From: Gordius sp. MW1
Taxonomy: Eukaryota; Nematomorpha; Gordioida; Gordea; Gordiidae
Reading direction: 5' to 3'
NCBI GenBank assembly: GCA_964036665.1
Contig: OZ038532.1
Coordinates: forward strand, 8,680,001 to 8,744,000
Length of the DNA stretch: 64,000 bases
Part shown: piece by piece, positions 1 to 64,000 of the stretch
How the letters are laid out: each line of letters opens with the position of its first letter
How positions within the stretch are numbered: position 1 is the stretch's first letter
Program-made: the position numbers and the translations under genes
Notes under the pieces: model-generated
What the model was told of the DNA's origin: nothing
Databases searched by the model: none
What the model saw: the letters and a program-made list of their open reading frames with translations, nothing else

Positions 1-330
1 TCGAAAACTTTTTTTTCGTTTTTTTTTGACTATTATGAATTTATATCCACTTTTACCGTGTCCTGGCTGCTGACCAATGGAAAAAATGACCATTGGCCAA
101 AATGGGATTCGAAAATTTTTTTTTGTTTTTTTTTACTCTTATGAATTTATATCCACTTTTACCGTGTGCTGGCTGCTGACCAATGGAAAAAAATGACCAT
201 TGGCCAAAGTGAGCATCAAATTTTTTTTTCCGTTTTTTTTGGCTATCATTGACTTATAGAGTATCTGTTGGTACTGACCAATAGAGAAAAAGTGACCATT
301 GGCCAAATTTTTGATTTTTTTAATTAAAAA
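1..330. repeat. Dyad-containing minisatellite, end of an array
   Basis: Units of roughly 100-120 bp alternate a T-rich tract (TTTTTTGACTATTATG) with GCTGGCTGCTGACCAATGG, an A-rich loop and CCATTGGCCAAAATG. CCAATGG followed by CCATTGG gives every unit a short hairpin. The array runs off the left edge. The same array occurs at 17000-17935 and 49485-50470. Confidence 0.85.
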
Positions 331-1267
331 TTGTTCAAATTCAACAAAAACTTTCTCCCAACAATTCTGCAAATTCTTAACATTGTGTTGTTTTATAATA
401 TATTGTTTGTTAGACCCATAATCACTAAAGGCCATAAAAACTAATGTAATACGCAACTAGATGCAAACACTAAATCTAACCCTAACCATTGCCTATATTA
501 CATTTTGCCTTTATTACATTTTGCCTATAATGGAAAATTTGTATAAATAATTAATTAATCATTAGGCATTTAATACCCCCCTATAGGCATTCTCGCCCCT
601 TCCCACCTTTCTCGCCCATAAATTGCATAGCAAATATGATACATTTATACGAAGTACAGATGAGTCGTCCCCCCTTCCCTTCCCCTCTTCCCTTCCCTTC
701 CCTTCCCTTCCCTTCTCCCCCTTCCCACGAGGGCCGAAGGCCCGAGTTTTTAATTTTTTAATGACGCTTCGAAATATCTTAGGTCATACTGATTCGTGAA
801 ACTACTAAGGATGACTGTGCAAAGGTTCAAACTACTGCAAACTTTATAATGGACTTACCCTCACTTATGTTTGTCATTTTAATAAACCGAAGTCTTATCT
901 GAGAGTTGCTATCTTTATTTTAGGATATTATTAAAAATAGTTTCTTTGTCAATGCAACATAGTATATTGATTATAATAGAAAGTAAAGGGCTAGGAATAT
1001 GTTTAAAGGGTATACCTGGGAGTTTAAACAATGTACAGCATGGCTGCTACCACTACAAGATTTAATCACTCTTAAATATTTATGTGAATTTAAAATGTAA
1101 GAAAGAGCGGATCTAATAAGGAATTCTTTAGTATTTTATGTAATATAAAGTCCAATATTTTTTTATGAAAAACTGGGCTAATAAGAGTTAGCTATTATTA
1201 CATGTTTTTTCTCAAACACCCTGCTTGATTATTTATTGCTAGCCGCGCTTATCTGAATCCTTTAAGG
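331..1267. other. Non-coding spacer with TTACATTTTGCC repeats and a CCCTT microsatellite
   Basis: No credible gene is seen. It contains AAATCTAACCCTAACC followed by repeats of TATTACATTTTGCC (about 465-535). The reverse complement of this motif lies near 15840-15900, so it is an inverted pair across the unit boundary. A (CCCTT)n tract lies at about 666-727, followed by the palindrome GGGCCGAAGGCCC. The rest (728-1267) is AT-rich unique-looking sequence repeated in each unit. Copies are at 17936-18874 and 50471-51419. Confidence 0.7.
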
Positions 1268-1418
1268 CAGTGGTTCTTAACCTTTTTATACACGCGGCCC
1301 CCCCCCCCCCCAAATATTTTATAATTTGTTTGCGGCCCCCCATTTTTCTCATAATAATTTATATTTGTTATATTATCTATAATATATTGATTTTCATTAT
1401 TTTTTCATTTTATTATAT
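1268..1418. mobile_element. hAT element terminus, unit 1 (other end missing)
   Basis: It begins CAGTGGTTCTTAACC, the same terminal inverted repeat as the hAT element at 28586, and follows that element's first ~150 bp closely (GCGGCCCCC tracts, ATTTATATTTGTTA). Homology stops where the LINE begins. No matching right terminus is seen beyond the LINE 5' end, so this is a solo end fused to the LINE 3' end. The same junction is present in all three units. Confidence 0.75.
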
Positions 1419-4400
1419 CTTCTTTATCGTGTTGAAAATCCCACAGACGTGAAGTAAGTTTTTAGCAGCCTCTTCCATCTGAGTCGCGTACATGCCATGC
1501 CAATTTCTCTGTTTGACGTCCATATCCTTTTCGACCAGTCGTTTCCAGGTGGCACGTGGTCTGCCCCTTCCTCTTCTTCCAGGCACGTCCATCTCCAGCG
1601 TTCGCCGTGTGACATCGTCCTCGTCTCTTCGTAATACATGGCCGTACCACCGCAGTCGATTTTCTCTTAAGAAGTCCTTCGTCGCTGTATACCCATCTTT
1701 GTCATCAAGGATTCGTTCGTCATGCGATCCAGCTTGGTGTAGCCTAAGCTCCATCGCACCATTCTCATTTCCGTGGCTTGCAAGAGTTTCTCCTCCGCGG
1801 TGGTTACAGCCCATGTTTCGCTCCCGTAAAGCAAGACCGGTCGCACGATGGTTTTGTACGCCTTGCTTTTCAACCAAATTGGTATCTTTTTGTCACACAT
1901 GACACCGGAGATGCTGCGCCATTTGAGCCATGCTTTCTTAATCCGAGAATGGACTTCGGCGGTACATCCTTCCTCTTGATGTAATAGCGAGCCAAGATAT
2001 GTGAACTTATCAACCTCCGTGTACATTGGACCGTCATTTTTGTGCATTTGCGGACTACCGCTTATCATTTGCATGTAAAACGTTTTCTTCTCGCTGACCT
2101 TTAGACCGAATTCCGAAAAACGTTCTGACCATTTTTTCGCCTGATGAAAAACCCCTTCTCTTGTTTCATCGCATAGGACAATATCATCGGCATATAGCAT
2201 AGTCCAAGGGGCTGGCTTGTGCAAGTCCTTTGTTAATGTATCCATAATTAGATTAAACAAGAATGGGCTTAACGCTGACCCTTGATGTAGTCCAATCATT
2301 ATTCGGAAGGGTTTCGTTTCTCCTACGGTAGTCCTAACAGATGCAACCGCGCCATTATACATTTCCTTGATAAGTCGAACATATCCTTCGGGTATATTTC
2401 TGGCTCTAAGGGACCACCATATTAAGTCTCTCGGAACCGTATCGTAGGCCTTTTCTAAATCGATGAAGACCATGTGTAAGTTCTTTCTTATGTCGCCATA
2501 TTTTTCCATCGTCTGCTTCAACGCAAAGATTGGATCCATCGTTGATTTACCGGCCACGAATCCAACCTCATTGGGCGAGAGACAAACTTTGTCATTGAGC
2601 CTTTTCACTAGCACCCTTTCTAGTAGTTTTAGTGAGTGGCAGGTCAACTTGATACCTCTAAAGTTGCCACATTCCTGCGCGTCTCCTTTGCCTTTGTATA
2701 TGGGTATGATCGTACTTTCCCTCCATTGGTCAGGGATACGACTCTCATACAGCATAGCGTTAAATATGCCTGTCATTATGTCGATTCCTTCTCCTTTGCA
2801 CCCAAGCCAAGCTTCGATCGGTAAATCATCGGGACGTAGCGCTTTCCCTTTCCGCATCTTCGTTAGTTGCGCTCCTACTTCATAAGCCTGCAATGGTAAA
2901 ACCAAGTTCGAGTTCGGTTCCACCCTCTCTAGCGGTCTTCTTTCATTTGTTTTGTTCATCATATTTTGGAAATAATCTTTCCATCTTTTGATGACTTTTT
3001 TCGGTTTGCACAACGCTCGTCCCTCTTCGCTTTTAATGAGATTCAGTGTCCCGACATCTCGACTTTTTTTCTCCCTGATCTTTGCGAGTTTATACATGAC
3101 TATGTCGCCGCCCTTGGTATCGAGCTTGTTTGCCATATCGGTGTAAGCCTCGTTCCTCGCTATCGCAACCGCTATCTTAGCTTTGCGTTTCGCTTCACGA
3201 TATGCCACGTAGTCTTCTCCTTTCTTCGTTTTGTACCATCGTAGGTACAACGCCTTCTTTTCTTCTATAGCCTCTTTGACCGAGTCATTCCACCACCATA
3301 GTTCACGCTTGTGAGCTCTGCCGCCCTTAGTTCGTCCCAAGATTTGAAAGGCCGTTTCCTTTAGAACATTTGCAACGGTGTCCCACCTTTTGTTAATGTC
3401 GCCCCCCAAGCCTGCAACCTTCAAGAGCGGAGTTGCTCGAGCGTAAAACATTTCATTTGCGCGATCATCCTTAAGCTTTTCGTACTTTGTCCTTGGTGTG
3501 TAGACTTTTCTCCTTTCGGGAAAAATCTTTCTTGCTATATCGAGGACAACTGGCCGATGTTGCTTGGCGATTTCTTCCCCCGGTATAACCTTGCAATCTT
3601 TAACTTGCCACAAATTTTTGCGCTTCACTAGGATGTAGTCGACCTGTGTAAGGTGATCCCCACTGCTGTACGTCGCTAAATGTTCGGTACGCTTCTGAAA
3701 GAAGGTATTCACAATGGCCATATCGTAAGCTTGCGCCATCTGTAGTAACTTCTCTCCCTCTTTATTCTTCACCCCATAGCCATGCCCGCCGTGATTTCGT
3801 TCGTACACGCCCCTTTCTTTCCCAACGTGCCCATTAAAATCTGCTCCGATGATAAGATTCTCGTCAGGCTTCACGTAGCGTATTTTTTTTTCGAGCTTCT
3901 CATAGAATTCGTCCTTCTAATTTTCGGACCATATAACCTGGGGCGAATACGCACAAATAACATTGACAAGGCCGCCTTGATCCGCCAACTTTATGGACAT
4001 CAATCTATCCGAGCATCGTTTGACTTCGACTACCTTGTCCTTAAAGAAATCGCTAAGTATTATATCGACCCCGTTCTTCCGTGATGGGGAACCCGAGTAG
4101 TATAGCTTGTAACCATCTCCTAGCTCCCTGGCTTTTGTTCCATGCGACCGCGTTTCTTGTAGACACGCTATGTGTATTCTTCGCCCTTTTAGCATCTGCG
4201 CAACCTCAATGCTCTTCCCCGTCAGCGTGCCCACATTCCAGCAGGCCACTTTTGTCCGTTCGACAACTAGATTCCTTAACCGCCTTCGTTGTGAGTGAGG
4301 CGGTAACCCTTGTATACTTTTCACATTGCACGGGCGGATGATGCAATGCGCGTCGTTTGGGGAGGACGCCCTAGAATTCTGGTATAAGTCGTAATTGAAG

Positions 4401-4590
4401 CTGCCATGTTGTTTGGAGTTGCTTTTTTACAGTCGGCTTCCGACCGGACGCCAACCCTCCACTTTTTTCACACGGACTTGGGACAGTCGTTGGTAGTGTA
4501 TGATGCATTCTGAACCGCGAAACGGAAATACTAAAAAAAAATAAAACTTCACTCTTTTTAATGCGCAAAATAGGTTAAAAAAAGATGGTG
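1413..4590 (-). mobile_element. RTE-like LINE, unit 1 (inactive)
   Basis: This is a non-LTR retrotransposon with one long ORF: an apurinic endonuclease domain followed by reverse transcriptase. The endonuclease shows CWNVGTLTG, a CLQETR motif (4150-4200), GADFNGHVG and QHRPVV. The RT shows [20 protein letters not shown] and the catalytic YADD near 2185. The C-terminus has RLRWYGHVLRR and GRRGRGRPRATW, common in RTE-clade proteins. Inactivation: an in-frame TAG at 3917-3919 between the endonuclease halves (shared by all units), a one-base frameshift near 1690 (GTCGCTGTATACC here, GTCGCTTGTATACC elsewhere), and an indel near the start codon (4385-4395). The largest open piece is 735 codons (1667-3874). 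The 5' end, before the MITE at 4614, is approximate. Confidence 0.88.
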
Positions 4591-4613
4591 AATGTCAGAT
4601 AGACAATCAGGAT

Positions 4614-4788
4614 TAGAGACCTGGCCTGCTCGTAATAAAAAAATTTAAAAGCGCGTGGCCGTCAAAATATCAAATCCGAGCCCGGTAGGTCATACTAAGG
4701 CCTGTCCAGGCCACACCCGTTGTTTATTATAAAGCAGAAGCTCGTCCAAGCCTAGCCCGCGGGCCAGACCGAGTCGTGCAGGTCTCTG
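4614..4788. mobile_element. hAT MITE (175 bp), unit 1
   Basis: The ends are TAGAGACCTGG and GCAGGTCTCTG, an imperfect inverted repeat. It is flanked by the perfect 8-bp duplication ATCAGGAT at 4606-4613 and 4789-4796. The length, GC-rich interior and 8-bp duplication fit a non-autonomous hAT element. It has no coding capacity. Confidence 0.85.
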
Positions 4789-4796
4789 ATCAGGAT

Positions 4797-5427
4797 ATAT
4801 TGCAAACTTCACAGTTTTAATGATAGGTTATTTAAATTAACTAATGTTTATAGCTTTCACCAAATATTCTCTAGTGCCTGGCAGTGGAATCTTCATTGTA
4901 CCATACCTTTGATTGGAGGTTGCATTTAAATTATATTTAGAATAATTATTTCATACATTAACTTATATAATGCTACAATGATCACCATTTAAAATGTGGA
5001 TGGCAACATAAAAGTTAATTTAACTCTAGACATGTTTATTCCTAAGCTAGTTGTTTTAACTTGAGAAAATTTACGTTTTATTTATTTTAAAAATTATTTA
5101 TAAGGAATAATCAATAACAGTAAAAAGTTAATTATTTTATGCTTATAAAAAGCGCTAAGTATTTTTTGGGAAGTCATTTTAATATGCTTAGTTCTATTGA
5201 TTAAATGTTTTTTTTTGTTTTTATAGAAATAAAATACAAAAATAGATTTGTAATAGAGTAGAAAGAGTTTATTCTTGTTTTTATGCTTATCAATAAATGG
5301 GAGATTTTTATGAAAATTTAGATTGATACAATTAGTTTATTAATTTATTCGTAAATAGATACTCCGCATTTTCTTATAAGGCCTATCTATAAAATATCGT
5401 TTATTTTTGGCCTTTATATATATATAA
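4797..5427. other. AT-rich intergenic sequence
   Basis: About 630 bp separate the small hAT MITE from the Mutator-like element. No ORF, repeat array or RNA gene could be supported. It is conserved at 25848-26478 and 54941-55561 with scattered substitutions. Confidence 0.6.
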
Positions 5428-6039
5428 GAGAACAAATTATTGTGCTCAGTAATGAATTCATTTTTAGCTCAGTAGAATATTCAAATGCTCAGTAGAATAA
5501 ACAAATGCTTAGTAGAATAATTAAATGCTCAGTTGAATAATTAAATTCTCAGTAAATAATTTAATGTTCAGTAATTTAAGTATTTGTTCAGTATAATATT
5601 CATTTGCTCAGTTTTTTTTTAAAATCTTGCTCAGTAATTTTTTTATTTATGCAAAGTAACTAAGAATTAGCTTTTTAAAAAAAATCCTAGAGCGAGATTC
5701 GAACCCAAGATATCTAAGAAAGAGTTTTGCGTGTTTCCCATGGAGTCAAAGTGCTCGCTTGAAAAATGGTTTATTTTTGTTTATATGTTAATTAAAATAA
5801 ATTTTATTTCATAAACTACTTCATATTTGGCGCTTATTTTAAATTCAACTTGATGAACTCGGAAGCTACATTTTCTGTTTATCAAACTCAGGAACCTTAT
5901 GAATCTGACAGAGAAGAAGTTGTTGTAGATAAAAAACAGAATTGCCACGTAAACGCACCAATAAAGAAGATTGCCACCTATGAAAATGCAGAAGAAGCTA
6001 AAACTTTTGTGGATAAAGCCTGGGGCTATTGGTACAAGA
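5428..6039 (+). mobile_element. Mutator-like element, unit 1 (left end only)
   Basis: It starts GAGAACAAATTATTGTGCTCAG after TATATATAA, exactly as in units 2 and 3. The left end is an array of ~20-bp repeats with core TGCTCAGTA (5440-5640), followed by a tRNA-like sequence and the first ~62 codons of the transposase. It stops at 6039, where a deletion joins it to the interior of the GC-rich hAT MITE. About 2.2 kb present in unit 3 (approximately 56175-58375) is missing. Confidence 0.82.
5686..5761 (-). other. tRNA-like sequence inside Mutator-like element, unit 1
   Basis: Read on the minus strand, it has a good B-box-like GGGTTCGAATC (5695-5706) and a weak A-box-like GACTCCATGGG upstream at normal tRNA spacing. 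An outer AGCGAG/CTCGCT pairing is possible. The cloverleaf is poor (weak anticodon stem), so this is a tRNA-derived or pol III promoter-like relic rather than a functional tRNA gene. Confidence 0.45.
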
Positions 6040-6125
6040 CAATCGGGCCTTGGGCTAGTGTTGGGCCTGATGAGGCGGCCCGACTTAAGGCCCGAGCCCG
6101 GCCCGATATGACTAAAGCAAACTAA
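5853..6125 (+). pseudogene. Chimeric ORF: MULE transposase N-terminus fused to MITE sequence
   Basis: The first ~62 residues (starting MNSEATFSVYQ, with the ATYENAEEAKTFVDKAWGYW block) match the start of the FLYWCH/WRKY-type zinc-finger region of the Mutator-like transposase in unit 2. At 6039/6040 the deletion switches the frame into the GC-rich hAT MITE, giving an artificial tail that ends at 6125. The zinc-binding Cys and His residues lie after the breakpoint and are lost. It is open by chance, and no function is proposed. Confidence 0.8.
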
Positions 6126-6656
6126 TCTTTTATAAAATATGATTTAAACAAACAACTCGATATTAAATAATTATATATAGCTCCAAGCTTCCGTTTTTCC
6201 CCCTGTCTATAATATTTTAATCTAGATTGCAAATCTTATTCTAGTATTTAAATAAATTTACAGTGACTATTACTTTAGAAATAAACAAGGAAATTTGTTA
6301 AAAAGTATTTTATTTGGGACTGTTAGATAAAAATTATTTTATAAAGTTAGATTTCCAGTTTTAAATTATTGGCTGAATAAATTGTAGCGAGTGAAAATTA
6401 AAATTTTATTTCAAACTTATCCTAGTTGTAAATTACGATTGATAACAATTTAATGCATTATGTATCTATATGGTAAAATAATTTTCAAAAATTTTAAAAT
6501 AAATTTATGAAAATTTTTTATTTGAAAAATCGGGTCGTCGGGTCGGGCCAAAAATAAGAAAGTTGTTCGGGCTCAGCCCGGGCTCGGGCAAAATAAAAAC
6601 TGAGACGTCGCGCTCGGGCCGGGCTCGGGCAAAAAAAAATCATTTTGCAGGGCTCA
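6040..6656. mobile_element. GC-rich hAT MITE, unit 1 (left end deleted)
   Basis: The interior and right end match 30839-32784 (without the Helitron) and 58319-58992. They are rich in GGCCCGAGCCCGGCCC-type stretches and end TGCAGGGCTC before a G run. The left terminus TAGAGCCCTGCACGGGCC was removed by the deletion that also truncated the Mutator-like element. Confidence 0.8.
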
Positions 6657-8351
6657 AGGGGGGGGGGGGGGGAATACGGGAAATCCCCCCCCCCCCCCCT
6701 GTTTTTGATTAATAACTATTAAATGGGTTAAAGTATTATAGTTTAGTTACATCAATGACTTTAAGATAGTTATAAAAACCTAGAAACATAATATATACAT
6801 CTAATTTTTTTAATTTAATTTTTGACAAAAATGCGTTGTAAAATTTTTTTTTGCCAGATTTCCCCCCCCCCCCCCCCGCCCCCCGTGATAATCCTGGCTC
6901 CGCGCCGGAAAAAAACTGAAACTAACAAATTATTAATAAACTTAGCATTTGATTATAAAACTAAGATAGTTTAAAAACTTAGCAATCAAGTAAATTAATA
7001 AAGCTTTGCATCATGAATATAAAAATTATCATTTATTTTAGTAATAATTTATATTCGCGAATGAATGTCAAAGCCTGTCGCACTTTTAGTAAGGAGTTGT
7101 AATTAAGACATTACGGTTTAAATTATTACTTGCCTATTATTAAAACCTGACACTATGAAAATTTCATTTGATAAATTGGATAAATTTATTTAACTATAAA
7201 TAAATAAACATTAAAAGTTTACCTTTAGTTAAATAATTATACGGGGTAACAATTTTTAAAAAAATATATTCTTATATAAGGCTGAAGTAAAAAATTATTT
7301 AATACTTTTATTTTTGCTTTATTACATATACTTAGAGATTTAATAATAATATCTTATATTACAAAATGCGGATTGTTTTAAATTTAGTCTACACATAAGC
7401 TCATTTAATTTGTATTATTAATATAAAAACGTCAAATAGAAAATATTTCCTAATTAAGCGCTATTTTCCCAAAGTCTTTTTTCTCGTGTTTTTCTCAAAT
7501 TTCTGTGTTTTTTTCGATAACTCTGTTTCATCCATAATTTCAGGGAAAAAATTCATTTCTAAAATTCAGTATATTGTTTGTTTTTGGACGTGGGCAATTT
7601 TTAAGCATATATTGCGTCAACCCATACCAATAAATACATAATGATTGATGACAATAATGAAAATCTAATGCGTGGTTTAAAAAATTGAAAATATTTGGTC
7701 CATTAAAATTACTACCTATTAATAAAACAGATTCTACTTAAGTTCCAAGAATCAGTTGTGTTGTATACCTGCAATAAAGATTTAGTTACTATATGGTTCT
7801 TTATTTTTATCACAAAAAATAAGATAACATGAGAGTGTTAGAAAAATTCTTATTTTTAACTAAACTTTTAATAATATGATTAGCTAACTCAGATTTAAAT
7901 AATAAATAAAAAGATAACTTTCGTAGAAATTAATTAATAGCGGACATAATACATCCCAAGTGACTACTTAAAATTAATACGTTTTGGTTTTTTAAGAATT
8001 GCCGAATTAAAGCATAATTTTTAAGAAAAGGCAGTATGGCAATGTAGGATTAAATATTATAATTATTTAGGTTCGATACTTGGCCAATCAGTATGCTTGT
8101 AATAAATTAAATCATTTATGAACATGCTAGTTAAAAAATAGGTTTATGTTTTTATTGCTAAACATGAATTAATATTTCTAGTTATAATAAATTAATCATA
8201 TTACAAAAATATTAATAACGCGATCACCTAAAAATACATTACATCATTTAATTTCTTTATATAATATAATAAGGAAAGAAAATGCTTATTTGCGAGCTAA
8301 AGCGTTTTATTTAAATACATATTATATGATAAATGGTTAAAAGCATATAGA
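6657..8351. other. Homopolymer-flanked AT-rich intergenic region, unit 1
   Basis: It opens with a G run (about 6658-6672), GAATACGGGAAAT and a C run (about 6686-6699), so G and C tracts face each other. A second long C run lies near 6860-6885, followed by CCTGGCTCCGCGCCGG. From about 6910 to 8351 the sequence is AT-rich with no supportable gene. Homologous regions at 32785-34450 and 58993-60660 differ mainly in run length and small indels. Confidence 0.65.
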
Positions 8352-9419
8352 TTATAGCTTAATAAAAATTTGGCAAAATTTTAGCCACAAGTTTTTATCG
8401 ACATAGACATATCCAATGAAAAAGGTAGAATATTTTATCTGATCTAATGTGTAAACCAATAAACCAGATTCTTTGAATGTACGGAAGAATTTGCTAGTTA
8501 AGTGGTAACTAGAATTTGACACAATTTTAATCCAAATTCTTATTATGAGTGGAATATTCAAAAAAAAGTAGGCTGTCACTATAATTATAAAAACAACATG
8601 TTTCTTTGACAATGATTGAACATTTAAAGGCGTTTCGTTGTCCGGATGTATTTGTAAGCTATGTCTTATGCGATATCTTAGTAAACTCATAAACAAAAAA
8701 ACATCATGATAAAAGTTGCTATGGCAGAAATTAAATACATCTGTATATTTGATGCCGTTATAAAAAAGAAAGCGTTCAGATGTGGCTTTTCCAAGGACCT
8801 CAATGTCACATTGAATAAGTCTGAGTTGATAAATTAGACTAGAGGGCTCACTAGTACTACAGGGCACGGAATGCAATACTTGATAATCGGGTATGTTTAA
8901 TATAAGTGCAAATAAGGTGGTATAGAGAAAGTAGCTGTATAGGCATGAATCCCGAATCCGATTTATTAACATGGGATAGGATATTATCATAAAACGATCT
9001 GCAAAATAAGCCGGGATTATAATGTGGCACGTATGAACTGCAGTGTTTCTGCCAATAGAAATTAAACGACTTAATAATAACCTAGTCCCACAATTTTCGA
9101 AGGAGGATCTCTTTACAATTAGGTGATTCATAACGAGAAAAAAGTTACCTAATGTAGCACAAAGCGTGAAAATATTTAGCCAATTCAATAATGAGTAGGC
9201 TTTGTTGTTTCTTAAGTGCGGCTCAAAGCAGAAAAAATGGCAAACTAAGCCATTAAACATGAGACCGATGAAAATTTCTACCATAAACAAATAAAAGAGA
9301 CTGGTATTTTCGTTATAACGATTGTTTGTTTTGCAAAATGTAACGCTTCCACTAAAATCCACTTCAACTTTGATGAAATGTCTTGAGTAAATGTTATGAG
9401 TAATGTTGACAGAATTCAT
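8352..9419 (-). pseudogene. Receptor A, unit 1: seven-helix receptor with scrambled helix 5
   Basis: This is the homologue of the intact receptor at 60661-61749, starting at the shared ATG at 9419. The frame is open, and stays open further upstream to 9569, but two indels around 8700-8745 (minus 2, then minus 1 relative to unit 3) put about 14 residues of helix 5 out of frame before restoring it. The hydrophobic ISAIATFIMMFFLF segment becomes FCHSNFYHDVFLF. A three-base loss in helix 4 turns YFPIY into YFLY. The C-terminus ends 11 residues earlier than in unit 3. The helix-3 DRF motif, helix 6 and helix 7 remain. A membrane protein with this helix 5 is unlikely to fold as a receptor. Confidence 0.7.
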
Positions 9420-10055
9420 AATTAACAAAAATTGTAATCGAATTTTTAAGGCGTTATTTAGATGGTAGGTGAATTCATTGCCATAAGTAAATGATTTATT
9501 TGAACAATTTCGATACACTCGATTTTTATAATTATTCTTAAAGCTATAACACTTAATTAAAAAACGCATATTGGTTTATATTAAATCTAATGTAAGGATT
9601 GGTTGTGGCCTATAAAGCTAAAAGATTCTCTTTAAAGATAACATAATATCCTGACAGGAAATTATAATTACGACATATTCAAGGTTTGAACTACCTCTAT
9701 GTACATGCCAAGGTTGAATTATAAGCAACCTGGCACTATCTTAGCAATGTATATCGGTTGGCAATAAGAAAAATCGCTCATTATTCACTAACTTTAAATT
9801 ATTCAAAGGCTTTCAATGAATCTGTTTGACCCTGTTTATTAAATAGACACTAGATTAATGGATTTAAAACCTACACTTGATCTTAATCTCAAATCATTGC
9901 TATATAATAAATATTTGAATTTTTATTTTATAATAATAACAATTAATATATCTTTATTTTTAAAAAATACCGCAAGACACTACGAATGCATACGTAGTCA
10001 TTTTAGAATTCTTGTCGATTAGAAATTTGTTAGTAACTTCATAAATACTAATATC
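9420..10055. other. Receptor A upstream region, unit 1
   Basis: AT-rich sequence 5' of receptor A on its own strand, where its promoter and leader should lie. No TATA box or leader exon could be defined with confidence. It is repeated at 35535-36175 and 61750-62385. Confidence 0.5.
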
Positions 10056-10710
10056 GGTTTCAGTCGTTTTTATGAAGTTTACTGCGGTTATTATGACCCA
10101 CATCGTGAAGATATTTAAAAGGTTTGAACGTGAAGTAGGTATCAGGTAGATGTACTACGAATGTGTAAGCTGTAAACGCGGGTGCAAAATTATACATTGA
10201 AATAAAATTGACATACCCTCTCCTTTGGTCAAAATAATTTGGGTCTTGATAGCAAGCCCATAGAAAAAATTTCCAAGATCATAGAAAGAATCCATGGAGA
10301 AAAAATGGAAGGAAAGCGGAAAAAGTTGTAGTCAAGTGTAAACAAGCAATTCAAGGTCTCGGTTAATTTATAAAAGATAATTCGACTATATCCTGGTTAA
10401 AACATTAATTGGTGTATTTGTAATTAAATGCGAATATAAGTGAAAATTAGGTTACAAGATAGAATATAATTTTTGTTATTTTTTCACAATACGAAGTTAT
10501 TGTATTATAAATTTTTATAAATCAACAACATAACTTGTAATAAGCACATTTTCCTAATACACCCATAAAGCTTGATATGTTGCTCAGGACCTAGGTTAAA
10601 GCCAGACTGTAAAATGTTTTCCCATCGGCCGAATCCATTTGTTTTTATTTTTGTAAAACGAGCCCTGCTTGATGCCAATGTTCATCCTTTGGGATTACAC
10701 CAAAGAATTT
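10056..10710 (-). pseudogene. Unidentified coding-like relic upstream of receptor A, unit 1
   Basis: Two minus-strand blocks read as protein but match no family I recognise. The first (about 10060-10290) reads LWACYQDPNYFDQRRGY, then MYNFAPAFTAYTFVVHLPDT and FTFKPFKYLHD. The second (about 10565-10680) reads RWENILQSGFNLGPEQHIKL. Both occur in all units. They are interrupted by frameshifts, and the ~250 bp between them could be intron or decay. They could be exons of one degenerate host gene or part of an old transposon. The opposite strand of the second block is also open (76 codons), so the strand choice is an inference. Confidence 0.35.
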
Positions 10711-10889
10711 CAGATAATCAACACGAAAAGACGATGCCTTTGCAATTTAAAAATCTGTTTAACTATGAATTATTCAAGATGTTAGTATCAAAAGTTTGTT
10801 AAAAAATACTAGTGGGACTCGAATTGTAGCTTGTAGTAGATATAATGCCTGAGAGCCGTCGTTGGGAGCATGAGAGCAGCTTTGTTTGG

Positions 10890-12045
10890 ACTACGCGGGC
10901 ATTCTTTTTCTTCTTCTTTCTATGACTGTTAGTCACCTAGGCTGGTGGTCAGTCCTTTCAGCATTCGTTTCCATTTGTCTCTTTTACATGGACCTTTCTT
11001 TATCTTGTGGACTTTCATATCGTTTCGTTATTTTATGGATCCAGGTAAGCTTAAGTCTTCCTCTCCTTCGTTTTTCTGCAAAATGTATCATCTCGATTTT
11101 CTTTCCGACGTAGTAATCGTTCCTTCTTTCATGGCCATACCATCTTAGTCTGTTTGTTAGGAGCTTTGTCCTAATAGATGTAGTACCTAAAATTCTTCTT
11201 ATTTTCATTTCGCTTATGTTCCTTTTTGCTTATTTTTAGCACCCATCTTAGCATTCTCATCTCCATGGCCGCAAGACGCTGCTATTCCTTTTTACATATA
11301 GCCCATGATTCCGAGCTATAAAGGACTGATGGCTGTATGATGGATTTATACAGTGCACCTTTTAGTCTTCTTGGGATGTTTTTGTCACACAGAACGCCTG
11401 TCAAGTCCCTCCCTTTGAGCCATCCGGAACTTATCCTTGCTTGGATTTCTTAATCCATTCCACCATCCGATTGAAGTGTTGATACTAAATATTTGAGGTA
11501 ATCCACGTTTGTTAGTTGCCAATCGCCTAAAAGGGATGCACTTAGCTGACTTTCATCTAATTTAAATTTTGTCTTCATGTATTCTGTTTTCTTTCGATTT
11601 ACCCTGAGACCACTTTCTTCTATTGCATTTACCCATCTATTTAATTAGCCAATTCTTGTTCACTTTTGGCACAGAAAATTATATCGTCTGCAAAAATTAT
11701 TGCCCAAGGAGCTTCCTCGCCCATATCCTTGGTAATAATATCCATTATCATTATTAATACGAAGGGACTAAGAGCTGAACCTTGATGGACTCCAGAATGG
11801 CAAAGCCCTTTGTAGTCCCCACCGTGTACGTTCTAATTCTCTTGTACATATCTTTTATTGCTCTGACGTATAATTCCGGCACATTGTTTTCTTTAAGACA
11901 TTTCCACACTAAAGTACAAGGAACTTCATCGAACGCTTCTTCTAGATTGATGAAACACTTGTGCAAATCCTCCTCTTTTTTTCTAAACCGTTCCATTAAC
12001 CTTCTAACACTGTTTAGGGCGTCTGGCATATAACATTTAAATCAT
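10890..12045 (-). mobile_element. Second RTE-like LINE, 5'-truncated relic, unit 1
   Basis: Minus-strand fragments recover RT and C-terminal motifs in order: LEEAFDEVPCTLVWKCLKEN (about 11900-11975, normally LEEAFDKVPR), an FADD active-site box near 11680-11700, RVNRKKTE, and the C-terminal NRLRWYGHERR (about 11140-11165). Several frameshifts and the lack of an endonuclease domain show it is dead and 5'-truncated. It differs clearly in sequence from the LINE at 1413-4590, so it is a separate family. The 3' end lies near 10890. Confidence 0.8.
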
Positions 12046-13905
12046 ACATAGGACCGCCCTGACTAACAATCGCTTAAAAATCGATGGAGACAAAATATTA
12101 TGACTCTGCATGAATGTATTGCTATAAAACTTGTACAATTCTTAAGTTATTGTTTAAAAACGTATATGTATTGCATATAGACTTTCTTATCACATTTGTA
12201 GTGATAGTACAGTAAGTAGGCCAATACACTATTAATTTTATCATGCGCCTGAATATAAATTAATAGTAATAGATAGTATATGACATAGGTAATTAGATAT
12301 ATAAAAAAATCAGATCAAATAAGAATGATAGACAGATACTTTTCATTATTTCTTTATTTTTCCATTATTCATAATATTATTCCTTGATAAATTTCCCCAA
12401 CGCTTGTTTTTGTGATAATATTAAATTTCTAAATGCATCCCACTCAGATTATTTGTTTTGGCCTTTTAAAATTAAAATATAGAGGAAAAAACATAATAGC
12501 ATGTTAAATTACATTTAAACCTATTTATCTAGATAAATTCTACATTATGAATAGGGGTTGATTACTTTATAAAATAGCTATATAAAAAATAGCTATATAT
12601 AAAATAGCTATAAATGAATGAGATATTAAATAATATAATATCTATGATTATTTACTAATATATTTACTAACAGGATAATAATTGTCGTTTGACCCACCTT
12701 TTGATACTGGAATTAATATGGAATGATTCATTCGTCTAGAGGCACCATATATGATGGTTTATCACAGAGCTGGTCAAAACTATTGATTTAAAAAACATCC
12801 CTCTCAACCAACTTATTAAAGGCTGCAAAATGTTAAATTTATCCTAGTTCTCTTTTTTAAATTTTCCCCCTTGAAAAGAAAATATCTTTCTTCTAGGTGC
12901 CCTTTTGGCGTACAATACACTTAACTTAAAAATTTGAAATAAAAAATAAATTAACTAGCTAGTGTTAGACCTGTGGTCAATCTTTGGTTTTAGTCGATTA
13001 AACAGACTAAATGTTTTTTGGTCTGTGTTTCTTATTCGATCTCTAGGCTTAGTAGAATTTGGAATACAGATCAGAGTCCACCGTTTATCTTAGTTAAACC
13101 AAAGGTCCACCAGATAAAACCCAGGTGGATTTGCAACATTAATGCCAGCCAGCATGTCGTTGCCTAAAAAAACTACTTCAATATTGTTAATTTTTTTGTG
13201 CTCCCGCTCCTCAGACGCTTTTGTACATTGCAAAACATTGAACCCATATAAAATTCATTCATTAATTCACCTTTTATTCAACCTTTCACTCACTATTAGG
13301 CTCAAAGTAATATTGTCAATTATATGGAAAGGCCTTGGAAGCTCACATAGCTCCTTATCAATGGGTCTTGATGGCCCCTCACTTGATTTTTGGGAAAATA
13401 ATCTTTTTCTCAATTGAGATTTTACATGCATTGTTCTATTCGCCCCTACAGATCATATCCAAAGGCTCATCACAAATAAAAAAATTTCTCTCTCTCAATT
13501 ATTTATCCCCCTACTTTCATCATGTTTTGGCACTTTGAACGACTTAGGTAATCTTCTCATCTTAAATATCTTCGGCATTTTTTGACAACATCCAATCGCA
13601 ATATTAAACTCAATATTCGTCTTTATTGTGACTGAAATCCTGGTCTATATTAAAATGGGAAGGCGAGAATAGATTCTTCTATTTGTAGAATTCCAGCTAA
13701 TTGTGATGTAACTTATTACATATCAATAAACGTTCTACATTAAAAAAAGGCTGATAACTCTATAGAAACTCTAGTGATGACATAAATTATTACAATTTAA
13801 AGGAAAAAGTTATTTTTTTTAATTTATTCGGCATGAAAAATGACTCTCTAAAGTTAAATCATGTTAGATTTATTTATCTTTGGAGATATTAAACGAGTTA
13901 CACTT
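12046..13905. other. Intergenic region, unit 1, with a possible short inverted-repeat element
   Basis: No supportable gene is seen. About 12968-13135 has imperfect inverted ends (GGTCAATCTTTGGTTTTAG against CTAAGTTTAACC-like sequence in reverse) and may be a degenerate MITE. A 91-codon + strand ORF at 13142-13417 is conserved at 46721-46996, but shows no domain and no codon-level sign of constraint visible by eye, so it is not called. ATATC near 12645 is the empty target of the Ty3/gypsy element of unit 2. Confidence 0.5.
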
Positions 13906-14716
13906 GCAAAACAATGTTCAGTTACTAAAAAGCGATACATACATATAAATGATAAAAAAGTAGAATATTTCATTTGTTCAACTGTGTATATCATTAAAAC
14001 GGATTTTTTAAAATTCATGGATATATTCAAAATGTTAAAATGAAGAAAATTTGAAATTTTTTGTCCCAAACTAAAACTATAAGTGAGACATTCAATAAAA
14101 GGTAAGTTACTAATATAATTATAAAAACTACATTTTTTCTTGATAACATTCGAACATTAGTATATCCCGAGCTTTCGGAATTAATTTGTAGATGATGCCT
14201 AAAACGATATCGCAATTAACTTTTGAACATAAAAAACACCATGATGAATGTTGCCCTAAATTTAATGCCGTTATATAGAAGAATATCTTTAGGTGTGGAA
14301 CTATCAAAGGCATCAATATCACATTTAAACGATGGTAAATTAAATGTGGTGAGGCCACGGAACTACAATGAGTAGCATGGAGAATTTGATAATCGGGTAT
14401 GTTTATAAATAATAAAATAGTGGCTAGATAAAAAGGAAAACACTTGTATAGGCGTTTGGATCTGATGCCAATAATGAGAGTGGGATAGGAAAGTCATATA
14501 GCGATCGGTTAGATAAGCAGGAATTATTAAATGGCAGACATAAGCAACCGTATTCCGGCCAACTACCATTATACGACTAACTAATAATCTAATGCCACAA
14601 TTGTTGAAGGGTGATCTTTCTAAGATTAAGTGATTCATTACTAGCAACAAGTTAGACAGTATAGTGCAGAGTGTGAAGAAGTTAAGCCAATTCAATAACG
14701 AGTAGGCCTTGTTGTT
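13906..14716 (-). pseudogene. Receptor B, unit 1: truncated receptor pseudogene
   Basis: It is paralogous to receptor A. Helices 2-4 are recognisable in one piece (LNWLNFFTLCTILSNLLLVM, NCGIRLLVSRIMVVGRNT, PAYLTDRYMTF), then the frame breaks and the helix 5-6 region continues in other frames (14027-14358). Helix 3 carries a canonical-looking DRY where receptor A has DRF. The N-terminus and helix 1 are absent: homology begins at NNKAYSLLN, right where TTGCTATGCAATTT palindromic sequence starts (about 14735). About 57 bp of the C-terminal coding region present in unit 2 is deleted near 13937. Confidence 0.75.
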
Positions 14717-14752
14717 TTAATTGCTATGCAATTTATGGGCTCGTTTTTTGGT

Positions 14753-14805
14753 TGTCTGTCCGTTGTCCGTCCGTTGTCCGTTGTCCGTTACCCTCCCTAT
14801 CTATT
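14753..14805. repeat. CCGTCCGTTGT short tandem repeat
   Basis: Tandem GTCCGTTGTCCGTCCGTTGTCC units. The homologous tract at about 48386-48445 has more units, so copy number varies between duplicates. Confidence 0.7.
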
Positions 14806-15108
14806 TGCATTGGGTATATTAGGTTATCGATTTTTTAAATTAATGCATGAGAAAGAGGTGCCCCACCCCTCATCTCTATCTCCCTCGCTGTGTGTTTTTT
14901 AAAGATAACAAATTATTTTGCATAGTTTTTTATTCAAAGTGCAAAGTTTTTATTGCCATTTTCCAAGTTTTTTATTCAATTTGCCAAGTTTTGAATTAAA
15001 TGTTAAGTTTTTTATTAAATGTTCAGATTTTTATTTATTTTAGCTCAGAGATTAATTATACTTGCCAAGTTTTTTTATGCAAAGTGGTTTTAATTTTTAA
15101 TTAAAACG

Positions 15109-15187
15109 AGATAGGTGCGGGTATCGAACCTGCGAGGTACGAGCTATTGAAGCTGCTAGTAAGACGTTCAATCCACTGAGCTACCTC
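15109..15187 (-). other. tRNA-like sequence, copy a
   Basis: The minus strand reads GAGGTAGCTCAGTGGATTG, containing a strong A box (TAGCTCAGTGG), and later CAGGTTCGATACC, a strong B box. GCACCT can pair with AGGT at the 5' end. Five bases between acceptor and D arm that copy b retains are missing here, so the fold is worse. It is a tRNA-derived sequence inside the Mutator-like MITE. Confidence 0.6.
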
Positions 15188-15462
15188 AAAATATTTTTGG
15201 TTATATCACTTATATATAGCAGCTATAACATTTTATTAGGTTTTTATATATATTATTTTAAGAGAACAAATTATTTTGCATAGTTTTTTATTCAAAGTGC
15301 AAAGTTTTTATTGCCATTTTCCAAGTTTTTTATTCAATTTGCCAAGTTTTGAATTAAATGTTAAGTTTTTTATTAAATGTTCAGATTTTTATTTATTTGC
15401 TCAGAGATTAATTATACTTGCCAAGTTTTTTTATGCAAAGTGGTTTTAATTTTTAATTAAAA

Positions 15463-15546
15463 CGAGATAGGTGCGGGTATCGAACCTGCGAGTTACGAGC
15501 TATTGACTGCTAGTCAGACGTTCAATCCACTGAGCTATTACACCTC
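15463..15546 (-). other. tRNA-like sequence, copy b
   Basis: It has the same A box (TAGCTCAGTGG) and B box (GGTTCGATACC) as copy a. An AGGTGT/GCACCT acceptor pairing and a T stem with one mismatch can be drawn. The anticodon arm is not convincing, and no anticodon is assigned. It could be a tRNA pseudogene, a SINE head, or a pol III promoter carried by the element. Confidence 0.6.
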
Positions 15547-16734
15547 AAAATATTTTTGGTTATATCACTTATATATAGCAGCTATAACATTTTATTAGGT
15601 TTTTATATATATTATTTTAATAAATGATTATTAAAGGCATCATTTTGTTTGTTTTTAATATACTTTGATTTATGTACATAATATAGACAATTTTTATTAT
15701 ACAAATAGAGTAATAACTTACAACGATTATAAAAGCTCTCTAAGGTTTCCACAGATAAAAATAATTTTTATAAATAGGCGATTTAAATGAATAATTTATA
15801 ACTATTATTAAAGCTCTCTAGCGTTTCCACAGCTCAATAACACTTCTGTGCAAAATGTAATATAGGCAAAATGTAATATAGGCAAGGGTTAGGGTTAGAT
15901 TTAGTGATTTTAATAACAACTGAGCATATTTTGAAAAAAAAACGAAATATTTTTTTGAAAAATACCTGAACATTTTTTTGAAAAAAACTGAATATTTTTT
16001 GAAAAAAAAACTTAACATTTTTTGAAAAAAACTGAATATTTTTTGAAAAATTACTGAACATTTGTTTACAAAAAAACTGAGCACTTTTTAATTAAAATCT
16101 GAGCATAAAAAAACGGAACATATTTAATTAAAAATCTGAGCAAGTTGAATTAAAAACTGTGCACAAACAACTGAGCATTATGGAATTTTTAACTATGCAT
16201 TTAAATAACACCCTTATTTTAATAAATGATTATTAAAGGCATCATTTTGTTTGTTTTTAATATACTTTGATTTATGTACTTAATATAGACAATACGCGAT
16301 TTAAATGAATAATTTATAACTATTATTAAAGCTCTCTAGCGTTTCCACAACTCAATAACACTTCTGTGCAAAATGTAATATAGGCAAAATGTAATATAGG
16401 CAAGGGTTAGGGTTAGATTTACTGATTTTAATAACAACTGAGCATATTTTGAAAAAAAACAAAATACTTTTTTGAAAAAAAAACTGAACATTTTTTGAAA
16501 AATTACTGAACATTTGTTTACAAAAAAACTGAGCACTTTTTAATTGAAATCTGAGCATAAAAAAAACTGAACATTTTTAATTAAAAATCTGAGCAAGTTG
16601 AATTAAAAACTGAGCACAAACAACTGAGCATTATGGAATATATCACTATGCATTTAAATAACACCCTTTTTTAAATTAATTCATAAGAGGTGCCCCACCC
16701 CTCATCTCTATCTCCCTCGGTGTGTTATATATAA

Positions 16735-17000
16735 GATTTGTTAAATTATCTATTATATAATAAACACAAATAAAAGTTGTTTACTTCGTAATTGCTATGC
16801 AATTTAACTAGTTATATAATAAACATAAATAAAAGTTGTTTACTTTTAATTGCTATGCAATTTAACTAGTTTTTGTTATATAATAAACATAGATAAAAGT
16901 TGTTTACTTTTAATGCTATGCAATTTAACTAGTTATATAATAAACATAAATAAAAGTTGTTTACTTTTTAATTGCTATGCAATTTAACTAGTTTTGGGGT
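16735..17000. repeat. Tandem ~60-bp repeat with AATTGC-TAT-GCAATT palindrome
   Basis: About four units of TATATAATAAACATAAATAA, AAGTTGTTTACTTTTA, ATTGCTATGCAATTTAACTA. Each carries the AATTGC/GCAATT dyad. One further unit interrupts the minisatellite at 17215-17285. Homologous arrays lie at 49230-49495 and 49708-49775. Confidence 0.8.
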
Positions 17001-17935
17001 TAGAATCGAGTTTTTTTGACTCTTATGATTGTTCTTGTTACTATCATTGATAATAAGAATTTTTGGCCGTCCGCTGGCTGCTGACCAATGAAAAAAATGA
17101 CCATTGGCCAAAATGTGAATCGAAATTATTTTTTTCGTTTTTTTGACTATTATGATTGTTCCTGTTTCTACCATTGCTATTATGACTTTTTGGCCGTCCG
17201 CTGGCTGCTGACCAATGTTATATAATAAACATAAATAAAAGTTGTTTACTTTTAATTGCTATGCAATTTAACTAGTTTTTGGGTTAGAATCTCGGAGTTT
17301 TTTTGACTCTTATGATTGTTCTTGTTACTATCATTGATAATAAGACTTTTTGGCCGTCCGTTGGCTGCTGACCAATGAAAAAAATGACCATTGGCTAAAA
17401 TGTGAATCCGAGTTTATTTTTTCGTTTTTTTTTGACTATTATGATTGTTCCTGTTACTACCATTGCTATTATGACTTTTTGGCCGTCCGCTGGCTCCTGA
17501 CCGATTGAAAAAATGACCATTGGCCAAAATGTGAATCGAAATTATTTTTTTCGTTTTTTTTGACTATTATGATTGTTCCTGTTCCTACCATTGCTATTAT
17601 GACTTTTTGGCCGTCCGCTGGCTGCTGACCAATGGAATAAAATGACCATTGGCCAAAATGTGATTCGAAAACATTTTTTTCGTTTTTTTTTTGACTATTA
17701 TGAATTTATATCCACTTTTATCGTGTCCTGGCTGCTGACCAATGGAAAAAAATGACCATTGGCCAAAATGTGATTCGAAATTTGTTTTTTTGTTTTTTTT
17801 TACTCTTATGAATTTATATCCACTTTTACCGTGTGCTGGCTGCTGACCAATGGAAAAAAATGACCATTGGCCAAAGTGAGCATCAAATTTTTTTTCCGTT
17901 TTTTTTGGCTATTGGCCAAATTTTTGATTTTTTTA
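17000..17935. repeat. Dyad-containing minisatellite, full array
   Basis: Seven or so units of roughly 120 bp. The consensus runs TTTTTGACTATTATGATTG, TTCCTGTTACTACCATTG, GGCCGTCCGCTGGCTGCTGA, CCAATG, an A-rich loop, CCATTGGCCAAAATG. CCAATGG/CCATTGG forms a hairpin in every unit. Later units change from the GATTGTTCCTG form to the GAATTTATATCC form. ORFs within it are repeats of low-complexity peptide and are not genes. Confidence 0.85.
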
Positions 17936-18874
17936 ATTAAAAATTGTTCAAATTCAACAAAAAATTTCTCCCAACAATTCTGCAAATTCTTAACATTGTG
18001 TTGTTTTATAATATAATGTTTGTTAGACCCATAATCACTAAAGGCCATAAAAACTAATGTAATACGCAACTAGATGCAAACACTAAATCTAACCCTAACC
18101 CTTGCCTATATTACATTTTGCCTTTATTACATTTTGCCTATAATGGAAAATTTGTATAAATAATTAATTAATCATTAGGCATTTAATACCCCCCCCCTAT
18201 AGGCATTCTCGCCCCTTCCCACCTTTCTCGCCCATAAATTGCATAGCAAATATGATACATTTATACGAAGTACAGATGAGTCGTCCCCCCTTCCCTTCCC
18301 CTCTTCCCTTCCCTTCCCTTCTCCCCCTTCCCACGAGGGCCGAAGGCCCGAGTTTTTAATTTTTTAATGACGCTTCGAAATATCTTAGGTCATACTGATT
18401 CGTGAAACTACTAAGGATGACTGTGCAAAGGTTCAAACTACTGCAAACTTTATAATGGACTTACCCTCACTTATGTTTGTCATTTTAATAAACCGAAGTC
18501 TTAGCTGAGAGTTGCTATTTTTATTTTAGGATATTATTAAAAATAGTTTCTTTGTCAATGCAACATAGTATATTGATTATAATAGAAAGTAAAGGGCTAG
18601 GAATATGTTTAAAGGGTATACCTGGGAGTTTAAACAATGTACAGCATGGCTGCTACCACTACAAGATTTAATCACTCTTAAATATCTATGTGAATTTAAA
18701 ATGTAAGAAAGAGCGGATCTAATAAGGAATTCTTTAGTTTTTTATGTAATATAAAGTCCAATATTTTTTTATGAAAAACTGGGCTAATAAGAGGTTAGCT
18801 ATTATTACATGTTTTTTCTCAAACAACCTGCTTGATTATTTATTGCTAGCCGCGCTTATCTGAATCCTTTAAGG
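17936..18874. other. Spacer of unit 2 with TTACATTTTGCC repeats and CCCTT tract
   Basis: Homologous to 331-1267. The CCCTT tract (about 18285-18335) is shorter than in units 1 and 3. No gene is supported. Confidence 0.65.
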
Positions 18875-19020
18875 CAGTGGTTCTTAACCTTTTTATACAC
18901 GCGGCCCCCCCCCCCCAAATATTTTATAATTTGTTTGCGGCCCCCCATTTTTTTCATAATAATTTATATTTGTTATATTATCTATAATATATTGATTTTC
19001 ATTATTTTTTCATTTTATTA
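18875..19020. mobile_element. hAT element terminus, unit 2 (solo end)
   Basis: CAGTGGTTCTTAACC followed by ~145 bp of hAT left-end sequence abutting the LINE 3' end, as at 1268-1418. Confidence 0.75.
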
Positions 19021-19936
19021 TATCTTCTTTATCGTGTTGAAAATCCCACAGACGTGGGGTAAGTTTTTAGCAGCCTCTTCCATCTGAGTCGCGTACATGC
19101 CATGCCAATTTCTCTGTTTGACGTCCATATCCTTTTCGACCAGTCGTTTCCAGGTGGCACGTGGTCTGCCCCTTCCTCTTCTTCCAGGCACGTCCATCTC
19201 CAGCGTTCGCCGTGTGACATCGTCCTCGTCTCTTCGTAATACATGGCCGTACCACCGCAGTCGATTTTCTCTTAAGAAGTCCTTCGTCGCTTGTATACCC
19301 ATCTTTGTCATCAAGGATTCGTTCGTCATGCGATCCAGCTTGGTGTAGCCTAAGCTCCATCGCACCATTCTCATTTCCGTGGCTTGCAAGAGTTTCTCCT
19401 CCGCGGTGGTTACAGCCCATGTTTCGCTCCCGTAAAGCAAGACCGGTCGCACGATGGTTTTGTACGCCTTGCTTTTCAACCAAATTGGTATCTTTTTGTC
19501 ACACATGACACCGGAGATGCTGCGCCATTTGAGCCATGCTTTCTTGATCCGAGAATGGACTTCGGCGGTACATCCTCCCTCTTGATGTAATAGCGAGCCA
19601 AGATATGTGAACTTATCAACCTCCGTGTACATTGGACCGTCATTTTTGTGCATTTGCGGACTACCGCTTATCATTTGCATGTAAAACGTTTTCTTCTCGC
19701 TGACCTTTAGACCGAATTCCGAAAAACGTTCTGACCATTTTTTCGCCTGATGAAAAACCCCTTCTCTTGTTTCATCGCATAGGACAATATCATCGGCATA
19801 TAGCATAGTCCAAGGGGCTGGCTTGTGCAAGTCCTTTGTTATTGTATCCATAATTAGATTAAACAAGAATGGGCTTAACGCTGACCCTTGATGTAGTCCA
19901 ATCATTATTCGGAAGGGTTTCGTTTCTCCTACGGTA

Positions 19937-19944
19937 GTCCTAAC
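19937..19944. repeat. P-element target duplication, left copy
   Basis: GTCCTAAC, repeated exactly at 23385-23392. Uninterrupted units 1 and 3 have a single GTCCTAAC at the homologous place in the LINE (for example within ACGGTAGTCCTAACAGATG). The 8-bp length is diagnostic for P and hAT elements. Confidence 0.95.
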
Positions 19945-22900
19945 CATAGACTAACTAGACTGCTCATTCGCTTGAAAAAAGCGTGACTGTTTCACACCGC
20001 CATCTTGTGTGATGTTAGAAAAATGCACACATCACAGCTTACAATAGTATTGTGTATATATTCTTGATTTAGTAATTTATTTCTTAGTAATATTTAAGAT
20101 TCTACAATTAAATTTTAAGAAAATATTTAATCAAGCATTAAATACGCTATAAAATATTTAAAACTCACATGATAAAAATATATAAATACTAATGAATGAT
20201 TATAATATAACGAAAGTATTAGAGATAAAGTATTTAAGTATATACGCCATCTATAACTAAATAAATTTTTTATTTGAATTAACATTAATTTAATCAAAGA
20301 TGGTAGAATTACAATGAATAAAAAGTGTTATTGACCTAAAAATAAAATATTTTTATTTAATTTATTACGAATATTTAATTTTAAAGTTTGATTTGAAATG
20401 CGGGAATTATTGTGAAATAATATTTTAAGGTATTTGCGTATAATAAGTTTTAGTAATATATAAAAATGCGATGAAAAATTATCCTGTTCTAGTATATGAT
20501 TAGACAAATTATTAAAAATTGATGTGCCAATAATTTTAGAAAAAATTTTACTTTCAATAATTAATACAGCGTTTTTATTTAATAAGTATTTCTCGTCTTT
20601 GAAAGAATTAAAAATAGAAAAAATAATCTTGCAAAGTTTGATTAAGTTGTCTGATGGAATTATATGATTTCCCTTATTCTTAAGGTTTATTAAGTAATAA
20701 TTACAATTATAGGAACCGTCATTATTTAAAATAAGGGCATTAACACAATCTAAACACGTAATTTTACCTTCTTCGATCAATTTTCTGACAATATATCCAG
20801 CGATATAAGTGGTAACATTTTCGGTGTATAACGATAAATGTGGGTCAGTTAAGTGAATATCATCGTCTTCTTCGGCCACGCCTGCAGAAGTGAAATCATC
20901 TTCGTTCCCACGGGGCTGGAAATCGGCACAAACTACTGCAGTGTCGCCGAAATTATTACAATTGCCGGTAAGAGGGCTAATAACTTTTCCTAAAAGAATT
21001 CCCCTCACAGCCGATCGCAATTGGTACGCGGAGGGATTATTATTATAACCACCGCGAGATCGAATTGTTGAAAAAAACAACTCCAGGTGATCCTGGCTCA
21101 ATTTGTAAGTCATAAAATATCTACAAGAATATTAAAGTCAATGTTTATATTTATACTTCATCGAAGATGATTCTTTAAGTAATAGCTCTTTAGCTAACAT
21201 AGGTATTGAATGCATAGCTGCCATCAATCCCACAACACACATTCTTTTCCCTAAAGATATAACTGGTTTGTCATTTTCTAACTTCAAGCCAGCTAGCACT
21301 TCGATACCTTTGGCATAGAGGTCTATACAATTAGAGAGGCTCTCTGGAGTTAAAGGTTTTTTGTCGCCCTTAGCCAGTATATTTCTACTATTCATCGTAT
21401 CAAACAATCTAAAAGTTGTAATATGTAGAATTTGTATTATTTTACCTGTTAATCAAATCAATAAATTCAATAGTGGCTGAATCTTGAAATCCAGGTTCTT
21501 GCAAATCCCTTGCTAGAATAAGTCCTTTTGCTACAGAAGCTGAAAATACTTGAGTAGCAAGCTTGACCTAATTTTAAAATGCTAAATTTTACAAACACAA
21601 ATATACCTTCATTTTATTATTTATATAATAGATATGAGAAGCAGTGAGGCGATTAGCTGCTCTTAATCCTTCCTTTTTCTGAAGGTTGTGAAGTCTTACA
21701 ATGTACTCCCATTTAATTAGCTATAATATTGAATATAAAATAAAAAAAATTATATTTACCTTATTTTCATTATCTTTTAAAACCTTAGCTTCTGCTAAAA
21801 GATTACGTAGTAGCTTCATCATATGGCATACATCGAACAGGAAGAAGATTTTCTCAAGAGGAAATTGTGGGTGATAAAAGTAGGGTTTAGGTTGATGTTG
21901 GTCAAACCCTATTCCCAAGTCATCTGCCAATCTTTTGTTACTTGCAAGACCATCGCAGGTGATAGCTTTCACAACAGCACCTGTGCCATTAACGTGGAAA
22001 ATTGCATCCAAAAGAATATTTTTGAGTAACTCTGAAGTTACAGAAGATACTAAAAAGTACCCTAATGGAATTTTCCAGGTATTGTTGATAGATGTGGCCA
22101 TGACAAATAATGCACCAGTGGCATATGGTATCATATTACAATCAGTTATATCCTGCCCTAGATCCACATATCTAAAAATATTCAGAGATTGTTATTTGAA
22201 AAAAATCAAAATTTAGTACATACCCATGATATTTATTGCCATCCCAATGAATATTTTTCCTAATAGCCATCTCATCAATAGACAATGCTATATAGATGGG
22301 TTTTGAAGACTTCATTTGATATTCTTTTATTTTATTAATAGAGCAATTGAGGAACCCTATAAAAAGTTATTTAAACCAAAATTAATATTGCTTAATATAC
22401 CTGGATCAACATTTAGACATACACTCCATCTTCTTAAAGATGATTCAGATGGAAGGCAAATAATTCTTCTTAGGTGCCTGTAAGCACTTGCAGAGTAATA
22501 ATGGAGAGTCAAAGCCAATTGTTTTAGGGGTTGGGTAAATACAATTTTTTTAGGATTGTTAACACCTCCTGATTTAATATGGCTGTTAACAAGCACAAGG
22601 GCTTCTCCTTCTAAGTAGTTGGCAATGATTTTGTCTTCATCCCCATTAAGATGATTATCATTCTTCAGATCTCTAACTATATCCTTCAGTTTGATGATTT
22701 TTTGCCTGTACCTCCTGGTACTGGCTTTTAGACGTTTTATGGTCTTCTTCAATTTAGAATTTTGAGATACTAACCTGCTGGCTGCTAGTGCCTGTTTAAT
22801 TTTAGAAAAGGTATTGTCAGGAGAAAGTTCTACCACTTCAGGGGGGTCAAACTGTATTTTCCTAGGTATCTTTCTTTTTCTAGACAAATTATTTGTAATA

Positions 22901-23384
22901 TCTACAAGAGGACTTATTGATGAATTATAAGAACTTCTTGTTGTTACTGGTTTCTAGAATAGGATTATTATAAGTAATATATATTTTGTCAATTACTTTT
23001 TGAAGATGTTTAGGCAAATTAAAAATAGTAGGTATGGAACCTTCTCTAAGTTGCTTGTATTTAGTGACAGATGGAATATATGAATCAGGTGTAAAATGTT
23101 GGCTACAAAGTGCAGAGTGATTATTAGGCACAAACTCTCTCTTGATCTCACTCATCCAAGCTTTGAGGAGCAATTAGTTTTTTAAGGGGAATCTATTATA
23201 TGAAAAAAATTATATATATTTTATATAAATACTTACTTGTGGAAAGATAAATCCTTGAATTTCTTCCGACTGTTGCTACAGTTGATAGCAGAGCAAAACG
23301 ACATTATCCTATTCAATATGGTGGTATAATCAGCCGATAAATTTCAAATGAATGCAACGGGAATGAGCAGTCTATTAGTCTATG
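19945..23384 (-). mobile_element. P element (3440 bp)
   Basis: Terminal inverted repeats of 25 and 24 bp begin CATAGACTAA and continue TAGACTGCTCATTC, differing by one indel. The 8-bp duplication GTCCTAAC flanks it, and units 1 and 3 give the empty site. It encodes a single nine-exon THAP/P transposase on the minus strand (20328-23304). Termini starting CA and the 8-bp duplication match the P superfamily known from Drosophila and from THAP9-like genes. The ~60 bp between the right terminus and the start codon would hold the promoter. This is the only copy in the window. Confidence 0.95.
20328..23304 (-). pseudogene. P-element transposase (THAP9-like), complete but for one nonsense codon
   Basis: Nine exons join through eight GT-AG introns: 23237-23304, 22997-23192, 22401-22953, 22224-22356, 21760-22171, 21607-21720, 21446-21567, 21157-21408, 20328-21120. 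They total 2643 bp, exactly 881 codons. Introns are 36-52 nt. Order: THAP DNA-binding finger (CSAINC, KAW, CSQH, IPTIF), coiled-coil/leucine-rich stretch, SASAYRHLRRIICLPS, then the RNase H-like catalytic region with SIDEMAIR, YVDLGQDIT, ITCDG and, in the last exon, SQDHLELFFSTIRSRGGYNN. The only lesion seen is TAA at codon 29 (23174-23176), inside the THAP finger. Drosophila P transposase is 751 residues and human THAP9 903. The nonsense codon could be a real mutation or a sequencing error. Confidence 0.9.
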
Positions 23385-25664
23385 GTCCTAACAGAATCAA
23401 CCGCGCCATTATACATTTCCTTGATAAGTCGAACATATCCTTCGGGTATATTTCTGGCTCTAAGGGACCACCATATTAAGTCTCTCGGAACCGTATCGTA
23501 GGCCTTTTCTAAATCGATGAAGACCATGTGTAAGTTCTTTCTTATGTCGCCATATTTTTCCATCGTCTGCTTCAACGCAAAGATTGGATCCATCGTTGAT
23601 TTACCGGCCACGAATCCAAACTGATTGGGCGAGAGACAAACTTCGTCACTGAGCCTTTTCACTAGCACCTTTCTAGTAGTTTTAGTGAGTGGCAGGTCAA
23701 CTTGATACCTCTAAAGTTGCCACATTCCTGCGCGTCTCCTTTGCCTTTGTATATGGGTATGATCGTACTTTCCCTCCATTGGTCAGGGATACGACTCTCA
23801 TACAGCATAGCGTTAAATAGGCCTGTCATTATGTCGATTCCTTCTCCTTTGCACCCAAGCCAAGCTTCGATCGGCAAATCATCGGGACGTAGCGCTTTCC
23901 CTTTCCGCATCTTCGTTAGTTGCGCTCCTACTTCATAAGCCTGCAATAGTAAAACCAAGTTCGAGTTCGGTTCCACCCTCTCTAGCGGTCTTCTATCATT
24001 TGTTTTGTTCATCATATTTTGGAAATAATCTTTCCATCTTTTGATGACTTCCTTCGGTTTGCACAACGTTCGTCCCTCTTCGCTTTTAATGACTTTCAGT
24101 GTCCCGACATCTCGACTTTTTTTCTCCCTGATCTTTGCGTGTTTATACATGACTATGTCGCCGCCCTTGGTATCGAGCTTGTTTGCCATATCGGTGTAAG
24201 CCTCGTTCCTCGCTATCGCAACCGCTATCTTAGCTTTGCGTTTCGCTTCACGATATGCCACGTAGTCTTCTCCTTTCTTCGTTTTGTACCATTGTAGGCA
24301 CAACGCCTTCTTTTCTTCTATAGCCTCTTTGACCGAGTCATTCCACCACCATAGTTAACGCTTGTGAGCTCTGCCGCCCTTAGTTCGTCCCAAGATTTGA
24401 AAGGCCGTTTCCTTTAGAACATTTGCAACGGTGTCCCACCTTTTGTTAATGTCGCCCCCCAAGCCTGCAACCTTCAAGAGCGGAGTTGCTCGAGCGTGAA
24501 ACATTTCATTTGCGCGATCATCCTTAAGCTTTTTGTACTTTGTCCTTGGTGTGTAGACTTTTCTCCTTTCGGGAAAAATCTTTCTTGCTATATCGAGGAC
24601 AACTGGCCGATGTTGCTTGGCGATTTCTTCCCCCGGTATAACCTTGCAATCTTTAACTTGCCACAAATTTTTGCGCTTCACTAGGATGTAGTCGACCTGT
24701 GTAAGGTGATCCCCACTGCTGTACGTCGCTAAATGTTCGGTACGCTTCTGAAAGAAGGTATTCACAATGGCCATATCGTAAGCTTGCGCCATCTGTAGTA
24801 ACTTCTCTCCCTCTTTATTCTTCACCCCATAGCCATGCCCGCCGTGATTTCGTTCGTACACGCCCCTTTCTTTCCCAACGTGCCCATTAAAATCTGCTCC
24901 GATGATGAGATTCTCGTCAGGCTTCACGTAGCGTATTTCTTTTTCGAGCTTCTCATAGAATTCGTCCTTCTAATTTTCGGAACATCCAACCTGGGGCGAA
25001 TACGCACAAATAACATTGGCAAGGCCGCCTTGATCCGCCAACTTTATGCACATCAATCTATCCGAGCATCGTTTGACTTCGACTACCTTGTCCAAGAAAT
25101 CGCTAAGTATTATACCGACCCCGTTCTTCCGTGATGGGGAACCCGAGTAGTATAGCTTGTAACCATCTCCTAGCTCCCTGGCTTTTGTTCCATGCCACCG
25201 CGTTTCTTGTAGACACGCTATGTGTATTCTTCGCCCTTTTAGCATCTGCGCAACCTCGATGCTCTTCCCCGTCAGCGTGCCCACATTCCAGCAGGCCACT
25301 CTTGTCCGTTCGACAACTAGATTCCTTAACCGCCTTCGTTGTGAGTGAGGCGGTAACCCTTGTATACTTTTCACATTGCACGGGCGGATGATGCAATGCG
25401 CGTCGTTTGGGGAGGACGCCCTAGAATTCTGGTATAAGTTCGTATTTGAAGCTGCCATGTTGTTTGGAGTTGCTTTTTTACAGTCGGCTTCCGACCGGAC
25501 GCCAACCCTCCACTTTTTTCACACGGACTTGGGACAGTCGTTGGTAGTGTATGATGCATTCTGAACCGCGAAACGGAAATACTAAAAAAAAATAAAACTT
25601 CACTCTTTTTAATGCGCAAAATAGGTTAAAAAAAGATGGTGAATGTCAGATAGACAATCAGGAT

Positions 25665-25839
25665 TAGAGACCTGGCCTGCTCGTAATAAAAAAATTTAAA
25701 AGCGCGTGGCCGTCAAAATATCAAATCCGAGCCCGGTAGGTCATACTAAGGCCTGTCCAGGCCACACCCGTTGTTTATTATAAAGCAGAAGCTCGTCCAA
25801 GCCTAGCCCGCGGGCCAGACCGAGTCGTGCAGGTCTCTG
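25665..25839. mobile_element. hAT MITE (175 bp), unit 2
   Basis: Same element and same ATCAGGAT flanks as 4614-4788. Confidence 0.85.
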
Positions 25840-26737
25840 ATCAGGATATATTGCAAACTTCACAGTTTTAATGATAGGTTATTTAAATTAACTAATGTTT
25901 ATAGCTTTCACCAAATATTCTCTAGTGCCTGGCAGTGGAATCTTCATTGTACCATACCTTTGATTGGAGGTTGCATTTAAATTATATTTAGAATAATTAT
26001 TTCATACATTAACTTATATAATGCTACAATCATCACCATTTAAAATGTGGATGGCAACATAAAAGTTAATTTAACTCTAGACATGTTTATTCCCAAGCTA
26101 GTTGTTTTAACTTGAGAAAATTTACGTTTTATTTATTTTAAAAATTATTTATAAGGAATAATCAATAACAGTAAAAAGTTAATTATTTTATGCTTATAAA
26201 AAGCGCTAAGTATTTTTTGAGAAGTCATTTTAATATGCTTAGTTCTATTGATTAAATGTTTTTTTTTGTTTTTATAGAAATAAAATATAAAAATTGATTT
26301 GTAATAGAGTAGAAAGAGTTTATTCTTGTTTTTATGCTTATCAATAAATGGGAGATTTTTATGGAAATTTAGATTGATACAATTAGTTTATTAATTTATT
26401 CGTAAATAGATACTCCGCATTTTCTTATAAGGCCTATCTATAAAATATTGTTTAATTTTGGCCTTTATATATATATAAGAGAACAAATTATTGTGCTCAG
26501 TAATGAATTCATTTTTTGCTCAGTAGAATATTCATATGCTCAGTAGAATAAACAAATGCTTAGTAGAATAATTAAATGCTCAGTAGAATAATTAAATTCT
26601 CAGTAAATAATTTAATGTTCAGTAATTTAATTATTTGTTCAGTATAATATTCATTTGCTCAGTTTTTTTTTAAAATCTTGCTCAGTAATTTTTTTATTTA
26701 TGCAAAGTAACTAAGAATGTAGCTTTTTAAAAAAAAT

Positions 26738-26812
26738 CCTAGAGCGAGATTCGAACCCAAGATATCTAAGAAAGAGTCTTGCGTGTTTCCCATGGAGTCA
26801 AAGTGCTCGCTT
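26738..26812 (-). other. tRNA-like sequence inside Mutator-like element, unit 2
   Basis: Same sequence as 5686-5761 with minor changes. B-box-like GGTTCGAATC is on the minus strand; the A box is weak. Confidence 0.45.
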
Positions 26813-26904
26813 GAAAAATGGTTTATTTTTGTTTATATGTTAATTAAAATAAATTTTATATCATAAACTACTTCATATTTGGCGCTCATTTTAAATTCAA
26901 CTTG

Positions 26905-28200
26905 ATGAACTCGGAAGCTACATTCTCTGTTTATCAAACTCAGGAACCTTATGAATCTGACAGAGAAGAAGTTGTTGTAGATAAAAAACAGAATTGCCAC
27001 GTAAACGCACCAATAAAGAAGATTGCCACCTATGAAAATGCAGAAGAAGCTAAAACTTTTGTGGATAAAGCCTGGGGCTATTGGTACAAGAATAACACTG
27101 AGGAAGGTATGAAATTTTATTACAGGTAAAATATTTTTACCTTATATAAGAATTTTTAAGGTGTAGCAAAGCCAAATACAGAGGTCTGCAATGTGCCGCA
27201 AGATTGTACATTTTGTATGAATCTATATCTGATAAGGCGATAGTTTATGCTTCAACATCATTACATACTCATCAAGAAGATACTAAGAATATTAAACTAA
27301 ATACTGAATTAAAAGAAGAGATCAAAAAGTTATTTGATTTGGGCCTCAAGCCTAAATCAATAATTTATAATCTTAACAAAATGGATTACAAAATTTCAAT
27401 GTGCCAACTTAGAAATACATTAACAGCTTTAAGAAAGGAAAAATACGGTTTATCAATAATTAGTTTAGGAGAGTTAGAACAATGGCTAATTGATCATTCC
27501 TTAATACCCTCAGATGAAAATGAACCCTATGTAGTTTCTTATATGGTGTCCTATGAAGAAAGTATTTACTTTTAAATTTTTTATGTCAACAAAGAGGTAT
27601 TTTATCATTTTTCATCTGTTAGTTTAGGCTTTTGAGAAATAGTGAACTTTCAGACATATTGCATGCTGATGCCACCTATAAAATCACTTGGCAAGGCTTC
27701 CCGCTTTTAATAATTGGTACCACTGATTATGATAAACATTTCATTTTTTGGGAATGTCTCTCTGTACAAACAATAGGGAAGAAGACTTCATATTTCTTTT
27801 TAACAGTTTAATTTTTGGGCTGAAGTCTTTAGAAAATACAACTCCTAAATGTGATGTTTTAGTTACTGATGGGGCAAGTGCCATCCATAATGCATTTTTA
27901 ATTGTTTTTGGGAAGGACACAATAGTTATATGTTGGGCTCATGTCCGCAAAAATATTGACAAGAGGGTAATTATATACTTTAATACTAGTTATTGAAATA
28001 GGTTATACTGGCAGACAAAGTGTACCGGAAGGAAATTTTAAATGATATTGATACAATGCAATTGTCCATCTTTTTATAAAAAATATATGTGCAAACATGT
28101 CGTTGGGTTGGCAATTAAACTTAAATATTGCCAACCACCTAAAGAAGCCAAAAGTGTGCCTATAGTGCAAAAAAAAGCGAAGCAGACCCTTAAAGGCTAA
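26905..28200 (+). pseudogene. MULE transposase relic (FLYWCH-type finger, MULE core, SWIM)
   Basis: Domains in order: an N-terminal WRKY-GCM1/FLYWCH-type finger (WYKNNTEEG...FYYR, then C...C...HTH after a 35-nt GT-AG intron at 27126-27160); a spacer of about 110 residues to ENEPYVVSYMVSYEE; the MULE catalytic core with first Asp in ILHADATYKITWQGFPLLI (27655-27715) and second Asp in VLVTDGASAIHNAF followed by ICWAHVRKN; and a C-terminal SWIM finger CNCPSFYKKYMCKHVVG (28045-28110). The order resembles Phantom-type MULEs of animals. Breaks: single-base frame changes near 27570 and 27750, a possible further intron 27593-27627, and loss of the segment between the second Asp and SWIM where the third catalytic residue should lie. 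It is inactive. Confidence 0.82.
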
Positions 28201-28871
28201 ATCAGCCTTTATTGTTTAGTAATGGTAAGTTTAGATTATTTAACATTGATTATATAACAAATTTTAGGTTTTTGAAATGAAAGTTGTCTCCAGCAAAATT
28301 TGTTTATTTTTCATTTTTAATTGTTAATTATTATTATTAAACTGTATTTGTAAATATTTGTGATTATATTCAAATAAAAATTTTATATTTTCCCTTTGAT
28401 TGATAAATATCAACAAAATTTGCAAAAAAATACACTATAAACATGTAAAACTTAAGAAGAGAAAGGCAAACCATTTAGAATTGGAATTATAGGTCATTAC
28501 TTTTTATAGCTTTTTTAACTTGCCATATATTTTTTTGAATTGAGAGAAGGGAGGACTTAAAGGGAAAAAATTCAAGACACTAAGACAGTGGTTCTTAACC
28601 TTTTTATACATGCGACCCCCCAAATATTTTATAATTTTTTTGCGACCCCCCCCATTTTTTTTATAATAATTTATATTTGTTAAATTATCTATTATATGAT
28701 TTTTTATTATTGTTTCATTTTATTAAATAATAAACATAAAACACAACTTTATTATTTCATTATCTATTTAAAATTTAAATAGATAATGAAATAATATCAA
28801 CATAAAAACTTCATAATTAAACATAAAAACAATTCATTTATAATAAAAAGGATATGCATTCGGAAATATAT

Positions 28872-29804
28872 TTAATGAGATTTCTGCTGCTGAACATCAT
28901 CAACCAATTTGTTAATTCTTGGTTCAATTGATTGTAATGCTATCCTCATGCAGGAATCTAGTCGCAATCGATTGCGTTTTTTAGTTTTTATATCCACCAT
29001 AGTTGAGAAACCTTTTTCACACAAATATGTACTAGCGAAAGGCAGCAAATTTTGCATTGCTGCTGAAAATAATGGAGGATATTCTGCACGAATTTGTATC
29101 CAAACTTGCGCCAAACTTTTAGTTTTAAACAAAGATTTTAAATTACAATCATTTATTAATTCTAATAATGAATCTTCATCATCTGATGATAAATTGGTAT
29201 TTTTATAATTGTTGTATGGATCTTGAATCCAGAGTTTTGTAATGTGACCTTCATCATTAGGGAAATATTTTTCAAATTTATCAATTAATTTTAAAATATG
29301 ACATTTAATCAAGTAATTTACATTTTCTTTCTCGAATTGAAATTTTGAATCAGAGATTAGTTGTGAATAGAATGGAAACATTTCATATATATTTGAGTCT
29401 ATTCTTTGAATCCATCTTTGTAATTTCATTTTCATAGCCTCAATTTTGTTATGCATAGTAAAAATATCAGATTTAGGTCCTTGCATAGATATATTCAACT
29501 GATTTAGAATTGTAAAAATATCCGCTAGATATGACAATTTAGCGACCCAATTATTGTCATCAAAATAGCTTGATAGGCTGGAGTTTTTATCATTTAAAAA
29601 AAGTTCAACTTCCAGTCTCAATTCAAATAAACGAGTTAAGATTTTTCCTCGTGATAGCCATCTCACTTCTGTGTGAAATAAAAGAGAACTATTATCTGCG
29701 CCAACTTCTTCACAAAAAATTGAAAATAATCTTGACTTTAGTGAACTTCCTTTTATGAAATTTATACTATTTTGCGATCCAAAGTCTGTGGTGAGAAGTT
29801 CGCT
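28872..29804 (-). pseudogene. hAT transposase C-terminal fragment (ZBED5-like)
   Basis: The frame is open from just after a stop at 29805. It reads NSINFIKGSSLKSRLFSIFC, then FHTEVRWLSRGKILTRLFEL, the hallmark block of ZBED5/SCAND3-like hAT transposases, and ends with the hAT dimerisation region LPFASTYLCEKGFSTMVDIK and KKRNRL. The BED finger and first catalytic Asp region are missing upstream, where only AT-rich sequence is seen. About 310 codons are preserved without an internal stop, suggesting little decay since deletion. Confidence 0.85.
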
Positions 29805-29965
29805 TTATTTTTAAATTTCAGAAGTTAAATTTGTTGAATTGTAAAATTAAATGAAGATAATTATTTTAAAGATTAGAAAATGAATAAATTATGAAACAGC
29901 AAAAAAATCTACCATTCAAAAAATTATTTTCATTATAAATAATAAGTTTCACAACGTATTTTAAT

Positions 29966-30047
29966 AGCAGCATGGTGTGAGTGGTTATAGCGACGTCTTG
30001 TAAATGTAAACAAACATAATGCAACGAGTTCGAATCCCAAGGTGAGT
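29966..30047 (+). other. tRNA-like sequence inside the hAT element
   Basis: GTGTGAGTGGTTATAGC resembles an A box and GAGTTCGAATCCC a B box. Between them CTTGTAA can sit as an anticodon loop (T before TGT, which would be threonine) with four paired positions. Acceptor pairing is not convincing. It is likely a tRNA-derived SINE head or tRNA relic captured by the hAT element. Confidence 0.45.
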
Positions 30048-30838
30048 ATTTTTTCTAAAGCTTTTCTGAATATTTTTATTTTATTCTAAAAAAATTTGGC
30101 GACCCCCCGGCAAACTTCTCGCGACCCCCTTGGGGGTCGCGACCCCTAGGTTAAGAATCACTGCACTAAGATACCTTATAACCTTTAAAATTTAACAATC
30201 AAAATAAACTATTTCAATTTCCACACACTCAATTTAACTTTATTTTTACAAAATATTAGTGCTAAATAGATTAAGACTGAGTATTATTTATTAAAATTAC
30301 TTAGCATTTTTTTGAATACTGAGTGTTTTGGATTTATAACTGAGCAAAATTAAGATTATTTACTGAGCATTTTGGAATTATAACTGAGCAATATTAAGAT
30401 TATTTACTGAGCATTTTGGATTGATAACTGAGCAATATTATGATTATTTACTGAGCATTTTTGAATTTTTTACTGAGCACATTAATAAAATACTGAGCAT
30501 TGTTTATTGACATTTTTGATTTTTTTACTGAGCATTTAAATAACATCCTATATATAAGATAGTAAAATTAATTATTGATTTTATCTTTATTAAACAATCA
30601 TCAATATTAAACATAATCCCACAAAAAATATATACAATTGAAAACGATTGGCATCGACGATATACGTCTTATTGATAAAAACATATCGTAAAAAACAGAT
30701 TTTAAAATTTATTGATAAATATTATTAAAATATGAAATCCTTTTGATAAAAAATTCTAAAAAGTTAGAATTTATTTAAAAAAACCAGTGGCGTAAATGAG
30801 GGGAGAAGGGGGGGCGGGGGGGGGGGGGGTAGGGGGGG

Positions 30839-32784
30839 TAGAGCCCTGCACGGGCCGCCCGAAGCCAGACCCGGGCTCGGGCTGAATTTAATAAAACAAT
30901 CGGGCCTTGGGGTAGTGTTGGGCCTGATGAGGCGGCCCGACTTAAGGCCCGAGCCCGGCCTGATATGACTAAAGCAAACTAATCTATATATATAAAGTAA
31001 AGTGTATATATGTATGTATATGTGTATATATGTATGTAAGGGCTAATCTCTGAAACTACCGGCACGATTCGCGCGAAAATTTACCCCTAGGTTCCCAGGG
31101 CGGCCAGGGGTAAAATATCTTTTCAGAATCCTAAAATTTCTTTTAATTTTCGAGATATTGGGTTTTATGCGTTTTGACGTTCAATAAAATGTCAATCAAA
31201 CGCACCTCCTCGCGTTCGTCGAAAATTTGAATATACAGACAGTTCTGTAGTAAAAGTGTATCACTTATAGTAGTTTGTTAAACGTAATCTTTTCTTAACG
31301 GTGACAACATAAAATTTATGAATTAAATTTCTTAAACGTCATCTTTTCTAAACGGTGACAATATAAAATTTATGAATTAAATTTCTTAAACGTCATCTTT
31401 TCTTAACGGTGACAAGACAACATAAAATTTATGAATTAAATTTCTTAAACGTCATCTTTTCTTAACGGTGACAACATAAAATTTATGAATTAACCTGAAA
31501 TAAATAAAATTATAGATTATTTGAGAAAATATATAGGTGAAGAAGATGAATTTTTCTCACTATCATTAAATGAGATATTTCAAATGAGAAAGATGAAAGT
31601 ATATATAATTTAAATGTAATATAAAATAGTCCAACGTTGATTATTCTGAGTAAATGCTATTTATATATAAATGTCATCATTTATCTATCATTAATTTTTA
31701 TTAAATGAGATATTTAAATGAGAATAAATTCTAAAAGTACCGGCCCGATTTTGCGCGAAACTTTACCCGTAGGTTCTCAGGGCGGCAAGGTGTAAAATAG
31801 CTTTTTCAGATTCCTAAAATACCTTTTTGTTTTAAAAATATCTGACATTAACAGACTATTTAAATTAAATAAATAAAATTTAAGTTATGCAGTTTTTGTC
31901 ATTATTATCACGTGGTCGATCATAGAAGCATATTTTTAATAATTATCCATCCTTCAATTAATTATTTTATTATATTAAAGAAAATTGTATTTCAAATAAA
32001 TCAGCTAAGTAGAAAAATAAAATAATGGTATTATTGTATAATAAGTAACAGCATTAATAAGCAATTTTTTCAAAAACATTTAATTTTAGTCGGATTTGAT
32101 GACTAAAACAGAATTTGCATTCGGTTTGTCTTATTATATAAATATATACTAAAAATAGTGGGTTCATAAAATCATACGGACCTTTCACATTATAAATTAT
32201 TTCATATATGACCCCATTTTAGATAAGTCTTATTAATAGCTTATACTTAATTAACCACTTAAGGACTGAGCCAAAGCAACGCTTGGCCGGGCACAGCTAG
32301 TCTTTTATAAAATATGATTTAAACAAACAACTCGATATTAAATAATTATATATAGCTCCAAGCTTCCGTTTTTCCCCCTGTCTATAATATTTTGATCCAG
32401 ATTGCAAATCTTATTCTAGTATTTAAATAAATTTACAGTGGCTATTACTTTAGAAATAAACAAGGAAATTTGTTAAAAAGTATTTTATTTGGGACTGTTA
32501 GATAAAAATTATTTTATAAAGTTAGATTTCCAGTTTTAAATTATTGGCTGAATAAATTGTAGCGAGTGAAAATTAAAATTTTATTTCAAACTTATCCTAG
32601 TTGTAAATTACGATTGATAACAATTTAATGCATTATGTATCTATATGGTAAAATAATCGGGTCGTCGGGTCGGGCCAAAAATAAGAAAGTTGTTCGGGCT
32701 CAGCCCGGGCTCGGGCAAAATAAAAACTGAGACGTCGGGCTCGGGCCGGGCTCGGGCAAAAAAAATTCATTTTGCAGGGCTCTA
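30839..32784. mobile_element. GC-rich hAT MITE, unit 2 (contains a Helitron)
   Basis: Ends are TAGAGCCCTGCACGGGCC and TGCAGGGCTCTA. Flanks AGGGGGGG at 30831-30838 and 32785-32792 are an 8-bp duplication, though low complexity. Without the Helitron it is 628 bp. The interior is built of CGGGCTCGGGC-type stretches and an AT-rich core with no ORF. Confidence 0.82.
30983..32300 (+). mobile_element. Non-autonomous Helitron (1318 bp), unit 2 only
   Basis: It begins TCTATATATATAAAG and ends GGCCGGGCACAGCTAG, inserted exactly between A and T of ...ACTAA/TCTTTTAT, which is uninterrupted in units 1 and 3. TC at the 5' end, CTAG at the 3' end, a GC-rich possible hairpin (GCTTGGCCGGGC) just before it, and no target duplication define a Helitron. 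The leader TATGTATGTA...GGGCTAATCTCTG with TACCGGCACGATT is typical of animal Helitrons. A ~55-bp AAATTTATGAATTAAATTTC, TTAAACGTCATCTTTTCT repeat occurs about four times (31300-31490). No Rep or helicase ORF. Confidence 0.93.
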
Positions 32785-34450
32785 AGGGGGGGGGGGGGAA
32801 TACGGGAAATAACCCCCCCCTGTTTTTGATTAATAACTATTAAATGGGTTAAAGTATTATAGTTTAGTTACATCAATGACTTTAAGATAGTTATAAAAAC
32901 CTAGAAACATAATATATACATCTAATTTTTTTAATTTAATTTTTGACAAAAATGCGTTGTAAAATTTTTTTTTGCCAGATTTCCCCCCCCCCCCCCCCCC
33001 GCCCCCCGTGATAATCCTGGCTCCGCGCCGGAAAAAAACTGAAACTAACAAATCATTAATAAACTTAGCATTTGATTATAAAACTAAGAAAGTTTAAAAA
33101 CTTAGCAAACAAGTAAATTAATAAAGCTTTGCATCATGAATATAAAAATTATCATATATTTTAGTAATAATTTATATTCGCGAATGAATGTCAAAGCCTG
33201 TCGCACTTTTAGTAAGGAGTTGTAATTAAGACATTACTTTAAATTATTACTTGCCTATTATTAAAACCTGACACTATGAAAATTTCATTTGATAAATTGG
33301 ATAAATTTATTTAACTATAAATAAATAAACATTAAAAGTTTACCTTTAGTTAAATAATTATACGGGGTAACAATTTTTTGAAAAATATATTCTTATATAA
33401 GGCTGAAGTAAAAAATTATTTAATACTTTTATTTTTGCTTTATTACATATACTTAGAGATTTAATAATAATATCTTATATTACAAAATGCGGATTGTTTT
33501 AAATTTAGTCAACACATAAGCTCATTTAATTTGTATTATTAATATAAAAACGTCAAATAGAAAATATTTCCTAATTAAGCGCTATTTTCCCAAAGTCTTT
33601 TTTCTCGTGTTTTTCTCAAATTTCTGTGTTTTTTTCGATAACTCTGTTTCATCCATAATTTCAGGGAAAAAATTCATCTCTAAAATTCAGTATATTGTTT
33701 GTTTTTGGACGTGGGCAATTTTTAAGCATATATTGCGTCAACCCATACCAATAAATACATAATGATTGATGACAATAATGAAAATCTAATGCGTGGTTTA
33801 AAAAATTGAAAATATTTGGTCTATTAAAATTACTACCTATTAATAAAACAGATTCTACTTAAGTTCCAAGAATCAGTTGTGTTGTATACCTGCAATAAAG
33901 ATTTAGTTACTATATGGTTCTTTATTTTTATCACAAAAAATAAGATAACATGAGAGTGTTAGAAAAATTCTTATTTTTAACTAAACTTTTAATAATATGA
34001 TTAGCTAACTCAGATTTAAATAATAAATAAAAAGATAACTTTCGTAGAAATTAATTAATAACGGACATAATACATCCCAAGTGACTACTTAAAATTAATA
34101 CGTTTTGGTTTTTGAAGAATTGCCGAATTAAAGCATAATTTTTAAGAAAAGGCAGTATGGCAATGTAGGATTAAATAATATAATTATTTAGGTTCGATAC
34201 ATGGCCAATCAGTATGCTTGTAATAAATTAAATCATTTATGAACATGCTAGTTAAAAAATGTTTTTATTGCTAAACATGAATTAATATTTCTAGTTATAA
34301 TAAATTAATCATATTACAAAAATATTAATAACGCGATCACCTAAAAATACATTACATCATTTAATTTCTTTATATAATATAATAAGGAAAGAAAATGCTT
34401 ATTTGCGAGCTAAAGCGTTTTATTTAAATACATATTATATGATAAATGGT
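32785..34450. other. Homopolymer-flanked intergenic region, unit 2
   Basis: Homologous to 6657-8351. Facing G and C runs lie at 32786-32820, and a long C run near 32984-33000. No gene is supported. Confidence 0.6.
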
Positions 34451-35534
34451 TAAAAGCATATAGATTTTAGCTTAATAAAAATTTGGCAAAATTTTAGCCA
34501 CAAGTTTTCATCGACATAGACATATCCAATGAAAAAGGTAGAATATTTTATCTGATCTAATGTGTAACCAATAAACCTTCTTTGAATGTACGGAAGAATT
34601 TGCTAGTTAAGTGGTAACTAGAATTTGACACAATTTTAATCCAAATTCTTATTATGAGTGGAATATTCAAAAAAAAGTAGGCTGTCACTATAATGATAAA
34701 AACAACATGTTTCTTTGACAATGATTGAACATTTAAAGGCGTTTCGTTGTCCGGATGTATTTGTAAGCTATGTCTTATGCGATATCTTAGTAAACTCATA
34801 AACAAAAAAAACATCATGATAAAAGTTGCTATGGCAGAAATTATAAATACAGCTGTATATTTGATGCCGTTATAAAAAAGAAAGCGTTCAGATGTGGCTT
34901 TTCCAAGGACATCAATGTCACATTGAATAAGTCTGAGTTGATAAATTAGACTAGAGGGCTCACTAGTACTACAGGGCACGGAATGCAATACTTGATAATC
35001 GGGTATGTTTAATATAAGTGCAAATAAGGTGGTATAGATTGGAAAGTAGCTGTATAGGCATGAATCCCGAATCCGATTTATTAACATGGGATAGGATATT
35101 ATCATAAAACGATCTGCAAAATAAGCCGGGATTATAATGTGGCACGTATGAACTGCAGTGTTTCTGCCAATAGAAATTAAACGACTTAATAATAACCTAG
35201 TCCCACAATTTTCGAAGGAGGATCTCTTTACAATTAGGTGATTTATAACGAGAAAAAAGTTACCTAATGTAGCACAAAGCGTGAAAATATTTAGCCAATT
35301 CAATAATGAGTAGGCTTTGTTGTTTCTTAAGTGCGGCTCAAAGCAGAAAAAATGGCAAACTAAGCCATTAAACATGAGACCGATGAAAATTTCTACCATA
35401 AACAAATAAAAAAGATTGGTATTTTCGTTATAACGATTGTTTGTTTTGCAGAATGTAACGCTTTCACTAAAATCTACTTCAACCTTGATGAAATGTCTTG
35501 AGTTAATGTTATGAGTAATGTTGACAGAATTCAT
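34451..35534 (-). pseudogene. Receptor A, unit 2: loses helix 7 by frameshift
   Basis: It is nearly identical to the unit 3 receptor through helix 6, starting at the shared ATG (35534). At 34564-34580 two small losses (one base, then four) relative to unit 3 break the frame after FRTFKE, giving GLLVTH and a stop at 34557. Helix 7 and the C-terminal tail (YSTFFIGYVYVDENLW in unit 3) still exist downstream in DNA, but out of frame. The rest, including helix 5, is intact. The product would be a six-helix protein unless an unseen splice restores it. Confidence 0.75.
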
Positions 35535-36175
35535 AATTAACAAAATTGTAATCGAATTTTTTAAGGCGTTATTTAGATGGTAGGTAAATTCATTGTCATA
35601 AGTAAAATGAATTATTTGAACAATTTCGATACATTCGATTTTTATAATTATTCTTAAAGCTATAACACTTAATTAAAAAACGCATATTGGTTATTATTGA
35701 ATCTAATGTAAAAATTGGTTGTGGCTCATAAAGCCAAAAGATTCTCTTTAAAGATAACATAATATCCTGACAGGAAATTATAATTACGACATATTCAAGG
35801 TTTAAACTACCTCTATGTACATGCCAAGGTTGAATTATATAAGCAACCAGGCACTATCTTAGCAACGTTTATTGGTTGGCAATAAGAAAAATCGCTCAAT
35901 GTTCACTAACTTTAAATTATTCAAAGGCTTTCAATTAATCTGTTTGACCCTGTTTATTAAATAGACACTAGATTAATGGATTTAAAACCTACACTTGATC
36001 TTAATCTCAGATCATTGCTATATAATAAATATGTGAATTTCCATTTTATAATAATAACAATATATATATCTTTATTTTTAAAAAATACCGCAGGAAATTA
36101 CGAATGCATACGTAGTCATTTTAGAAATCTAATCGATTAGAAATTTGTTAGTAATCTTCATAAATACTAGTATCG

Positions 36176-36830
36176 GTTTCAGTCGTTTTTTAGGAAGTTT
36201 ACTGAGGTTATTATGATCCACATCGTGAAGATATTTAAAAGGCTAATTGAACGTGAAGTAGCTATCAGGTAGATGTACTACGAATCTGTAAGCACGAAAC
36301 GCGGTTGCAAAATTATATATTGAAATAAAATTCACATACCCTCTCCTTTGGTTAAAATAATTTGGGTCTTGATAGCAAGCCCACAGAAAAAATTTCCAAA
36401 ATCATAGAAAGAATCCATGGAAAAAAATGGAAGGAAAGCGGAAAAAGTTGTAGTCAAGTGTAAACAAGCAATTCGAGGTCTCGGTTCATTTATAAAAGGA
36501 TAATTCGTCTATATTCTGTTTATTAAAACATTAATCGGTGTATTTGTAATTAAATTGTGAATATAAGTGAAAATTAGGTTACAAGATAGAAAATAATTTT
36601 TGTTATTTTTTTTACAATACGAATTATTGTATTATAAATTTTTATAAATCAACAAAATAACTTGTAATAAGCACATTTTCCTAATACAGCCATAAAGCTT
36701 GATATGTTGCTCAGGACCTAGGTTGAAGCCAGACTGTAAAATGTTTTCCCATCGGTCGAATCCATATGTTTTTATTTTTGTATAAAACGAGCCTTGCTTG
36801 ATGCCAATGTTCATCCATTGGGATTACCCC
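36176..36830 (-). pseudogene. Unidentified coding-like relic upstream of receptor A, unit 2
   Basis: This is the same two blocks as 10056-10710, more decayed in the first (CTAATTG insertion near 36243 and several substitutions). The second reads IKTYGFDRWENILQSGFN and LGPEQHIKLYGCIRKM (36632-36814). The family is not recognised. Confidence 0.35.
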
Positions 36831-37016
36831 AAAAAACTTCAGATGATCAACACGAAAAGACGATGCCTTTGCAATTTAAAAATCTGTTTAACTATAAAGT
36901 ATTCAAGATTGTATCAAAAAGTTTGTTAAAAAATACTAGTGGGACTCGAATTGTAGCTTGAAGTAGATATAATGCCTGAGAGCCGTCGTTAAGAGCAGGA
37001 GAGCAGCTTTGTTTGG

Positions 37017-38170
37017 ACTACGCGGGCATTCCTCTTCTTCTTCTTTCTATGACTGTTAGTCACCTAGGCTGGTGGTCAGTCCTTTCAGCATTCGTTTCCA
37101 TTTGTCTCTTTTACATGGACCTTTCTTTATCTTGTGGACTTTCATATCGTTTCGTTATTTTATGGATCCAGGTAAGCTTAAGTCTTCCTCTCCTTCGTTT
37201 TTCTGCAAAATTTATCATCTCGATTTTCTTTCCGACGTAGTAATCGTTCCTTCTTTCATGGCCATACCATCTTAGTCTGTTTGTTAGGAACTTTGTCATA
37301 ATAGATGTAGTACCTAAAATTCTTCTTATTTCTTCACTTCGCTTATGTTCCTTTTTGCTTATTCCTAGCACCCATCTTAGCATTCTCAGGCCGCAAGACG
37401 CTGCTATTCCTTTTTACATATAGCCCATGATTCCGAGCTATAAAGGACTGTTGGCTGTATGATGGATTTATACAGTGCACCTTTTAGTCTTCTTGGGATG
37501 TTTTTGTCACACAGAACGCCTGTCAAGTCCCTCCCTTTGAGCCATCCGGAACTTATCCTTGGCTGGATTTCTTAATCCATTCCACCATCCGATTGAAGTG
37601 TTGATACTAAATTTTTGAAGTAATCCACGTTTGTTAGTTGCCAATCGCCTAAAAGGGATGCACTTAGCTGACTTTCATCTAATTTAAATTTTGTCTTCAT
37701 TGATTCTGTTTTCTTTCGATTTACCCTGAGACCCATTCTTCTATTGCATTTACCCATCTATTTACAGTATTAGCCAATTCTTGTTCACTTTTGGCACAGA
37801 GGATTATATCGTCTGCAAAAATTATTGCCCAAGGAGCTTATTCGCCCATATCCTTGGTAATAATATCCATTATCATTATTAATACGAAGGGACTAAGAGC
37901 TGAACCTTGAGGACTCCAGAATGGCAAAGCCCTTTGTAGTCCCCACCGTGTACGTTCTAATTCTCTTGTACATATCTTTTATTGCTCTGACGTATAATTC
38001 CGGCACATTGTTTTCTTTAAGACATTTCCACACTAAAGTACGAGGAACTTTATCGAACGCTTCTTCTAGATTGATGAAACACTTGTGCAAATCCTCCTCT
38101 TTTTTTCTAAACCGTTCCATTAACCTTCTAACACTGTTTAGGGCGTCTGGCATATAACATTTAAATCATA
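37017..38170 (-). mobile_element. Second RTE-like LINE relic, unit 2
   Basis: Homologous to 10890-12045. LEEAFDKVPRTLVWKCLKEN, an FADD box (IIFADDIILC, about 37800-37830) and NRLRWYGHERR are visible in separate frames. It has small losses of its own near 37390 and 37735. Confidence 0.8.
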
Positions 38171-38768
38171 CATAGGACCGCCCTGACTAACAATCGCTTA
38201 AAAATCGATGGAGACAAAATATTATGACTCTGCATGAATGTATTGCTATAAAACTTGTACAATTCTCAAGTTATTGTTTAAAAACGTATATGTATTGCAT
38301 ATAGACTTTCTTATCACATTTGTAGTGATAGTACAGTAAGTAGGCCAATACACTATTAATTTTATCGTGCGCCTGAATATAAATTAATAGTAATAGATAG
38401 TATATGACATAGGTAATTAGATATATAAAAAAATCAGATCAAATAAGAATGATAGGCAGATACTTTTCATTATTTCTTTATTTTTCCATTATTCATAATA
38501 TTATTCCTTGATAAATTTCCCCAACGCTTGTTTTTGTGATAATATTAAATTTCTAAATGCATCCCACTCAGATTATTTGTTTTGGCCTTTTAAAATTAAA
38601 ATATAGAGGAAAAAACATAATAGCATGTTAAATGTTACATTTAAACCTATTTATCTAGATAAATTCTACATTATGAATAGGGGTTGATTACTTTATAAAA
38701 TAGCTATATAAAAAATAGCTATATATAAAATAGCTATAAATGAATGAGATATTAAATAATATAATATC
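38171..38768. other. Intergenic region left of the Ty3/gypsy element
   Basis: AT-rich, homologous to 12046-12644 of unit 1. It has a short ATAAAATAGCTAT tandem repeat near 38690-38745. No gene. Confidence 0.6.
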
Positions 38769-39525
38769 TGTTAAGTTCGCCTAGACAGGAAATTCACTTA
38801 ACAGGAAACGAGGGGTTACTACTGTTTTGGACTTTAAATCTGAACGGGAAAGTTACTATGGGTGACGACTATTTGACAACTACCAACTACACTTTAAATA
38901 TTGCTTTATTGTTTCAACTATACACACATGTCGCTGATAATATCATAAGTCTACGATCGGGGTATAACAGGCGTAATAATAAAGGGAATACGGGGAATAA
39001 TGATTGTACAACTATTTGGGATTTTTCAATTGCGACCGGGAATATATTTAACAGTCCGTTTTTCTCGGGGGAGGGGAAAATCACTCTATCGAAACTTGTT
39101 CAAAAATCAACGTTCTTCTTCGTATCCCTTTTGCTGGGGCTTATATAGGTTTTATATTCCCTTGGCCTAGATCTTTATCCTTGAAACTTCTTTGCTTTTC
39201 TAACCCTTTTTCCATGCCAACTTTTGATGAATGGCCCTTCACTTCCCTTGCCTTTCCACGGCCTCTGGAATCCTTATCTGACAGTTCTAGGTTTCCCCTA
39301 CCTTTCTTGTGCCAATTCAATATTTATTACCCGGTTCTGTCGCCTTCTTGCTTCTTTCTGCTACCTCTTTCAGGCCAAGTTTTAATTTATAGCTGTATCC
39401 TTGCACTACTTAACTACCCGCCCAAATTTCATGACCTTCCTTCTCCTTTAGCTTAGCTTTCCCCTCATCACGTGTCATCCCCATCACGTGTGGTAACCAA
39501 ATATGGAATTCTCATGGATATGACA
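38769..39525 (-). repeat. LTR (3' LTR in the element's sense)
   Basis: 757 bp, reading TGTTAAGTTCGCC...GGATATGACA on the + strand. It is identical by eye to 45460-46216 except for one T/G difference. ORFs inside (for example 38858-39148) are repeated in the other LTR and are not genes. Confidence 0.95.
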
Positions 39526-39538
39526 CCTCCCTTTTTTC
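39526..39538 (-). other. Polypurine tract
   Basis: On the minus strand GAAAAAAGGGAGG lies directly against the 3' LTR, as expected for the plus-strand primer of an LTR element. A longer G/C run follows at 39554-39563. Confidence 0.8.
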
Positions 39539-39597
39539 GGGCATCAAGTTTCGGGGGGGGGGTCTTTTGGTTGCGTGTTCACGATGGCTGAAACCAG

Positions 39598-39737
39598 TGG
39601 TCGCAGGTGGGTGAAACAGATGGTTGGTTCAGGTGGGTGGAACAAGTGGTTGTCGCAGGTGGGTGGAACAAGTGGTTGTCTCAGGTGGGTGGAACAAGTG
39701 GTTGTCTCAGGTGGGTGGAACAAGTGGTGGGGTCTTT
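39598..39737. repeat. 27-bp tandem repeat inside the Ty3/gypsy element
   Basis: About five units of GGTGGGTGGAACAAGTGGTT plus GTCTCA, the outer ones degenerate. It sits between the accessory ORF and the polypurine tract. Length 27 keeps all frames open, which explains the short ORFs here. Confidence 0.85.
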
Positions 39738-40161
39738 GAATGGTTGGGATTCTCCAATTTTGATCGTTCGCTTCCTAGTTCTTGTTTAAGTTTTCCAGTT
39801 TCTATTTTGCTCCTTTTGATTGTCCTTGTGATACGTCATCTATTATTAAATATAAATGCTGCCCGATCCCTACTACAGGATCAGTAGCCATGTCACCCTT
39901 CTAATTTTAAACACTTTCAAATCATAAACCCTTTTATTTCCAAGACTCTTTATTATCATCTAAGAATAACACATCACTCGGTGATTAAATTATATACATA
40001 ACCGAACACACAATGAATAATTATATCAATACCAAGTCACACGAAAAATCTATTATATAAATAACAGTTTACACGGAAAACAGATTATATACATAGACGG
40101 GCAATTGTCTCGTCGTTTTTTACTCCTTCATTTCTTCTAGTTTGAAATTTTTCAACCTCTC

Positions 40162-40467
40162 TTAAATTTCCTCCCAAATGTTAGTTGGGGGTTTAGATTT
40201 CGTCTGGGTTTCTCCCTCTGTCTGGGTCCCTATACTCTTAAAATTGTCCTCCCTTTTCGCTTTCTCCACCTTTTCTCTAGTCCATCTCCTTTTTATCCCT
40301 CTATTTGTACATTTTCTCCCCCTGCTCCTCCAGGGGCATGTCTGCCACCGATGAGTCCCTCGCTCATCACATATGTAACAGATAATACCCTCCATCTGTA
40401 CATCTGCCCAGTACCGACATTGCCATGTTCTATGGCTACTATATTCCCAACACACTTTGCAATGCAC
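40162..40467 (-). CDS. Accessory two-CCHC ORF downstream of pol
   Basis: 101 residues. Two zinc-knuckle-like motifs, CKVCWEYSSHRTWQC and CYICDERGTHRWQTC, each C-x2-C-x5-H-x4-C, are followed by a basic stretch (RSRGRKCTNRGIKRRW) and a charged tail with SIGTQTEGETQTKSK. Canonical retroviral knuckles have x4 before His, so these are variants. The ORF lies between the integrase stop (40585) and the 3' LTR, where envelope or accessory genes sit. A nucleic-acid-binding role is inferred from the motifs. It might be translated from a spliced or reinitiated RNA. Confidence 0.6.
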   Translation of the reverse strand: MHCKVCWEYSSHRTWQCRYWADVQMEGIICYICDERGTHRWQTCPWRSRGRKCTNRGIKRRWTREKVEKAKREDNFKSIGTQTEGETQTKSKPPTNIWEEI

Positions 40468-40553
40468 CTATAATAAAATCATTTCATTTCTTACTCAGGA
40501 TCGCGAGTTATAACATGTTTATATTTAAATTACACTCTTTATTTCCACACATC

Positions 40554-40584
<31 letters not shown>

Positions 40585-40586
<2 letters not shown>

Positions 40587-41140
40587 ATCGCTTCCTTAAT
40601 TGGTCCACATGTCTCCATAATTCTGCTCCATTTTCTATAGCCACTCTTAACCTCCATTCCCCTTCAATTGCTATCACTATCCCTTTTTCCCATTTATACT
40701 GCCCCTGATACATCTTTACCCATACTTTATCCCCTAATTTAAACCTAATCATATTAGATGTCGCGGTCCTGCTATCGTTTTTCTTTAAGGCATCTAGGGG
40801 CATTCTCCCCTGTCGTCCGATAAATTTCATTGATGGGGACTTTCCCTCCAAGCCCTTCGCATTGTGGTACATCATTTGCATTTGCCATTGTTCGCCCTGT
40901 CCATGTTTCTCTTTTCTAATCCATCCCTTTACAATACCCACCATCCTTTCCGCTTGCCCATTTGAACTTGGATGATAAGGCACTGTAATTATATGTTCGA
41001 TACCCTGACTTCCACAAAATTCCTTAAAATTTCTACTGATAAATGCCGGTCCTCCGTCCGATACTATCCTTTTTGGCAGCCCATATCTGGCTAATAACTC
41101 TTTTAAAATCCGAAAACTATTCTCGTGGAACTTCCACTTA
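40585..41140 (-). pseudogene. Integrase C-terminal half, out of frame with pol
   Basis: This continues the integrase begun in the main pol ORF but in another frame: RILKELLARYGLPKR, IVSDGGPAF (second catalytic Asp), NGQAERMVGIVKGW (catalytic Glu) and the C-terminal ELWRHVDQLRKR end typical of Ty3/gypsy. The change of frame lies about 41110-41130, one base by comparison of the two frames. With nearly identical LTRs the lesion must be very recent, or a sequencing error. Confidence 0.85.
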
Positions 41141-44100
41141 CCTTTGCGTATTCCACCCATTTGGTGCAGGCATCTACTACTATAAAATACACCTTTCCCA
41201 TACACTCAAAGAAGTCAAGATGGATCCGATCCCAGGGCTGTTGCGCCTTCGTCCAACTACTCCTTTTTTCTTTTGGTGGCATCGCCGCTATTAGGTTACA
41301 TGCCTCGCAACTGCGACATACATTTTCTATATCTTTAGATAGTTCGGGCCACCACGCGTATTCCCGTGCCCACCGTTTCATTTTTACAATGCCCTGATGT
41401 CCTCGATGTAGTTCTTCTAATACTTGGTTCCTAAGATTCTTAGGTATCACTAATCGCAAACCTTTAACCACACATTCGTCGACCACACTCATTTGTTTCT
41501 TCACCTTTTTATATCCTAATAACGCCAGTGGCCAATCTGCCTCTCCTCGCAGGCATTTTTTTAACTTTATCATTTCCGCATCATTTTTAGATTCTTCTTT
41601 CACATCATTCCACGATATTGGACCTCCTTCGGCGATATGTAAAATACAAGGGGTATCATCTTGATTGTAGATCGCTTCCACTGATTCGTTGCTTTCTTTG
41701 TCCTCTGAACCGACTATTTTTTCTTCCATATGCATGCGTGAGAGGGTATCTGCTAGATAATTATCCTTCCCTTGACGATAAACTATGTTCATGTCGAAGG
41801 CTCCTACCACTACTAACCATCTTTGTAGTCGCGACGATAACATTAAGTCATGATTGTCTTTCCGAAATAACGATACCAGTGGCTTGTGATCCGTATACAC
41901 TATAAAGTGCTTGCCGACTATGTATTCTCGACACTTTACCAGTCCATATACCACTGCTAACGCTTCTTTTTCAATAACAGAGTACCTTAATTCCGGATCT
42001 CGAAATTTGCGTGAAAAATACATCACTGGTAACTCCATTCCATCAACTACCTGGAGTAAGGCCCCTCCGATCGCTTCTTGTGACGCATCTACCACGATAT
42101 GTATTTCCTTATCTGGGCTGAAACATCTTAACACAGGAGCATTTACGACGCATTCTTTAAGCTCTTGAAAACTTGTTTCTGCTTTCTGATCCCATTGGAA
42201 AATGGTATTGACTTTTATAAGATCGTAAAGTATTCCTGCGCGGGCTGCAAATCGCGGTATATATTTGTGGTAGTAGTTTACCAACCCTAAAAAAGATTGT
42301 AACTCCTTTTTAGTTTTTGGGGGACGTATATTTTTGAGTGCCCCTATCTTGTTTTCCAGTGGACGAATGGTACCACCTTCAATGATATGTCCCAAGTATG
42401 ATATTTTGTTCACCTTGAACACGCATTTTTCTTTAGATATTTTTAATCCATTATCTTCAATTATTTCCAAAACCTCTTTTAATCTAGTGTTATGTTCCGT
42501 CTGATCACGACCAGCAATTAACAAGTCATCTATATAGTAAAAAACTCCTTCCAAACCTTGGAACAGGGCATTCATGGACATTTGAAAAATTGGTGCCGAT
42601 ATGCTGAGGCCGAACGGTAACCGTAAAAAAGTGTAAAGGCCTAAATGTGTATTTATTGTCAAACTTTGACTCATCTCCTCCGACACTTTTAACTGTAAGT
42701 ATGCTGTTGTAAAATCGATTTTTGAGAAAACCTGGCATCCATTTAATTTAACCAAAATTTCTTCTAAACGTGGTAAAGGAAATCGGACCAATTCAATACA
42801 TGGGTTAAGAGTTATACGGAAATCCGCACATAACCTCAGTTTACCATCGGCTTTGCGTACAGGTACTAATGGTGTGGCCCAATAACTAAATACTACTGGT
42901 TTAGTGATCCCTTCATTCACCCATTTTCTTAATTCTTCCTCAATTTCTGCCCTCCATTCGTATGGCACCCTTCTAGCTGGACAAAATTTCGGTTTTACTC
43001 CTTCCTTAAATTTCATTGTGGCTTCAAAATTCTTCAAACAACCCAACCCTTTTGTAAAAATTAACGGAAATTTATCCCACACGTCCAGTTCTTTCTCCTC
43101 CTCCTCTTTTTTTTTAGATTGTATTTCTACTCTTATTAAATGATCATACTCCCCCGGCTTACCTTTAATTATTCTTAGCCATTCTACCTCGAAACTACTT
43201 ATCCAATCCCACCCAAAAATATTGTTCGTACTGGCCTCCGATACATATAATTTTAAACTTTTATGAATATTATTTATAGTTACACGCGCCCAACACGATC
43301 CTAACAACTTCACACTCATATTATTAAATACTCGCACTTCCAATTTTAAATCCTCAAATAATCCACCGTTATCAATTTTAACCCAATCATCTTGATTAAT
43401 TACGGTTATGGATGAACCAGTATCAAATATAAAATTAAATTGAATTTTATTACAAGTTATTTTTACGCGGGGAACCCGATTATCTTTAATTTCAAGCATA
43501 TTTATCATAGCGATTTGAATTACTTCCTTTTTTATCAATTTTTTACCAATAAGATTCCTTGAAAGATAATGATTATGCGGTGGTATTATGTCCAATATTT
43601 CCATCCCTCCTTTAATGGGGGTTATAGATAATGTACATTTAGCATAGATAACTGGGGTGGTTTTTATTAACTTGTCTAAATTCCCATAGTCATACCAATA
43701 TTCATATGTTACAAATAAAAATCTCCGACACATGCACTTATAAAATTTACTAGTGTTGATCTCATCTATTTGCTCACTACCCAAATAATGACTCATTTTA
43801 CTTGTTTTACATTTATTTAATTCCATTACTCTATTTTTCCTTTTCCCTTTTTTAATTTCGTACTGGGTTTTGCCTTTTGATACTTTAAAAATGGTAGGTT
43901 GCATAAATGATTTCCACTTTAAACGGTCGTAACTATATTCGCTTAAAACACAAAAATTGGTATTTTCAAACCAATAAAATTTATTCCGGATTTTAAATCG
44001 CCAACACGCCCGTGAGTACGATTTAATTATATATGTTGGTGGAGTATTAGGAATTTCGAATGGCTTAACCTCAATTCCTTGGATCTCTATTCCATTCGAA

Positions 44101-44324
44101 CTATTCCCAAGATTTTTTATCTCTCGACAAACCATCTCTTTATATTCACCCAAAATATATGAAAATATACAATTATCTTGTATATTAAAAGTGTTTATCG
44201 TAGAATGATATTTATTCCGTTTAAGTCTATCATGCCTCCAATTTATTTCCAAAGTACCAAATCGCACTATATTTATTATAATTTTAATAAAAATTTTCAA
44301 AACCCAAAATAATTTATTCAACAT
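41103..44324 (-). pseudogene. Ty3/gypsy pol: protease, RT, RNase H, integrase N-terminus
   Basis: 1073 open codons. Residues 1-~295 match nothing I recognise: a hydrophobic start (LFWVLKIFIKIIINIV) and a Cys/Tyr-rich stretch. Aspartic protease FIFDTGSSITVI at about residue 300. RT from FCPARRVPYEW through LRLPFGLSISAPIF to the active-site YIDD near residue 596. RNase H from IVVDASQEAIGG (about 745) to YTDHKPL (about 809). Integrase HHCC finger (H-x3-H in LHRGHQG, then CRSCEAC) and first catalytic Asp in IHLDFFE. It ends early by the frameshift near 41110-41130. No stop interrupts protease to RNase H. Confidence 0.9.
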
Positions 44325-44717
44325 TTTAAAATTCCCAGATTTGTCCCTTTATATTATAATATTCCCCCTTTATTATTTTATTATACTCCTTTTATCTTAA
44401 TTCTTCATGCTAATGATATCTTTTATTTATTCTTTTAAGTTCAACACTAGTAGTCAAAAATTTAAATTTGTACATATTAATATTAATATTTTCCATGCAA
44501 ATTGTACAATTAATATTCAATCGATAAAATCAACAAAATTATTATGAAAATTAATATTATTAATTATATTACGAATTGAACCAAAATTAATATCTTAGTT
44601 GTCAAAATTAATAAAATCAACAATGTTTAAAGTAAGAACTGATTATTATGGGAATATGGGAATAATTCATTCATTATCATTCCTAAGGATTTTATAAATC
44701 AAATAAAGTAAAAGTCG

Positions 44718-45053
44718 TTAGGGTTTATATTTGGGAAATAACATTTTATTTTTGCAAAATTCAGAATAATGCCCAATTTTACCACAATTTACACAACGGG
44801 GAGTTATATAATTATTTTTATTTTGATTTGGGGTGTGTAATGGCGGATTATTTGATTGTTTACTATTAAAATAACAATTGCGTTGCAAATGATTCGTATT
44901 ACCACACGTAAAACACCTCACTCTCCTATTTAATTTATTAAATAACTGTCCAATTAAAATACCTATTATTAAAATGACTAGGTAATCAATATATTCAAAT
45001 AAATCACCAAACAAATTTTTTAAATAAAGTCGATTATCGCTTTTGCCAAACAT
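44718..45053 (-). CDS. Zinc-knuckle ORF in the gag position
   Basis: 111 residues. An N-terminal half with a membrane-like segment (YLVILIIGILIGQLF, about residues 23-40) is followed by two canonical C-x2-C-x4-H-x4-C knuckles (CFTCGNTNHLQRNC and CVNCGKIGHYSEFC). This is the nucleocapsid part of gag. No capsid domain is visible, and 111 residues is far shorter than usual gag. About 390 bp separate it from pol, so no simple readthrough or frameshift fusion is evident. The element may be gag-deleted or use a very divergent gag. Confidence 0.7.
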   Translation of the reverse strand: MFGKSDNRLYLKNLFGDLFEYIDYLVILIIGILIGQLFNKLNRRVRCFTCGNTNHLQRNCYFNSKQSNNPPLHTPNQNKNNYITPRCVNCGKIGHYSEFCKNKMLFPKYKP

Positions 45054-45438
45054 GTTAAAAAATAATGTTTGAAATTATATATCAATGAAATTAATAAAAT
45101 CAAGAAAAATATTACATAATAAATTAACATACCTTTTTAGGACGTTGGCCAATGCGGGATTCCATTGAGGATTTTGTATCTCTTGTTCTAATTGCGATTA
45201 CGTTTTACGATTGTTTGTTGAGATTGATTCGTATCTGTCTTGTTTGTTATGGGTTTGTGTTTCGTTTCACTCGGTTCTATTAAAATTGTTTTTGGACTTT
45301 GCTTTACACGGATTTGATTGCCTTTAAAATTGTTTTTGGACTTTGCTTTACAAGGATCGGCTTGTCTTCGTATCTTCAAGATGTTTATTGTTTAATAAGG
45401 ACCAGTTTTAAATGGGTTCACTCCTAAGGTCGCTCTTG

Positions 45439-45456
45439 TTAGATACCGGGGCACCA
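45439..45456 (-). other. Primer-binding site
   Basis: On the minus strand, three bases after the 5' LTR ends, TGGTGCCCCGGTATCTAA begins with TGG as expected for pairing with a tRNA 3' CCA. The matching tRNA was not identified. Confidence 0.6.
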
Positions 45457-45459
45457 AAC

Positions 45460-46216
45460 TGTTAAGTTCGCCTAGACAGGAAATTCACTTAACAGGAAAC
45501 GAGGGGTTACTACTGTTTTGGACTTTAAATCTGAACGGGAAAGTTACTATGGGTGACGACTATTTGACAACTACCAACTACACTTTAAATATTGCTTTAT
45601 TGTTTCAACTATACACACATGTCGCTGATAATATCATAAGTCTACGATCGGGGTATAACAGGCGTAATAAGAAAGGGAATACGGGGAATAATGATTGTAC
45701 AACTATTTGGGATTTTTCAATTGCGACCGGGAATATATTTAACAGTCCGTTTTTCTCGGGGGAGGGGAAAATCACTCTATCGAAACTTGTTCAAAAATCA
45801 ACGTTCTTCTTCGTATCCCTTTTGCTGGGGCTTATATAGGTTTTATATTCCCTTGGCCTAGATCTTTATCCTTGAAACTTCTTTGCTTTTCTAACCCTTT
45901 TTCCATGCCAACTTTTGATGAATGGCCCTTCACTTCCCTTGCCTTTCCACGGCCTCTGGAATCCTTATCTGACAGTTCTAGGTTTCCCCTACCTTTCTTG
46001 TGCCAATTCAATATTTATTACCCGGTTCTGTCGCCTTCTTGCTTCTTTCTGCTACCTCTTTCAGGCCAAGTTTTAATTTATAGCTGTATCCTTGCACTAC
46101 TTAACTACCCGCCCAAATTTCATGACCTTCCTTCTCCTTTAGCTTAGCTTTCCCCTCATCACGTGTCATCCCCATCACGTGTGGTAACCAAATATGGAAT
46201 TCTCATGGATATGACA
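45460..46216 (-). repeat. LTR (5' LTR in the element's sense)
   Basis: 757 bp. One difference from 38769-39525 by eye (AATAAGAAAGGG here, AATAATAAAGGG there). CATCACGTG occurs twice near the U3 side (46157-46180) and could be bHLH E-boxes, but this is only a motif match. Confidence 0.95.
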
Positions 46217-46221
46217 ATATC

Positions 46222-47502
46222 TATGATTATTTACTAATATATTTACTAACAGGATAATAATTGTCGTTTGACCCACCTTTTGATACTGGAATTAATATGG
46301 AATGATTCATTCGTCTAGAGGCACCATATATGATGGTTTATCACAGAGCTGGTCAAAACTATTGATTTAAAAAACATCCCTCTCAACCAACTTATTAAAG
46401 GCTGCAAAATGTTAAATTTATCCTAGTTCTCTTTTTTAAATTTTCCCCCTTGAAAAGAAAATATCTTTCTTTCAGGTGCCCTTTTGGCGTACAATACACT
46501 TAACTTAAAAATTTGAAATAAAAAATTAAATTAACTAGCTAGTGTTAGACCTGTGGTCAATCTTTGGTTTTAGTCGATTAACAGACTAAATGTTTTTTGG
46601 TCTGTGTTTCTTATTCGACCTCTAGGCTTAGTAGAATTTGGAATACAGATCAGAGTCCACCGTTTATCTTAGTTAAACCAAAGGTCCACCAGATAAAACC
46701 CAGGTGGATTTGCAACACTAATGCCAGCCAGCATGTCGTTGCCTAAAAAAACTACTTCAATATTGTTAATTTTTTTGTGCTCCCGCTCCTCAGACGCTTT
46801 TGTACATTGCAAAACATTGAACCCATATAAAATTTACTCATTAATTCACCTTTTATTCAACCTTTCACTCACTATTAGGCTCAAAGTAATATTGTCAATT
46901 ATGTGGAAAGGCCTTGGAAGCTCACATAGCTCCTTATCAATGGGTCTTGATGGCCCCTCACTTGATTTTTGGGAAAATAATCTTTTTCTCAATTGAGATT
47001 TTACATGCATTGTTCTATTCGCCCCTACAGATCATATCCAAAGGCTCATCACAAATAAACAAATTTCTCCCTCTCAATTATTTATCCCCCTACTTTCATC
47101 ATGTTCTGGCACTTTGAACGACTTAGGTAATCTTCTCATCTTAAATATCTTCGGCATTTTTTGACAACATCCAATCGCAATATTAAACTCAATATTCGTC
47201 TTTATTGTGACTGAAATCCTGGTCTATATTAAAATGGGAAGGCGAGAATAGATTCTTCTATTTGTAGAATTCCAGCTAATTGTGATGTAACTTATTACAT
47301 ATCAATAAACGTTCTACATTAAAAAAAGGCTGATAACTCTATAGAAACTCTAGTGATGACATAAATTATTACAATTTAAAAGAAAAAGTTATTTTTTTTT
47401 AATTTATTCGGCATGAAAAATGACTCTCTAAAGTTAAATCATGTTAGATTTATTTATCTTTGGAGATATTAAACGAGTTACACTTGCAAAACAATGTTCA
47501 GT
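46222..47502. other. Intergenic region right of the Ty3/gypsy element
   Basis: Homologous to 12645-13905 of unit 1, with the same possible degenerate MITE at about 46545-46715 and the same conserved but uncalled ORF at 46721-46996. No supportable gene. Confidence 0.55.
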
Positions 47503-48345
47503 TACTAAAAAGCGATTTAAATTTTGCCAACATTTGACAAAATTTTAACCACAAATTCTCATCAACATACATATAAATGATAAAAAAGTAGAATATTTCA
47601 TTTGTTCAACTGTGTATATCATTAAAACGGATTTTTTAAAATTCATGGATATATTCAAAATGTTCAAATGAAGAAAATTTGAAATTTTTTGTCCCAAACT
47701 CAAACTATAAGTGAGACATTCAATAAAAGGTAAGTTACTAATATAATTATAGAAACTACATTTTATCTTGATAACATTCGAACATTAGTATATCCCGAGC
47801 TTTCGGAATTAATTTGTGGATGATGCCTAAAACGATATCGCAATAAACTTTTGAACATAAAAAACACCATGATGAATGTTGCCGTAAATTTAATGCCGTT
47901 ATATAGAAGAATATCTTTAGGTGTGGAACTATCAAAGGCATCAATATCACATTTAAACGATGGTAAATTAAATGTGGTGAGGCCACGGAACTACAATGAG
48001 TAGCATGGAGAATTTGATAATCGGGTATGTTTATAAATAATAAAATTGTGGCTAGATAAAAAGGAAAACACTTGTATAGGCGTTTGGATCTGATGCCAAT
48101 AATGAGAGTGGGATAGGAAAGTCATATAGCGATCGGTTAGATAAGCAGGAATTATTAAATGGCAGACATGAGCAACCGTATTCCGGCCAACTACCATTAT
48201 ACGACTAACTAATAATCTAATGCCACAATTGTTGAAGGGTGATCTTTCTAAGATTAAGTGATTCATTACTAGCAACAAGTTAGACAGTATAGCGCAGAGT
48301 GTGAAGAAGTTAAGCCAATTCAATAACGAGTAGGCCTTGTTGTTT
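47503..48345 (-). pseudogene. Receptor B, unit 2: truncated receptor pseudogene
   Basis: Same as 13906-14716, with the C-terminal end preserved: MYVDENLWLKFCQMLAKF near 47510-47570 parallels YVYVDENLWLKFCQIFIKL of receptor A. Helices 2-4 are open in 47991-48323 (DRY in helix 3), then frames break. The N-terminus and helix 1 are missing at the same palindromic junction as in unit 1, so truncation predates the duplication. Confidence 0.78.
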
Positions 48346-48385
48346 TAATTGCTATGCAATTTATGGGCTCGTTTTTTGGTTGTCT

Positions 48386-48445
48386 GTCCGTTGTCCGTCC
48401 GTCCGTTGTCCGTCCGTCCGTTGTCCGTTGTCCGTTGTTCGTTAC
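48386..48445. repeat. CCGTCCGTTGT short tandem repeat, expanded
   Basis: Expanded version of 14753-14805. Confidence 0.7.
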
Positions 48446-48558
48446 CCTCCCTATCTATTTGCATTGGGTATATTAGGTTATCGATTTTTTAAATTAATGC
48501 ATGAGAAAGAGGTGCCCCACCCCTCATCTCTATCTCCCTCGCTGTGCTGTTTTTTAAA

Positions 48559-49161
48559 GAGAACAAATTATTTTGCATAGTTTTTTATTCAAAGTGCAAA
48601 GTTTTTATTGCCATTTTCCAAGTTTTTTATTCAATTTGCCAAGTTTTGAATTAAATGTTAAGTTTTTTATTAAATGTTCAGTTATTTATTTGCTCAGAGA
48701 TTAATTATACTTGCCAATAAATGATTATTAAAGGCATCATTTTGTTTGTTTTTAATATACTTTGATTTATGTAGTTAATATAGACAATACGCGATTTAAA
48801 TGAATAATTTATAACTATTATTAAAGCTCTCTAGCGTTTCCACAGCTCAATAACACTTCTGTGCAAAATGTAATATAGGCAAAATGTAATATAGGCAAGG
48901 GTTAGGGTCAGATTTACTGATTTTAATAACAACTGAGCATATTTTGAAAAAAAACGAAATATTTTTTTGAAAAAAAAACTGAACATTTTTTGAAAAATTA
49001 CTGAACATTTGTTTACAAAAAAACTGAGCACTTTTTAATTAAAACCTGAGCATAAAAAAAACTGAACATATTTAATTAAAAATCTGAGCAAGTTGAATTA
49101 AAAACTGAGCACAAACAACTGAGCATTATGGAATTTTTCACTATGCATTTAAATAACACCC
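48559..49161. mobile_element. Non-autonomous Mutator-like element, unit 2 (603 bp)
   Basis: GAGAACAAATTATTTTGC to TTTAAATAACACCC, with the 9-bp duplication TTTTTTAAA at 48550-48558 and 49162-49170, the same insertion as 14904-16666. It lacks the tRNA-like sequences and the internal duplications: after the left array (ends ACTTGCC, about 48716) it jumps to AATAAATGATTATTAAAGG. The reverse-oriented right array (48930-49140) is kept. Confidence 0.82.
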
Positions 49162-49229
49162 TTTTTTAAATTAATTCATAAGAGGTGCCCCACCCCTCAT
49201 CTCTATCTCCCTCGGTGTGTTATATATAA

Positions 49230-49495
49230 GATTTGTTAAATTATCTATTATATAATAAACATAAATAAAAGTTGTTTACTTTTAATTGCTATGCAATTTA
49301 ACTAGTTATATAATAAACATAAATAAAAGTTGTTTACTTTTAATTGCTATGCAATTTAACTAGTTTTTGTTATATAATAAACATATATAAAAGTTGTTTA
49401 CTTTTAATGCTATGCAATTTAACTAGTTATATAATAAACATAAATAAAAGTTGTTTACTTTTTAATTGCTATGCAATTTAACTAGTTTTGGGGTT
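49230..49495. repeat. Tandem ~60-bp palindromic repeat, unit 2
   Basis: Homologous to 16735-17000, with another unit at 49708-49775. Confidence 0.8.
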
Positions 49496-50470
49496 AGAAT
49501 CGAGTTTTTTTGACTCTTATGATTGTTCTTGTTACTATCATTGATAATAAGAATTTTTGGCCGTCCGCTGGCTGCTGACCAATGAAAAAAATGACCATTG
49601 GCCAAAATGTGAATCAAAATTATTTTTTTCGTTTTTTTGACTATTATGATTGTTCCTGTTTCTACCATTGCTATTATGACTTTTTGGCCGTCCGCTGGCT
49701 GCTGACCAATGTTATATAATAAACATAAATAAAAGTTGTTTACTTTTAATTGCTATGCAATTTAACTAGTTTTGATGGGTTTGAATCTCGGAGTTTTTTT
49801 GACTCTTATGATTGTTCTTGTTACTATCATTGATAATAAGACTTTTTGGCCGTCCGTTGGCTGCTGACCAATGAAAAAAATGACCATTGGCCAAAATGTG
49901 AATCCGAGTTTATTTTTTCGTTTTTTTTTGACTATTATGATTGTTCCTGTTACTACCATTGCTATTATGACTTTTTGGCCGTCCGCTGGCTCCTGACCGA
50001 TTGAAAAAATGACCATTGGCCAAAATGTGAATCGAAATTATTTTTTTCGTTTTTTTTTGACTATTATGATTGTTCCTGTTCCTACCATTGCTATTATGAC
50101 TTTTTGGCCGTCCGCTGGCTGCTGACCAATGGAATAAAATGACCATTGGCCAAATGTGATTCGAAAACTTTTTTTTCGTTTTTTTTTGACTATTATGAAT
50201 TTATATCCACTTTTACCGTGTCCTGCTGCTGACCAATGGAAAAAAATGACCATTGGCCAAAATGTGATTCGAAAATTTTTTTTTTGTTTTTTTTTACTCT
50301 TATGAATTTATATCCACTTTTACCGTGTGCTGGCTGCTGACCAATGGAAAAAAATGACCATTGGCCAAAGTGAGCATCAAATTATTTTTCCTTTTTTTTT
50401 GGCTATCATTGACTTATAGAGTATCTGTTGGTACTGACCAATAGAGAAAAAGTGACCATTGGCCAAATTT
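49485..50470. repeat. Dyad-containing minisatellite at the unit 2/3 junction
   Basis: Same units as 17000-17935. It includes an extra TGACTTATAGAGTATCTGTT unit near 50405-50465 that unit 1 also has (245-305) but unit 2 lacks at 17905-17915. Confidence 0.85.
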
Positions 50471-51419
50471 TTGATTTTTTTAATTAAAAATTGTTCAAAT
50501 TCAACAAAAAATTTCTCCCAACAATTCTGCAAATTCTTAACATTGTGTTGTTTTATAATATAATGTTTGTTAGACCCATAATCACTAAAGGCCATAAAAA
50601 CTAATGTAATACGCAACTAGATGCAAACACTAATTCTAACACTAACCCTTGCCTATATTACATTTTGCCTTTATTACATTTTGCCTATAATGGAAAATTT
50701 GTATAAATAATTAATTAATCATTAGGCATTTAATACCCCCCTATAGGCATTCTCGCCCCTTCCCACCTTTCTCGCCCATAAATTGCATAGCAAATATGAT
50801 ACATTTATACGAAGTACAGATGAGTCGTCCCCCCCTTCCCTTCCCCTCTTCCCTTCCCTTCCCTTCCCTTCCCTTCTCCCCCTTCCCACGAGGGCCGAAG
50901 GCCCGAGTTTTTAATTTTTTAATGACGCTTCGAAATATCTTAGGTCATACTGATTCGTGAAACTACTAAGGATGACTGTGCACTACTGCAAACTTTATAA
51001 TGGACTTACCCTCACTTATGTTTGTCATTTTAATAAACCGAAGTCTTAGCTGAGAGTTGCTATTTTTATTTTAGGATATTATTTAAAATAGTTTCTTTGT
51101 CAATGCAACATAGTATATTGATTATAATAGAAAGTAAAGGGCTAGGAATATGTTTAAAGGGTATACCTGGGAGTTTAAACAATGTACAGCATGGCTGCTA
51201 CCACTACAAGATTTAATCACTCTTAAATATTTATGTGAATTTAAAATGTAAGAAAGAGCGGATCTAATAAGGAATTCTTTAGTTTTTTATGTAATATAAA
51301 GTCCAATATTTTTTTATGAAAAACTGGGCTAATAAGAAGTTAGCTATTATTACATGTTTTTTCTCAAACACCCTGCTTGATTATTTATTGCTAGCCGCGC
51401 TTATCTGAATCCTTTAAGG
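50471..51419. other. Spacer of unit 3 with TTACATTTTGCC repeats and CCCTT tract
   Basis: Homologous to 331-1267. CCCTT tract at about 50827-50887. No gene. Confidence 0.65.
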
Positions 51420-51570
51420 CAGTGGTTCTTAACCTTTTTATACACGCGGCCCCCCCCCCCCCCCCCAAAATATTTTATAATTTGTTTGCGGCCCCCCATT
51501 TTTTTCATAATAATTTATATTTGTTATATTATCTATAATATATTGATTTTCATTATTTTTTCATTTTATT
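51420..51570. mobile_element. hAT element terminus, unit 3 (solo end)
   Basis: CAGTGGTTCTTAACC plus ~150 bp of hAT left end abutting the LINE 3' end. The C run here is the longest of the three copies. Confidence 0.75.
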
Positions 51571-54500
51571 ATATCTTCTTTATCGTGTTGAAAATCCCAC
51601 AGACGTGGGGTAAGTTTTTAGCAGCCTCTTCCATCTGAGTCGCGTACATGCCATGCCAATTTCTCTGTTTGACGTCCATATCCTTTTCGACCAGTCGTTT
51701 CCAGGTGGCACGTGGTCTGCCCCTTCCTCTTCTTCCAGGCACGTCCATCTCCAGCGTTCGCCGTGTGACATCGTCCTCGTCTCTTCGTAATACATGGCCG
51801 TACCACCGCAGTCGATTTTCTCTTAAGAAGTCCTTCGTCGCTTGTATACCCATCTTTGTCATCAAGGATTCGTTCGTCATGCGATCCAGCTTGGTGTAGC
51901 CTAAGCTCCATCGCACCATTCTCATTTCCGTGGCTTGCAAGAGTTTCTCCTCCGCGGTGGTTACAGCCCATGTTTCGCTCCCGTGGTCGCACGATGGTTT
52001 TGTACGCCTTGCTTTTCAACCAAATTGGTATCTTTTTGTCACACATGACACCGGAGATGCTGCGCCATTTGAGCCATGCTTTCTTGATCCGAGAATGGAC
52101 TTCGGCGGTACATCCTCCCTCTTGATGTAATAGCGAGCCAAGATATGTGAACTTATCAACCTCCGTGTACATTGGACCGTCATTTTTGTGCATTTGCGGA
52201 CTACCGCTTATCATTTGCATGTAAAACGTTTTCTTCTCGCTGACCTTTAGACCGAATTCCGAAAAACGTTCTGACCATTTTTTCGCCTGATGAAAAACCC
52301 CTTCTCTTGTTTCATCGCATAGGACAATATCATCGGCATATAGCATAGTCCAAGGGGCTGGCTTGTGCAAGTCCTTTGTTATTGTATCCATAATTAGATT
52401 AAATAAGAATGGGCTTAACGCTGACCCTTGATGTAGTCCAATCATTATTCGGAAGGGTTTCGTTTCTCCTACGGTAGTCCTAACAGATGCAACCGCGCCA
52501 TTATACATTTCCTTGATAAGTCGAACATATCCTTCGGGTATATTTCTGGCTCTAAGGGACCACCATATTAAGTCTCTCGGAACCGTATCGTAGGCCTTTT
52601 CTAAATCGATGAAGACCATGTGTAAGTTCTTTCTTATGTCGCCATATTTTTCCATCGTCTGCTTCAACGCAAAGATTGGATCCATCGTTGATTTACCGGC
52701 CACGAATCCAAACTGATTGGGCGAGAGACAAACTTCGTCATTGAGCCTTTTCACTTGCACCCTTTCTAGTAGTTTTAGTGAGTGGCAGGTCAACTTGATA
52801 CCTCTAAAGTTGCCACATTCCTGCGCGTCTCCTTTGCCTTTGTATATGGGTATGATCGTACTTTCCCTCCATTGGTCAGGGATACGACTCTCATACAGCA
52901 TAGCGTTAAATAGGCCTGTCATTATGTCGATTCCTTCTCCTTTGCACCCAAGCCAAGCTTCGATCGGTAAATCATCGGGACGTAGCGCTTTCCCTTTCCG
53001 CATCTTCGTTAGTTGCGCTCCTACTTCATAAGCCTGCAATGGTAAAACCAAGTTCAAGTTCGGTTCCACCCTCTCTAGCGGTCTTCTATCATTTGTTTTG
53101 TTCATCATATTTTGGAAATAATCTTTCCATCTTTTGATGACTTCCTTCGGTTTGCACAACGTTCGTCCCTCTTCGCTTTTAATGACTTTCAGTGTCCCGA
53201 CATCTCGACTTTTTTTCTCCCTGATCTTTGCGAGTTTATACATGACTATGTCGCCGCCCTTGGTATCGAGCTTGTTTGCCATATCAGTGTAAGCCTCGTT
53301 CCTCGCTATCGCAACCGCTATCTTAGCTTTGCGTTTCGCTTCACGATATGCCACGTAGTCTTCTCCTTTCTTCGTTTTGTACCATCGTAGGCACAACGCC
53401 TTCTTTTCTTCTATAGCCTCTTTGACCGAGTCATTCCACCACCATAGTTCACGCTTGTGAGCTCTGCCGCCCTGTTCGTCCCAAGATTTGAAAGGCCGTT
53501 TCCTTTAGAACATTTGCAACGGTGTCCCACCTTTTGTTAATGTCGCCCCCCAAGCCTGCAACCTTCAAGAGCGGAGTTGCTCGAGCGTGAAACATTTCAT
53601 TTGCGCGATCATCCTTAAGCTTTTCGTACTTTGTCCTTGGTGTGTAGACTTTTCTCCTTTCGGGAAAAATCTTTCTTGCTATATCGAGGACAACTGGCCG
53701 ATGTTGCTTGGCGATTTCTTCCCCCGGTATAACCTTGCAATCTTTAACTTGCCACAAATTTTTGCGCTTCACTAGGATGTAGTCGACCTGTGTAAGGTGA
53801 TCCCCACTGCTGTACGTCGCTAAATGTTCGGTACGCTTCTGAAAGAAGGTATTCACAATGGCCATATCGTAAGCTTGCGCCATCTGTAGTAACTTCTCTC
53901 CCTCTTTATTCTTCACCCCATAGCCATGCCCGCCGTGATTTCGTTCGTACACGCCCCTTTCTTTCCCAACGTGCCCATTAAAATCTGCTCCGATGATGAG
54001 ATTCTCGTCAGGCTTCACGTAGCGTATTTCTTTTTCGAGCTTCTCATAGAATTCGTCCTTCTAATTTTCGCAACATCCAACCTGGGGCGAATACGCACAA
54101 ATAACATTGACAAGGCCGCCTTGATCCGCCAACTTTATGCACATCAATCTATCCGAGCATCGTTTGACTTCGACTACCTTGTCCTTAAAGAAATCGCTAA
54201 GTATTATACCGACCCCGTTCTTCCGTGATGGGGAACCCGAGTAGTATAGCTTGTGACCATCTCCTAGCTCCCTGGCTTTTGTTCCATGCCACCGCGTTTC
54301 TTGTAGACACGCTATGTGTATTCTTCGCCCTTTTAGCATCTGCGCAACCTCGATGCTCTTCCCCGTCAGCGTGCCCACATTCCAGCAGGCCACTCTTGTC
54401 CGTTCGACAACTAGATTCCTTAACCGCCTTCGTTGTGAGTGAGGCGGTAACCCTTGTATACTTTTCACATTGCACGGGCGGATGATGCAATGCGCGTCGT

Positions 54501-54690
54501 TTGGGGAGGACGCCCTAGAATTCTGGTATAAGTTCGTATTTGAAGCTGCCATGTTGTTTGGAGTTGCTTTTTTACAGTCGGCTTTCGACCGGACGCCAAC
54601 CCTCCACTTTTTTCACACGGACTTGGGACAGTCGTTGGTAGTGTATGATGCATTCTGAACCGCGAAACGGAAATACTAAAAAAAATAAAA
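51569..54690 (-). mobile_element. RTE-like LINE, unit 3 (best 5' end, inactive)
   Basis: Its endonuclease start is the clearest: ATG at 54552 (MAASNTNLYQN), CWNVGTLTG, CLQETRWHGTKAREL, up to the shared TAG at 54061. Downstream come GADFNGHVGKERGVY, QHRPVVLDI, RT blocks ([30 protein letters not shown]) and the RTE-type C-terminus, about 995 codons in all. Unit-specific lesions are a two-base loss near 53473 (CCGCCCTGTTCG) and an 11-base loss near 51985 in the C-terminal part. No separate gag-like ORF1 is seen, as usual for RTE elements. Confidence 0.88.
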
Positions 54691-54757
54691 CTTCACTCTT
54701 TTTAATGCGCAAAATAGGTTAAAAAAAGATGGTGAATGTCAGATAGACAATCAGGAT

Positions 54758-54932
54758 TAGAGACCTGGCCTGCTCGTAATAAAAAAATTTAAAAGCGCGT
54801 GGCCGTCAAAATATCAAATCCGAGCCCGGTAGGTCATACTAAGGCCTGTCCAGGCCACACCCGTTGTTTATTATAAAGCAGAAGCTCGTCCAAGCCTAGC
54901 CCGCGGGCCAGACCGAGTCGTGCAGGTCTCTG
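54758..54932. mobile_element. hAT MITE (175 bp), unit 3
   Basis: Same element and ATCAGGAT flanks as 4614-4788. Confidence 0.85.
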
Positions 54933-55818
54933 ATCAGGATATATTGCAAACTTCACAGTTTTAATGATAGGTTATTTAAATTAACTAATGTTTATAGCTT
55001 TCACCAAATATTCTCTAGTGCCTGGCAGTGGAATCTTCATTGTACCATACCTTTGATTGGAGGTTGCATTTAAATTGTATTTAGAATAATTATTTCATAC
55101 ATTAACTTATATAATGCTACAATGATCACCATTTAAAATGTGGATGGCAACATAAAAGTTAGTTTAACTCTAGACATGTTTATTCCCAAGCTAGTTGTTT
55201 TAACTTGAGAAAATACGTTTTATTTATTTTAATAATTATTTATAAGGAATAATCAATAACAGTAAAAAGTTAATTATTTTATGCTTATAAAAAGCGCTAA
55301 GTATTTTTTGGGAAGTCATTTTAATATGCTTAGTTCATTGATTAAATGTTTTTTTTTGTTTTTATAGAAATTAAATATAAAAATGGATTTGTAATAGAGT
55401 AGAAAGAGTTTATTCTTGTTTTTATGCTTATCAATAAATGGGAGATTTTTATGAAAATTTAGATTGATACAATTAGTTTATTAATTTATTCGTAAATAGA
55501 TACTCCGCATTTTCTTATAAGGCCTATCTATAAAATATCGTTTATTTTTGGCCTTTTATAAGAGAACAAATTATTGTGCTCAGTAATGAATTCATTTTTT
55601 GCTCAGTAGAATATTCAAATGCTCAGTAGAATAAACAAATGCTTAGTAGAATAATTAAATGCTCAGTAGAATAATTAAATTCTCAGTAAATAATTTAATG
55701 TTCAGTAATTTAATTATTTGTTCAGTATAATATTCATTTGCTCAGTTATTTTTTAAAATCTTGCTCAGTAATTTATTTATTTATGCAAAGTAACTAAGAA
55801 TTAGCTTTTTAAAAAAAA

Positions 55819-55894
55819 TCCTAGAGCGAGATTCGAACCCAAGATATCTAAGAAACAGTCTTGCGTGTTTCCCATGGAGTCAAAGTGCTCGCTT
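55819..55894 (-). other. tRNA-like sequence inside Mutator-like element, unit 3
   Basis: Same as 5686-5761 and 26738-26812. Confidence 0.45.
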
Positions 55895-55986
55895 GAAAAA
55901 TGGTTTATTTTTGTTTATATGTTAATTAAAATAAATTTTATTTCATAAACTACTTCATATTTGGCGCTCATTTTAAATTCAACTTG

Positions 55987-57284
55987 ATGAACTCGGAAGC
56001 TACATTCTCTGTTTATCAAACTCAGGAACTTTATGAATCTGACAGAGAAGAAGTTGTTGTAGATAAAAAACAGAAATGCTCACGTAAACGCACCAATAAA
56101 GAAGATTGCCACCTATGAAAATGCAGAAGAAGCTAAAACTTTTGTGGATAAAGCCTGGGGCTATTGGTACAAGAATAACACTGAGGAAGGTATGAAAGTT
56201 TATTACAGGTAAAATATTTTTACCTTATATAAGAATTTTTAAGGTGTAGCAAAGCCTAATACAGAGGTCTGCAATGTGCCACAAGATTGTACATTTTGTA
56301 TGAATCTATATCTGATAAGGCGATAGTTTATGCTTCAACATCATTACATACTCATCAAGAAGATACTAAGAATATTAAACTAAATACTGAATTAAAAGAA
56401 GAGATCAAAAAGTTATTTGATTTGGGCCTCAAGCCTAAATCAATAATTTATAATCTTAACAAAATGGATTACAAAATTTCAATGTCCCAACTTAGAAATA
56501 CATTAACAGCTTTAAGAAAGGAAAAATACGGTTTATCAATAATTAGTTTAGGAGAGTTAGAACAATGGCTAATTGATCATTCCTTAATACCCTCAGATGA
56601 AAATGAACCCTATGTAGTTTCTTATATGGTGTCCTATGAAGAAAGTATTTACTTTTAAATTTTTTATGTCAACAAAGAGGTATTTTATCATTTTTCATCT
56701 GTTAGTTTTAGGCTTTTGAGAAATAGTGAACTTTCAGATATATTGCATGCTGATGCCACCTATAAAATCACTTGGCAAGGCTTCCCACTTTTAATAATTG
56801 GTACCACTGATTATGATAGACATTTCATTTTTTGGGAATGTCTCTCTGTACAAACAATAGGGAAGAAGACTTCATATTTCTTTTTAACAGTTTAATTTTT
56901 GGGCTGAAGTCTTTAGATAATACAACTCCTAAATGTGATGTTTTAGTTACTGATGGGGCAAGTGCCATCCATAATGCATTTTAAATTGTTTTTGGGAAGG
57001 ACACAATAGTTATATGTTGGGCTCATGTCCGCAAAAATATTGACAAGAGGGTAATTATATACTTTAATACTAATTATTGATATAGGTTATACTGGCAGAC
57101 AAAGTGTACCGGAAGGAAATTTTAAATGATATTGATACAATGCAATTGTCCATCTTTTTATAAAAAATATATGTGCAAACATGTCGTTGGGTTGGCAATT
57201 AAACTTAAATATTGCCAACCACCTAAAGAAGCCAAAAGTGTGCCTATAGTGCAAAAAAAAGCGAAGCAGACCCTTAAAGGCTAA
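55987..57284 (+). pseudogene. MULE transposase relic, unit 3
   Basis: Same gene relic as 26905-28200. Here the N-terminal finger is additionally broken by a one-base gain near 56075 (AAATGCTCACG against AATTGCCACG). An in-frame TAA replaces the Leu codon in NAFLIVFG (near 56982). ENEPYVVSYMVSYEE, ILHADATYK, VLVTDGASAIHNA, ICWAHVRKN and CNCPSFYKKYMCKHV remain readable. The frame breaks near 56655 and 56835 are shared with unit 2, so the gene was dead before duplication. Confidence 0.82.
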
Positions 57285-58318
57285 ATCAGCCTTTATTGTT
57301 CAGTAATGGTAAGTTTAGATTATTTAACATTGATTATATAACAAATTTTAGGTTTTTGAAATGAAAGTTGTCTCCAGCAAAATTTGTTTATTTTTCATTT
57401 TAAATTGTTAATTATTATTATTAAACTGTATTTGTAAATATTTGTGATTATATTCAAATAAAAATTTTATATTTTCCCTTTGATTGATAAATATCAACAA
57501 AATTTGCAAAAAAATACACTATAAACATGTAAAACTTAAGAAGAGAAAGGCAGACCATTTAGAATTGGAATTATAGGTCATTACTTTTTATAGCTTTTTT
57601 AACTTGCCATATATTTATTTGAATTGAGAGAAGGGAGGACTTAAAGGGAAAAAATTCAAGACACTAAGATACCTTATAACCTCTAAAATTTAACAATCAA
57701 AATAAACTATTTCAATTTCCACACACTCAATTTAACTTTATTTTCACAAAATATTAGTGCTAAATAGATTAAGACTAAGTATTATTTATTAAAATTACTT
57801 AGCATTTTTTTGAATACTGAGCGTTTTGGATTTATAACTGAGCAAAATTAAGATTATTTACTGAGCATTTTGGAATTATAACTGAGCAATATTAAGATTA
57901 TTTACTGAGCATTTTGGATTGATAACTGAGCAATATTATGATTATTTACTGAGCATTTTTGAATTTTTTACTGAGCACATTAATAAAATACTGAGCATAT
58001 TTTATTGACATTTTTGATTTTTTTACTGAGCATTTAAATAACATCCTATATATAAGATAGTAAAATTAATTATTGATTTTATCTTTATTAAACAATCATC
58101 AATATTAAACATAATCCCACAAAAAATATATACAATTGAAAACGATTGTCATCGACGATATACGTCTTATTGATAAAAACATATCGTAAAAAACAGATTT
58201 TAAAATTTATTGATAAATATTATTAAAATATGAAATCCTTTTGATAAAAAATTCTAAAAAGTTAGAATTTATTTAAAAAAACCAGTGGCGTAAATGAGGG
58301 GGGAAGGGGGGGGGGGGG

Positions 58319-58992
58319 TAGAGCCCTGCACGGGCCGCCCGAAGCCCGACCCGGGCTCGGGCTGAATTTAATAAAACAATCGGGCCTTGGGCTAGTGTTG
58401 GGCCTGATGAGGCGGCCCGACTTAAGGCCCGAGCCCGGCCCGATATGACTAAAGCAAACTAATCTTTTATAAAATATGATTTAAACAAACAACTCGATAT
58501 TAAATAATTATATATAGCTCCAAGCTTCCGAATTTCCCCCTGTCTATAATATTTTGATCTAGATTGCAAATCTTATTCTAGTATTTAAAAAAATTTACAG
58601 TGGCTATTACTTTAGAAATAAACAAGGAAATTTGTTAAAAAGTATTTTATTTGGGACTGTTAGATAAAAATTATTTTATAAAGTTAGATTTCCAGTTTTA
58701 AATTATTGGCTGAATAAATTGTAGCGAGTGAAAATTAAAATTTTATTTCAAACTTATCCTAGTTGTAAATTACGATTGATAACAATTTAATGCATTATGT
58801 ATCTATATGGTAAAATAATTTTCAAAAATTTTAAAATAAATTTATGAAAATTTTTTATTTGAAAATCGGGTCGTCGGGTCGGGCCAAAAATAAGAAAGTT
58901 GTTCGGGCTCAGCCCGGGCTCGGGCAAAATAAAAACTGAGACGTCGGGCTCGGGCCGGGCTCGGGCAAAAAAAATTCATTTTGCAGGGCTCA
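58319..58992. mobile_element. GC-rich hAT MITE, unit 3
   Basis: TAGAGCCCTGCACGGGCC to TGCAGGGCTC, without the Helitron of unit 2. The right end has lost the final T of CTCTA. The uninterrupted ACTAATCTTTTAT shows the Helitron empty site. Confidence 0.82.
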
Positions 58993-60660
58993 AGGGGGGG
59001 GGGGAATACGGGAAATCCCCCCCCCCCCCTGTTTTTGATTAATAACTATTAAATGGGTTAAAGTATTATAGTTTAGTTACATCAATGACTTTAAGATAGT
59101 TATAAAAACCTAGAAACATAATATATACATCTAATTTTTTTAATTTAATTTTTGACAAAAATGCGTTGTAAAATTTTTTTTTGCCAGATTTCCCCCCCCC
59201 CGCCCCCCGTGATAATCCTGGCTCCGCGCCGGAAAAAAACTGAAACTAACAAATCATTAATAAACTTAGCATTTGATTATAAAACTAAGATAGTTTAAAA
59301 ACTTAGCAAACAAGTAAATTAATAAAGCTTTGCATCATGAATATAAAAATTATCATATATTTTAGTAATAATTTATATTCGCGAATGAATGTCAAAGCCT
59401 GTCGCACTTTTAGTAAGGAGTTGTAATTAAGACATTACGGTTTAAATTATTACTTGCCTATTATTAAAACCTGACACTATGAAAATTTCATTTGATAAAT
59501 TGAATAAATTTATTTAACTATAAATAAATAAACATTAAAAGTTTACCTTTAGTTAAATAATTATACGGGGTAACAATTTTTTGAAAAATATATTCTTATA
59601 TAAGGCTGAAGTAAAAAATTATTTAATACTTTTATTTTTGCTTTATTACATATACTTAAAGATTTAATAATAATATCTTATATTACAAAATGCGGATTGT
59701 TTTAAATTTAGTCTACACATAAGCTCATTTAATTTGTATTATTAATATAAAAACGTCAAAAAGAAAATATTTCCTAATTAAGCGCTATTTTCCCAAAGTC
59801 TTTTTTCTCCTGTTTTTCTCAAATTTCTGTGTTTTTTTCGATAACTCTGTTTCATCCATAATTTCAGGGAAAAAATTCATCTCTAAAATTCAATATATTG
59901 TTTGTTTTTGGACGTGGGCAGTTTTTAAGCATATATTGCGTCAACCCATACCAATAAATACATAATGATTGATGACAATAATGAAAATCTAATGCGTGGT
60001 TTAAAAAATTGAAAATATTTGGTCTATTAAAATTACTACCTATTAATAAAACAGATTCTACTTAAGTTCCAAGAATCAGTTGTGTTGTATACCTGCAATA
60101 AAGATTTAGTTACTATATGGTTCTTTATTTTTATCACAAAAAATAAGATAACATGAGAGTGTTAGAAAAATTCTTATTTTTAACTAAACTTTTAATAATA
60201 TGATTAGCTAACTCAGATTTAAATAATAAATAAAAAGATAAATTTCGTAGAAATTAATTAATAGCGGACATAATACATCCCAAGTGACTACTTAAAATTA
60301 AAACGTTTTGGTTTTTGAAGAATTGCCGAATTAAAGCATAATTTTTAAGAAAAGGCAGTATGGCAATGTACGATTAAATAATATAATTATTTAGGTTCGA
60401 TACTTGGCCAATCAGTATGCTTGTAATAAATTAAATCATTTATGAACATGCTAGTTAAAAAATAGGTTTATGTTTTTATTGCTAAACATGAATTAATATT
60501 TCTAGTTATAATAAATTAATCATATTACAAAATTATTAATAACGCGATCACCTAAAAATACATTACATCATTTAATTTCTTTATATAATATAATAAGGAA
60601 AGAAAATGCTTATTTGCGAGCTAAAGCGTTTTATTTAAATACATATTATATGATAAATGG
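58993..60660. other. Homopolymer-flanked intergenic region, unit 3
   Basis: Homologous to 6657-8351 with shorter runs. No gene supported. The receptor A polyadenylation region should lie just below 60661, where AATAAA-like strings are common but not diagnostic. Confidence 0.6.
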
Positions 60661-61749
60661 TTAAAAGCATATAGATTTTAGCTTAATAAAAATTTGGCAA
60701 AATTTTAGCCACAAGTTTTCATCGACATAGACATATCCAATGAAAAAGGTAGAATATTTTATCTGATCTAATGTGTAAACCAATAAACCAGATTCTTTGA
60801 ATGTACGGAAGAATTTGCTAGTTAAGTGGTAACTAGAATTTGACACAATTTTAATCCAAATTCTTATTATGAGTGGAATATTCAAAAAAAAGTAGGCTGT
60901 CACTATAATGATAAAAACAACATGTTTCTTTGACAATGATTGAACATTTAAAGGCGTTTCGTTGTCCGGATGTATTTGTAAGCTATGTCTTATGCGATAT
61001 CTTAGTAAACTCATAAACAAAAAAAACATCATGATAAAAGTTGCTATGGCAGAAATTATAAATACAGCTGTATATTTGATGCCGTTATAAAAAAGAAAGC
61101 GTTCAGATGTGGCTTTTCCAAGGACCTCAATGTCACATTGAATAAGTCTGAGTTGATAAATTAGACTAGAGGGCTCACTAGTACTACAGGGCACGGAATG
61201 CAATACTTGATAATCGGGTATGTTTAATATAAGTGCAAATAAGGTGGTATAGATTGGAAAGTAGCTGTATAGGCATGAATCCCGAATCCGATTTATTAAC
61301 ATGGGATAGGATATTATCATAAAACGATCTGCAAAATAAGCCGGGATTATAATGTGGCACGTATGAACTGCAGTGTTTCTGCCAATAGAAATTAAACGAC
61401 TTAATAATAACCTAGTCCCACAATTTTCGAAGGAGGATCTCTTTACAATTAGGTGATTCATAACGAGAAAAAAGTTACCTAATGTAGCACAAAGCGTGAA
61501 AATATTTAGCCAATTCAATAATGAGTAGGCTTTGTTGTTTCTTAAGTGCGGCTCAAAGCAGAAAAAATGGCAAACTAAGCCATTAAACATGAGACCGATG
61601 AAAATTTCTACCATAAACAAATAAAAAAGATTGGTATTTTCGTTATAACGATTGTTTGTTTTGCAGAATGTAACGCTTTCACTAAAATCTACTTCAACCT
61701 TGATGAAATGTCTTGAGTTAATGTTATGAGTAATGTTGACAGAATTCAT
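60661..61749 (-). CDS. Receptor A, unit 3: intact rhodopsin-class seven-helix receptor
   Basis: 362 residues in a single coding exon from the ATG conserved in all units. Predicted helices are at about 41-65 (with GLMFNGLV), 74-101, 112-140, 163-185, 225-249, 276-298 and 320-342. Cys110 at the start of helix 3 and a Cys in the second outer loop (188 or 205) could form the usual disulfide. Helix 3 ends ADRF (141-143) in place of DRY. Helix 6 has AYFFLNIP, similar to the FxxCNxP pattern of some peptide receptors. Helix 7 lacks a clear NPxxY, and ends YSTFFIGYVYVDENLWLKF. An N-glycosylation site NIT lies at residue 5. The ligand is unknown, and closeness to FMRFamide-type receptors is only an impression. 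Whether it is expressed cannot be seen. Confidence 0.72.
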   Translation of the reverse strand: MNSVNITHNINSRHFIKVEVDFSESVTFCKTNNRYNENTNLFYLFMVEIFIGLMFNGLVCHFFCFEPHLRNNKAYSLLNWLNIFTLCATLGNFFLVMNHLIVKRSSFENCGTRLLLSRLISIGRNTAVHTCHIIIPAYFADRFMIISYPMLINRIRDSCLYSYFPIYTTLFALILNIPDYQVLHSVPCSTSEPSSLIYQLRLIQCDIEVLGKATSERFLFYNGIKYTAVFIISAIATFIMMFFLFMSLLRYRIRHSLQIHPDNETPLNVQSLSKKHVVFIIIVTAYFFLNIPLIIRIWIKIVSNSSYHLTSKFFRTFKESGLLVYTLDQIKYSTFFIGYVYVDENLWLKFCQIFIKLKSICF

Positions 61750-62385
61750 AATTAACAAAATTTGTAATCGAATTTTTTAAGGCGTTATTTAGATGGTAGG
61801 TAAATTCATTGTCATAAGTAAAATGAATTATTTGAACAATTTCGATACATTCGATTTTTATAATTATTCTTAAAGCTATAACACTTAATTAAAAAACGCA
61901 TATTGGTTATTATTAAATCTAATGTAAAAATTGGTTGTGGCTCATAAAGCCAAAAGATTCTCTTTAAAGATAACATAATATCCTGACAGGAAATTATAAT
62001 TACGACATATTCAAGGTTTAAACTACCTCTATGTACATGCCAAGGTTGAATTATATAAGCAACCAGGCACTATCTTAGCAACGTTTATTGGTTGGCAATA
62101 AGAAAAATCGCTCAATATTCACTAACTTTAAATTATTCAAAGGCTTTCAATTAATCTGTTTGACCCTGTTTATTAAATAGACACTAGATTAATGGATTTA
62201 AAACCTACACTTGATCTTAATCTCAGATCATTGCTATATAATAAATATGTGAATTTCCATTTTATAATAATAACAATTTATATATCTTTATTTTTAAAAA
62301 ATACCGCAAGACATTACGAATGCATACGTAGTCATTTTAGAAATCTAATCGATTAGAAATTTGTTAGTAATCTTCATAAATACTA
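61750..62385. other. Receptor A upstream region, unit 3
   Basis: AT-rich. This should contain the promoter of the intact receptor. No core promoter or leader exon could be fixed. Variant sites here match unit 2 rather than unit 1. Confidence 0.5.
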
Positions 62386-63050
62386 GTATCGGTTTCAGTC
62401 GTTTTTTATGAAGTTTACTGCGGTTATTATGATCCACATCGTGAAGATATTTAAAAGGTTTGAACGTGAAGTAGGTATCAGGTAGATGTACTACGAATGT
62501 GTAAGCTGTAAACGCGGGTGCAAAATTATACATTGAAATAAAATTGACATACCCTCTCCTTTGGTCAAAATAATTTGGGTCTTGATAGCAAGCCCACAGA
62601 AAAAATTTCCAAGATCATAGAAAGAATCCATGAAAAATGGAAGGAAAGCGGAAAAAGTTGTAGTCAAGTGTAAACAAGCAATTCAAGGTCTCGGTTAATT
62701 TATAAAAGGATAATTCGTCTATATCCTGGTTAAAACATTAATTGGTGTATTTGTAATTAAATGCGAATATAAGTGAAAATTAGGTTACAAGATAGAATAT
62801 AATTTTTGTTATTTTTTCACAATACGAAGTTATTGTATTATAAATTTTTATAAATCAACAACATAACTTGTAATAAGCACATTTTCCTAATACACCCATA
62901 CAGCTTGATATGTTGCTCAGGACCTAGGTTAAAGCCAGATTGTAAAATGTTTTCCCATCGACCGAATCCATATGTTTTTATTTTTGTAAAACGAGCCCTG
63001 CTTGATGCCAATGTTCATCCTTTGGGATTACACCAAAGAATTTCAGATAA
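62386..63050 (-). pseudogene. Unidentified coding-like relic, unit 3
   Basis: This copy has the most readable first block: on the minus strand LWACYQDPNYFDQRRGYVNF runs into MYNFAPAFTAYTFVVHLPDT and FKPFKYLHDVDHNNRSKL (62390-62600). It is preceded by a frame break near 62610. The second block (RWENILQSGFNLGPEQ) lies at about 62905-62990. The family is not recognised. Confidence 0.37.
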
Positions 63051-63222
63051 TCAACACGAAAAGACGATGCCTTTGCAATTTAAAAATCTGTTTAACTATG
63101 AATTATTCAAGATGTTAGTATCAAAAGTTTGTTAAAAAATACTAGTGGGACTCGAATTGTAGCTTGTAGTAGATATAATGCCTGAGAGCCGTCGTTGGGA
63201 GCATGAGAGCAGCTTTGTTTGG

Positions 63223-64000
63223 ACTACGCGGGCATTCTTTTTCTTCTTCTTTCTATGACTGTTAGTCACCTAGGCTGGTGGTCAGTCCTTTCAGCATTCG
63301 TTTCCATTTGTCTCTTTTACATGGACCTTTCTTTATCTTGTGGACTTTCATATCGTTTCGTTATTTTATGGATCCAGGTAAGCTTAAGTCTTCCTCTCCT
63401 TCGTTTTTCTGCAAAATTTATCATCTCGATTTTCTTTCCGACGTAGTAATCGTTCCTTCTTTCATGGCCATACCATCTTAGTCTGTTTGTTAGGAACTTT
63501 GTCCTAATAGATGTAGTACCTAAAATTCTTCTTATTTCTTCATTTCGCTTATGTTCCTTTTTGCTTATTCCTAGCACCCATCTTAGCATTCTCATCTCCA
63601 TGGCCGCAAGACGCTGCTATTCCTTTTCACATATAGCCCATGATTCCGAGCTATAAAGGACTGATGGCTGTATGATGGATTTATACAGTGCACCTTTTAG
63701 TCTTCTTGGGATGTTTTTGTCACACAGAACGCCTGTCAAGTCCCTCCCTTTGAGCCATCCGGAACTTATCCTTGCTTCCATCCGATTGAAGTGTTGATAC
63801 TAAATATTTGAGGTAATCCACGTTTGTTAGTTGCCAATCGCCTAAAAGGGATGCACTTAGCTGACTTTCATCTAATTTAAATTTTGTCTTCATGTATTCT
63901 GTTTTCTTTCGATTTACCCTGAGACCACTTTCTTCTATTGCATTTACCCATCTATTTACAGTATTAGCCAATTCTTGTTCACTTTTGGCACAGAAAATTA
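63223..64000 (-). mobile_element. Second RTE-like LINE relic, unit 3 (cut by window end)
   Basis: C-terminal part as in 10890-12045: MLRWVLGISKKEH, NRLRWYGHERR, and RVNRKKTEYMKTKF near 63900. The RT active-site region is reached only at the window edge. A loss near 63777 removes ~25 bases present in unit 1. Confidence 0.8.

Follow-up and report, generated by a model that had tools for sequence, protein, structure and literature searches.

The window, the whole 64,000-nucleotide stretch of Gordius sp. MW1 DNA analysed here, carries a 3440-bp transposon of the P superfamily whose transposase gene, on the minus strand, is interrupted by a single in-frame stop codon. Taken as a whole, the evidence makes it highly probable that this is a recently inserted copy, disabled by its stop, of an element from a clade of P lineages with many internally deleted and miniature derivatives. 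P elements are classic invasive DNA transposons, best known from fruit flies, and this genome adds a further case of the known kind, with a clade and ends of its own and genes rich in introns. Its several P lineages, which belong to one clade and have decayed to different degrees, and the many miniature relatives beside them offer a natural setting in which to ask how P elements persist, how miniatures arise, and whether P elements outside flies still move.

Scripted splicing of the P gene through eight GT-AG introns (44, 43, 44, 52, 39, 39, 37 and 36 nt) yielded 2643 nt in a single frame, i.e. 881 codons including the terminal stop, and so reproduced the gene model of the original prediction (eight introns of 36-52 nt, 2643 bp). 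The introns are predicted from the frame, the GT-AG borders and conservation. With codon 29 set aside, the frame closes prematurely when even a single one of them is retained, so a full enzyme would need all eight to be spliced. Codon 29, which falls within the THAP finger, is the sole internal stop in the spliced frame. This TAA had been described as the only lesion; it is the only frame-breaking one seen, but not the only coding difference of the window copy, as exon 7 lacks one codon in frame (about codon 522) relative to the four other copies that cover it. The element ends, which begin CATAGACTAA, are inverted repeats of 24 and 25 bp, alike except for one extra base (one indel). The 8-bp duplication that flanks the element, GTTAGGAC (GTCCTAAC on the plus strand), is exact. 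Both had been claimed from the sequence and both were confirmed (Table 1).

Table 1. Features of the P element and of its insertion site; positions are those of the window, and the basis of an assignment is given in the last column.
Feature	Position	Strand	Basis
P element, 3440 bp	19945-23384	-	ends, duplication, splicing
Terminal inverted repeat, gene 5' end, 24 bp	23361-23384	-	
Terminal inverted repeat, gene 3' end, 25 bp, one extra base relative to the other end	19945-19969	+	
Target-site duplication, copy 1 (GTCCTAAC on plus strand)	23385-23392	no strand	
Target-site duplication, copy 2 (GTCCTAAC on plus strand)	19937-19944	no strand	
Exon 1, ATG at 23304, start of THAP domain	23237-23304	-	splicing
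Exon 2, remainder of THAP domain and internal stop codon 29	22997-23192	-	splicing, Pfam
In-frame stop, codon 29; also a stop in the copy at C6:8.756 Mb, no stop in four other copies	23174-23176	-	
Exon 3, basic coiled-coil-like stretch (by eye) and HTH	22401-22953	-	splicing, Pfam
Exon 4, catalytic D300	22224-22356	-	splicing, alignment
Exon 5, catalytic D390	21760-22171	-	splicing, alignment
Exon 6, inside GTP-binding insertion domain	21607-21720	-	splicing, Pfam
Exon 7	21446-21567	-	splicing
Exon 8	21157-21408	-	splicing
Exon 9, catalytic E630, terminal stop	20328-21120	-	splicing, alignment
Subterminal CCATNTT, 64 bp from 5' end, inward-reading	23315-23321	-	
Subterminal CCATNTT within CGCCATCTTG, 56 bp from 3' end, inward-reading	20000-20006	+	
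Empty insertion site, sister repeat unit	2331-2338	no strand	joined-flank match
Empty insertion site, other sister repeat unit	52477-52484	no strand	joined-flank match

The spliced protein matches the Pfam families THAP (residues 4-80; 54.5 bits, cut-off 23.9), Tnp_P_element, which is the HTH (45.8 bits, cut-off 23), TNP-like_RNaseH_N, TNP-like_GBD (146.5 bits, cut-off 24.8) and TNP-like_RNaseH_C, all above cut-off. The zinc ligands of the C2CH THAP finger (C4, C9, C52 and H55) are present, and the RNase H core is split, its N and C parts flanking the GTP-binding insertion. The best solved structure by sequence is the fly P transposase (E 1.3e-25), with which D300, D390 and E630 align in register with D230, D303 and E531, the catalytic residues of the fly enzyme in the part of PMC7776569 drawn on here. 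Of the 120 homologues listed, 109 have D in the first of these columns, 119 have D in the second and 117 have E in the third. The THAP finger and the RNase H-like catalytic blocks read earlier by eye are thus matched by Pfam and by alignment with the fly enzyme. A heptad-like basic stretch at about residues 150-190, also seen by eye, is a candidate leucine-zipper or coiled-coil region. The THAP domain, the HTH, the split RNase H with its D/D/E, the GTP-binding insertion, the 8-bp duplication and the inverted repeats together place the element in the P superfamily.

The window consists of tandemly repeated units of ~26 kb (e.g. 6525-12643, 32651-38769 and 58373-64000), and the long matches between units are mostly 96-99% alike. 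Each unit contains non-LTR retrotransposon sequence, and in one of them the P element is inserted in the reverse transcriptase gene of the non-LTR element. The joined P flanks match window 52177-52777 at 99.0% and window 2031-2631 at 98.7%, each over 601 bp; both sister units therefore have an empty site, as had been claimed.

A second copy (L059) lies 52 kb away at C6:8,752,646, just beyond the window. It is 100% identical to the window copy over the 2556 element positions read (885-3440) and has the same 3' copy of the 8-bp duplication. The 560 bp of 3' flank are also 100% identical in the two, the P-less units being 97.9% and 99.5% alike there. Its first 884 bp, known from the match only, contain a stop in the same exon-2 piece, with a score equal to that of the window copy. 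The identity, the common flank and the stop in the same piece indicate that L059 most likely arose by duplication of the P-bearing repeat unit, and the codon-29 stop most likely predates that duplication. L059 later received a hAT-like insertion of ~1.57 kb, with ends CAGTGGTTCTTAACC and an 8-bp repeat ATCTAGGG. A hAT-like sequence of ~1.58 kb at window 28580-30163 is 99.8% identical to this insertion; it overlaps an open reading frame (28872-29666) that has no Pfam match.

The fly P transposase, as described in the sections of PMC7776569 used here, binds and pairs the element ends, cuts with its RNase H core and GTP, and inserts with an 8-bp stagger. By homology, the window element, recently inserted into a non-LTR copy within the ~26-kb tandem repeat, would move by cut and paste: i) the THAP finger should bind DNA near the element ends; ii) the transposase would pair the ends and its RNase H core (D300, D390, E630) would cut at the inverted repeats, with GTP as cofactor; and iii) joining to target strands 8 bp apart would give the 8-bp duplication. 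The codon-29 stop removes nearly all of the protein, such that the window copy cannot make the full enzyme. If it still moves, the enzyme would have to come from another copy, in trans.

Seven loci, the window copy, L059, L060, L061, L016, L062 and L063, are at least 98% identical by BLAST and are referred to as family 1. They were found by searching with the last exon and exons 2-3, part of the candidates being scored, and further copies may exist. L061 and L016 form an inverted pair on C5 (C5:19.995-20.005 Mb), 98.6% alike over 3.4 kb including common flank, and both end at element position 2945. With this duplicate pair and the unit duplication of L059 taken into account, the seven loci represent about five insertions.

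Copies with an intact codon 29, for which a search of the assembly had been proposed, do exist: the codon is sense in L060, L061 and L062, where it was read as letters, and L016 (C5:19.99 Mb) has no stop there in the match that covers it. L063, which keeps only the last 853 bp of the element, stops short of the codon. None of the seven loci, on the other hand, has the whole frame. L059 has the codon-29 stop and its insertion. In L060, exon 3 has gained one nucleotide and the ends are altered. L061 has exon deletions of 20, 1 and 2 nt and lacks the last 495 bp; L016 is truncated at the same point and has lost 1 nt from exon 9. In L062, two deletions have removed 2 nt and 427 bp of exon sequence and 1 nt has been inserted; a further insertion, of 932 nt and close to the 3' end, is followed by the element end and the exact duplication CATAAATG. 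The 8-bp duplication is exact at L060 too, as at L062/L014 and the window copy. Among the copies read there is no source of enzyme for family 1, the window copy being the least damaged, and the family itself may be extinct. A further relative at C1:14.776 Mb, known by its match, has 91% protein identity over residues 23-270.

A second family, modelled from L039, shares 365 of 837 residues (44%) with the family 1 protein. The model comprises ten exons and, counting the terminal stop, 841 codons; in place of its one internal stop, L040 has a sense codon. The THAP exon of L039 contains a stop. Nine family 2 loci are complete over exons 4-10, and in six of these (L025, L026, L027, L028, L029 and L031) all seven exons are open and the splice sites are in place. 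The other three (L023, L024 and L030) are broken in exons 4-10, and a tenth locus (L032) is partial. Family 2 loci are 99.7-100% identical to L039, L031 being the L039 copy itself, and the five open copies besides L031 (L025-L029, on C5, C7 and C8) are 99.7-99.9% alike. In those five the THAP piece that was scored, which starts at residue 15 or 16 and runs to 92, is free of stops. Their exon 3 piece contains one, as does that of L039, in which a stop lies in the intron immediately upstream of exon 3. The matches of L027 and L028 to L039 end at positions 4612 and 4694, respectively, of 4710, which suggests possible damage at the 3' ends of these two copies. Family 2 thus includes several copies without a frame break in the parts examined, exons 4-10 and the THAP piece. 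The expectation that active relatives exist elsewhere in the genome is favored by these copies and by those of family 1 that lack the codon-29 stop, and disfavored by the lack of a whole family 1 copy.

Six P lineages sampled from this genome (window, L064, L044, L019, L041 and L039) form one clade with support of 100/99 in a tree that also contains 38 other sequences, namely the fly chain and, of the 120 listed relatives, 22 named and 15 unnamed proteins. The comparison set was drawn from relatives of family 1; the branch leading to the fly chain is very long, and L064 covers just 28% of the columns. This phylogeny, suggested in the original prediction, puts Drosophila melanogaster P very distant from the clade, and the 12 fish rows (zebrafish not among them) group apart from it. 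Furthermore, family 2 shares seven of the eight family 1 introns in alignment column and phase, an agreement that is not fully independent, because similarity to family 1 partly guided the family 2 model. Comparison of the window copy with five diverged relatives (L064, L044, L043, L051 and L048; 78-345 codons per relative, stop codons excluded) gives a dN/dS of 0.13-0.17, which shows selection on the frame during the divergence of these lineages. On the simplest reading, the P clade probably diversified in this host lineage, where it would have yielded many internally deleted and miniature elements; the family 2 lineage still has several copies open in the parts examined. P elements are known to transfer between fly species, and the low divergence within families would also fit a recent horizontal arrival of several P lineages. 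Such an arrival is unlikely given that all six lineages fall in a single clade against the 38 other sequences and that families 1 and 2 have seven intron positions in common.

The four longest comparable family 1 copies differ pairwise by 0.5-1.2%, which upholds the claim of recent activity. Private substitutions number 7 at 3190 sites in the window copy, 9 at 2920 in L061, 14 at 2770 in L062 and 22 at 3195 in L060, seven of the last at positions 1-9, where the end is misaligned after a small deletion (L016 is outside the count). Alternatively, the family could be long extinct, its good frame a matter of luck and its high identity due to segmental duplication alone. The 100% identical copy L059 is indeed a unit duplication, L061/L016 are an inverted duplicate pair, and no whole family 1 copy was found; yet with the duplicates set aside, window/L059, L060, L061/L016 and L062 have different flanks and still differ pairwise by the above 0.5-1.2%, and the family 2 copies are 99.7-99.9% identical, which makes long extinction quite improbable. 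Recent P activity is supported; that of the present day is unproven. A domesticated THAP9-type host gene, to which the proteins named THAP9 among the best matches and the low dN/dS between lineages would point, is ruled out for the window copy by the two empty sister sites, and has next to no probability given also the exact 8-bp duplication and inverted repeats, the copies at other chromosomal sites (two with exact duplications) and the lack of a whole frame in any family 1 locus found.

P elements with well-preserved genes had been said to be reported from few animals outside flies; such rarity is not supported. The protein search gave 133 relatives, which may or may not all be mobile elements. 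Named sources among the 120 listed include a tick and a spider, several insects (beetles, Lepidoptera and an aphid), a barnacle and a limpet, as well as fishes. P-like elements have also been published for zebrafish, according to the portion of PMC10983969 consulted. A literature search by title, made without the host name, found no paper on the P elements of this genome. Drosophila melanogaster P (PDB 6p5a/6pe2) has the same THAP domain, HTH, split RNase H with D/D/E, GTP-binding insertion, inverted repeats and 8-bp duplication, but its ends are 31 bp and its length 2.9 kb, and its gene has four open reading frames (PMC7776569, same sections) where the window gene has eight short introns. The P elements of Anopheles gambiae, in the text seen of PMC1562414, likewise comprise several coexisting subfamilies with 8-bp duplications and miniature families derived from element ends: nine subfamilies, seven with full-length copies, and ten miniature families. 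The transposases of three reference elements are 876-895 aa and others have stops or frameshifts. According to the same text, the Anopheles genes consist of three exons, with an extra intron in one case, in contrast to nine here, or ten as modelled in family 2; the TIRs are 27-31 bp, and ends and host differ. Zebrafish Pdre/THAP9 shares the P-like transposase, the 8-bp duplication, ends starting with CATA, internally deleted relatives and, as candidates here, subterminal repeats; it differs in its 13-bp ends (CATACCTGTCAAC) and in the 12-bp length of its subterminal repeats (PMC10983969, same portion).

The wider P population is large. At least 146 matches to the last exon were found in the 211.8-Mb genome, with 145 of 351 candidates scored. 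The genome contains 2498 occurrences of the terminal 10-mer CATAGACTAA, both strands counted, and 223 of the reversed control, part of the CATAGACTAA matches being short tandem arrays and not element ends. Pairs of 10-mers with 280-310 bp between them number 120, with at least one place scored double, and represent exact-ended elements of ~300 bp; the control gave 0. In 24 fetched loci, six of them chosen for close CATAGACTAA pairs, 12 of 13 end pairs have 8-bp duplications (10 exact, 2 with one mismatch); the single pair without one joins the outer ends of two different elements. The ends of a 309-bp element (L053) are close to those of family 2 (up to 41/48 positions), and those of L048, L056 and L057 to those of the window element. 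Tandem arrays of CATAGACTAA with ~120-145-bp spacing lie next to P-related sequence at C1:5,283,593-5,284,150 (L043; five matches) and C1:101,519-101,789; such arrays are element ends turned into a tandem repeat.

Internally deleted derivatives of ~1.6 kb (L046-L048) occur in many copies, and the THAP exon and last exon are open in many among the matches listed. They were considered as makers of a short KP-like repressor, an idea given up on reading L048, the one of them read, where a change of frame apparently occurs in exon 1, ahead of the THAP exon. A third P lineage, L019, was similarly rejected as an intact single copy on account of a stop in exon 8. Two copies of another lineage (L041 and L042, C6:12.82 and 12.85 Mb), 28 kb apart with identical match tables, are probably another local duplication.

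Of 21 element ends, 15 have an inward-reading CCATNTT motif at 54-76 bp, compared with 0.5 on average and 3 at most in mononucleotide shuffles; the ends are partly related by descent and do not make 15 independent cases. In 10 of the 15 it reads CGCCATNTT, which we take to resemble a YY1/Pho-type site. CCATNTT is missing from six ends: the two of family 2, the two of a 355-bp element, and a single end in both L057 and L058. A bolder scheme, which we put forward tentatively as something less than an even chance, is that an active family 2, in an animal without insect-type telomere repeats, mobilises about a thousand non-autonomous elements with the same 10-bp terminus after long residence, the inward CGCCATNTT serving as a site for the transposase or a host factor.

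The first contig starts with TTAGGG repeats, and insect-type TTAGG/TCAGG arrays gave 2 matches only, a pattern that argues against a typical insect as host. Each unit of the window also contains a receptor-like open reading frame, apparently with several membrane spans (8352-9569, 34557-35543 and 60661-61758, minus strand). The first and third copies match no Pfam family, and for the third no homologue was found at E 0.001 among 5.8 billion proteins. The reverse transcriptase in the window has matches of 39-48% among 120 listed of 2609, including those from fishes, insects and plants. In addition, positions 41103-44324 on the minus strand encode the long, open polyprotein of an LTR retrotransposon, which includes reverse transcriptase, RNase H and an integrase zinc domain.
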